DNA of 64,000 bases from Malus domestica (Eukaryota > Streptophyta > Magnoliopsida > Rosales > Rosaceae): the NCBI RefSeq assembly GCF_042453785.1, contig NC_091676.1, forward strand, positions 2,301,501 to 2,365,500. Reading direction: 5' to 3'. A program made the position numbers and the translations under genes. The notes under the pieces are model-generated. The model was not told the origin of the DNA, did not search any database, and saw only the letters and a program-made list of their open reading frames with translations. This document shows, piece by piece, positions 1-64,000 of this stretch (positions within the stretch are counted from its first letter, which is position 1; the number at the start of each line of letters is the position of its first letter).

Positions 1-750
1 AAGAAGAAAAAAAAAAGGAAAAAAACTGGGCAGATTCGAAGAAGAAGGAGAAGGAAGAAGGAGGAAGAAGAAAAAAAAAACTAGGCAGATTCAAAGAAGA
101 GGAAGAAGAAGGAAGAAGAAGAAGAAGAAGGAGAAGGAAGGAGGAAGAAGAAGGAGGAAGAAAAAAAAAAGGAAAAAAACTGGGCAGATTCGAAGAAGAA
201 GAAGAAGGAGAAGGAAGAAGGAGGAAGAAGAAGAAAAAAAAAAAATTGGGCAGATTCAAAGAAGAGGAAGAAGAAGGAAGAAGGAGAAGAAGAAGAAGGA
301 GAAGGAAGAAGGAGGAAGAAGAAGAAAAAAAAAAATTGGGCAGATTCGAAGAAGAGGAAGAAGAAGGAAGAAGAAGAAGAAGGAGAAGGAAGGAGGAAGA
401 AGGAGGAAAAAGAAGAAAAAAAAACTGGGCAGATTCGAAGAAGAACAAGAAGGAGAAGGAAGAAGGAGGAAGAAGAAAAAATAAATAAATAAATAAAAAC
501 TGGGCAGATTCGAAGAAGAAGAAGAAGAAGAAGGAGAAGGAAGGAGGAAGAAGAACAAAAAAAAAAACTGGGCAGATTCGAAGAAGAAGAAAGAGGAAGA
601 AGAAGAAAAAAATGGGCAGATTCGGAAGAAGGAGAAGGAAGGAGGAAGAAGAAAGAAAGAAAAAAAAAAAAAAAACGAATCTGCTACCCAGATTCAGAGG
701 AAGAAGAAGAAGGAAAAGGAAGGAGGAAGAAGGAAAAAATAAAAATAAAA
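1..750. repeat. GA-rich degenerate minisatellite
   Basis: Purine-rich tract made of GAA/GGA triplets with a recurring anchor GGGCAGATTC. I count nine anchors, near positions 31, 86, 185, 251, 341, 430, 505, 573 and 617, so the unit is about 44-99 bp and varies in length. Poly-A runs precede most anchors. The open frames across it (Glu/Arg/Lys on plus, Phe/Leu/Ser on minus) are what any GAA-rich tract gives and are not genes. The window edge cuts the array, so its true length is unknown. Confidence 0.85.
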
Positions 751-1625
751 ATAAAAATTTATTTATTTATTATTTTATAATATATATATATATATTTATT
801 TTTTTTTTAATTTCCACGTGGATGACACGTGGCGCCCAGTCATTGTCCACATGGGCGTCACGTCACTGTTAACGGCAGACTTAACAGTTTGACTAACGAA
901 TGTATGAGACTGTCCCAAAATTTACACTTTAGGTATGACTCTGGGACGAAAAAAACTTGATGTACTAAATGTTAAAAACCACGAAACATAAGGGTAGTAA
1001 ACAGTCTTTTGCCCTTTTTTAATTAACCAAGTCCCCCTTTCTCCAAGGGTTTAGTACATGATATTTTTAAGGAATACAACACAATGAAACTCTAGTCTGA
1101 ACTGGACTTCTACTCTCTCCCAAAAATATTTAAAATGTTCTCAAATGACTACTTAATTATTTGTGTTGTTCTAAAACTCAATTAAATATATTTGATGGTT
1201 CCAATACGTATGAGACTCTTGGTAGATTCCATTACATGCATGAGCCTCATTTTGAAATCCAAAATAAATTTCACTTAAAATTTTTTAGTCATTTTAAAGG
1301 CACTTACAAACAAGTCTTATAAGATTCATTTATAAAAGGCAATCAAACTACACCCTAGCCTAATATATGTTTTACTGGCCAATTTTGGATCCAACACAAT
1401 GCTCAAATCTCAAAGTACGCTAACTCTAAAAATAAAAATTTGACGGGTTAGAGATGTTGGGTTAGCTTATATCAAGGGAAAAGTTGTGAACTCATTATGG
1501 ATCACACTTTGCCATCAATAATTAAAAAGGAACAATACTTAGCTACTTAAAAATGAGTAGGAACTTCTACTCAAAACTCTTAATGTTTTAATCATAGAGC
1601 TTTGTGCTTATGATCACAACTGTTC
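751..1625. other. AT-rich intergenic stretch, no gene seen
   Basis: A (TA)n run near 779-795 is followed by AT-rich sequence without a convincing open frame. The part around 815-1020 has the character of the end of a transposable element, but I found no second end and do not name it. Confidence 0.5.
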
Positions 1626-2539
1626 ATATTAAGACACGCCCCGACCCTGATATTCCCCGAATACCAGGATAGACACGTGCTGGCCGACACCCGAATGTGA
1701 CAAAAGCCATTAATTGATACAAAAGCTAAGAATAAGAAATAAATAAGGGTTATGAATTTAAAATACAATGAATTAAAATTTAGGAACGTGCTCAGAGCAT
1801 ACAACTAACTAGAGTTCTAAAAGAATTAATATAAAATTGAATAAATAAAGGATGTGGATCCTACATCGAGAGGACTCGAATATACCAATGCGAAAGCGTT
1901 GACGTCGGGATCGTATGCCTCGATTCTAAATCCTGAAAAGGGGTGCAAAACAAGGGTGAGTGGACCAAGTTCATATACATACATAATACAAAAACAGTTA
2001 TAAACATACTAACCCCCAAAGTTTTAATAATGAAAACTACTAGCATAATAAATGATAGGTTTTTCTAAAACTCTAGCATGCCATAAAACATCTCAACAGG
2101 TATAACACGGAAAAACATCATATAAATCATCGCGTGTATAGTCTCGTAGATCGTCTCGTAAGCGCGGTGTGCTGCTAGTAAGATCATTGAGTAAATATAA
2201 CTCCTGGCCCAATGTCTGCTCCGTGGTCTCTGCGCCTGTAGCCAGAGATTACCAACTTCCGGCCCAATACCTGCTCCGTGTCCCTCAGCCCGTAGCTAGG
2301 GATTATTTCTCCCGGCCTTTCTGCCAACACCAAATCCTCGCCCTAGGCGACATAGTGTTCACTAGGTACGCACAAATAGTTACGCCTCTCATAAATAACC
2401 ACTTTATAGTATAAGGTCATCCATCGTCTATACTATAAAGGGGGGTTTCTAAAACATGTTCTAGCATCCTATCGTCATCCATCAGATATTCTACCAGTTC
2501 ATGGTTTTTATAGTAAATACGATATATTAAAGGAAAAAT

Positions 2540-3325
2540 TAGTATCCGATCCCTAGTTCTTACTGTTCATTGATTAAGACCTTATTAGTTCTCAAATTTT
2601 GATTCAAGTCCCTAGCATTAATGTGATAATGAATTTACATGTTTATTATATAATTTTTTAATATAAAAATTAGTAATTAATTTAGGGTTTAATACTCACA
2701 CCTCTATTAAACTTCTAATTAATTTTCAATTCAAACATTTCCAAAATAATAAAAAATTAAATTAAATTAAGTTTGTACCTATTAGTTTTTTTTTATATAT
2801 AAAAAGATTCTCAATTTTTTAATCTTAAATGTACCCATTCATATAATTTTTCAATTTTTTTAATCTTAAATGTACCCATTCTCAAATATATCAATTTGCT
2901 ATATGTAAAATGTACCCTTTTTTAATATAAAATCCATTCAAATTTTTTAATCCATGTTTAAACTTATATGGGTACATTCTTTTTCGTTGATTTGAGAATG
3001 TATCCATGTTTTGGTACAATAACTTTTTTTGTTAATTTTGGTTAATGTACCCATACATATATGTGTATACACACACACACACACATATATACAATAGAGA
3101 GTATAATTTATATTTTGTTATTTTTAATCCCATAAATTATGGATTTTATTTAAAATCTCATTAATATAAACAATTACAAATTTCAATTTTTAATTTTTAA
3201 TTTAAAAAAGTATAGTAACTTATATTATTACATTAATGTTAGGGACCTCAATCAAAAACTAAAAACTAACAAGGTTTCAATCAAATAATATTGATAGCTA
3301 GGGACCGCATCCAAAGTGTCCCTAT
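2540..3325 (+). repeat. AT-rich GTACCC-motif interspersed repeat (copy 1)
   Basis: AT-rich block with repeated TGTACCCATT-like motifs and edges that read as near-complements (GATCCCTAGTTC at left; a similar phrase near 3300). A second copy of the family lies in opposite orientation at 24425-25735. It includes a short (CA)n/(TA)n microsatellite near 3069-3092. It sits inside the minus-oriented LTR-like arm, so it inserted after that element. Superfamily unknown. Confidence 0.55.
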
Positions 3326-3677
3326 ATTAAAATATAGCTCAATATAGGTCAACAATTAATTCCTCACCAAAAACACGAGACTAAAATCAACATATTTAAA
3401 AAACATGCTTATCATAAATCAAAATCATAAACTCATAAGGCATGCTATTCATTTATGCAATTAAACTATGAAATCATGTAAATTTTAGAAGGGGTCCACT
3501 CACAGTACTTAGCCGTCGAAAAGTCACACAGTTAGCAAAGACAGAAACGCCACTATAATTGCCCCTAAGCACATAAAGAGTCCAATAAATAAAACTATAT
3601 AATAGCAATTAATGTAAACAAAGTCAACACTCGAAGAATTTAGTGTAAAGCTAACGGTCAATAATTAGGAAACTTAA

Positions 3678-6066
3678 CTTGTAACACCCACCCCCTAGTT
3701 ATAAAAATATATGTTTGTAATTACCCCTAAATGTTTTAAATCTAGCAATTTGGTCCTTTTTGACTACCAATCAGAATCTAAAAACATTGGATTCTTTCTT
3801 TTTCAAGTTGCCACGTGGCAGCACCCCTTTCACTCCCCTCACTTCTCTTTATGTCCCCCCCCCCCCGGTGAACCCCTTCTTTCTTCTTCTTCTTTTCTGT
3901 CTGTCCCGTCTCTCTCCCTTTCGGCTCTCTCTCATCTCTCATTTCTCTCCCTTTCTTCACTAAATCGCACACATACCCACACACTGAGACGCACGCGTAC
4001 GCGAGGAAGACCCATCGTCATCATCTCTTCATCCTGCTCTTTCTCCCTCTCGTGTTTGCGAACCCAGAAAACCCGGAAAGGAACTCCAGCGAATTTTTCT
4101 ATTTCCCAGTTAGGTAAGCCTCAAATCTTCCCTTTTTCGTCCTAGAATCTTGTGAGTTGTGGTTTAATTGTGTTTTATTGCGTGGTTTTGGAGGTTTTAG
4201 GACGAAATTGAACTCGGGTGTAAGCACACCCATTTTCGGCGAACCGAGGGTGTCGGGGGAGATTCTGGCCATCTCCAGCCGTTCCACGATGAAAGGAAAG
4301 GTATAAAATACTCCCCTTGTCTTGCTCTTCGTTTTGGTACCTAGATCGAGGTCTAGGGTTGTGTTTAGTGGTCGGCCGAAGCTGTTGAAGCTCTGGTGTT
4401 TGTTCTTCGGTGAGACCAGGCCTCCCAGGCCGGTTCCAAGTCAATCAGGCCTTAGGCCCGTGTGGTGAGGCTAGCCCAAAACCCTAACCCAATTGTTTTT
4501 CTTTTGTTTTTATTTATTTGTTTTTGTTTTAGGACCAAAGGCCTTCGGGCCATTATGTTAGGGCTTAAGGCCCGTGACCCAACCCAAAATCTTTTAAGGT
4601 TTTAATTATTTTTTGTTTTAGGAATTAAGGCCTTGGGCCAATCTGAGTGGGCTTTCAGCCCTTTCCCAAAACCCTTTTAACCTTAGACCAACCCAAAACC
4701 CTTAAAGCCCATTCGGCCCAACCCAATTCAAGCCCAAGTCTGACTTTGACCTCCGACCAATTGCCTTTGACTGTTGACTCGGTCAACGGTCAACTGTCAG
4801 AGTTGACTTTGACATTGACTTTGACTTTGACCAGTCAACAGTCAACGTTGACTTTTTGAGTTGACTTTTCAGGGTTTCATTCACGACCTCTACTAGGCTA
4901 ATTTCAACATCCTGGACCCATTTTTTAAGTCCGTTTTCTCAAATTCAATCATTTGAATAGAGTTTGACTAAAGGTACTCCTTTATGTGAATAGGTGCAAT
5001 TATTAACGGTGATTCCGCTATACCTTTTTTGTACAGCTTTGCACCATCGGTGTACTGTGAGTGGACCCCTTCAAAAACATGTTTTAATAATAGAAATGCA
5101 TACATGAAAAGCATGATTTAATACTTATGTTTTATGAAGTACTTTATGAGATAATATGCTTACTGAGGCTACTTTGAATTATTACTATTTTTCCTATAAC
5201 CCGTGTTCTTATAGAATATTTGATGGATGACGATGTGATATTTAGAACATGTTTAGAACACCTCTTTATAGTATAGATGATGAATGACTTTATACTATGA
5301 AGTTGCTTTTCAATATATATATGTTCAATGGTTTTGTACTTACCTAGTGGTCCTTTCCGCTATGGGACGTAGGGATAGATTTCGGTCCGTCCCGGGCGAC
5401 GGTTTGGTGTTGGCATAGGGCCTGGAGGGCGTTTCCTCTGGCATTTAAGACCAGGGATGGGGAGCCGGCAATGGCCCTGTAGTGTATTTTCCTCTGACTA
5501 TCTGCTTAGAGACGGGGAGCCGGCATGGGGCATGGGGTTATCGAACAATTCACTAGTGATTATTATATATACAAGTTATGATTTGAGATACTGCATATCA
5601 TGCTAGGTTTCGGAAAACCTATGCTTTTCATTATATATGTGTTTTCATAAAATCAGGGTTAGTATTTTGATAACTGTTTTATTATATTTATATCAATTGG
5701 TCCACTCATGTTTGTTTTGTGCCTCCTTTAGGACCTACGAACGAGGATTACGATTTAAGCTACGAGGCATTTCCCTACCAGTGATTCAGTGTTATATTTC
5801 CTCTGCTTCGACATCTATTGTAATATAGCACTCCTCTATCTTGAATTATGTTTATACTCTGTAATAGACGTATGCTCTGAACTGATGTTATGATCCTAAT
5901 TTTATTAATTAGCAGTTGAACTTTAGTATTGTGTTACTAGTTCCTTATGCATGTTTTAGCTTATTTCTGAGCTTTTACTTAATTAAATGGCTTTCGTCAC
6001 CCTTCGGGTGTCGGCCAGCATGTGACCATCCCGATGTCCCAAAGACATCGGGATCGGGTCGTGTCA
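3678..6066 (+). mobile_element. Plus-oriented LTR-like segment nested in the fossil
   Basis: Starts TGTAACACCC and ends near GGGTCGTGTCA. Its right part (about 5200-6066) is an inverted, diverged match to 1626-2530: both carry the CGGGTGTCGGCCAGCA phrase, a terminal hairpin and the block rich in gggagccgg/cccggc. It also contains GC-rich UTR-like sequence (3800-4450) and a run of GTTGACTTTGAC repeats near 4740-4865. No PBS follows its right end, so it is probably a solo LTR or detached 3-prime LTR. The open frames in it have no recognisable protein. Confidence 0.4.
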
Positions 6067-6687
6067 TAACTTCGACGTTGAAGTAAGCAAAAGGGTTAAC
6101 GATAGAACAATCATTGAATATTGTTCTAAAGATCTATACAAATTTCCTCAGCAGGAACGAGTCCAAGAACGTTGATTCAAATTCCAACTAACACTTTCCA
6201 GATTCGTCATAACCAACGTTTACTTGTTTTCCTCCAGCATGCATTTCGAATGTTTTAAGTAGTTTCCACATAAATGTGACCTTGCCCGCCGTTCCTGGGT
6301 AACGCATGTCATAGAGTGACATCATCGATTCCGATTTCCAGTTGGTCTTAACCAACTCGTACCTTGAAGATTTTTCTATTCCCCAACATTCTAATGTAGA
6401 TTCAATTCCGCCCGAAATTCCTAGGAATACATATTGTAGAGTATCGATCTGATGTTAAAAGTCGTCCGACAAATCAAACACATCACCGATGAGGCACAAT
6501 CCCGACACGAGTTCTTGAATTTCAATAAGAAGATGACAATTCAAATAGAGAAAGGTTCGCACAACTGTGCCAAATGGCACCAAACCTAGAAGTCCTGACA
6601 TCCAAATGATGTCAAAACCGACACTTTACGAGAATAGAAGAGAATCCTAAGTATGCTCTAAACAAACCATATTCTGATACCAATCTG

Positions 6688-6738
6688 ACATGCCCCGACC
6701 CTGATATTCCCTGAATACCAGGGTCGGGGCGTGTCATA
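6688..6738. repeat. 51-bp palindromic LTR remnant
   Basis: An almost perfect palindrome: TGACATGCCCCGACCC at the left, GGGTCGGGGCGTGTCA at the right. It holds both LTR termini of the outer fossil with almost nothing between, beside the primer-binding site on the minus strand. Confidence 0.65.
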
Positions 6739-6762
6739 TTATGAATTACACTGTAAAGATCA

Positions 6763-6905
6763 TCTCTGCAAAAAAGAAATTAAAACTAAGGCTGTTTAGT
6801 AGCAAATACATAGCCAGTTCTTAATGCTTTTACTAATACCGTTCATTTGTTTTTAACAGTTTGATGACTAAACGACCTTAGTTTTAATTGATTTTTTTGC
6901 AGAGG
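6763..6905. mobile_element. Short hairpin MITE (about 143 bp)
   Basis: CTCTGCAAAAAAGAAATTAA at the left edge pairs with the complement of the right edge (about 43 bp of imperfect terminal inverted repeat), with a short unpaired middle. No clear target duplication was found. It lies about 310 bp beyond the stop of the minus-strand host gene. Confidence 0.6.
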
Positions 6906-8960
6906 TGTTAATAGGGTGATTTATAATATGAATTGTTCTAATTATAAATACGATGTTCTATAACTTGACCACAAACAAATTTGAGAAATTTTGAGTAAGA
7001 GTTCTTATTCATCTTTAAGTAGCCAAATATTGTTCATTAAAAAATTGAGTACAAATATTAAACTCAATCAGCATTCCGACCACACAAATGGAAGCATACT
7101 TTTTACAGCCTTTAGTCACCTCAGTGTTTTCAACTCTACAACAAATAGGAGGCAGAATGGTAATCCTCTTATACTTGCATATCAACTATCAAGAAACAAA
7201 AATGGTACTCTAATTTAAACTATCTTCCACTCGGACTCAGAAAATTCGTAATCCTGTGAATTAGATTTCTCAATGACTGCGGTGGTTGTGAAATTTTTTC
7301 TTTCTGTTGATCAAATCCTGCATCAAGATTCCCAGACGGATCTGCCGGCTGCTTATGGTGTTGCATATTCAATAATCTTATTTTCGAAGCAAACGCTTCA
7401 TTTTTTTCTGAGAACCAAAAGAAGAAAGAAATCAAATCATATCAGTTGCGCAAATGTGAGTAGAGAGCTTGAGTTCAAATTCTTATGATGTATTATCACT
7501 TCCGAGATTTATCAAGTTCCATCAAAGGGTTTATGTACCTTGTAAGACCCGCATTTTGCCTCTTCACAAGAAATGGATTGAATTCTGGTACCATCCACTT
7601 TAATGCAACTTTCGTCAAGCTTTATGTTCAATGATTGCGTAGTCTGTAAACCTGACTTAGCAATGTCATTATCCCACGCTTCTGAAATGGAGCCATGAGA
7701 TCTTTATGAAGGAATAGTTGAAAACATATACTTCCTTAATACTACTGCTAAAACATAATTTGATGTAATCAAAGAAACTGCCGATATGCATCAAAAGTCT
7801 GTAGGCCCTCTATTAAAGGGCAAGATAATGATATGCACGCATGCAAAAACCGGAAAACATTTAGACAATAGTATAACATGTTAGAACGTAAGGCAACAGA
7901 ATTGCAACATAGGAAAGAAGATCGATGAAATGATAAATTACCACTTTCTGGAAAAGGCATGGTAGATTGATCCTCAAAACTATTGCACACTGGCAAAGGC
8001 ACGGCAGACTTTAATTCATCAAAACTATTGTGCAGTTCAATACCATTGGGAGGAGAAACTGTCGCATCCGTGGTCAAGCAGGCTGCACCATTGTCCGAGG
8101 CAACACAAAAATTAGTAGAAAAGAACGCATAAATGAAGAAACATACAAATATTGGGAATCTAGACGTGGCTAGACTTACAATTTGATATTGAAAGGGCAT
8201 CAGCAGGACAAGATCTAATAATCGCAGGGTTTCTCTTACATGGTTCTACCAAGTTAACAAAATCGTAAAATTGTATGTCATCTGAAATATTAGAAGACAT
8301 GTCAGTGTGGTTACTACTTCTGTAATCTGTTTCCATAAGAGAATTGCACCCTCCTACATCATCCAAGGCTGGGACTAACATATTGTCTCCACCATCCAAT
8401 TCAATTTCTTGACTTGCATGATAAATTCCATCGAGCTGAAATTTATTCACCTTGATATCATTAGTTTCTTCCAATGATAACCACACGATATGGTCTTAAC
8501 AAATTCCACAGAACCTAAGTGGACTCTGCCATTTGATGACCTTTTATCGCGGTTTTCGTAAGTAGCGTTTTGTACAAGAGATGAGTCAGAAGCTGCCCCT
8601 TCCTCTATATCCACTGAAGATTGAGAGAGTGCATCTCCTACAGGTTCTGACGAGGAGAGAAGGTTTTCAACAGTCTCACAAAATGTCTCCAACTGGCTTA
8701 TAGCAGGTTCAATTACTTCCTGCAAAACAAAGGAATTTTCCATAAAATTAAGTCAAGCAACCGTGAGAGTGGAGCTGATATAGCTGAGCTTGAAAATAAC
8801 ATGTCCACATTGACTTAACAATTCGGAAAATGTAGATGTTAACAGAAACTTGTGGCGTAAGGCAAAACAAGAACTAGATGATTGTACATAACAAGAAACA
8901 ATACCTGCTGCATTATTTCCTCCACCTCCCGGCACATATCTTCGAACTTCAGGTATATGT

Positions 8961-9470
8961 TGTTGGTATTCAAAGTTTACTAACTCAATACCAATATATG
9001 TGGGTGATAAGTTTACAAACTCTATCACACCTCTCACTTTGCACTCTCAATAAAATTGGACAACCGAAAGGAAAGAAGTAGCAAGCTTGGTGATAACAAA
9101 ACACTTTGAAATATTAGAAGAGTTTATAACTCTTAAAGCTTACAAGCTGAAAATGAGAATGGGAATTGGATTGATGTTCTAAAGCCTAGCAATAAGGCCT
9201 ATTTATACAAAAACAGAAATTGATTAACAATACAACAACATGCAATGAATGATGGTGTTCACCATCTTTACACCCTTTCACACATGCACCAGCTGCTAGC
9301 TAGACACTTTCACACACATGCTTTGCATCTTTCCAGCTTGCAATCACCACCTTTGGCCATCACATGGCAGCAAGCATGTTTGTAGTTGCTGGAAATGTGA
9401 ATACAACTTGTAAAGCAACTAACAGCTAGCAGCTGCCATTTACAACCTGTTTTGATTTGAATTTCCAACA
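8961..9470 (-). repeat. Copia element, 3-prime LTR
   Basis: 510 bp, near-identical to 13539-14048. It carries the downstream LTR function for the minus-oriented element. The purine-rich tract lies just outside its inner edge, near 9471-9485. Confidence 0.93.
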
Positions 9471-12400
9471 CACCTCCTCATATCAAAACACCTTCATTCC
9501 TAGCATTTCACGTAGCAACCGGAATGATTCAACTGGCAGGGGTTTTGTGAAGATGTCAGCTACTTGTTCCTTGGTGTGACAATAGACAAGTTTGATTGTC
9601 TTTTGCTTCACATGGTCCCTCAGAAAATGGAACCTGGTATCAATATGCTTGCTCCTTCCATGTTGGACTGGATTCCTAGCAAGCTTGATAGCTGAGATGT
9701 TATCCACATGAATCACAGTCGATTCCACTTGTGGATGACACATTGACTTCAACATATTTCTTAACCAAATTGCCTCACACACAGTTGAGGCTACAACAAC
9801 ATATTCGGCTTCATACGATGACAAAGCAACAATTGATTGATTCTTTGAAGTCCATGAGAAAGCTGTTGATCCTAGAAAAACACATAGCCAGTTGTGCTTT
9901 TCCTTTCATCTTGGTCACCTCCCCAATCACTATCTGAATAACCAAATAATTTTGCACCTTCACCAAAATTATAAAACAGACCATAGTTTAGAGTACCTCT
10001 TATGTACCTCAAAATTCTCTTGGCGGCCAGCCAATGAGACTCCCTTAGTGTTTCCATGTATCGACTCACGAGTCCAACACCATAAACTATATCAGGTCTT
10101 GAGATTGTAAGGTACCTTAGGCTTCCAACCAAGCTTTTGTACACGGTTGAGTTTACAAACTCACCTTCTCCTTCCTTGGACAGCTTCAATCCAGTTGCAA
10201 CTAGAGTGTTGACAGTATTGCACTTGTCCATATTGAATTTCTCTAATATATCTCTCATGTACTTTTGTTGAGAGATGTAGATACCGTTACTTTCTTGCTT
10301 CACCTCTATACCAAGAAAGTATGACATTAATCCATTGTCAGTCATCTCGAATTCACTGAACATGGATTGCTTGAACTCACATAACATTGCTTCATTGTTT
10401 CCTGTAAACAACAAGTCATCTATATAGAGACAAATAATTAAGAACTCCCATTTTTCACCGTTCTTCATGTAAACTGAATGCTCATATGGACATTTCTGAA
10501 ATCCATTTTGGTGAAGGTAGTTATCAATCCTTGAGTTCCAAGCTCGTGGTGCTTGCTTGAGGCCATACAAAGCCTTCTTCAAACGATACACCTTATCTTT
10601 TTCTCCTTGTACTTGGAAGCCTTCTGGTTGTTCCACGTACACTTCTTCCTCAAGTACTCCATTAAGGAAGGCTGACTTGACATCTAGTTGATAAATTTTC
10701 CATTTATGATGAGCGGTAAGAGAGATTAGCAATCTTACCGTGTCAAGTCTTGCAACTGGAGCATAGACTTCATCATAGTCCACTCCATACTTCTGTTTGG
10801 AACCCTTTGCTACAAGCCTTGATTTGTACCAATCCACACTCTCATCTACAGTGCGTTTGATCTTGTACACCCACTTGACACCAATAGCCTTCTAATTTGG
10901 TGGGAGCTTTGTCAACTCCCAAGCGTCATTCTTCTCGATGGCATGGATATCTTCCTCCATGGCTATTCTCCAACGATCTTCTTCCACAGCTTCATTGAAT
11001 GAGAGAGGCTCGTGGTCTGCATACAAGAAAAAAAGGTTGGTTTTTTCTTCTTCTTCTTCTTGTCCATATATCTCAGTGAGACTTTTTTAGCCTCACTGGA
11101 GTTGAAGAGCTACTTTCTTCACTAGATGTATGACCACTCCTTGCAGTTCTGTGCAATGGAGTTGTTGTGGTTGTTTGAGCAAGTTGTTGCTCAACAGGTG
11201 GTACAACTTCTAGTTCTTCAAAATCAGTGGAGACGATCTTCTCTTTACTGACTTCTTTGTTGTTCCACTTCCATGCCTCTTCCTCATTAAAGATGACATC
11301 TCTACTAACCACTAGTTTGCCAATTAGTGGGTTGTAGAGCTTGTATGCCTTGGACTCTTCACTATAGCCCACAAACACACATTTTTCACCTCGATCATCA
11401 AGCTTCATTCTCTTGGCTTCTGGAACTTGAGCATATGCAGCACACCCAAAAACTCTTACGTGTGCAACATTCGGCTTGTATCCACTCCAAGCCTCTTGTG
11501 GTGTCATCCTTTTAACACTCTTTGTTGGACATCGATTCAACAAATAAATCAAACAAGCTACAGCTTCTGCCCACAATTCTTTTGGCAAATTCTTCTCTTT
11601 AAGTATGGACCTTGTCATGTTAAGGATGGTTCAATTCTTTCTTTCGGCTATCCCATTTTGTTGTGGGGTATAGGCAGCAGTCAATTGATGCCTAATTCCT
11701 TACTCCTTGCAGTATGCTTGGAAAGCATTAGAGGTGTACTCTCCACCTCTGTCTGATCTCACAGCCAGAAGCTTATGGTTACTTTCAGCCTTTGTGAGTG
11801 CCTTGAACTCCTTGAAGATTCTTAGGGCAGCCGATTTCTCCTTAAGAAAATAAACCCAAGTCTTCCCACTAAAATCATCAATGAAAGTAATAAAATACCT
11901 ATTATCTCCATAAGACATAGGATCCAATAGACCACATATATCCGTGTGTACCAACTGCAGCGATGCCTTTGCTCTCCATGTATCACCAACAGGGAATGAT
12001 AGTCGTGCTTGCTTGCCAAACACACAACCTTTACATACTTGGCATGTGGCTTCAATCTGGGGTAGACCACAAACCATTCCTCCACTTGACAGCAACTTTA
12101 GGCCATTGAAATGAAGATGACCAAACCGAAGATGCCATTTCCATGACTCATCTTCCATTACACCGATGTTGCAACTCCCAATCTCTGTGTTCAACTTCAA
12201 CGGGAACATTCGATTTTTTGACATTTGAACACATGCAATAAGCTTTCTCCTTGCATTCCTGAGAGTGAGAAACATATCCTCCATATGTTTAACATACCCT
12301 TTCTGGAGCAGTTGACCAATGCTCAGAATGTTGCTCTTCATACCTGGTATGTAGTAGGTATCGGAGATGTATTCTTCTCTACCATCCTTCTGGATGATTT

Positions 12401-13538
12401 TGATCTTTCCTTTGCCTTTAATTGGCAACTTTGAGGAGTCACCAAGACTCACAGATCCATAAGGCCCATCTTTGAGTTCGGCAAAAAACTCTTCTTTCCA
12501 CACATGTGGTTGCTTGCACCAGAGTCCAAAAACCAAACATCTTGTTGGCTACTGATATCATGGTGTGCTAGTAAGACTGTAAATTCATCACCAGCATTTC
12601 CACTTGATTCTGCCATGTTGACATGCTCACCATTTTTATATGAACATTCATTGGCATAATGTCCATATTGCTTGCAACTGTGACACTGGATGTGCGCCTT
12701 TCCTCGAGTAGATCTCCACTCTTGAGATTGACCTTGGTTTTGTGCATAACCTCGACCTCTTCCTCGGGCTCGTCCTCGGCTGCGGTTGGATGAACTCCCA
12801 CAACGTGAGTTCCACTGCCCACAACCTTCATTTGGTTTGTCAACTCCAAAGCTTGTTCTAGCATTGTGGGGCTTGCATTCTTCTGAATGCGTTGCTCGTG
12901 AACTAGGAGGGATCCTAGCAGTTCCTATGCGCTCATTTTCTCCAAATCCTTGGATTCCTCAATGGCAGTCACCATATGCTCAAAGTTGCATGTGAGTGAT
13001 CGAAGGATTTTCTCCATGACACGAACATCGTCAAGCCTCTCACCATTCCTTTTCATTTGATTCACAATTACAAGTAGTCGAGAGTACTAGTCTGAAATGT
13101 TTTCTCCTTCTTTCATATGAGCCGCTTCAAAATCTGCTCTTAATGATTGAAGCTAGACTCTTTTTACTCGATTTACTCCTTGGTAAATTGTGCTCAGAGT
13201 GTCCCAAACTTTCTTGCTGGTTGTTGCTTGTGCAACCTTCTCGAACGTTGAATCTTCTAATCCTTGATAGAGAAGATACAGCGCCTTCTGGTCCTTCTTT
13301 CGTAAATCCTTGAGAGTGTTCCTTTGATCTGCAGTATATGTGGCTTCTTGCTCGGCAGTGGGTACAACTTACCCACTACTGACAACTTTCCATAGCTCTT
13401 GTGATCCAAACAATGCTTTGAATTGGATACACCATCTTTCATAATTTTCTTTCTTCAATGTGGGAACCTGGAGCTGCACTAAGTTGGATGCCATAACTGC
13501 TGCACCTGCCAGAATGCTATTCTGGCTCTGATACCAAT

Positions 13539-14048
13539 TGTTGGTATTCAAAGTTTACTAACTCAATACCAATATATGTGGGTGATAAGTTTACAAACTC
13601 TATCACACCTCTCATTTTGCACTCTCAATAAAATTGGACAACCGAAAGGAAAGAAGTAGCAAGCTTGGTGATAACAAAACACTTGGAAATATTAGAAGAG
13701 TTTATAACTCTTAAAGCTTACAAGCTGAAAATGAGAATGGGAATTGGATTGATGTTCTAAAGCCTAGCAATAAGGCCTATTTATACAAAAACAGAAATTG
13801 ATTAACAATACAATAACATGCAATGAATGATGGTGTTCACCATCTTTACACCCTTTCACACATGCACCAGCTACTAGCTAGACACTTTCACACACATGCT
13901 TTGCATCTTTCCAGCTTGCAATCACCACCTTTGGCCATCACATGGCAACAAGCATGTTTGTAGTTGCTGGAAATGTGAATACAACCTGTAAAGCAACTAA
14001 CAGCTAGCAGCTGCCATTTACAACCTGTTTTGATTTGAATTTCCAACA
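13539..14048 (-). repeat. Copia element, 5-prime LTR
   Basis: 510 bp, same length as its partner. The initiator-Met primer-binding site begins a few bases inside its inner edge at about 13536. Confidence 0.93.
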
Positions 14049-14105
14049 TATGTTCCCAAACCATGATATGCCTTTACAACTCGTATCCATGTAGACCACA
14101 ATAAT

Positions 14106-15300
14106 TTATAACTTTCAGATGCAATTGAAGGTGTAACTTCTCAAGCTCCTCGGTCCAAGAAGAACTCAATATAGCTGCGGCCATATAGATATAGGATGGA
14201 TGAGTACAAAATCAAATTTTCTTGATCAAGGGAACGCTAGGGCAACACATACTACCGAAAGTAAACCACACCAACACTTTACACAAGTAACACTAAAGCA
14301 ACCTCAGATGCTATATCAATTTCAGACCAAACCCTACTATAAAAATATAAGATTTCACTCCAAAGGCTGTTGGAATTTTTTAGATCGATGGACCGGGAGG
14401 CCCTACTCTAACAACACTGATACTATTCCCAACTTGATCTCCTACCCAATCCGTTAGGTGTGGGGTTTTATTACAAAAGATCTCGATATTAGTTAGAATG
14501 GGGTAATCATATTTAAACCTATTATTTTCTTTTGCACCCACTGATGTGGGATTCCAACAAAGGCAACTGGGTTGCGTCCAAATTTACTGAAACAGCGAGA
14601 AACGCAACGCAAAATCATCACTATGATTTTGTTGATGCTAGTTTGACAATGGTTAGATATATATTGATGCCAAATTGTATCGCCTAAATTGCTAAACAGA
14701 GGGAACAGACAATGAAAACATAAAGTAAACATAAATTATTATGCTGTATGGGAGCTTAGAAAATTCTACGGAAAAATCTTAATGGCTTTCAAATTATTGG
14801 ACACCTTAAATTGAAAATTGCCTTCTTCAAATCATTAAAGGTACAGTTCAAATATATATACGTAAACATAGTACAATTATTCAATATATAGCATCTTTTT
14901 CCTGCGTTTTTTCCTTCTTCGAGTTCTCAACAACCAAACACACGATACGCAGAACAGCATGAAATCCAATAATCGCACGCAATAAAGACTGAGATAATCA
15001 ACACTTAAAAAGACTCTGTACGTAATTTACTAAAAGCTACATGAAAGTAACCTGCTTTCATTGATCAACAAGCAAGAGGCCACAAAAGTTCAAACCTTCG
15101 AAAAAACAAGCACAGTAAAACAACGAGGCAGATAAAAAGTAAAAACCCATGAATTTGATCACTTACAAGCCCCAACGATGGACGAACCCAAAAGCTAAAA
15201 CCACGAGAAACCGAATATTCCGTCCACGCCCAGTTGAAATTTAGGCTCAGCAAAGTGCAACAAGGAGGTCCGTTGCCTGCATAATAGAGTTAAAAACTAA
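14106..15300. other. Probable upstream part of the split host gene; no exon resolved
   Basis: Low-complexity AT-rich sequence with short open frames. Minus-strand fragments near 14110-14180 could belong to 5-prime exons of the split gene, but splice borders are not clear. Nothing else is supportable. Confidence 0.35.
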
Positions 15301-15301
15301 G

Positions 15302-15500
15302 GGGGGTGTATTCAATTAAGATTTTGAGACAATTTCAGGAAATTAATAATTCTAGAGGTATTCAATTGGGACAGACTTTATAAAAGTCTTGGTGTATTCA
15401 ATTGAGATTCTTAAAGACTTCTTACAATTCCCTATAAATTTAGGTGTATTTAATCATAACTTTTGAAAGTCTCTACAAGTTTAGGTGTATTGAAAAAGGA
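15302..15500. repeat. Cluster of GGTGTATTCAAT subterminal repeats
   Basis: The motif GGTGTATTCAATT or close variants recurs about five times (near 15305, 15355, 15390, 15440 and 15483). Clustered subterminal motifs of this kind mark the ends of some plant DNA transposons. No matching opposite end was found downstream. Confidence 0.45.
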
Positions 15501-16640
15501 ATTGGATTTTAACAGATTTGTGATTTGGTGGATTTTGAAGGATTTCAAGGTGATATGTATAAATACCAAAGAGCTTGGCAAATCTCACCTCAACCCTAGA
15601 CACTTTGAGAGATTTTGAGCGTGTTGCTCTCTCCTCTGGAGAGTGTCTTCTCTTCTCCAGAAACATTGGGCTCCAAGGTAAAAAATTTCTCACCTTGTAC
15701 ATGTTATCTTTTTTTCTCTCCTTCAAGCTTCATGATTTTTCTTGTTTTGATAGTGTTGTTCTAGGGTTAGGGTTTTTCTGGTTACTTTGGAGTTAAGGTT
15801 TTTCTTGTTAGGGTTAGGGTTTTTCTTGTTAGGGTTAAGACATTTCTGGACGACGTTTCTTTAATTTCATACCACGAAACTTTAGTTGAGCACATGATTA
15901 TGTTTATGGCTTGTTGATATTGCAATTGATGACTTATGTTTAGGGGCCCTGATGTATTGTTCCAGTATGATCTTTAGAGATATGAATTCACATGGATGTG
16001 TTTCTGTAAAGCATACTACTATGGTAGATTTGCAATTTGGTTGCCATTGATTCGACTACGGCTGTATGCTGGATACGGGACAACCTGACTCTTGCAACCT
16101 CATTCTTTATCTTTTCATCTTAAATAATAAAAAATTATTGCATGGCTCAAAAAACAAAAAAGTTTAGTCCAAACATGGTAGGGTGAAGTTGTTGCCTTGA
16201 TTTTTCAACCTTTGTATCGAAACCAGTGGACTTTCCCCTCCAAAAGATGTTGACTTTCTGCTTTCTTTATTCTTTTAAAATGTTTCATTCTTTTAAAATG
16301 TTTCTTGCTCACTTATATGAATTAGCTATGAATAAAGAATCCATGTGATCATATACATAGACTAATTAATCCTTTTTTATCTTATAGGGAGTTCAGTTGG
16401 AGTTGCAAGGCATCGATTTCAGAGGTGAGGCATTTTAATTGTATGTTGTATTTTTAATTCCATTGATGTCCAATATTCTTCTAAACTATTGTCCTAATAT
16501 TCAGAACTCACCTTGATATGTAAATATCTTATTGGAACGATTTATGAGCTTATTTAGACTTGTAATCCCTATTATCATGCTATGCTTTTATTGTCATGTC
16601 TCATTGTTTTATGATAATGCATCATCTAGTAAGACAATAC
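15501..16640. other. Intergenic, no gene identified
   Basis: Contains CT-rich and TTAGGGTT-like stretches (15765-15840) and a few GT/AG sites that look like splice borders, but no frame longer than about 70 codons and no recognisable protein. Confidence 0.4.
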
Positions 16641-16647
16641 AATTCAG

Positions 16648-17780
16648 GGTGCATACAATTCCCTGAATGTTCCAGGAACCCCGTTTCATGGTGCGATGAA
16701 AGCAGCAGATGCTATGAGAGAGGAGGTCTTGCTGTTGATCAAGGACAAGAAAGCAGCTGTGTACAGTAGTACTAGTGAGATCAAAATAAATGAAATCATG
16801 TTTCGCTGTTTAATCCCGATCCCCGTGGCCAGTTCATGCCGGAAAATGAAGATGCTGACAGAGTTATGGGTTTGATGGTGGCTGGATTTCACTCACATTC
16901 CATGGTGAGGCTTAAGGTTCGATTTTAGTTAAAGACGAATTTGAATCACATTATTGTTAATTTATTATGACACTTAGCTTACTCATCCACCCCATTAGTG
17001 TAGAAATATCATTTTTTAAAAGAAAAACCAAAAACACATGCCATTTTTCAATTAGGTCAAATTAGAGAGTGAGTACATAGAATACTCACTAGTGAGTTTC
17101 TAAGTATTATCTATACACAACATTAATAGATTTTAAAAAACAAACACGTTAATTAGTAATTCAATTATCTACAACCACATTATTTGGGTCACAAAACTTG
17201 GTTTAAATATTGATCTAGCTAACATTACCCTTTAGATTGAAATTAGGCTAATGCGTGACTTGGTATTTGACTTAAAAATTGAATACCGAACATAAATAAA
17301 TAATAAAAAATTTATTTTTATCTTATTGGGTTCGATTTTTGAACTACTAAAACAGATCCTAAACCAATAGTTTTCCGTTCGGTGTCTAAAGCACCCTAAA
17401 AAAATAAATTCTTTCTTTTTCTAGCACTCCATGTGGCCGAGTTCAAATTTAATGTATTCATTTTGTATACGGTGTCTCTGTAGTCTCTATTACTAATTGA
17501 TACGTGTTAATAAATTTAATCATTTCTTAATTTTGTTGTCATAAACTTAACACGTGTCAATCAATGATAGAGTCACAAAGAGGCCATACACAAAATAGGT
17601 GCATCCCATTCGGTAGATGTCCTCGAATTTGTCCTGGAATAAAATAGGCTACACTTCCAACTTCTCTATTTCCTTTATCACGTCGTGATAAGGTACAAAC
17701 AGCAAGTGTTAAATTGCCGTTAGTCTGAATCCGGTACCAGCGGGCGATCACATTCCCCTTCATCCTTATATGTGAAGGCA
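16648..17780 (+). pseudogene. CYP716-type cytochrome P450 pseudogene (plus copy)
   Basis: Two decayed P450 pieces in order on the plus strand. At 16648-16905 a middle exon reads NVPGTPFHGAMKAADAMRE and, after frame changes, FNPDPRGQFMPENE and GLMVAGFHSHSM (I-helix side). At about 17605-17780 a C-terminal exon keeps the heme-binding signature FGRCPRICPG (F-x-x-G-x-R-x-C-x-G) and ends PVPAGDHIPLHPYM before a stop. The N-terminal exon and the ExxR exon are missing or unrecognisable, and the frames are interrupted, so this is a relic. The wording of the motifs matches the CYP716 family of triterpene oxidases (beta-amyrin 28-oxidase type); subfamily not determined. It is closely related to the minus copy at 22508-26732. 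Confidence 0.75.
16906..17600 (+). other. AT-rich interval between P450 relic exons
   Basis: Presumably the old intron plus later insertions. It holds no open frame. The repeated phrase around 17500-17560 (CACGTGT with inverted partners) may be a decayed MITE. Confidence 0.4.
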
Positions 17781-18030
17781 GACGCACACTAGGGTCAAGG
17801 TGGTCCTAGGACCACCTGGAGTTTGGATAACATACATGAAAAGGTATTGTGATGACCCTCCCAATGTTTTGTACTGTCCCTTTTGTACCTACCAAGTGTT
17901 TGATGTAATACCTGCTAGGCATATTTCGACATGTTGCATCGACAACACAGGACAAATTCTCTTAATATCACTCAATCAACAATCCTACTTTCCTAAGGTC
18001 ATCATTTTGAGGACTTATGAGGACCAAATG

Positions 18031-18239
18031 GGAAAGAGATCCTCTTCGGATCTCTTCCTCCAAAGCCCACGGATCAAGTGATCCGGGACCTTGAAATTTG
18101 ATCCAACGACTAAAAATTATTATAACTTTTAAAAGTTTTTACTAATCTCTCTATTTTTAGCCGTTGGATCAAATTTCAAAGGTTTGGATCACTTGATCTG
18201 TGGGCTTTGGAGGAAGAGATCCGGAGAGGATCTCTTTTC
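18031..18239. mobile_element. Mutator-type MITE with 9-bp target duplication
   Basis: 209-bp element with terminal inverted repeats of about 95 bp (GGAAAGAGATCCTCTTCGG... against its complement at the right end). It is flanked by GACCAAATG at 18022-18030 and 18240-18248, a perfect 9-bp duplication typical of Mutator-like elements. It has no coding capacity. The whole element would fold as a hairpin. Confidence 0.9.
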
Positions 18240-18248
18240 GACCAAATG

Positions 18249-19083
18249 CATATTAATCACAATATTATATTAGTTTAGATCTAAAGGCTTAAAATATTTA
18301 ACAATTTAATACTAGTCCAATTATTTTATTATATAGATTAACGTGTCGGTGCATAAATAAAGTTGAACTGCATTCACAGAATTATAACATGATATAATTG
18401 AACTACTTGTTGCTTGACACTTTGTTTAGCCTTGACAGTTATTCTTGATAAAACTTATGTCTCTACTGAGCTATGATTTCGCTCACCCTTTACATTTTAG
18501 AGCTTGCAGCTTTCGAACGAGAATAACAGGGGCTAGATGCACTGGGGTTCTTTTAGAATAGTGCGATAGAATTTTTATTTTTTGTACACTTGTAAGGAGT
18601 TTTTTATATAAGTGGTATTTATTTTCAACCCTGTATTTCATTTTTTATTCTCTTCTAATTTTTTTTTTTCCTCCAACCCCGAATTCGGAGCATGACAACA
18701 ATACTTGTATTAAAAAATAACAAAAATTAGAGATCTAAATTCGAATGAGTTGCAAGCATAAACAACATGACAGCAAGTTTATAACATTATTGTTATAATA
18801 CTGTTTTTCAGTACAAAAGAGGAAGAGGGGCGCTGAACTACAAGCAATTCAAACTGTCTTGACGAGGTCGTGTTCTTGCGATTATATATTTATCAACGCA
18901 CGTCATCAAGTCCAGGAAGGTTGGAAGATTGGAACCAGCTAAATACGTGTAATAAAATATGCTACGCACAACGTCACGACAAGTGATTAATGTAAGACAT
19001 GTCATTGATGCACTAACTTTATGCCAAGAGTGATGATATTTAGACACACAAAACTAACATACTTGCCGACACACTTTCTAATC
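18249..19083. other. Intergenic, no gene seen
   Basis: AT-rich, with poly-T near 18655-18672. Only short open frames without recognisable content. Confidence 0.4.
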
Positions 19084-19676
19084 TGTTAGAGTAAATGTAG
19101 AATTATGGAGAATAATCCGAATAATGACTTTGAGGTACGACTTGAATCATTTCCTTAAAGTGTTATTTGCCCCCACTCGAATGAGTTTGCTAAAGGGTTC
19201 TTGGCAAATCACTTCCAGGATACAACAAAGTATGGAATATTCGATTAGCAAAACCGAATTGTATTCCCTTAGAAATAACTAGAAAGAAATTGTATGAATG
19301 TGATGAAGAGAGTAGAGAGAAATGAATGTAGAAATAAATCTCTGAATTGTGTATGAAACATTATGCCACAATAGGTATTTATAGGCATTATGGCACCCAT
19401 TCATCGAGTCCTTTCATTTTAATTGAAGATATACAACTCTTCTTAAAAGTGTTGATCTAAAAGACATGTCCTCTATTTAGAATTTTCAGAAAATAAATAT
19501 TTACTAATTATATCTTTTAATTTTACTCATACAATTTGAGTAAGCATCATATCTTTTAACTAAAAGTTGTAACCATTCAACTAATTACATTCTGCGTACT
19601 GCAGCACCCTTACATTTGCTGCGCACTGCAACATCCTTTCATAATACACACGCGCTGCACAATGCAGCACCAAGTC

Positions 19677-19733
<57 letters not shown>

Positions 19734-22366
19734 AAATATAATATAATATATATCATAATAATTTATATATTTATAATTGAAATCTCTAGCAATCCTTCCC
19801 AATTTCAATAATATGATAAATAATATAATAACATTTCTCTCTTTATAATTAATCACAAGCATACCGATATAATCATGCATACAATAAAGGTGTCTTTCGA
19901 ATTAAACCTTTAATTAGTGTAAGTAATTCAAAGTTATAACGAATGCGATGGTGACCTAAGTTTAAACCACCTATTCTTATGTTAAAACCGGAATCACTAC
20001 ACACATGATTATGTCTTATTTCCTTAAAGAAATTTCTGAACTAATTAAGCACTATTATGGCCTTGTGCTTCATCCTGGTTTCATAAACATTTACAAGAGA
20101 AAACCCAACTCTTGGTAGAAGCGGCACCACTTCTTATGTTCATATAGGTGAGGTTCCTTCCCATGTCCCTGCTACTATAGACATAACTACAAATAACCTC
20201 ATTAAGAGATAAAACTCATCCTCCTAAACGTAGCAGTCTTGCACTGATCATCCTGGAATGAGCTATATAATAATTTTCAGTGCTTTCACAACCACTTAAC
20301 AATAACTTGTTATTACCCATTAAACTTTTAAACTAGTGATGTTCTAGACAAAGTCGGGTTACCATTATTGGTGGCTAATTTTCAGTAAAGGGTTTTAGCC
20401 CCATTCCACTAGATGTACTAACTACCAAAGCTCTTGAAAGTGCTTTTGTTAACGGATCCGCCAAGTTATTACTTGATTTAACATAAACAATATTAATAAC
20501 TCCATCAGTTATTAATTGCTTGACATATTCATGTCTCAAGCTAATATGTCTAGATTTTCCATTGTATACCTTATTGTATGCTCTAGACAAAGTAGCCTCA
20601 CTATCACAGTATAAAGAAATGGATGGCATTGGTTGTGGCCACAACTCTATTTCCAATAACAAATTTCTAATTCATTCCGCTTCTTTACCTGCTGCTGCTA
20701 ATGCTATAAATTTAGATTCCATAGTTGAATGTGCTATACATGTTTGCTTCTTCGAAGCCCAAGAAATTGCTCCTCCGGCAATTGTAAAAATCCACCATAT
20801 TTGCGCTATTGGTCTTATTGGCATATTCCTCACTTGTTTTTCTGTGTCTACAATCACGAATGTAATGGCCTTTCTTTCCACAATGGTAGCATACACCATT
20901 TGCATTCTTTTGATTGTTGTTGGAATTGGTCTTCTTAAACTTCCCTTTGTCAATTTTGACTTTGAAGTTCTTTTTATATTTGTTTCCTTCGATAATATGA
21001 ACTTTAGAGAAATTTTGATTTGCAAAATTCTTATCACGATTTCGAGTTTCCTCTTCAATTTGAATATCCTTTTGCAAATTCTCCAAACTAATATCTTCCA
21101 CCATGTGTAAAAGTTTCTTTCTATAGTTATTCCATGTTTGGGGTAATTTTGCCATAATAGCCCCAACTATCATAGGATCCGGAATAACTATTTTAAGGTC
21201 ATGAAGCTTTGAGACCAAGACCAATAATTCATGAACTTGGTCTAGGATGGGTTTGTTATCAAACATAGTGAATTCATAATATTTGAACATTAAAAATTTA
21301 TCGGTACCTCTTTTTTCCGTTGTGTACTTGTGTTCAAGTGCTTCCCAAATTTCCTTTGGAGATTGTATGTGTGCATACAGGTCATATAAACGATCAGATA
21401 ATGTGCCCATGATGTGTCCTCGACATACCAGTTCATCTTCTTCACGCTTCTTTCAATCGGCAACTATATTGTCCGAGTCTTTGTCACTTGGTTCACAAAT
21501 AGGCTCCAATTTCGGGTGCAACACATATATGACATTTAGAACAGTAAGCATGAAACGCATCTTGTCCTTCCATCGGGTGAAATTTGATCCATCAAATTTG
21601 TCTAACTTGTAGACATCTTGATTGATAATCTTCAAAGCCATGTTATCAGATTTATTATCCATGATGAAAATAACACTTTAAGATTGTTAGAGTAAATGTA
21701 GAATTATGGAGAATAATCCGAATAATGACTTTGAGGTACGACTTGAATCGTTTCCTTAAAGTGTTATTTGCCCCCACTCGAATGAGTTTGCTAAAGGGTT
21801 CTTGGCAAATCACTTCCAGGATACAACAAAGTATGGAATATTCGATTAGCAAAACCGAATTGTATTCCCTTAGAAATAACTAGAAAGAAATTGTATGAAT
21901 GTGATGAAGAGAGTAGAGAGAAATGAATGTAGAAATAAATCTCTGAATTGTGTATGAAACATTATGCCACAATAGGTATTTATAGGCATTATGGCACCCA
22001 TTCATCGAGTCCTTTCATTTTAATTGAAGATATACAACTCTTCTTAAAAGTGTTGATCTAAAAGGCATGTCCTCTATTTAGAATTTTCAGAAAATAAATA
22101 TTTACTAATTATATATTTTAATTTTACTCATACAATTTGAGTAAGCATCATATCTTTTAACTAAAAGTTGTAACCATTCAACTAATTACATTCTGCGTAC
22201 TGCAGCACCCTTACATTTGCTGCGCACTGCAACATCCTTTCATAATACACACACGCTGCACAATGCAGCACCAAGTCATTATATATATATATATATGTAT
22301 GTATGTATAAATATAATATAATATATATCATAATAATTTATATATTTATAATTGAAATCTCTAACA
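19084..22366 (-). mobile_element. Short non-autonomous Copia LTR retrotransposon
   Basis: LTRs at 19084-19791 (708 bp) and 21685-22366 (682 bp), both beginning TGTTAGAG, flanked by TAATC (19079-19083 and 22367-22371). The length difference comes mainly from a (TA)n tract. It reads on the minus strand: gag begins near 21662 and carries a CCHC knuckle (CYHCGKKGHYIRDC) near 20860, followed almost at once by a C-terminal RNase H remnant (about 20760-20375). Protease, integrase and reverse transcriptase are absent, so it could move only with help from a related element. It is broken, with a small number of interruptions besides the large loss. The LTRs differ at about five or six sites, so it is young. 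Confidence 0.92.
19677..19732. repeat. (TA)n microsatellite in LTR
   Basis: About 22 TA units followed by TATG repeats. The partner LTR has a much shorter run near 22279-22308. Confidence 0.9.
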
Positions 22367-23133
22367 TAATCCGCATACAAATGACAGGTTCCACTTCTGT
22401 TAGAAAGTGTGTTGAGTAGTGCGTTAATTTTCTCTGTCCAAATAGGTATACTGTTGGAGCAAATATGGTTGGATACGAATGTGAATGCCTTCTTCTGGAA
22501 CTGGATTCATACTAGTTCCCACTTGTATTTTGTGACAAAGTGATGGAGGGAACACAAAAGTTGGAGTCTAGCATATTCTTTTCCCGGACAAATTCGAGGA
22601 CCGCTGCCAAATGGGATGTTAGAGTAAGCCGGAGGAGTTTTTCCGTTCTCAAACCTAGTCGGATCAAACTCTTCCGGATCAGGAAAGTATTCGGGGATTT
22701 TGTTCGTGCTGCTTGCCGACCAATACACCTAATAACTTTAACCTTATCAATTAAGAAACACAAACTAATAAATTAAACAACTGGACTGTAATTATATAAT
22801 TAACCTGATTAAGTACTATATTAATTACCTTCCACCCTTTTGGAATCGTTTAACCTTCATAGGTGAAGTCAGTTGTAACCTCCTCCCTAAATGTTCATTG
22901 GAGAGGTGGTACCAGCCTCATAAGTTCAAGTGCCACACCCCATGAATATTTCATCTTCTGTTTGTCTTCCCAGTTCAGTGCCTCGCCCGATTTTTTTGAG
23001 CTTGCGATCTCCAATTGTCCTATAACAACAAAATAAAAATTTCATCATGTAAATATATACCAATTTCCAATTTAAAGAAGATCTCTATCAATTTTAATTA
23101 AGGGATGGTTTAGTTGTTGTCCCTAGTCTTTAA

Positions 23134-24413
23134 GGGTGTGTTTGTTTGACCTCATTAAATGGGATTGGACTGGACTGGATTACTTCCTAGTGTAGTCCCA
23201 TGTTTGGTCCGTGCTGGGACTAAGTTAAATGAGATTAAAGGGGATTCGCGTGGACTATCGGCCTCGCTAGAAGTTCTTGGCGAGACCCTCCCCCAACCAT
23301 GGGACTCGCTAAGACCTTCTTTGCTTTGCTCTTTCCGCTTGGCGCTTGGTCCCTTCCGCTTCGCCCCTCCCATCTACTTCTTCTTCCCTACTCTTATCTA
23401 CTTTTTCCCCACAGCTTGCATACAGACAAAGAGAGAGAAAGAGAAGAAGGAGAAGAAGAAGAGCCGCATAAAGAGGGCAAAGGGGAAAAGGTTTTGTTAT
23501 GGGCTACTGGGTGAGAAGAAGATGGAGGTCTGATTCTCCAATTTTCCTGTTTTTTATTTTATTTATGGGATTAATATGTTTGGATTCTGAGAAATCGTTC
23601 AACCCTTGTCGCTAAGGTTCTAATCCTCTGTTTGTTTACACCCATTTGAAATTGCAGAATCTAGGGCAAGCAAGGACAGCGGTCATCAATGGATCTAAAG
23701 TCGAACTGGGTGACCTCGAAGATAACTTCATGGGTATGTTTAATTTTTGTTTTGGTGAAATGGGTATGTTTTGAATAGTTGTTTTCATGTTTGATTACTG
23801 TTTTTTCAGTGTTTTATGCATTTTGGTTGTCAGATTTTTGGTAGTTGATGAATCCAATGTTGGGAAATCGAAAGTGAACTGTGTTCGCCAAATTCTCCAA
23901 GAATTGCTTAAATTTAGCTTTGTATCTCGATTTTTCGATTGTGTTCTACCACAAAGATTGTCAATTTTGTGTGTAATTTTTTGTCTGTTTTGTCTGTAAT
24001 TTTAGTTTTCTTGAGTCAGTAGTGGCTAAGTGGTACGAGCGGGTGGTAGGTGATTAGCGCCGTTGAAATTGTTTATGTACTTTGCAATGGCATTAGTCTG
24101 GTGTACTGAGCTGCAAATTTTGATTAGAAATGTAGTATGAAAGACAGAATTGTGTGTATCAGCATGCTCGTCTATTTCCTATCAAGTGTTCTTCCTAATG
24201 TTATTACTTTGTGAAATGATCAAATGAGGATTACTTCTTAGTCTGAGCAAACACCAAATTGGTGAACAGTACTGTTTTCATTATCCTGCTTCTTAGTCCG
24301 ACATTGCACCAAACGCTTCACTAAGCTAGTCCAGCTTAGTCTAGTCTAAGCCAGTCCAGCTTAGTCCCTATAGCTAATCCAGTCCAAGACAGTCCGGTGC
24401 AACAAACGCACCC
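23134..24413. mobile_element. PIF/Harbinger-like element with gene-like interior
   Basis: 1280 bp flanked by TAA (23131-23133 and 24414-24416). Terminal inverted repeats pair GGGTGTGTTTGTT with the complement of AACAAACGCACCC. A 3-bp TWA duplication with G-rich termini fits PIF/Harbinger. The interior has no transposase but looks gene-like: a CT/GA-rich leader (23380-23530), then an intron-like gap ending in TTGCAG and an exon-like frame near 23659-23732 (AVINGSKVELGDLED), followed by a GT. It may have captured part of a host gene. It lies in the intron between exons 2 and 3 of the P450 relic. Confidence 0.7.
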
Positions 24414-24424
24414 TAATTGTTATA

Positions 24425-25735
24425 AACTCAAACCTTATGCATTTTAGGTTTTAGATTGAAGTCCCTCTCCACATAAATAGCATAATAATAAAAGAGATGT
24501 AATAATATCAATAAAGACTCAAACTGTTATTATACTTTCATTTACACCACCAATTTAATTATTGAAATTTGCTTATGAGTTTCATTTTCAACAACAACAA
24601 AAATTGCTTATGGGTGCATTCTAGATTTATTTTATTTTATTTTATAATATGAGTACATTTATATAATAAAATTTGGGTACATTTTACATATAAAAAATTG
24701 GTACATTTATATAAAAATGTATATACATTTCACATACAAATTGTCACATCCCGGCCCGGGCTCCACCACATTCCGGGCTCAACTCCCCCGTAGCACGATA
24801 TTGTCCGCTTTGGGCCTCGACCATGCCCTCACGGTTTTATTTCTGGGAACTCACACGAGCAGAATTTTCCAGTGGGTCACCTATCATGGGATTGCTCTCG
24901 CGCGAACTCGCTTAACTTCGGAGTTCCAATGGAACCCGAAGCCAGTGAGCTTCTAAAAGGCCTCGTGCTAGGTAGAGATGAGAATATACATATAAAGCTT
25001 ACATTATCCACTCTCTTAAGCGATGTGGGATGTTACACAAACAATTGGTACATTTTATACAAAAAAAGAGAGGTTGTTTTTATATAAATTAAATGGGTAC
25101 ATTTTATATAAAAAAACAAGAGGTATATTTTATATATAAAAAAACAATGGGTACATTTTAGATTAAAAAAAAATAGATTGTGCATTAAAAAATGGGTACA
25201 TTTTACATAAAAGGAATGGTACTTACAAAACAAAAAAAAAATTGGTACATTTTGCATGTAACAAAGTGGTACATTTTTAAATAAAAATGGATACGTTAAA
25301 AATAAATTATGGGTACAAATAAAAGGTTAAAATAAAAGGTTAAAAAATTATGAGTACAAATAAAAGTTTAAAAATATGGGCACAAAAAGAAATTATTAAA
25401 TGGGTACAAATTAAAACTGAAAAGAAAATTGGTACAATTTAAAAAAGGGGTTGCAAATTAAAAATGGGTACAAACTAGAAATAGAAATATATGATACAAA
25501 GTTTAGCCATAACTATAAATATACCAAATGTAACATTTCTAACACTAAATGAATATATTCAGAAATACAATTGAATTGAAAAGAAAACAAAATTTAATTA
25601 TCTTGACATGTAAATATTTTATTATTGAAATAATTAATGACCTTATTAAAACGTAAGGACCTTGATTAAAAATTAAAAATGAATAAGGCCTTAATCAATG
25701 AAGTCGAAAAAATAAGGATGAGAACCTAATTTCTT
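24425..25735 (-). repeat. AT-rich GTACCC-motif interspersed repeat (copy 2)
   Basis: Dozens of GGGTACATTTTA-like motifs. The right edge (25620-25735) is the complement of the left edge of the copy at 2540-3325, including the GATTAAGGCCTTATT phrase. It was later split by the Cassandra-type LTR at 24742-25037. No coding content. Confidence 0.6.
24742..25037 (-). mobile_element. Cassandra-type solo LTR carrying a 5S rRNA-like segment
   Basis: 296 bp that on the minus strand begins TGTAACATCCCACATCG and ends GGGATGTGACA, flanked by CAAAT/CAAAC (a 5-bp duplication with one difference). Inside, on the minus strand near 24960-24850, is a block matching 5S rRNA: AACTCCGAAGTTAAGCG, then a GCGAGAGCAAT stretch, then GGTGACCCACTGG, then CTCGTGTGAGTTCCC. 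Cassandra TRIM elements are known for LTRs built on a 5S rRNA gene with its Pol III promoter. Only one LTR is present, so the rest was probably lost by LTR-LTR recombination. It is not a working 5S gene: it diverges over much of its length and lacks the normal 5S array context. Confidence 0.82.
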
Positions 25736-26049
25736 CTTTAATTAATTACCTGTACAGACTTTGTCACATATTTCATTCAGGCCTTTATGCGAGAGATACT
25801 TGACGAGCAAACTTGTAGCCATTGAAGGTGAGTGAAATCCACCCGCCATCAAACCCGTTACTTTATCAGCAACTTCATTCTCCGGCATGAACCTTCCAGT
25901 CGGGTCCGGGTTAAATAGTATGAAAGACAAGGTGTCGTGCATTTGGACTCCTCTGGAAGCAGCCGCTTTCTTCTCCTTAATCAACAACAAAACCTCCTTC
26001 CTCATTGCGTTCGCCGCCTCCAGCATCTATCTTCTAAAAAAAAAAAGAG

Positions 26050-26375
26050 TTATATATGAACACAATGGAGGCTCTCTTCCTTTCTCTACAACATACAGTC
26101 CCATGTTATTATTATTACTCAATGCTCTTGCTCTCATCATTTATGCATTCAAGTTTAAACCTTCCAAAACTAAACCTCCACCGGGTAGTTTAGGATGGCC
26201 GATTATAAGCGAAACAACCGCCTTCATGAATGAGATGCAACAAACGTTTGTGGGAGAAAAAATGAAAAAACACTCCACAAAGCTCTTCAAAACCAGCATA
26301 TTCTGCGAGCGGATGGTTGTTTTATGCGGCACTGCCGGTCACAAGTTCATTGCCACCAACGAGGAAAAGCTTTTA
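26050..26375 (+). pseudogene. Inverted duplicate of CYP716 exon 1 (hairpin left arm)
   Basis: Plus-strand copy of the P450 N-terminal exon: the membrane anchor, the PPPGSLGWPII hinge, NEMQQTFVGEKMKKHS and ERMVVLCGTAGHKF, ending EEKLL. It is the mirror image of 26400-26729 on the minus strand, with about 20 differences over some 326 bp (roughly 94% identity) and a 24-base spacer at 26376-26399. The anchor region has a 4-base indel relative to its partner, so the frame at the extreme 5-prime end differs. There is no downstream exon on this strand, so it cannot make a P450. A transcript across the pair would form a long hairpin. Confidence 0.85.
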
Positions 26376-26732
26376 GGTAGGAAGAGCGGCACTTCCACAT
26401 AAAAGCTTTTCCTGGTTGGTGGCATTGAACTTGTGACCGGCAGTGCCGCATAAAACAACCATCCGCTCGCCGAATATGCTGGTTTTGAAGAGCTTTGTGG
26501 AGTGTTTTTTCATTCTTTCTCCCACAAACGTTTGTTGCATCTCATTCATGAAGGCGATTGTTTCGCCTATAATCGACCACCCTAAACTACCCTGTGGAAG
26601 TTTAGTTTTGGAAGATATAAACTTGAATGCATAAACAATGAGAGCAAGCGCATTGAGTAATAATAATAACATAGGAATGTATGTTGTAGAGAAAGGAACG
26701 AAGAGAACCTCCATTGCGTTCATATATATCTC

Positions 26733-28032
26733 TTTTTTTATAGAAGATTGATGCTTTTATGGTATGGAGGCTGCCAAGCTTCCCTTTAGGCGTTGTATAT
26801 TTTACTTCGCGTCCACACTTGGGCGAACCTTAACCAACCATTAATTTTGGGATTTAATTACCAATGATGCTATTCTTACCCAGTGTTCAAAATATTCACA
26901 AAATTGACGATGTTTCGGTAGAAATATCTGAAAAAAATTAAGGATCAATATAAGAAAGGGGATTAATGCAAACTTCACTCTTTATAGGCGAGATATAAGA
27001 AAATCAATGAATCTTTATAAATTTACCGATTCACTAAAGAAAATTTGCCGAAACGCATGGTATCCATTTTTTCATTTACGAATTTCAATCTAGAACCTCT
27101 CACTTACAAGCGAAAGATAAATATTATTAGAACGTAGTACTAAATGACCTTACACTGACTTAAAATAATTTGTTAAGACTAGCTTTTAATAGAATTTTAT
27201 TTTATAATGAAGAGGTAATTTTCCAATCATGTAAGTGTGACCCACTAGTTGCTCCCTTATTTCTCTCATTTTCCATTTAGTGCTTGTCCTTTAATCGTAT
27301 GAAAAACTAAAGTAGTATTGCACCTGGTGAAGGGAGCTTGCCCATTGTCATCAGTTTCTCCAGAGAAAAACCTGATGAGAAGATTCCTGTCGGCAATGGA
27401 GAGAGGACAAGTGCGTTGATATCACCGGAGCGTTTGTGTCAAAATATGACATGTATAAAATAAACTTTAAGATGTTGATATATTATTAACACAAGACGCT
27501 ACAATAACAATGTACGTATTCGTGCTAAGTGATTCTTCCCCTCTCCTTGTACTCGTCTTACTTAGCATCTGATAAACTTTATAGGTATGGTCTATCACTA
27601 ATATTATCGATATTGTCCTAACTTAACCACCTATTCCTAGGTGTTGAATTTTATCACAAAAAGCATCGATGATATTAAAAGTAAAAAGTCTCGTATATTA
27701 ATTGTATAATATGCTACACGTCTCACGTACAATTTCGCATGCCGGGCAGCCAACAAGAAGCAATCAGACACTTCACTCCATAAAAATTGTGTATTACAAG
27801 ATAACTTTGACAAATTCTGGTCCATAAATACTTCAAATACATGAATTCATTATTTTCTACACGTCTACATATATCAAAATATGCTCAGGCTATACACTGA
27901 AAAATAAAATGTCTGAACGAGAAGTGCACTTCACACGAAGGAATCAAGTAAAACCCCCAGTCACCTCGAAATATTCCGACGACTACATCTTCATTCTACC
28001 GGGAATTCATTAAAATGACAAAATTCACAACA
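26733..28032. other. Intergenic between P450 relics and ALIX, no gene seen
   Basis: AT-rich. Short open frames only. The far end (27840-28032) is probably the 3-prime UTR of the minus-strand ALIX gene. Confidence 0.45.
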
Positions 28033-31000
28033 CTATTGTTGGCTATAGTAACCACCCTGTTGCGGAGGACGGTATTGACCTGGAATGGTGTAAGGAGGTC
28101 GAGGGTGCGATCCGGGTTGTTGTGCATGGGCATTGTAGTATGGACCCCTCCACCCTGGATAAGCAGGTTGACCATAGTCATGGTTTGCAGGTGGCTGTTG
28201 CTGGGTGTGTGGAGGTGGGTACGGACTACCAGCTTGAGGAGGTGGGTATGGACTACCAGCTTGAGGAGCGTATGGACTGGTAGGTTGAGGTGGCACAATG
28301 TAAGGAGATGGCATCTGCTGCGTTGAGCTATAGGGGGGAGGGTGAGAATATCCAGCCATTGCTGGCTGCTCAGGAGGATGGTAGTACGGTGGTGTTTGAG
28401 AACGAGGATCTGTTGGCTGTTGTGAACCAGATCTCTGAGCTTGATGTCCCACAGAAGGATAGTTGTTGTCGTATGCACCTGTGGTTTTAGTATCCTGGAA
28501 ACTGAGGCCTGCCATTTGTTTGTGCACATCTTCAATCATTTCCTTGCACTGGATGTTTCTAGTCATCACAAAGTCACTGCACTGCTGCTTTACATTCGTT
28601 ATTGCATCCTGTTGAAAATGGACAAAGCAATCAACCACTGGAACACTGGACATGAAGTCATGGAAATAAGTTCTCAAAGAAAACTATGTGAAGATTGATA
28701 GCATGCTGTCACAACAGACACCGGAAAAGATCCACCCAGAAAAAAGAAAATAGTGCGCTCAAATAGTTATAAGCGCACATTATTGAAATTACCTGAAGAG
28801 TAACGTAGAACTTTAAGCCCTCATTTATATTCTCCTTAATTTCGCGGAACTTTGCTATGGCAGCTTGAATCTGCTTGTAACATTTCTCACGAGATGCTAG
28901 AACAAAATGAAAAGGAAACAAACAGGAAAAAGATAAGAATACACTCCACTTTAATTATTATATGCAAAAAGATGGCATCACAGAAGCAAGGAAATAGATT
29001 TTATGTCATGAGACAGTCGGACAACTTCCCCACAAGCATTTACCATGGTCATGAAGGGGTAGGATAATACAACCAATGAACATCTATGATTAAATAATGC
29101 ATCGAAAGATGATACCTTAAAGCATACAAACCATTTACGAAAAATTAAAAGAATAGCCCACTCCCTAAAAGATCTACCTTTATAATCTTCTAGATTGAAG
29201 ATTGCAGCAAACTCATCATTTTGGGCCTGCAGATGACAAACACACATTTTGAAAATGAGATATTTAAGCGCTAAGATCCATTTCCATTTATTTAGGAATA
29301 TTATACAAGGAAAGGAATTTTCAAAACTCATAGCAAATACTATAGATGAATTTTCAATACATGAAATGACAGACAGGCGACAGCTCACTGGTAAGCAAAC
29401 TGGCTTGATTTGACAAAGGCATTTCTTTTTTTCATTTTTTTTTAAGAAAAAGAATAACAGGGTAGTAGTATAGCATATATTTTCTCAGCAGAGCTTCCAA
29501 TTGGTACGTTGATTACCAATTGCACACTCGAAACAGATGCTGGGAGGAAAAGGGAAATTGAAGAAATATGCATAAAGAAAGTCCAACAAAGATTAGAAAA
29601 GAAACGGACCTGGATTTGTAGCAATAATTGTTCTTGTGCCTCAATATTATGGGCAATGTCTTCACTTATATTATCATATTTAGATATCTCCTTCCTGAAA
29701 AGATCCTCATAGGAGCCGGTTGACGTCATCAACTTAGGAAGTATATCATCCTGAGGCCACATAAAAATAATAAGCACACAAAGCACTAAACTTAAGAACC
29801 AAGGCATCATTAACAATTGACAAAGCTGATCATGAATTGCTGATTGAACAAAAAAAAAATTCTCAAAAAGTTGCATCCAATATCAAATAATCAAATAATC
29901 AACGTACCTTTCTTTTCATCTCTTTAAGCATGTCTTCAAGACCAGCTCGTTGAGCACCAAGGGTTTCCAGTTGCCTCTGCATTGAGTACAGAAAGTTAAA
30001 AATGCAAAAATAACAAAACTAGTAATGGCCAAACCACTCATGTTAGAAGTTTAGAAAACAAGTTTAATCTATTCTCCAGTACAATGCAAAAGGAAAACTA
30101 GGTCTGAGTTTATACATATATATGCGCGTGTGTGCTGGGAGAGTACTTCATACAAGTAATCAAATTCAAACCACACAACATATGAAACTAACATTTAATA
30201 AAATTGATACAACAATATGCCTACATTCAGATAAATATGAGATGAACCACTACGCTGTCATGGGGTTATAATCGTTTTCTTTCAAATATTAAACTGATCC
30301 AAAAGCAATAAATCACTTGCATCAACTAAGTAATCAGGACAAATTTCACCACAATCAGACAGAGAGAAAAGAAAAGGCATGTCATAAGACATAAATCCAT
30401 AAAACAGACAGGAATAACCATACAAGTTATCATGCAACCTTTATACAGACGAAGTAAAAAGGGGTGAAAAACTTACCAAGCTCTGCTTCAGGGCCCCCAA
30501 AATAGCATCTTCATTGGCATCCAAAGACATTATTGGCCTAGCCAGAGTTGGGAGGGCAGATTCAATCTGTGAGAAGAAAGAACATAAAACCATTTAGAAA
30601 GCCACAACACCGACATACAGGAGATACATGATTCAAATATACTAAGCCTGATTAACTTATGAACTTCCAGAGAGAGAGACGGACAGGAGGAAGATAATTA
30701 GGAGAACAAATAAGGAGCATGTCAATATGAAAGACTAAACATATTAAAATGAGAGGAGAAGAATAAATTAATGAAATCAAACAATTGTTGGTGGATTGGA
30801 TTGTATTATTAACATTGGTTAAGAAACGAGGACAAACGAAAAACAAAAACACTTCCACCTATGATGGACAAACGTTCCATGTGCATATAAATTTTATTAA
30901 AATGAACAAGAATATAAAATCCAAAATGAAATAAATGAATTAAGACATATAAGAGGACACTTGGGAAACATGAAGAAGAAGAAGAGTTCCAAGAGAATTA

Positions 31001-33070
31001 CCGGACGACGATCAAGGATTGACATGAGAGCTGAATGTTCTCGGACCGAGCGCTCGATCCGAGCATCACTATCTGCAGCTTGCTTCAAGTTGCCTGCAAA
31101 CCTATTTAGCCTATCCTGTAAGTTCTTTGTCAGAGTACTTGACTGCGGCCTCGTCCACCGGGTTCCAAATTGGCTTCTAAACTGAGCATCTTCTCTGGCT
31201 TCTTTCTGCAAGAGTTCCTCAATATGTACCAAAATTTCCTGGTTTACTCTTTTCAAATCCCTAAGCTGCTGTAACTCAGCTTCCAAACCAGCAGGACCTC
31301 CACATAACTGCACTGCCTCCACATCTTCTTTAAGATCTGTAGGAAGAGTAAAATTCCCTTCCAAGGCAAGAATAGACTCCGGAAGGTCCATTTCCTTAAG
31401 CCTTACTCTGGTCAGTTCACTGGCTTGTTGTAACTTCTCTGCTTGTGTTCTGATAATGTCATCAACCATTTCAGTGTACCTAGAAAGAGCTTTTGCACTA
31501 CTGTCTGGAACAAGACTGGCAAACATCTTCTCCTTGCTCGCATCCAGGACCTCGCTCATTGCCAAAGGCTTCACCATGGAAAATGCCGGAAGAGGTGGTA
31601 AGGAACCAAGGGAAGGAACCCTCATGAGATAAACTCTATCATTCTCCTTCACAGCCCTCTCCAGGTTACGGTTCAGATTGACCTCTAACTTGCTAATTGC
31701 GTCCAGAATCTGTGCAGCAGCCCCCTTTGTGTTTTTCTTAGCCTCAGACAAAGCACTGATCCCACTCTTTAACCGTGCAATTTCTTCTGCAATCTCATCT
31801 TTCTCATGCAACTCTAGACCATACCTATAGCAAGCTTCTGCATAAAAGAGAGCTGCCTTTAACTGCATGTGTGATATCCAGGCCCTGTCAAAATGCTGGT
31901 TCAAGGGCGGAGCATTACATGTCACTAAAGCTTCCTCGTAATACAGCCCAACCTGTAACCACATCAGTGTCAAATCAATTCATAACAAAATCAAGTGGGT
32001 CAGTAAAACTTGTATTGAAACATTATTTCTCCATTCAAGGAAAACCCGAAAACACAGTAGTCCAGAGGTAACTAAAAGTTAAGATTCCGAGAGTATTAAT
32101 CAAACATAGTCTTTGGTTCAATATAATTTATATGGTATTTGATGAAAGCGAGGTAAAATCCACACTTGCAAACAGAATACCGAAAGCAATCAGCTTTCCA
32201 ACAGCCATACGATCCATTTTCCTCTCTGCTACCACAACTTTTAAAATAAATGGCAAAATTAACATTTGCATAGCAGAATCACTTCACTCAAACACACCCA
32301 CAGTTGCAGTTCAATCAATCAATCAATATTAAGTTCTACCTACACTATTAAAACCCAATCTGTAATCAATCAAACAAGCACAATACAATCCTCACCTGCC
32401 TCGAGATCTTGGCGCAAACACCCGGCGTGCTCCCTTTGGCAATCGTATTCTCAAAGACGCACTCTTGGGCCTGAGCCAGGATCAGCCTCTCCAGCATCCC
32501 AGCGCACTCCACCGACAAATCCACCGTCGTGGAGCTCCCAATCGACGCCTTGGTCGCCGCATTGTCCCTCAGAAATGCGAATGCCCCAGCCGCCGCAATA
32601 AACGCGTGCGACGCCTGCCGTCGACCATCGACGGTCGTGCGATCGTAGGAGAGCCCAATCTGACTGTACACGGCCCCCAAATTGAACAAAACGGCGGCCT
32701 TTTCCAGGTGGATGTTCTGCTGGGAAGCCTTCTGCTTGTTCTTGAAGGCGTCGTGCCAGACGAAGGTGACGGTGTTGATGTGATCCTTGTCCGGCGAGAT
32801 GGGGAAGCGGGTCTCGACGAGGCAGAGGGTTTTAAAGTAATTTTGGAGCAGGTCGCGGCGGGTGGTGAGCGATGGGTCGGGTTGGCGCTCGACGTCGGAG
32901 CGAAGCTGTTTGACGGTTTGGAGGTCGTCTTCGAGGTTCTGGGCTTCGCGCTCGGAGTAGTTGAAGGCGATGTAATTGCGGAGAGGGCGGTAGAGGTCGA
33001 TTTGGGTCGTCTTCTTCTCGAAGATTGCGAGCATGACGTGGGTGGCGGTACCGGAGGCGGAAGACGCCAT
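28033..33070 (-). CDS. ALIX: ALIX / BRO1-domain ESCRT-associated protein
   Basis: Eight exons: 33070-32396, 31952-31002, 30566-30477, 29976-29908, 29750-29610, 29226-29178, 28896-28793 and 28608-28033. All borders are GT-AG and the sum is 2655 bp, 884 aa plus stop, close to plant ALIX (about 850 aa in Arabidopsis). Residues about 5-400 form the BRO1 domain (YRPLRNYIAFNYSEREAQN, EKAAVLFNLGAVYSQIG, LKAALFYAEACYRYG). Residues about 400-715 are the coiled V domain (LTRVRLKEMDLPESILALEG, then Glu/Leu/Gln-rich helices). The tail from about 735 is Pro/Tyr/Gln-rich with SPYPPPQAGSPYPPP-type repeats, the usual docking region for ESCRT partners. Family knowledge: ALIX binds the ESCRT-III protein SNF7 and, in Arabidopsis, the deubiquitinase AMSH3, and sorts membrane cargo to the vacuole at late endosomes. 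It starts at the MASSASGTATHVML methionine. It is divergent from the Lys/Arg/Ser-rich gene. Confidence 0.97.
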
Positions 33071-33441
33071 CTTTGGGTTTTGGATTTGATCGGAATCGAA
33101 ATTCTAAGAAAAAATTGAAGAAGAAGAGAGAGTTGGGAGTTTTAACGAGTGAAATTGACCAGGTCAGTCTGCCTTGTGCGGAGTTGTTTTTCTTTTTCTT
33201 CTTCACAAAGCAAACTAGAAATATAGAAATTTCCTTTCCGGTGTTTTTCGGTTGGGAGCTAATTACAAATTCGTATTTCACACATTTTATTTTAGGTTCA
33301 ATTTTCATACCATACAATGGTCAATTTAATTGAATTTGTTATTCACAATATTCGAATATAAACCTCTCACTTTTAAACGAAAAAGAATACCATCACACTG
33401 TAGTATATGGTGGTTTCTCTGTTGCTATTTACGTTCCTTTT

Positions 33442-33698
33442 GGGTGCGTTTGGTACGCAGACGGGACGGGACGGGACGGAACGAAGGTGTAATTTTTTAA
33501 AAAGATATGGGTATATTTGTCTTAAAATGGTAAAACATTGTGTTCCACAGACGTGGAACAAACCCGTTCCGGGGGGGGCAAGTGGGATGCAAAAACACTC
33601 AAAATCTGTCCCGTGGAACAGCCCGTTCCACCCATTTTTGACGCACCAAACGCGGGACGGAACGCCTCGTCCTGTCTCGTCCCACGTACCAAACGCAC
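33442..33698. mobile_element. MITE with GGGTGCGTTTGGTACG ends
   Basis: The left end GGGTGCGTTTGGTACG pairs with CGTACCAAACGCAC at the right, and the subterminal GACGGGACGGGACGG pairs with a CGTCC-rich partner. The internal GTTCCACAGACGTGGAAC is a further small hairpin. It has hAT/Harbinger-like style, no coding capacity and lies in the ALIX upstream region. Confidence 0.6.
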
Positions 33699-33999
33699 AT
33701 CGTTTGGTATGCAGGGACGGGACGGAACGAAATGGGACGGGACGGGATGGGACAGGATGAGACGGAACAGAAAGAGAGCAAAGATGTTCTCGGATGGAAA
33801 CAAGGTGGAAGAAGAAGGAGACAGAGAGGTTATAATTTTGTGTTCTACGGATGTGGAACGAGTCGTTCCAGGAGATGAGCTGGAACGAAAATTCACTTAA
33901 AATTTATCACGTGCAACAGCACGTTCCACCCGTTTTAAGCGCACCAAACGTGGAACGGAAGACATCGCCCCACTCCGTTCCGTCTCGTCTCACCAAACG
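33699..33999. mobile_element. Second, related MITE directly adjacent
   Basis: CGTTTGGTATGCAGGGACGG at the left pairs with CCGTCTCGTCTCACCAAACG at the right. It shares the internal GTGTTCTACGGATGTGGAAC-like hairpin with the preceding element and abuts it almost base to base, so one copy inserted beside or into the end of the other. Confidence 0.55.
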
Positions 34000-34074
34000 G
34001 TAATAGTGGGGCATTATCGTCCTTTTACCCGAGTAATAAGAGTGGTGTGCCCTGTGCTGTGACGTGTGCGTCCC

Positions 34075-34200
34075 TCTCTATTTATACATCCCCAATCAAC
34101 AACGCCCAACGCGTAGACGCTTCTGGAAAGCTAAAAGTCAAGCCCTGTCTGTCTCTCTCATCTCTCATGTACGTCACCGCTGCTAATCCTATTAACTAGT
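34075..34200 (+). promoter_or_regulatory. Likely promoter and transcript start of the Lys/Arg/Ser-rich gene
   Basis: TATTTATACATCC near 34079 is a good TATA-type box, followed by a CT-rich leader (CTGTCTGTCTCTCTCATCTC, about 34147-34167), a common plant 5-prime UTR feature. The first exon would be non-coding, spliced to 35819-35899. Confidence 0.45.
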
Positions 34201-34529
34201 TCAGTCAATTGTCAATTTAGGGTTTTTTCTTTGTTTCATTGACTGCCTTCAACTGTTATCTATCGTAAAATTTGGGGTTTTGATCCTAAAGTTTCTGTCT
34301 TTGAATGTTTAGCGGGTCTCTGGGTTTGAGATTTTTTTTGTTTAATTAATCATGAGGGGACTGTATATGTGTTCATTCTGGAGTTTCTGTTTGGTTACTG
34401 AGAAAAAGAAAAACTTTAGTTAGCGAAAGTAAATTGCGCGCTCTTAAATGTTTCAATTCATCGTGATGCGAAGCATTGGATTTTTTATTTGGGTTTTTGT
34501 TAATTTGAAGATTGATGCTGCGAAAATTA

Positions 34530-35795
34530 GATAACCGGCCTCATTAAGTCTCAAATTTTTGTGCTCGCAAGTATACGAGTCAAATGATAGGATAGCATTG
34601 AAGCACATATATCGTCCCACAGAAATCGAATTGATTCTAATAGTCTTACTAACTAAATTGAAACACATTATAATTGAGAAGTTCTAACGAAAAAGATAGA
34701 AGATTTTGCATAAACTGAAACAAAATAAAGCTCGAAAATAAAATGCATGTAAATAATAAAATGAAAACATAAGAAAACAAGACCTAGGGTATCCGAATTC
34801 ACCATAACGAATTCTACTTAATTTCCTTAATATGTTATGCTCAAGTAGTTCTTCAATATTAATGATCGATTTTTTCTAAATTATTCAATGGTCATGGCAT
34901 CCTTACATGTTAACCCTCAATGGCATCTAGATGAATTTAAACAAGTAAGGACCCATTAAGCTTTATAGAAATTGTTGGAAAATAACACAAACCCTAATTC
35001 CATGGCATCTACCAATAGGTGTTTATGGTATCAATTACAAGAAGCTAAACCCAAGTTAAGTAAGAAATCTACTCTAACTTGCATCAAATCAACTTAACTA
35101 AAACTTAGATGGTGATCAAGCATCTAAATAAAAATCAAGCGCATTACGAATAGCATAAGATATTCAATAAGGAAGAAAAACTTGATAATAACAATGCCAC
35201 AAGGCAATTAAGTATTCATGATTAGGCTACATCGTAGCCTAGAAAAACTATAAACTTCTCTTCCTCTTCCCTTCTTTGCCGCAGCCCCTCTAAAGTGTGA
35301 TATATTATGGTAGCTTTTTTCTCAAAAGGAGAATGAGTCTCCTTTATTAACACCCACGGCAAACATTGGAAATACCAAGTAGAAATGGTCAAATAAATGA
35401 CCACTAATCCTACCTCTAATGGACTTTGAAGTCCTTGTTAAACAAAATGAAAAATAAACGAAAATAATAAAAACTAGTAATTATGTCTCCCCTAAAAGCC
35501 ATTGAATAGCATTCCCATGTCCCTTTGTTCGCCAATACCGTTGCTTCTTCTTTTTACTGTAATGCATGTCGTTGTACAGAAGTAGACTCTTGCCCAATTG
35601 GAATTTTACTCTAGACATCCGAAAAAGCTTGTTTTCCATTCCTTTTTTGCATAACTCGGTATTGAATGCCTATAAAATAAGACAATAGATTTTAGTGCAT
35701 TTAACCCATTCATATAGACAAAATCCAAAGGAAATATATGATAATAATATATGAAAATATGACCACATCAATTGAGTAATTGGTTTTTGACATTT
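34530..35795. repeat. Unclassified interspersed repeat in a 5-prime intron
   Basis: AT-rich block beginning about TTTTTGTGCTCGCAAGTATACG, a phrase found at the edges of repeated elements in many dicots (from memory). No long open frame, LTR pair or terminal inverted repeat was found. It lies between the promoter and the first recognisable exon of the downstream gene. The family call is weak. Confidence 0.35.
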
Positions 35796-35818
35796 GACAA
35801 AAAGGCATTACCTTGCAG

Positions 35819-37427
35819 GGTAGTTTGGAAGAAGAGCTGCAGCTTTGTGCTTTTGACGCTGGACTTTTGGTCTGTAGAGCTGTGGTTTGCTCCAGATAAG
35901 GTAAGAAATCCGAATTGAATTTCCGGAGTTCCGTTTCTTTTGTGATGTGAGAATTTTCATTCTTTATGTTGTGGAATGGTTTTGTTTTGATTGTGAACTT
36001 GGGTCGCTAATGAGTTACAGATTAACCTAGTATAGGACCTGATTCAGGATGTTTCGTTTACCGGGTTTTGTGGAATACAATTCACTTTATTTGTTGGTTG
36101 GAATTTTTACATGGAAGGGGACCATTATGATTAGGATTCTTTTCTGTAAGCTCATTAGGTGATTTTCCGTATCGGATTGACATGCGTTTAGTATTTGTCT
36201 TCTTTATGTGTGATGCTAAGAAGTATGTGATTTGTGTTTGAAAGAGACTATAGTTAAGGAACTAACATTTTTGTTTCTCTTGTTTGAGATGCACTTCCGG
36301 TCATCATCGTACCAACATGCAGATATTGTGCTGGTTTTTATATCTAAATGGATGCAACTGGTTGAGGAGAAAAAGAAACGAGCCTGGGAGAAGAAAGAAG
36401 CCCCGCTGAAGTGGGAGCAGAAACTAGAAGCTGCTGCAAAGGCAAAAGCCGATGCCGAAGCCAAAGAGAGGAAGTTGAAATCTTCAAAGCACAAGAGAAG
36501 ATCTGTGTCAGAGTCTGATAGCAATAGCGACACTGACAGAAGTGATGGGAGAAGAAAGTCAAGTAAAAGAACTCACAAGAAGCACGGGAATCACTCTCAC
36601 TCTGATGCAAATGACAGTGAAGTGAGGAAGGAGAAGAAATCCAAGCGAAAGCTAAAGAAACATTCCTCAGGCTCAAGTGATGATAGCAGTGATGAGTATG
36701 AGAGTGATTACGACGAAGATAGGAAGAGGAAGAAGAGAAGCCATAAAAAGCACAGGCATCATGATTCTAGATCAGATTCTGGTCCCGATTCTTCCAGTGA
36801 TGATGAGTATGATACAGTGAAGGGAAGTCATTCGAGGCACCACAAGCACCATCAGAGGTCAGACTCAGAATCTTCTGGTTCTTATAGTGATGAAGACGAG
36901 TGAAGAACCCGAAGGGGTCGTGCCAAGCACCACAAACGCCAGAGACATTTGAGATCCGTTTCCCCCGAGTCTAGTTATGAGGATGGTGAGGTTAGAAGGA
37001 AAGGGTATGCAAAACACCATCCACGTCATAGGCGATCACGACCGCGTAGCGTTGATTCAAGATCATCAGAGTCTGATTCCCACAAACGTGACAGAAGGAG
37101 CAGATCTGTGGGGAAGTCATCGGATGACAACCGTGATGAGGCTGACAAACAGTTGAAGCACAGGAGAAGTGGCCAGCATAGCCATCATCATCACAAGCAT
37201 CGTCACCACGATTCAGAAGAGAGAAAAGATCACCATCCTCGGGGTTCAACTGAGCCCAACGGAAAGCACTTAGAAGATGCTAGAGGAAAAACAGGTGAAT
37301 GACAGATCTTTAATATGCGGGTTATTGCTTTGACCGGATTGGTCTTCTTTGCCTTCAATTCTTGATTGCAGAGAGGGACCTCCCTCCTCTAAGCATTGCA
37401 TTCTCGGTTGCCTGCATTTGTACCTAA
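35819..37427 (+). CDS. Lys/Arg/Ser/His-rich nuclear-type protein, interrupted by in-frame TGA
   Basis: Proposed exons: non-coding 35819-35899 (TTGCAG before, GTAAGA after), coding 36322-37294 with ATG at 36352, and 37372-37427. From MQLVEEKKKRAWEKKEAPLK the frame runs 183 codons, meets TGA at 36901-36903, then stays open in the same frame to 37294 and, after a GT-AG intron, to TAA (333 codons in all, counting the TGA). Composition is Glu/Lys-rich at first (KWEQKLEAAAKAKADAEAKE), then long runs of Lys/Arg/His with Ser-Asp/Ser-Glu. This looks like RS-type or FAM133/NKAP-like splicing-speckle proteins, but no defined domain is visible. The same composition continues past the TGA, so the stop looks like a recent nonsense change (CGA to TGA would restore Arg) or an annotation-relevant stop giving a 183-aa protein. 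Function unknown. Confidence 0.65.
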
Positions 37428-37582
37428 ACTTGCTACTTAAATTCAGATGCCTTTCCCTTGCTTAATTTGTTCCAATTATGCATGATTGATTAGAGATAAC
37501 GCAGCATAAGCATCTTGTAACAATCATTATTGTCTATTTACCGCTCACTCCGTTGATACGAAATTTGACTATAAATAAATAA

Positions 37583-37750
37583 AAACTAATGAAAAGAACT
37601 TGAAAATTTTGAGTTTAAACGATAAGAACAAAATAAAGGGTAAAATGAATAATACCAGGTTGACTTTTTAATGTAAAATTGTGGTTTTTCGTTAAAATAA
37701 ACAGTAACGAAAGTTTTTCGTTAAAATTTCCTAAAAATAATGTACTTGAG
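37583..37750 (-). mobile_element. MITE, copy A (pairs with 51370-51535)
   Basis: The phrases ACTAATGAAAAGAACTTGAA, GAGTTTAAACGATAAGAACA and TTTTTCGTTAAAAT match, in reverse orientation, the element at 51370-51535. It lies between two convergent genes, where the oxidoreductase transcript would end. Confidence 0.6.
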
Positions 37751-37940
37751 AGTCGATTTTATAATTTAACTGCCGAGATAATTACCAGTTTGAAAATACA
37801 AATTACAAATATGTCAGAATCTCCCAAAATTGTTTTTATTTTGGTTTTTCCAAGCTGGGACAATTTATCCTCAGCAGTGGGGAACAAATCAAATACTGTT
37901 CATTCAGTAAAGATACAACAATTTAATTTTGATAGATTAG

Positions 37941-40402
37941 TCAGAAATTCTTCAGTATGTTTTCAGTTGATACACCATCTGCTACAAGAATTGAGGTAAC
38001 CTCCTGCAAAGAAAAATCATCTAAAAAATGTCACGTCCCCGTAGAAATTCGATCGTGCTCGAAATAGAAGCGATGATGCTCATGTTAATAGCCAGAATTA
38101 GCATTCAAACTTTTCCACAGAGACAGGCATCACAACTAAATGAAGTGGCATTTATTTGAAACATGAGACCCCTCCCTTGCTGGGGTTAGTCTTTTTATCT
38201 AAGATTTCTCTTCACGTGTAATCCTCCAAGGTAAGAAAAATTCTGTAGGTGGTGGACGAAGTCTAGCCACCCCAGATAAGGGCAGGCCACTTTTTGGTAA
38301 CAACGGGGGAAAAGAACCCTAAACAACCTAACTCAACTCAGCATAACGCAACTTAGAAAGACAAGGGACATCAACCATTAGAGCTACACCAATCCAAGGA
38401 GGACTAATGAACACATGGCAACCAGGCCATTTTAATATCACAAATGGTGACTAAATCTATTACGGCCCAGAAGACGAACCTCTTTTCAGTAAAGAAACAT
38501 AAGACGAGAAAATTAGCAGCTGCCAATAGATGTACTATAGTGAAGGATGGCAATCCCACAGAAACTAGGACCAAAATTGGTTTCGTAATCAGCAAATGCT
38601 TCTAAGCAGATGAGATATAGTTAGACTGAGGACAAGCTCATATCTTTTTTTTTGTTTAATTTTCGCACAAAAAAAAGGTGTCGAATACATTCATGAATAG
38701 ATAGTGACCTCAACATCATCTACTGCAGAAATCTTCCCTCCAACATGCGCCTTACAGCTTTGCTTCTTTCAGTAAAATGGCTTGGTCCAAGACCATTGAA
38801 GTGTGCAGCATTTTCGGTTATCTTTACTACTTACACGAGTTTAGAACCCTAGAACAAAATTCGTTTTTATGCAGAACCCTAGAGGCCAAATACAATCGGC
38901 CCTCCGTGAAGACTATAATAGGTGGTCTTATAACAAATTATTTGCACCTAGTAAACACGACAGTGGTAGCACCTTGTCTGGTGCAGATCAAGACTCAGAA
39001 TATGAAGTTGTCTTATATCAAAGTTATATATTCACAGAACAATATCAATCTTCAAGCCCATGTTCGACATTGAACATGGAAAAAGACAAGAGGGATTCAG
39101 CCGGTCCGGCCATAACCAAACTTGAAAATCGACATTCAGCCGATTATAAGTTTTCATTACCATGTAGCCACAAGATCTCATCTAATACGAACCCAAAAGA
39201 TGCTTAGAAAATATTCAATAAACAAGTAGACACACACTTGAAATATAACAATAACAAACGTAACGAATGCAAACTAATAAATGTGAATCGGACAGAAAGG
39301 ATACCTCAGTCATCTGCTTCTGCCCACATAAAACAGCAGCTGTAGAGGGAGGGTTATCAATTTGCTTGGCTCTGGAAAAGGCAGCCTGAAAATGTATAAC
39401 CACAGAAGGCATTAACTTCGTACGCAGAAGTGGAAACACTTGGAATAAAACTTAGGGCGCATGGGGTGAAGGTCTACCTGCACATAGCCGCTTTGTCCCG
39501 TCCAACCGCCGTGGGGTTGTGATAGTACCGGCACAATCTCAACACCTGAAGATTCCCAGTCCTTAAATCTATCCTGTTAGAAATTAGACAATCAAGTAGC
39601 GGAATTAATCAAAGTCATAAATTGAATTGGGGAAATGAAAATAAATAAATAAACAGAGTCAATACCTGATACGCCATTCTGTCAAGGTTTCTGGCGCCAT
39701 AAAATAGCTTAACGGCGGATCTCTTATCGGCGCTAAACCCCGATTCGATCAGAGACCGGATTGGACTGCACATATTCAAGAGCTGTGTCATGTCAAATTG
39801 CTTGTAACACTCGATTAAATTCACTTGAATTCGATTTTTTCTACTTTTACGAACCTGATTCCAGATCCCGTGGCGAAAATTAGAACCGTAGGGTAATTTT
39901 CCGGCGGTTCGATCCGTTCAACGTCGAAGCCTTTTCCCATGACCTGGCTGAGCTCCACCACGGCCCCTCTCTTGAGCCCGCACAGAAGCTCCGCCGTGGA
40001 CCCGGCCACGCTCTTCACCAAAAACTCAAACACCCCTTTTGTGGACGCCAACGATGGCGGCGACGCGATGGCCAGAAACGAGGGCTTCGACTCGTCCGGG
40101 ACGCGAAGCTGGAGGTACTGGCCGGCTCGCGTGTGGGACGAGGCGAGGTCGGGGGCGTCGGACAGGTCGACGCGGACGTGGAAGAGCGACTCGGCGGCCG
40201 GTTCTATCTCGGAGAGCGGGGCGGGGGTCCAGAGGGCGGTGTCTTGGCGTACGGCGGCGGCGACGGTGGCGAAGCGGTGGCGGCGTAGTTTTAGGTGGTG
40301 GGGGTTGAGGCGGCGTAGGATAGACATGGGGTGGAGGGGGGAGCTAAGGTGCGCATGGGAGTGGAGGGTGACCGATGCGGGTTGGAAGATTGCGAGTGAC
40401 AT
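37941..40402 (-). CDS. FAD/NAD(P)-binding oxidoreductase, fruit protein pKIWI502-like
   Basis: Five exons: 40402-39855, 39765-39666, 39573-39478, 39385-39305 and 38003-37941. Borders are GT-AG and the sum is 888 bp, 295 aa plus stop. Residues 1 to about 50 are rich in Ser, His, Arg and Pro without acidic residues, as in a plastid transit peptide. Residues about 60-150 form the FAD-binding half (HTRAGQYLQLRVPDESKP) and 170-295 the NAD(P)-binding half (TVLIFATGSGI, LFYGARNLDRMAYQ, AVLCGQKQMTE), the ferredoxin-NADP reductase fold. It ends ILVADGVSTENILKNF. The family is named from kiwifruit pKIWI502; substrate is not established. An upstream in-frame ATG would add 32 residues rich in Pro/His; the MSLAIFQP start is preferred as the start of the transit peptide. 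The last intron is 1.3 kb. It is convergent with the Lys/Arg/Ser-rich gene. Confidence 0.93.
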
Positions 40403-40499
40403 GGCTGTTGGGTTTGGGCTTGAGACGGTTTTATGTTGTGGCCGGGGGGGGTTGTAGGGGTGCGGAGGGCGGCGCCGAAGCTGATGATCAATTAACACG

Positions 40500-41589
40500 A
40501 AGACTCTAGCGATGTGGGTTGAGGTTAGACTGGTAATTGGATAGCCGCGAGTCCACGTGGCATGGTTTTGTTAGATCCTGGACATGTGGAGGATAACTGA
40601 TCAAGCAGATGATCGAAGCCATTGGTTGTAAAGTAATTTACATGAAACGTAATGAGGTCCCGACTCAGTAATACAACGTTAAATATCTTTCGTGCAATCT
40701 TCCTTTTAACACTGCATCGACAACGACGACAACAACAACAAAATTTTATTCTATTAAAAGAAGTCTGCTGTATAAATTATAAGTAACATTACGCTTAATT
40801 TTGCGTTATATCTTCTGTTATTTCCAAGTATTTCATTTTTTTTTTTAGTCTCTTACCAAATCTTTCTTTTATCTTGTCTGCCTCTCATGCTTTGAGCCTA
40901 TGATAATCTAATCGAAGCCTTTGTAGTTCTTTGGTTTACATATTTCTGATTCTCTCATCGTATCTTTAATTGCAACCACTTCTACGTTCTTAGTTCTATT
41001 GTTTCTTGTGTGCCCACAAATCCAACTAAGATTCTCATCTCCGCTACACTGAATGAACAAATTTCTTCTTTTAATTTTGCGATCAAGGATGGAAGAAAGG
41101 GCATCCGAGTTCAATGATATCCTCGACTGTAACATTCAAATAATATCCCGCGACGGTAACGCAATAGCTTTAGAGCAGCTACTCAACAAAAAGACGTACA
41201 TATGAAGTGAAGACGAGCAAATTCGAAAACAAGGCATGGTCTCCAACTATCAAGTAATTAACATGAAAAAGTGGGTTTATGACTTTAACAATCATCGGTG
41301 CACCAGAATTCAAATGTTTTAAATTTGAAAAGGAACAAAATACAATATACACGCGGTCGTCCTCTTTGTTTTCCTTCCCCTTATTGAACAACAAGAAGAA
41401 AAAAAAGGGGATCGGCCCATTGACACCATTTCTCTCTCACTCCGATGCAATAAGCTTAAATCTGAAATGCGAAGTGCTCATACAGTTTTGTCTCAAAAAT
41501 GAAAATCCTGTTCGCTTGGCAATGCCAGCTGCATCTAAGATTATTTGGGTTTTTCGCAATTATCAAACATAAAACAACAGAAAAGATGA
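40500..41589. other. Intergenic, oxidoreductase promoter side and ATP synthase 3-prime side
   Basis: The first 200 bp upstream of the oxidoreductase include CCACGTGG (40554-40561), a perfect G-box core. The rest is AT-rich with short meaningless open frames. The last 100-150 bp are probably the 3-prime UTR of the ATP synthase gene. Confidence 0.45.
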
Positions 41590-44946
<3,357 letters not shown>

Positions 44947-46340
44947 TTTTGTTAGGGCTTCTGATAGAGAAAGCAGAGAGAGAGTGTGAAGGAAAAGACT
45001 AGGGTTTGCGGAGTCCAGTTGCAATTGGTATATGTACAGCTGCTCGGTCCCAAAATTAGAATATTCTTTTTTTTTTTACTTTTCACTTTTTTTCACTTTG
45101 TTATTTTTCATTTTTTTTTTTTTTGATCTTTTGGGCAATTTTCCGTATTGATGGATGGCGAGTGTGTTTGTATACGGTCTAATATATCAATTGTTATATA
45201 TATAATTATTTTAAAAAAAAAATTTAATATTTAATTATTTGTATTATGATATTTAATGTATCGGATCGTGTTGTCAACACGTTAAAAAATCTTTTGTTGC
45301 CAAACACTCCCAAATGTTTAACTTTTCTTCTATTTTAATTTTCCATTTTTTTTAGTTTCATTTAATTTTCTCATTTTTTGGCATTTAAATTTCCTTTTTT
45401 TTTAACAGGATAATTTAATTTTATCTGATGTTGTGAAATGCATGGTACGGGCAGTGGATCTACGTCCACGGTGGCGCTATCATGTGTCAGGTTAATTTTC
45501 CTTAGGATTTGCAAGCTTGGTCGCATGAGCTTTGTATGCCCTCGCGTCGTATGGCGATTCCACATTTCCAATAAACCAGGTAACAAACAAGTCAAAGCAT
45601 ATTTTTAGATTTGCCTTCACACACAATTGTTTTGTTTCTTCCAATTTTATTATTCTTAGTATTAAAAGACATCACAAGTTCAAGTCTCATCTTTTCATTC
45701 ATTGAAGAAAAATGAATAATGTACGCAAAAAATTTGTCACATTACTAGCAAAATTAAGCAAATTGTAAATTAGTTACTTGGAAATTACTCTAGTAAATTC
45801 GTAATGTAATTTAGTAGCAATTTCGCTTGTTCTTAGTGTCATGACTTACACGAGGAAGAGTAGAGAAACTAAACTTTAGCAATGCTACTTAAACTTTGAA
45901 CATTGTGTCTACTTTGTTCCGTGAACATTATTTAGGATTTGCTTTTAAAATGTCTAAAAGTGTTTTTGGTTAAATTGATTTTGAGTTCCAAAAGCACTTT
46001 AAGTGCTTTTTGGAAGAAATATCATATATGTGATTCTTGCATAAAGTACTTAAAGTGTTTTTTCAGGATCCACTTAGATTTTTACTAAGGATTGGTATCA
46101 AAAATATTTTTACCAAAAACGATTTCAGTCATTTTTAAAACACATCCAAACGAGCTAACGAGTCCTTAATTTGTTACTATAGGGCCGAACAATTAGCTAG
46201 GAGCGTGACCCACTGGTGGGTTTGGGCTCAATCATCGTCTGCCAGTTAGCTCAAAGCTAACGGGTCGGGTAAAATGGGCCCGAACAACGAGGCCCAACTA
46301 AATTCCAACTCCCCCCAATTTTCACTGCCTAAATCCAACA
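44947..46340. other. Shared upstream region of ATP synthase beta and ASF1
   Basis: The GA-rich leader of the ATP synthase gene (44947-45000) is followed by T/A-rich sequence. Around 45930-46160 there is a MITE-like block with TTTTAAAATG and CATTTTTAAAACACATCC edges. Near 46270-46300 are two TGGGCC/GGCCCA-type motifs (site II-like), frequent in promoters of proliferation genes. No open frame is of interest. Confidence 0.45.
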
Positions 46341-46350
46341 GAGTTGAAAA

Positions 46351-46361
46351 CTCCCGCCAAA
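46351..46361 (+). promoter_or_regulatory. E2F-like site upstream of ASF1
   Basis: CTCCCGCCAAA is a close match to the E2F consensus (TTTCCCGCCAAA), about 245 bp before the ASF1 start codon. Published work on Arabidopsis describes the ASF1 genes as E2F targets, so the placement fits. A (CCT)n run at about 46462-46490 lies in the presumed 5-prime UTR. Confidence 0.55.
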
Positions 46362-46604
46362 GTCCGTACCAGTTTTCCCTCCACACCATCTAATTAATAC
46401 ATATTTACATTTCCTCGAAAAAGCGTATCCCATTTCCCACTTCTTCACGTCTCGCAATCTCCGCCTCCTCCTCCTCCTCCTCCTCCTCCTACTTTCCTTT
46501 CTCCTCCTTCATCCGCCAGCCGCCGGATCATCGCAGGATATCAAAACGACGGCTAGGATTGGTCTATTTAACGAAGCAACGGAGTCTCGATTCGCTCTGA
46601 GAAT

Positions 46605-47690
46605 ATGAGCGCCGTCAACCTTACGAACGTCGCCGTTCTGGACAACCCGGCCGCTTTCCTCAGCCCTTTTCAGTTCGAAATATCGTACGAGTGCTTGACT
46701 CCCCTCAAAGACGGTAATTTTATCAAACCCATGATTCTTCAAATTAGTTTATTTAATTTATTAGCTGAATTTATAGGAAGTTTTTATAGGGTTTTGCTTG
46801 AGATTTGGCTAGGGTTCTTGATATAATTTGCCCAATTAGGGATTTCAAACATTGGGCTATTTTGTTAGTAAAACTAGGATGAAAAATTGAAGGGCTGCAC
46901 AGCTAGTAGATCGATCACGTAGTTTAATCATTTGGGTCATCAATTTCACTGATTAATGACCCCAATTTTACTCACCATTTACTGCAACATCAATGGTTTT
47001 GACATGTAATACTATTCGATTTCTTGCAGACTTGGAATGGAAGCTGACATACGTGGGATCTGCTGAAGATGAAACTTATGACCAAATGTTGGAGAGTGTG
47101 CTTGTTGGTCCTGTCAATGTTGGCAACTATCGTTTTGTCTTTCAGGTAATTACACCGATTTCTTGTTCCGAGTATGTTTTAGTATTGCAATCGCTAAGAA
47201 ACTGAATCATTTTCTGTTTGTGTGCGTTTGTGGGTGTGTTATGTTACCATGGCAGGCAGACCCTCCAGATCCGTCAAAAATACGTGAGGAAGATATCATT
47301 GGTGTCACGGTGCTGCTACTGACATGTTCATATCTGGGGCAGGAGTTTGTTAGAGTGGGGTACTATGTGAACAATGATTATGATGATGAACAGCTGAGGG
47401 AGGAACCTCCCTCTAAGGTGTTGGTTGATAGGGTTCAGAGAAACATTTTAGCTGACAAGCCGAGAGTCACAAAGTTCCCTATTAATTTTCATCCCGAGAA
47501 CAATGAGAATGCGGAGCAACAAAACCCTCATTCTCCTGATCATGTAACTGAAACAAGGCAGCTCCCTTCTTCTCCTGATCGTGGAACTGAAACAAAGCAG
47601 CCCCCTCCTTCACCTGATCATGCAGCTGGAACAAACATCAAGGGTGAAGAACTACCCCTCTCAACTGTACCATCTGTTTGTGTGCAGTAG
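46605..47690 (+). CDS. ASF1: Histone chaperone ASF1
   Basis: Three exons: 46605-46713, 47030-47145 and 47256-47690, GT-AG, 660 bp, 219 aa plus stop. Residues 1-155 are the conserved ASF1 core: [81 protein letters not shown], and the C-terminal strand with [16 protein letters not shown] and the [16 protein letters not shown] helix. From about 165 the tail is Pro/Ser/Glu/Thr-rich with three imperfect SPDH/SPDR...TET-type repeats, typical of the variable plant ASF1 tail and likely phosphorylated (inference). ASF1 carries H3-H4 dimers and hands them to CAF-1 and HIRA during replication, repair and transcription in the nucleus. Length and exon pattern are normal. It is convergent with MATE-1, about 400 bp between stop codons. 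Confidence 0.97.
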
Positions 47691-48092
47691 TAAAGTTGAA
47701 TGGCTTCATGATGGATAGTCACATTGTTACGAGAAATTTGGGCGTGGCGATCATTTCAGTTCACAGAACTATGCTAATTTCAAACATCCCCATTTTTTTT
47801 TTAATATTGTACCATATAGACTAGAGTGTTGATTGATCTGTATTGTTTGGGCTGATAAGATGTGGTACATGGGGTTAAACGATTCTATGTATTTATAATT
47901 CTCGCATGACTGTCTCGTACGGAACTGTGAGTTTTGGTATTCAGATTCCTAGTGCACTTCTATCTTTAGAGAAATTCTGTACTCATGTATTGTGTTGGAA
48001 ATTAAATTGAAAATGGAATGCAGTTCTTTGAAGTTCTGGAAACATATTGAACCCTTGCTCCTATTACAAGGTGTTGTTCTTTCGTTTCTAAT

Positions 48093-50568
48093 CTATGTTG
48101 CCTTGTCGATGGCTAAGACAGTACTTTGGACACTATTCGCAGCTTTCGTTGCCTGAAACGGCAAAATGAAAAGACCTATAAGAACTTGTATTAAACATAG
48201 ACAAAATGCTTTAGCAATGTGAAATGAATGACTTACCTCTTCATGCCAATCAGTGCACAAATTTACTGCAACAAGTGCTGTGACTTGAACAAGAAGCCCA
48301 CAAATGATCCCCATCCAAAGCCCCTATTCATACAAATTTAAACGTCAATGGCGCGCACACGTACACACACATACATGTATGTATGTATATATATAGAGAG
48401 GGAGAGAGAGACTCACCATGCCTCCAATATGGAGGAAGAAAGCAAAAAGCACAGCAGTAGGAATTCCGACAACATAGTAAGCACCAAGGTTTATGACTAC
48501 ACAAAGATTTTGCCATCCACACCCTCTGGCAGCCCCTAGATAGCCAATTATATTTCTTTTTAGCAGCGAAATCAGAATTTAGACAAGAAAAACATGTTAA
48601 TTTAAAAGTTTCATCAAGCAGTTCGATGCAGTAATATACAGAGATTGATTAGGACCTGAAAGCACACATTGGAATCCATCCAAGAAGTCGGAAAGTGCAA
48701 GCAGTGGCATCATTCTAGCAACATATACAATCACTTCATTCTCATTGCTGTAGAGCTTTCCCCAAACAAAGCGTACCAAAACCGTTGCTGTTGCGATTCC
48801 AGCACCCTCTAACAAAGCCATTGCAGTCATGACTCGTAGAGCTAATTGCGCGCCTTGCGGCCGTCCTGCTCCCAATTCATTCGACACTCTGGTGCTGTTA
48901 TGATAACAGGGAAATATTATTCTCAATTTCTTAGAATAAAACATGTATACAAGTACAATATTTGACGTTCATATGCTATAGAAAATTACATGGATCACTG
49001 ACCTTATAGCACTGCCGAGACCAACTGAGATCATATAAACCATCCAACATGTGTTAAGGCTGCATTAATGATAAAAATTCAGAAGCTATTCCAAATTTAT
49101 TTAACGATGAGAAACTGTAATTTCTACTTTGTGTTTCCTGTTTCTGTTTTTATCTGTTACATATGATAACATTACCTTATCGATAATACGGATGTTTCCA
49201 GTTTTGGGTTCGGGAGAAGACCAGACAAGAGAACAACCATTTCGAAAGACCAATATTCGAAGCTGCAACGCGAAAGAGTATAGTTGGTTAGTGATTCAGA
49301 TGGAATAAAAAGGGTTTTTCACATATATGTGTCATTGATGAGAAACTTACCATATCATTATAGCTGATGAAATCGCAAGTTTGACAAAACTGACAATATC
49401 ATTCAAGGCTTCTTCTGAAAATCCAGTCCAAGTGTTCTTGCAGGCGGACGAGAACTGCACGTAACATGCCAGTAACACCACATTAACCCAATTCGAAATG
49501 CAAATTGCCAATGCTGCGCCTTTGTTTCCCAGTCCGAATTTAAAACAAAGTGCCCAACAGACCACAATGTGAAGAAGAGCTGTGACTCCAGAGCTGATCA
49601 TCATTGGAAACACATTGTTTTGTGTCTGTAAAAATCTGTTGAGGCATTGGAGGAGACTATAGGCAAACAGGCTCGGAATCATCCAGCGGTTAAAGGTTCC
49701 TGCCTCCGCAGATATCTCATGGTCTTGGCCAAGAGCCATGAGAATGGTGCTTGTGTAGAACCAGATGACTGCTAAGGGGATGCTTACTGCTAATAGTGTA
49801 AGCATTGCTCTTTGCATGTGGACTCCAAGCATGTGGTACTGTTTGGCTCCGTAGGCTTGTCCACATAGGGTTTCTAATGCACTTCCCATTCCCAGCTGTG
49901 AGACATATTTCATGTTTTTGAGAGAAAATTAGAGGAAAATCACTTAGGGCTTACAGATAATTTAAAGTGCAATGTTCTATAAAAAAAAAGTTGAAAGTGC
50001 TCTTATGTTGTGAAAGCACCATAAAGAACCTTAATTTTAATAAAATTTTTGGTAGGCCTCAAAATTAAAGTGCTTTTAGCAAAAACGCTAACGGACCATA
50101 AAGAATCACAGTAATGAAGGAAGTCCATGTTACTCAACTGATTAACGACTTACATGAAATGGGAATAAAAGGTCGTTGTGTAGCAAATCAATCATATTGG
50201 CAATACAAAAAAGTTAAAAAATGCGCGACAAAGATGAAAAATTGCCACCTTAGCATCTTCGTTTCATGTGAAGAGAAGCAACTTACCAGTACACTGAAAC
50301 CAGTGACAGAAGCAAATGAAGAGGCCATGGAAGCACTGGAGAGTGCCAACTCTCCAAGATGGCCAACGAACATGACAGATGTGACTTGTAAGCTGTACTG
50401 CAACAAGCTCACTGCAATCAGAGGCCCTGCCAGCCATAGCTGCAATTTTGCTTCTTCAATAACATCCCCACCTCTCCAAATTCCTCTTTGAGATGGTATT
50501 GTTTCACCATCAAATTCTCGATGATCTGGAATTAGAGGAGTCTTAACACTCGAGCTCACTTCTGCCAT
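48093..50568 (-). CDS. MATE efflux transporter (MATE-1, DTX10-14 type)
   Basis: Eight exons: 50568-50287, 49895-49351, 49262-49176, 49059-49003, 48894-48656, 48535-48417, 48323-48237 and 48152-48093. Borders are GT-AG; 1476 bp, 491 aa plus stop. After a soluble start ([20 protein letters not shown]) come about 12 membrane segments. Family marks are [38 protein letters not shown] (the CGQAYGA box) and [16 protein letters not shown] at the start of the second half. MATE proteins export organic cations, flavonoids, alkaloids or hormones in exchange for protons or sodium at plasma or vacuolar membrane; substrate here is unknown. An intron (48416-48324) divides what is one exon in MATE-2 and MATE-3. 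It is divergent from MATE-2 with 1.29 kb between start codons. Confidence 0.96.
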
Positions 50569-50630
50569 TTTTCACCAAATTAGCATCTTTTGCCACATGA
50601 ATTTGATTGTTTTTGTTTATTGCTGCTAAC

Positions 50631-50636
<6 letters not shown>

Positions 50637-50681
<45 letters not shown>
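50637..50681. repeat. (GA)n microsatellite upstream of MATE-1
   Basis: About 22 GA units some 70 bp before the MATE-1 start, so it is in or near the 5-prime UTR (a CT run on the sense strand). The duplicated region near 59115-59125 has only a short GAGAGAG. Confidence 0.95.
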
Positions 50682-50684
<3 letters not shown>

Positions 50685-51857
50685 CCATACAAAACAACAA
50701 AACACCTAAAAATTTGAGGGTTGGCTAATATGATGGAGAAGAACTTCCAAAACTCTCATCGTCTGTCACGAGTCAAATATTTTTTTAAGCATTTTTTGTA
50801 AGACTTTCAGCTCATTCCTAACCACAATCAAACGAGACACGTCTTTTTAAAGTTTTCAATCAGAAATCATCTTGTCGGGGGATTGGTCCAAATATTTATT
50901 GACAAAGGGATCAATTAATCTTACAAAATAGTTGCAGGTTGAGTCTACCAGCATCGACCATTCCATCCCCCAACTGTCTCGTAAAATTTATCATGCAATA
51001 CAAAAAAGTGCTTGAAAAGACGGGGGGAGGACGGACGTTTTCCTTTTGCCCCGAGGGCGCCCGGCGGGGAGGGGGCGGAGGACAGTCATGATTGAAAGTG
51101 GGGGGGGGGGGGGGGGCGGTCGTGATTTTAGGGGGAGCAGGACGGGCGTGATTTGGGGTTGGGGTACGACGGTAGGTAAGTGTTTTTGTGACATGACGAA
51201 GACGATAAAAAGTCTTTTTTTTTCACGTATGGTTTGTTAAATGAATTTTAAAAAGTTATTGCACTTGATTCTGCGTTAGTTGTTCCGTTATTAATGTATT
51301 TTCTTAAAAAAAAATTTCAAGTTTCTAAATTATCATTCTCTTTTTATTCTGAGCTTGTCTCGTGTTTTTTTTTTTTTATGAAAATTTTAACGAAAAGTTT
51401 TCAGTGCGGTTCATTTTAACGAAAATGTACATTTTTACACTAAAAAATCAATCCTGATACTATTCACTTTATCATTTATTTTGTCCTTATCATTAAAACT
51501 CAAAGTTTTCAAACCATTTTCATTAGTTTTTTTTATTTTTTTATTTGGTAATGTTAGAGAGATTAAATTTAGAGACAGAATTTGTAAACTAAATAATATG
51601 TCACTAATAAAAATAAGTATAATTATCAACATTTAATAATAAATCAATTATCAGCTATACTCTAGTTTCTAAAATTTTGTGTTATATATTTGTCTATTAA
51701 AACTTTACTTTTGGCCTCGGTCCTTGAAAAGGTAAAACTTTCCCCTCCACTCCCTCCGCAATCCGCACATATTACGTAAAATTCCAAATCCAAACCTCCA
51801 AAGTCATTAGGCGACGAGTCACTGATTGAGCTCCAGGATTCCACAGCAGACGCCGCC
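50682..51857. other. Shared upstream region of divergent MATE-1 and MATE-2
   Basis: A G-rich low-complexity stretch (51020-51180, including a run of about 16 G) and a MITE (51370-51535). The proximal 150 bp before MATE-2 match those before MATE-3. No open frame is of interest. Confidence 0.5.
51370..51535 (+). mobile_element. MITE, copy B (pairs with 37583-37750)
   Basis: TTTTAACGAAAAGTTTTCAG, TTTTACACTAAAAAATCAAT and ATTAAAACTCAAAGTTTTC are the complement of the copy at 37583-37750. Likely a Rosaceae-abundant MITE family (from memory). It is within the MATE-1/MATE-2 shared upstream region and I did not find it in the matching region before MATE-3. Confidence 0.6.
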
Positions 51858-54800
51858 ATGGAAGAGAGCTTGCTGTTACCAAAACGCCGAGAAGAAGAGC
51901 AGCAACAGAGAAGATATGGTACTACAAGTATTCTAACATGGACTTCTTTCTTCGAAGAAGTGAAGAGGTTGGGATGCATAGCGGGACCCATGGTTGCCGT
52001 GATTCTATCTCAGAACTTGTTGCAGTTCATATCGATGATGATGGTCGGCCACCTGGGCGAGCTCGCTCTCTCCAGCACCGCCATCGCCATCTCCCTCTCC
52101 AACGTCACCGGCTTGAGTGTTTTCGTAAGCGCCCTCTCTTCCTTCATATCTTTTGGAATTATATATGCTTTTAATTTCCAACTGTTTTCGTTTGCTACGT
52201 GTTTGAAGAAATGCCAATAAAACATCGTATCTTTTTTCTTTTATGAATAAGATTACATTGTTTTTCAAAATGTGAGATTCTAAACTACTATAATTTGTTG
52301 GGGGAGAAACTCAAATTCGGGTGCAAAAGACCTTAATCAACTGGTATAACACACGTCTGCAAAACTAAATAACTTAAACACGAACCAAATCAGGATTTCC
52401 AGATTATATATACTTCTTGTATGATTGTACTTGAATATTTGCTCTAATCTATACCAGTTGCATTGCATCTGGGCAGTTTTTATTAGAACTAGCTGGTAGC
52501 CAAGAATTCAGAACAAGCTAGGTATGTGCGGATTTGCTAGGGTTGATGCAGCAAAGGATCGGACCGAGAAGCTTGATTCCTCTGATATTCTCTAATGAAT
52601 ACGAATACTACACCAAAGTCTTTTAGATTTTATAGGAAGCGAGTCGCGTTATCCACACACCTCTTTTTACTTTTCACATACATCTTCTTAATTTTTTTGT
52701 TTGGTCCTCTTCAGTTCATTTGATCCAACAACTAAAAATTGAAATGAACGTTTGGAAAGTAAAATTAGGTATGTAGACAGCATCCCGATGCATGTATGAC
52801 TCAATTCCACTGCACCTGGTATCAATCTATGACAAGAATGTCGAGACGCAGCACAAAAAAATTGACTTTGTTAGCGTCTAGGTCACTGCTTTATGTCGTT
52901 TTTGGTTGTATTTTATTTGGATTTTTCTTTTGTTTTGGCCAAAAGGTTTCAGGTTTTATTTGATTAAATATAAGAGGTTAGACTTTGCCATCAATCATGG
53001 GGCCAGCTAATCATGGATTATATTTAGTATGAGAGTTTAATTTGTCTACTCAAACTATTGTGTCCACTAAAAATGTTTCCCGTAGAAACGTTGTCCACAA
53101 ACCATGAAGATTAAATCTGTGTAGCTTTTGCAAAAAGACTACAGATGTGAGGATGCTATGACGTATATCATGAAACTACTTAATGATAATCTTATAAGCA
53201 ACAAATTGAAGATAATTAAGTACAAATTTCGGCGTAGATGCAGTGTTAATATCGAAATAATGACGAGTTTCAGTGTAACAATGCTAAAGGGTAGATCATG
53301 TACTAGTTTTTGTATAAATCTCTCTCTTATAACTAAGTGGATTTTGTAACTTGCTGTTTGAACAGTTGGGAATGGCTAGTGCATTGGAAACTCTGTGTGG
53401 TCAAGCATATGGAGCAGAACAATATCAGAAACTTGGACTTCAAACTTACACTGCTATATTTTCTCTCAACTTAGTCTGCCTTCCATTATCTTTGATATGG
53501 ATTTATATGGAGAAATTACTGATTTTCATGGGTCAAGACCCTGTAATTTCTCGTGAAGCCGGCAAGTTCACAATCTGGCTTATTCCCGCGCTATTCGCTT
53601 ATGCCACTCTTCAGCCGTTCATTAGATACTTTCAGACACAAAGTTTAATAATTCCTATGCTCATAAGCTCGTGTTCGACGCTTCTGTTCCATATTCCTCT
53701 GTGTTGGCTTCTAGTATTCAAGTCTGGACTCAACAACCTTGGAGGAGCATTAGCAATCAGTATTTCATATTGGGTGAATGTGATTCTACTTGCATTATAC
53801 ATGAAGTTTTCTGCTGCCTGTTCCAAAACCCGAGCTCCAATTTCTGTGGAGATCTTCCATGGAATCGGAGAGTTCTTTCGCTTTGCCATCCCTTCTGCAA
53901 TAATGATATGGTAGTCAGTTTATTTTTTGCATGCTAGTCTCAAGAAGACGTTTCGCTATGCTGGATTCTTACAATATTTTATTTTAAACGTCATTTCTTT
54001 ATTTGATTGATTTTTATTGATGGTTGTAGCCTTGAGTGGTGGTCATTTGAGCTGCTTATCTTGCTGTCTGGACTTTTACCAAATCCGGCTCTTGAAACTT
54101 CAGTTCTGTCTGTATGGTATATATTCTGTATAATAAAATAAATTTGCCAGTTTGATCACCATGTAGGAAAAAGTGCGTATTCTAACTGATTGTTGTTGAC
54201 AGTCTGCAGACGATTTCGACGCTCTATGGAATACCTTATGGGTTTGGTGCCGCAGCAAGGTATGCTCAAGCACATTATACCATCAGATTACATATTTATA
54301 GGAAAAAAAATCAGTTTCTTTTTCTTTCTTTGCTTATTGTGCAGTACTAGAGTTTCAAATGAACTAGGAGCTGGTAACCCACAAGGTGCTCGAATTGCTA
54401 CTTTTGCTGCGATGTTTCTTGCAGTCACAGAGGCAAGTATAATAACCACGACCCTCTTTGCCTGCCGGAATGTATTTGGTTACACTTTTAGCAATGAGAA
54501 AGAAGTCATCGACTATGTCACAACCATGGCTCCTCTAGTTTGCCTGTCTGTTACCCTAGACAGTTTGCAAGGGGTCCTTTCAGGTTTGTTTCTTTGTCTT
54601 CTCCTATTAGCAATAAACGATTGAGTTCTTTCATGTTTCAGTCTAGTGTTATGTGTTTTGTGAATGGTTAAACCAGGTATTGCTAGAGGAACTGGGTGGC
54701 AGCATATAGGGGCTTACATAAACCTCGGAGCGTTTTATCTTTGTGGGATTCCAGTTGCAGCCACATTGGCTTTCTGGGTACAGCTGAGAGGAAGGGGCCT

Positions 54801-55260
54801 TTGGATTGGAATACAAGTTGGTGCTTTTGTGCAAACCATGATGCTCTCCTTAGTAACAAGTTGTACAAATTGGGAAAAGCAGGTATATAACTCAACCCTA
54901 ACTTCTTGACAATGCTGATCTTCTCCAATTGCTTCAACGATTCCGCTATTTTCTGTTTGGTTGGCAAGAATTTGGGAGGGAAGATGAAGAACATTTCTTA
55001 TCTTATGACTACCATTCTAATCCATTTGCTTAAACTGTCCCAAGATGTTTTATTTTTCGTCAAACTCCCCACAGCTTTGGTTTATCCTTGGTTTTTCTTA
55101 GCACTTAAACAGAACACCTATCCAAAACTAATGTTTCTGAGAGGATTTTGATGTTGGTCTTTTGATGTTTCAGGCAAGTATGGCAAGGGAGAGGATATTT
55201 GAGGGAAGCCCCCCACAAGTTAATGGCTTGTGTGACAAGGCAGAGAGTAACGAGTTTTGA
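51858..55260 (+). CDS. MATE efflux transporter (MATE-2)
   Basis: Seven exons: 51858-52124, 53366-53910, 54030-54116, 54203-54259, 54345-54583, 54677-54882 and 55174-55260. Borders are GT-AG; 1488 bp, 495 aa plus stop. It starts [19 protein letters not shown], soluble and charged, then about 12 membrane segments. Key motifs are [40 protein letters not shown], and [16 protein letters not shown]. The C-terminus is short and charged ([17 protein letters not shown]). Role as for the family: proton- or sodium-coupled export; substrate unknown. Intron 1 is 1.24 kb. Exon lengths are identical, one by one, to MATE-3, and the protein is nearly the same, so the two are a recent tandem pair. The donor after exon 2 is GTAGTC, weaker than the GTACCC of MATE-3 but still GT. 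Confidence 0.96.
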
Positions 55261-55870
55261 TTAGCACAATTCCCTTTATCGCGGGAATAAGGAGAAAGTA
55301 TTAGGTTTATCCGTACTTTTGGCACCCAAAAAAATTGTATTAACACATTCGATTCGAATATGATTCATGCATATAAACTTGTGGCATTCGGTCTTGACTA
55401 CAATCAAGTGAGATAGACGTTCTCGAATGCAATATGGTGTCCTGAATCTCCTAATAGCTTGCCTCCCAGTTGCTGCACAAAATTTTATTTTTAAAAAGCC
55501 CGAATCCAAAACGACGTCATTTTGGACAATTTTTTTCATAAAATTCATGGCTTTATGATGTGAATAGAGAAATAATAATAACAGTCAAATATTTGATTCC
55601 TTGGCTTGCTTGCTTGATTGTTAAAAAAACGTTCGTGTAGGAGAATTCAGTTAGAATTCTATTGGGCTCGATCTTGTAAATTCCTGTGGGTTTTGAATTA
55701 CTTGTACTCTTTAAGTGATAGACTAGTAAATAAAATATTGTACCTTGTGTTATCAATATAATTCACTTAATTATTATAATTCTACATGGCATCAATCATT
55801 TAGGTTTCTTTTTTTTTTCCTGGTTTCAACCCTAGCCCTGGCCGTTCCCACACAAACACAAAACTATATA
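55261..55870 (+). other. 3-prime flank of MATE-2
   Basis: The first 230 bp match the 3-prime flank of MATE-3 (ATCGCGGGAATAAGGAGAAA and AATCTCCTAATAGCTTG), so the duplicated block reaches at least to about 55490. The rest up to the Helitron is AT-rich with no gene. Confidence 0.6.
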
Positions 55871-56387
55871 TCTTTATATACTAAAACCCAATCAGGTGGT
55901 ACTGTGGATGACCAGTGGGCGGACTGTTTTGCCCCTCCGTTTTATATCGATTTCCCTTGCTGCTCCCCGCGTCCTCATCGTGCAACTTTTCGTTGGATTT
56001 TCTTCCTCCTATAGTGTTGTACACGTGTTGCTCATAGTGGAAGGGAAGAAACATGGAAAAGCGGGCTCTTCCATTTGCTTCCACAGATTTCTCGAGCTCT
56101 CTCTCAAGCTCCGAATCGCTGGCCTCTGCAAGAAGGTATTTGTCTCTCACTTTTTTTTTTTCAATTCGAATTTTGTTTGAATGAATGTTGGATCTGTTGC
56201 CTTCGGGAAGAAATTTTAACCTAGAAAAGCTTGATTTTCAGGAAATCGCCAATTCGAAAGCTTGGGTTTCCTGGTGAGTTCTACGACATATTTGTTGAAA
56301 TTTTTGTGATTTTAATTTTAAAAATCTGGGTTTTTTTGTTCAATGGTTTGCTCCATCTTATTAGCTTTCTCGCTAGAGATCTCTGCC

Positions 56388-56428
56388 ATGGCTGCTCCAC
56401 CAAACTGGCGTCCGCTCTTTCGAACCAG
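56388..56428 (+). other. Exon-like piece inside the Helitron
   Basis: MAAPPNWRPLFRT followed directly by a GT donor (CCAG|GTACGA). It may be the first coding exon of a captured gene, but it is too short to identify. Confidence 0.3.
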
Positions 56429-57469
56429 GTACGACTTCTTTCGTTTTCTTTTGTTTCCGGGAAAATTTAGGGCTCGAAAATGTGTAGAATTGTAGAAGTT
56501 AAAGCCTGTCTCAATCTCTATGTTGGTCTATACACAATGAAATTGAATTTTGTGTTTCAGCATACCCTTACTGGAATTTTATGATTTGGGATAGTGGCGA
56601 TTTGAAACCGTTAACTGGGATGAGAATTAGAGTGATTTGAAAACGAAGAGCAAGGAATTGCAGGTGGGTAGTGATAAATGATAATGGTGGGGATACTATG
56701 ATGATAACACAAATTCACTATTTTGCAGAGTTTTGAAAGTTGATTTCTTTTCTTTTTTCATTTTGATTTTTGATTTTTGTATTTTTGAACAGGTGGTGTT
56801 CTGGTTTTTCATTCCTTCTCATCACTTCTACAAGAAGTTAGTTTTCTTTTCTGCATTTAAAGAGTGTCTAAAGAAAAATTGTATGTGATGATTTTCTGCT
56901 ATAATGTTTTGAAATTCCTTATTTTACTTGAATGTATTAGTGCTTGCTTTTGCTTTCACCCAGGTATCAAATTCGGTTTTGTTTGTATGGTAACATGGAT
57001 TGCTCAGGTTACGTAGGAGAGGATGGAGGTGAGAAATACAATTGGGAAAGATATGCTGAGAGGTTTACAAAACACCTTTGAAGCTGTCGGTGAGGATTCT
57101 TCTGTTTAAAAGTAGGAATTTTTTAATTTTTTGTGGAATCGATGTTTTGTTTTTTACTGAGTTTATAAAGGATTGCTTGGACAAGTACAGGGTGTTTGGG
57201 ATTGAAAGGTTGGGAAAGGCCACATATGGGTTCAGAGAGAATATGTTTTTTTTTAATCTCTATACATGTAATTCCCTCTACATTAGAGGATATTTTCATA
57301 TTATTTTGCACATAATTTTATTGAAGGGTTTGTGTATAAAGGTTTCATTAATGGGGATTTCTATGCAATGACTGCTTGGGATTGAAAGGTTGTTCCAGCG
57401 TTTATTTTAAACTTACTGCAATGACTGTTTGCAAATTTACAAAATTTGTGTTAAATTTCAGTAGCTTGA

Positions 57470-57621
57470 ATGGAAGACGCAATTCCAACACCTATCAATC
57501 AGGTACAACCGTATAAAAAGGCAACAAAGATTAAAGTCCACGTGTGTAGAATGTGGAGACCGAGAATTTCAGGAACGACTGATAAAATTACAAGTCTGCA
57601 CTGTATACTGGTTGACAAAAG
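57470..57621 (+). pseudogene. RPA1-like (OB-fold) exon carried by the Helitron
   Basis: An open stretch of about 51 codons begins MEDAIPTPINQVQPYKKATK and continues VHVCRMWRPRI, then SLHCILVDKR, ending at a GT donor (AAAAG|GTGAGC). This wording matches the first OB fold of plant replication protein A 70-kDa subunit-like proteins, which many plant Helitrons carry. Only this exon was recognised, so it does not encode a whole RPA. A later exon may follow near 58260-58340. Confidence 0.6.
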
Positions 57622-58533
57622 GTGAGCAATCATTATGTAATGATTTTAATTAATAAACCATTAGTTTTGCCCATTGAAAATTGTCGGAATAAGTTAAAGG
57701 TAAGGGTCACCAAATCATACTATTTTCGTTGCTATTTATTTCCTTGCTGAACATGATGAAGTGAATCTCTTCATTTGCATTCTTGCATTTAAATTTGCAT
57801 GTCAATTTATGGTAAATAATATTCAATTTTCATTGTCTTAGATTCTACTGAGTTGCAGTTTTATCATCTATTTATAAAACCCATTTAGACTCACAATTTT
57901 TTTGTATGGTAAAACATAAATTGAAACATTATGTATATCCAAGATTGAAGAAGAAATTTAAGTTAAATTAGATGGACATCCAATACTAGGGGTGATGTTG
58001 TCAGGGTTGTAACCATATCAGTAGTTGATTTTATAAATAAAGTGAAATACAAGACTAACCCAACATGTATCATAAAATAATGTAGAACTACTTTTTTCTC
58101 TCTCTCGGTACTCAACATATCATTCCTCACTTGGCCAAAAATGATAGATTATCCCTCATGATGTGCTTTCCATGTTTGAATATTTTGTTCATTCAGTGTC
58201 AAGTGTTTTCTTTTTGTGTATAAGAATATCTCAGGTACTCGTTGTTTTTTCTTTCCTGTAGGTGGTACAATAGTTCTATCCGATGATGGTTGCTATTTTT
58301 CAAAGGATGCTGTGGAATTTCAAGATTGAAAACCGCTGGCTTTCAATCTTTTAAAACAAATTACCTTTGTAAGGTATCAAAACTGTAATTTTTCTATAGC
58401 AAATAATATTTTTTCCTTCACTATGGTAATTTTGTTTAGATTAATTAATGTTACGCTGATACTAACTCAAATTTATACACTGCTATAAGATCAATTTGTA
58501 ATCCCGCAGCAACGCGCGGGCATTACTAGCTAG

Positions 58534-58787
58534 TATTAACTATTATAATAATTTTGGGTACTCTAGCCTCACACCTCAAGCTTATCGCCTAAACGAGATT
58601 ATTCATAAAACGCCGTGATTTCACTTTTGCCTTTTAAAACATTGAACTTATCCACAATAAATGATGAAAATTCATGCATCCAATACAACGATTACTTCTT
58701 TCCTCTATACAGAAAATTAACGTGTACAACATGATTTTTTTTTTTTGTTCATATGGGTGTTGAATAGAAGCGCAACTTACCAATAGA
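58534..58787. other. Spacer between Helitron and duplicated MATE block
   Basis: AT-rich. The duplication breakpoint lies in here, near 58760, because exon and adjoining intron similarity to MATE-1 starts there. Confidence 0.45.
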
Positions 58788-59046
58788 CTGAAAACAGTGA
58801 CAGAAGCAAATGAAGAGGCCATGGAAACACTGGAGAGTGCCAACAAACGTGACTGATGTGACCTGTAAGCTGTACTGCAACAAGCTCACTGCAAGCAAAG
58901 GCCCCGCCAGCCATAGCTGCAATTTTGCTTCTTCAATAACATCCTCACCTATACAAATTCCTCTTTGAGATGGTATTGCTCCACCATCAAATTCTTGATG
59001 GTCTGGAATTAAGGGAGTCTCAACGCTTGAGCTCACTTCTACATTT
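58788..59046 (-). pseudogene. Orphan duplicate of MATE-1 exon 1
   Basis: On the minus strand it reads [40 protein letters not shown] and [16 protein letters not shown], nearly the same as MATE-1 exon 1. A deletion of about 17 bases relative to MATE-1 breaks the frame just after TFVG, and the following part ([20 protein letters not shown]) is readable only in another frame. The initiator ATG context is also altered. No further exons exist downstream on this strand, so it cannot give a transporter. It lies head-to-head with MATE-3, as MATE-1 does with MATE-2. Confidence 0.92.
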
Positions 59047-59929
59047 TTCACAAAATTAGCACCTTTGCCACTTGAATCTGATTGTTTTTTTTTATTATTA
59101 TTGCTGCTAACCACACAGAGAGAGAATCCATCCAAAATGTATAAAAAATTAGTGAGAATAGAAAATAACAAAAGACAAAATATATGAGGGCTGGGTAACA
59201 TGATAGAGGAGAACTTCCAAAAGTCTCACTGTCTGTCACTCGTCAAGGATTTATTTATTTATTTATTTATTTTTTATTTTTTTGGTTGGAAGCATGAATT
59301 ATTCCACAACTTTGAATGGTAGGGTCAATTTCCAATGGGCTAAAGACATTTCGACTCATTTCTAGCCACGGTCAAATTGTACACGTCCTTTCAAAATTTT
59401 CAACTACAGATTCATCTATGTTTTTGTTCTTTCACTTGTTAACTCAACTCACCCATAGACCCATCGATAATATTTTATTGTGGTTGCATATTTTGTCATT
59501 AAAGATCATAACGGGCATTCTATTGTTGCTAGGATGCACAATCTTGAGAGAATACCACATCTATTACTAAAGCACTTACCTTACGTGATGTGAAATTTGC
59601 AAAAGTCAAATATTTTAAGGGTGTCTGTGCTAAGATGACTCAACCCATTATTGATTCCATTTTAAACAAATGCAGAAACGTCATAGTGTGTGAAGACTAT
59701 TATTGAGGACATCAAATTACTTGCACGATCATTTTCTTCTATACCTTGGGCTCATGTCTTCTGAAATGTTAACTTTCTTGCTGATGTCATTTCTAACTAT
59801 GGACACTCCATTCATGATACTTGTTTACCCAATATTGCTAAAAAAAAGTTTTTCTTTTTTATTGTACAGGAAACATTTGTAGTCCAGATTTTTATTTTTG
59901 AATAAATTTATTTTTCCATAAAAGGTCGT

Positions 59930-60115
59930 ACCCAGTGCACAAGGCTTCCGTTTTACGCAGGGTCTGGGAGAGGTGAATGTCGGCTAGCCTTACCCCCATT
60001 TATGGAGAGGTTGCTCCCAATAAAAAAGAAGGTTTACAGGGAGGAGAGGTTACCCCATTCCAGCGCCAGGCCGCAAGCCTCTTTGAAGACCTACATATGA
60101 GGTATTAGCGCTTTT
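59930..60115 (+). mobile_element. SINE of the Au type
   Basis: AAAGGTCGTACCCAGTGCAC, then GGGTCTGGGAGAGGTGAATG and GCCTTACCCCCATTTATGGA match, from memory, the Au SINE family of angiosperms. It ends in a T-run (60112-60125). It has no coding capacity and no clear target duplication. It is inside the upstream region of MATE-3 and absent from the same region of MATE-2, so it probably came in after the duplication. Confidence 0.65.
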
Positions 60116-60449
60116 TTTTTTTTTTACCAACTCAACCAACCTTTGTTAGCCCTAATAAATTTTTAGTTTCTTATGTTCTTTCCTTTCTTTAAGGTTGACA
60201 AGTAAAGATTGTTCATATTGATCTTTTTCCTTGCTGTCATATTAGTCGTATACTGCCATTCTACTCGGAGTCAAGAGAAAAATGAAAACTTTTGACCTCT
60301 GTTCTTGAAAAAGGTATAAAATTTCTCCTCCTCTCCCTCCGCAATCCGCATGCACACACACACACACATATATATTCCAAATCCAAACCTCCAACGTATT
60401 AGGCGACTACTCATTGATTGAGCTCAACGCTTCCACAGCAGACGTCGCC

Positions 60450-63400
60450 ATGGAAGAGAGCTTGCTATTACCAAAACGCAGAGAAGATGAGCAGCAACAG
60501 AGAAGAAATAGCACTACAAGTATTCTGACATGGACTTCTTTCTTCGAAGAAGTGAAGAGGTTGGGATGCATAGCGGGACCAATGGTTGCCGTGATTCTAT
60601 CTCAGAGCTTGTTGCTGGTCATTTCGATGATGATGGTCGGCCACCTGGGCGAGCTCGCTCTCTCAAGCTCCTCCATCGCCATCTCCCTCTCCAACGTCAC
60701 CGGCTTCAGTCTTTTCGTAAGTCTTTCTTTCTTCATTCGTATCTTTTGGAAGGACTGTTCAACTGTCTTGTTTGCTATGTGTCTGTACAAATGGCAATGA
60801 AGCATCCAATCGTTTTTTCTCTTTTGAATCAAGAATACATTGTTTTTCAAAATGCGAGATTCTAAACTACTATAATTTGTGTGAGGAAGAGATGGGTGCA
60901 AAAGATCTTAATCAAACACACGCTCGTAACGGACAAAATTAAGCACAAACCAAACCAGCATAGTAGATTATATTTACTTCTCGTATGATTGTACTTGAAT
61001 ATGTGCTCTAATTCATACCCAGTTGCATTGGCAGTTTTAATTTTTTGTATTTGGTTGCAATTTTGCTATATATTTAAGGTTTTTTTTCAGCCAAAATGGT
61101 ATCTGAGATTGACATAACATTTTATTTTGATCATTGAGCTTTAAAATCGATAGAATTAGTCTCTCAATTTGTCCACCATCAATCATTTTGTGAAGAAAAA
61201 CTATATTAAATAAGGATAAAATGATAAAAATACACTCATTATTTGTCAAATCATTTTTGCCTATTGTTAATTAAATTAATAGTATTTTTGTCATTTTGGT
61301 CCTTATTTAACTGAGTTTTTTTTTTCTTTAGAATAACTAAAATTATTGATGATGGACAAACTCACGGACCACTACTATCGATTTCAAATATAAGGACTTA
61401 AAATTATGTCAATCGCATCAACCATTTTTGCTAAAATGTCTATATTTAATCAGAGCAAGATACTTTCTGACGAGTACGAATACGACACCAATCTGGGGTC
61501 AGCTAATCACTGATTATATTAAGTAAAGTATGCGAGTTTAATTGGACTCTGCTGCTGTTACCTGCTGGGGCATCTTTGCTAAATGACAACAGTGGCACAT
61601 TCAGATTAATCTGTCTTCTCATAACTATTTTGTCCACTGTAAATGCTTCCTGTGCAAACATTATCCACAAACCATGTAGAAATTAAATCTGTGTGCACTG
61701 TGGGTTTGTAAAAAGACTACAGATGTGAGGATGCTATGATTTATATCATGAAGTTACGTACTTAGTGATTAAGAAACAAATTGATGATGATTAAGTACGA
61801 ATTTCGGGGTAGATGTAGTGTTAATAACGAAATAATGACGAGTTCCTATATAGATTTCTGTCCAAAAACTAAGTGGATTTTGTAACTTGCTGTTTAAACA
61901 GTTGGGAATGGCTAGTGCATTGGAAACTCTGTGTGGCCAAGCATATGGAGCAGAACAATATCAGAAACTTGGACTTCAAACTTACACTGCTATATTTTCT
62001 CTCAACTTAGTCTGTCTTCCTTTATCTTTGATATGGATTTATATGGAGAAGTTACTGATTTTCATGGGTCAAGACCCTGTAATTTCTCATGAAGCCGGCA
62101 AGTTCACAATCTGGCTTATTCCCGCGCTTTTCGCTTATGCTACTCTTCAGCCACTCATTAGATACTTTCAGACACAAAGTTTAATAACTCCTATGCTCAT
62201 AAGCTCGTGTGTGACCCTTGTGTTCCATATTCCTCTGTGTTGGATTCTAGTATTCAAGTCTGGACTGAACAACCTTGGAGGAGCATTAGCAATCAGTATT
62301 TCATATTGGGTGAATGTGATCCTACTTGCATTGTACATGAAGTTTTCTGCTGCCTGTTCAAAAACCCGAGTTCCAATTTCTATGGAGGTATTCCATGGAA
62401 TCAGAGAGTTCTTTCGCTTTGCCATCCCTTCAGCAATAATGATATGGTACCCAGTTTCTTTTGGATTCTAGTCTCATGAAGACGCTTCGCTATGCTTGAT
62501 TCTTACAATATTTTATTTCAAAAATCTTTTTTTTATTTGATTGATTTTCATTGATGGTTGTAGCCTCGAGTGGTGGTCATTTGAGCTGCTTATCTTGCTG
62601 TCTGGACTTTTGCCAAATCCGGCTCTTGAAACTTCAGTTCTGTCTGTATGGTATATATTCTGTATAATAAAAATCAGTGTGTCAATTTGATCACCATGTA
62701 GAGAGAAAAAAAGTGATTTTATAACTGATTGTTTGGGACAGTCTGCAGACGATTTCTACACTCTATGCAATACCTTTTGGGTTTGCTGCTGCAGCAAGGT
62801 ATGCTCAAGCACATTTATACCATCAGATTACATTTACACCATCAGCTTATCTTTTTCTTTCTTTGCTTATTGTGCAGTACTAGAGTTTCAAATGAACTAG
62901 GAGCTGGTAACCCACAAGGTGCTCGAATAGCTACTTTTGCTGCGATGTTCCTTGCAGTCACAGAGACAACTATAACCACCACCACGCTCTTTGCCTGCCG
63001 AAATGTATTTGGTTACACTTTTAGCAATGAGAAAGAAGTCATCGATTATGTCACAACCATGGCTCCTCTAGTTTGCCTGGCCGTTACCCTAGACAGTTTG
63101 CATGGGGTCCTTTCAGGTCAATTTCATTATCTTCTCTATTAGCTATGAACGATTGAGTTCTTTCATGTTTCAGTCTAATGTTATGTGTTTTGTGAATGGT
63201 TAAATCAGGTATTGCTAGAGGAACTGGGTGGCAGCATGTAGGGGCTTGCATAAACCTCGGAGCGTATTATCTTTGTGGGATTCCAGTTGCAGCCACACTG
63301 GCTTTCTGGGTACAGCTGAAAGGAAGGGGACTTTGGATTGGAATACAAGTTGGTTCTTTTGTGCAAATCATTCTGCTCTCTTCAATAACAATTGGTACAA

Positions 63401-63807
63401 ATTGGGAAAAGCAGGTATATTCATCAACCCTAACTTTCTTGATAATGTTGACAGTCTATTCCACTATTTTCTGTTTGGTTGGCAAGAATTTGGGAGGGAA
63501 GACGAAGAACATTTCGAATCTTATGACTTCCATTCTAAATTTTCTTAAACCGTCCCAAGATGTGTTCTTTTTCTTCAAACTCCCCACTGTTTTTGTATTT
63601 CCTTGGTTTATCTTGGCACTTAAACAGAACACCTATCCAAAACTAATGGTAGTAGCAATCCATAGACGCAACGTTTTATGTTTCTGAGAGGATTTTGATG
63701 TTGGTCTTTTGATGTTTCAGGCAAGTAAGGCAAGGAAGAGGATATTTGAGGGAACCCCCCCACAAGTTAATGGCTTGTGTGACAAGGCAGAGAGTAATGA
63801 GTTTTGA
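60450..63807 (+). CDS. MATE efflux transporter (MATE-3)
   Basis: Seven exons: 60450-60716, 61902-62446, 62564-62650, 62742-62798, 62878-63116, 63209-63414 and 63721-63807. Borders are GT-AG; 1488 bp, 495 aa plus stop. The protein begins [19 protein letters not shown] and keeps all motifs of MATE-2 ([37 protein letters not shown]). Differences from MATE-2 are scattered substitutions, for instance [14 protein letters not shown] against [14 protein letters not shown], and [14 protein letters not shown] against [14 protein letters not shown]. These may touch substrate contacts (inference). Intron 1 holds a MITE (61085-61442). The start codon is the second ATG in the open frame; the upstream in-frame one at 60414 is not shared with MATE-2. 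Confidence 0.96.
61085..61442. mobile_element. Long-TIR MITE in MATE-3 intron 1
   Basis: The left half (CCAAAATGGTATCTGAGATTG, TGACATAACATTTTATTTTG, TTTGTCCACCATCAATCATTT) pairs with the complement of the right half (AATTATTGATGATGGACAAA, TTATGTCAATCGCATCAACC, ATTTTTGCTAAAATG). The arms are about 115 bp with 80-85% match. No clear target duplication. MATE-2 intron 1 lacks it. Confidence 0.7.
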
Positions 63808-64000
63808 GAGCACGGTTCTCTCTATCGCGGGAATAAGGAGAAAGTATGAGCTTTATCCATTCTTTTGGCACAGAAAAAATTTGTAATAACATGTTCGAAT
63901 ATGATTCGTACATATATAGACTTGGGTCCTCAATCTCCTAATAGCTTGTATTGCAGTTGCTGCTAAAAAAATTGAAATGTGTCACTACAATTTCATACAA
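63808..64000 (+). other. 3-prime flank of MATE-3
   Basis: Matches 55261-55490 after MATE-2 for most of its length. No further gene before the window ends. Confidence 0.6.

Follow-up and report, generated by a model that had tools for sequence, protein, structure and literature searches.

The locus raises two connected questions, namely how a nearly perfect inverted duplication came to lie in a P450 gene of apple (Malus domestica), and whether it serves as a hairpin source of siRNAs today. It is found in what we call the window, the whole stretch of 64,000 nucleotides that was analysed (C16:2301501-2365500 in a 651-Mb assembly of 19 contigs). From comparison with a second copy of the gene we consider it probable that the palindrome sits in a decayed minus-strand P450 gene with a homoeolog on contig C13, that it arose by a fold-back template switch, and that it is now probably a relic.

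The best local alignment sets the plus strand of the left arm against the minus strand of the right arm over the extents given in Table 1, with 341 of 366 positions identical (93.2%), 25 mismatches and 7 gap columns, and a repeat search returned the same palindrome as a 302-nt pair (94%) and a 46-nt pair (89%). Folded as RNA, the minus strand of positions 26000-26780 has an energy of -618.5 kcal/mol, whereas 20 shuffled sequences averaged -199 (sd 7) and none of them folded as well. Because the fold lies far below all 20 shuffles and blastn of arm against arm gives E = 6e-148, a chance origin of the pairing is excluded. The predicted structure is a near-continuous stem with a nearly closed but loosely paired centre, which bears out the hairpin-forming capacity proposed in the sequence-only reading; if transcribed, the minus strand would give a self-complementary hairpin of the kind that is diced by DCL enzymes. 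In their length, near-perfect identity and close spacing, the arms have the form that characterizes plant inverted-repeat siRNA loci. The facing arms of that earlier reading were recovered by both alignment and blastn, but their extent (26050-26729, with arms of 326-330 bp) had been drawn too narrowly, as the homology continues for about 28 bases further to the left and 26 to the right. The centre, read there as a 24-base spacer, pairs loosely, and positions 26369-26389 are an antisense piece of exon 1. A 4-nt deletion close to the start of the left arm shifts its frame. The differences between the arms were not significantly clustered (16 fell in the 5' half and 7 in the other, P = 0.09), and the longest identical runs between them were not unusual (P = 0.39).

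A genome search with the arms as query, in which very common words were skipped, found three places, namely the two arms themselves and C13:1990674-1990936 (88%), and a looser search added a single 21-nt piece from the same C13 locus (C13:1990617-1990637). The P450 gene at this locus (L003) has exons 1, 2 and 3 without stops, splice sites that appear plausible by eye, and no duplication of the start of exon 1. Its joined product matches PF00067 (E 5e-47), with taxadiene 5-alpha hydroxylase as the nearest solved relative. Exon 1 is one open frame of 352 codons from stop to stop, of which the arms cover about the 5' third. The view that the arms represent the whole exon was rejected, C13 exon 1 being longer. 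The piece of exon that matches the palindrome centre lies in C13 about 50 nt past the arm end. A neighbouring gene at 32.4-33.1 kb of the window, which we take to be BRO1/ALIX-like, also has a copy on C13 (98% amino acid identity, dS 0.22, dN 0.008), which keeps the same strand and lies about 22 kb away from the P450 there. Since both the P450 and this adjoining gene are duplicated on C13, we regard the two regions as homoeologous blocks. In the I-helix region, where P450 proteins usually carry an acid-alcohol pair, the end of exon 1 reads AAFHSPS in L003 and AGGFHSPS in the window (25751-26023), and relatives on C5 and C10 read TAGYSTV. Elsewhere in the window, positions 48600-63700 were seen by eye to hold a cluster of genes on both strands, presumably MATE-transporter-like.

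As judged from its reading frame, the P450 in the window is a pseudogene, because exon 2 carries stops, the left arm is frameshifted, and dN is about equal to dS between the arms (0.058 and 0.055 over 90 codons, with 12 nonsynonymous and 3 synonymous changes). Against C13 the arms give dS 0.31-0.39 and dN about 0.08, and the later piece of exon 1, which joins the left arm in mid-exon, shows dS 0.14 and dN 0.18; constraint and rates differ between adjoining pieces, so that any dates are rough. The order of events is reasonably clear, the two arms resembling one another more closely than they resemble C13. Pfam scans of three short pieces of the window and a PDB search with the later exon 1 piece gave no match, and no terminal inverted repeat was seen in the insertion in intron 1. 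Just past exon 3 lies a copia-like LTR element (19084-22372), whose LTRs have 681 identical, 5 mismatched and 28 gap positions. A second P450 pseudogene of the same family, more decayed, is present on the opposite strand (16663-16907 and 17603-17714, plus strand).

Table 1 Coordinates of the palindrome and of the P450 pseudogene that contains it (positions in the window).
Feature	Position	Strand	Description
Right arm	26386..26755	-	5' UTR and first third of P450 pseudogene exon 1; aligned to the left arm and to C13 L003 1501-1763 (87-88%)
Left arm	26022..26390	+	Copy of the right arm in reverse orientation; carries a 4-nt frameshift deletion; mid-exon opposite-strand sequence outside
Palindrome centre	26369..26389	-	Exon 1 remnant with microhomology AAAAGC; 21/21 bases to C13:1990617-1990637
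Later exon 1, up to intron 1	25751..26023	-	86% DNA identity to L003 841-1120; tblastn 68% over 91 aa
Intron 1 insertion	23102..25736	.	2.6 kb, with the 9-bp direct repeat TTTAATTAA at both ends; absent from C13
Exons 2 and 3	22451..23017	-	tblastn with the C13 exons; two in-frame stops in exon 2
Possible native promoter remains	26756..26860	-	By-eye comparison; weak

When read along the minus strand, the window contains the 5' UTR and the first third of exon 1, after which come a short exon remnant ending CCTAAAAGC, the inverted copy leading back into the 5' UTR, the rest of exon 1, the intron with its insertion, and exons 2 and 3. Near the fold, exon 1 is followed until AGGAAAAGCTTTT; after a short altered stretch comes CCGCTCTTCCTACCTAAAAGC, which is found further downstream in the C13 exon, and then a stretch starting with TTTTCC that is the reverse complement of the foregoing exon and 5' UTR. 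In C13 exon 1, AAAAGC and GCTTTT are located 51 nt apart on the same strand, with GCTTTT upstream. We propose that a minus-strand end in AAAAGC annealed to this upstream GCTTTT by the 6-nt microhomology. Extension from the annealed end would run backwards for about 350 nt and produce the inverted copy, and it predicts TTTTCC as the first bases after the turn, as observed. A second switch would then have returned synthesis into exon 1 at a place similar to the 5' flank of the right arm. At the return point, exon 1 agrees with 12 of the 15 bases of this flank (26764-26778), and among 916 positions in exon 1 it is the sole one where this 15-mer matches at 12 or more. Because the return switch skips ahead, about 322 nt of exon would be lost, and 322 nt of C13 between AAAAGC and the return point are missing from the window. 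We treat the right arm as the original, since its order and orientation agree with those of the later exons; the left arm is reversed and joined in mid-exon. A copy adjoining its source, microhomology and loss of the skipped sequence are the marks of a fold-back template switch, and all are present here; one fold-back synthesis and a second switch would account for the reversed copy as well as for the missing sequence and the two junctions. The comparison is with one outgroup sequence, by which the order of the small junction changes is not fixed (near the centre a few bases stand in place of about 36 nt of C13, and near the return point 10 nt differ), and a two-step history of a duplication followed by a deletion may also have given this arrangement.

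Palindromes are a known artefact in some libraries, and it could be argued that this one was assembled from a chimeric fold-back read. Such a read would give near-identical arms, whereas the arms here show 25 mismatches as well as indels, and both the centre and the outer junction are explicable only against C13. The artefact was rejected on the arm divergence and is in our opinion extremely improbable. We give no more credit to a MITE or another mobile fold-back element that captured a piece of gene: inverted repeats are common (25 were listed in the 179,689 bases used as controls below), but apart from the palindrome itself the arms match only C13 in the genome search, very common words being skipped, and the palindrome sits in its own gene, in order. 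Capture was rejected on the genome search.

We return to the decayed gene with its fold-back switch, and ask what siRNAs from it would find. Of the 339 21-mers in the right arm, 73 are identical in the left arm, and 53 of 339 from the right arm and 46 of 337 from the left arm are exact at C13, where the longest exact run is 61 nt. The arms were further compared with 24 P450 loci (L009-L032, about 3.2 kb each), a comparison of scored candidates and not a genome-wide search of 21-mers. Perfect or near-perfect 21-mers were found in one of them, the C13 homoeolog, and in 0 of the other 23, where no exact match to the arms is longer than 16 nt and each 21-mer has 3 or more mismatches. In amino acids, the family of L003 reaches 47-50% identity with five loci from C5 and C10, and 34-38% with L015-L017 and L019, which by their motifs we take to be CYP716A. 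The arm family does not show the clear closeness to CYP716A genes that membership would imply, and from these comparisons we would call L003 CYP716-like, not CYP716A. The sequence-only reading had suggested that siRNAs from the arms tune the CYP716A triterpene C-28 oxidases in trans, in favour of which one can cite membership in the same broad P450 group and the production of triterpene acids by CYP716A175 of apple, a gene reported to map to linkage group 13 (PMC5089662) and which may be L016 at C13:42.4 Mb. However, none of L015-L017 and L019 shares more than 14 nt with the arms, their best 21-mers still have 3 or more mismatches, and their protein identity is the low one given above. The link to triterpene acids is not borne out among the loci compared; such targeting was rejected, and the tuning is highly unlikely. 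If siRNAs are made, the C13 homoeolog is by these matches a likelier target than the triterpene oxidases. A plant MIRNA gene would show a match to a known family or a single precise 21-nt duplex. A known RNA family was rejected as an explanation, since an Rfam gathering scan of the window gave 0 matches, though a new family would escape such a scan.

Among the 25 differences between the arms, 12 are transitions. In the RNA of the minus strand all 12 become G.U pairs, and in that of the plus strand none does. This asymmetry was noticed post hoc, after folding, and its nominal binomial P of 0.0005 becomes about 0.004 with a beta-binomial fitted to 23 overdispersed control inverted repeats. The controls came from 30 sequences (179,689 bases; L001-L003 and L007-L009 were omitted as copies of the studied loci), in which 25 inverted repeats were listed, minus the focal one and an overlapping one at L006 5940-6327; palindromic self-hits were halved, and a filter had already removed repeats rich in two dinucleotides. 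None of the 15 controls with at least 10 transitions was as one-sided, the nearest being 9:1, with the reservation that the controls are less alike (67-87%) than the focal arms and may include transcribed as well as silent repeats. By the blastn alignment the focal asymmetry is 13:0, and by the pairwise alignment 12:0. Other palindromes, probably MITEs, in the window (6734-6931, 18033-18237 and 61085-61436) and at several loci, are overdispersed in the strand of G.U, with for example 9:1 at 6734 and 3:14 at L005 6002-7414. Nine transitions could be polarised by C13, namely A>G (2) and C>T (2) in the right arm and G>A (2) and T>C (3) in the left arm, which on the minus strand all read as A>G or C>T. 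The bias has the same sign as transcription-associated mutation of the non-template strand, as described for vertebrates (PMC2927911), and selection for pairing would give this sign too. The asymmetry hints at transcription of the minus strand or at a constraint on pairing, and in so far it speaks slightly against a simple relic. The pattern hardly resembles the outcome of strict selection for pairing, because 13 mispairing transversions persist and the ratio of transitions to transversions is 12:13, compared with 32:34 in the flank.

Upstream of the gene, comparison by eye sets CCTATATATATAAAGGG in C13 against CCTAAAGGG in the window, and the TATA-like run of C13 was not seen in 26756..26860. 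The flank outside the right arm aligned with the C13 upstream region no better than 68 of 500 shuffles, and for the left flank 82 of 500 shuffles scored equally well; because the similarity of the right flank is not significant by shuffles, the argument for a native promoter was downgraded, and the comparison speaks clearly neither for one nor against it. A scan for bacterial-type promoters found nothing, the bacterial model being uninformative for a plant. A working silencing role, judged from sequence, is possible: a diced minus-strand transcript would yield siRNAs that silence the C13 homoeolog, in the way GmIRCHS acts on soybean chalcone synthase genes. The near-continuous predicted stem, the 21-mers shared between the arms and with C13, and the consistently G.U-forming transitions speak for it, while the weak promoter homology without the TATA-like run, the mispairing transversions that were kept, transitions that are not depleted relative to the flank, and the overdispersion of the G.U controls speak against it. 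On balance we find it unlikely, and most likely the locus today is a relic with few or no siRNAs. Less likely still is the fuller scenario, in which after the whole-genome duplication a single fold-back switch made the gene self-complementary under its own promoter, and the gene, with pairing kept mainly through G.U wobbles, silences its C13 sister.

The soybean I locus GmIRCHS, as described in the cited text, is likewise a tail-to-tail inverted repeat with closely spaced arms, built from part of a metabolic pseudogene and expected to give double-stranded RNA, but it has 1,087-bp arms, a 78-bp gap, the promoter of a DnaJ gene and known silencing of CHS (PMC13051633), whereas the apple palindrome has arms of about 370 bp with practically no spacer, and its promoter and siRNAs are hypothetical. 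Antirrhinum SULF and Mimulus YUP are presented as taxon-specific small-RNA loci that arose when protein genes were duplicated in part or in inverted form (a P450 homologue in the case of YUP), and their small RNAs have proven targets; for the apple palindrome the homoeolog is a target matched by sequence (PMC12371187). Rice inverted pseudogene pairs were defined by a stem above 100 bp and a loop below 2 kb, dimensions that the apple palindrome shares, and by small-RNA density (PMC2708354). Short-homology priming, reverse copying and return to the strand are shared with the fold-back inverted duplications and template-switch hairpins outlined in several reports (PMC3907307, PMC7467729, PMC11724301, PMC8794818); the yeast inverted insertions reported there are mostly about 5-34 bp, compared with about 350 nt copied in this plant gene. 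Among the papers listed on CYP716, apple or Malus hairpins and inverted repeats, none was about this locus by title and the start of its abstract.

The palindrome is real, and its origin is well explained by comparison with C13. It raises the question whether siRNAs come from such a hairpin, for which the homoeolog is the one good target found here. Many plant miRNA genes stemming from pseudogenes or transposable elements are thought, according to one account (PMC3237417), to have been born as inverted duplications. The birth events of such duplications are seldom readable, and in apple the non-duplicated homoeolog in the same genome allows the event to be read base by base, including the microhomology at the fold-back point.
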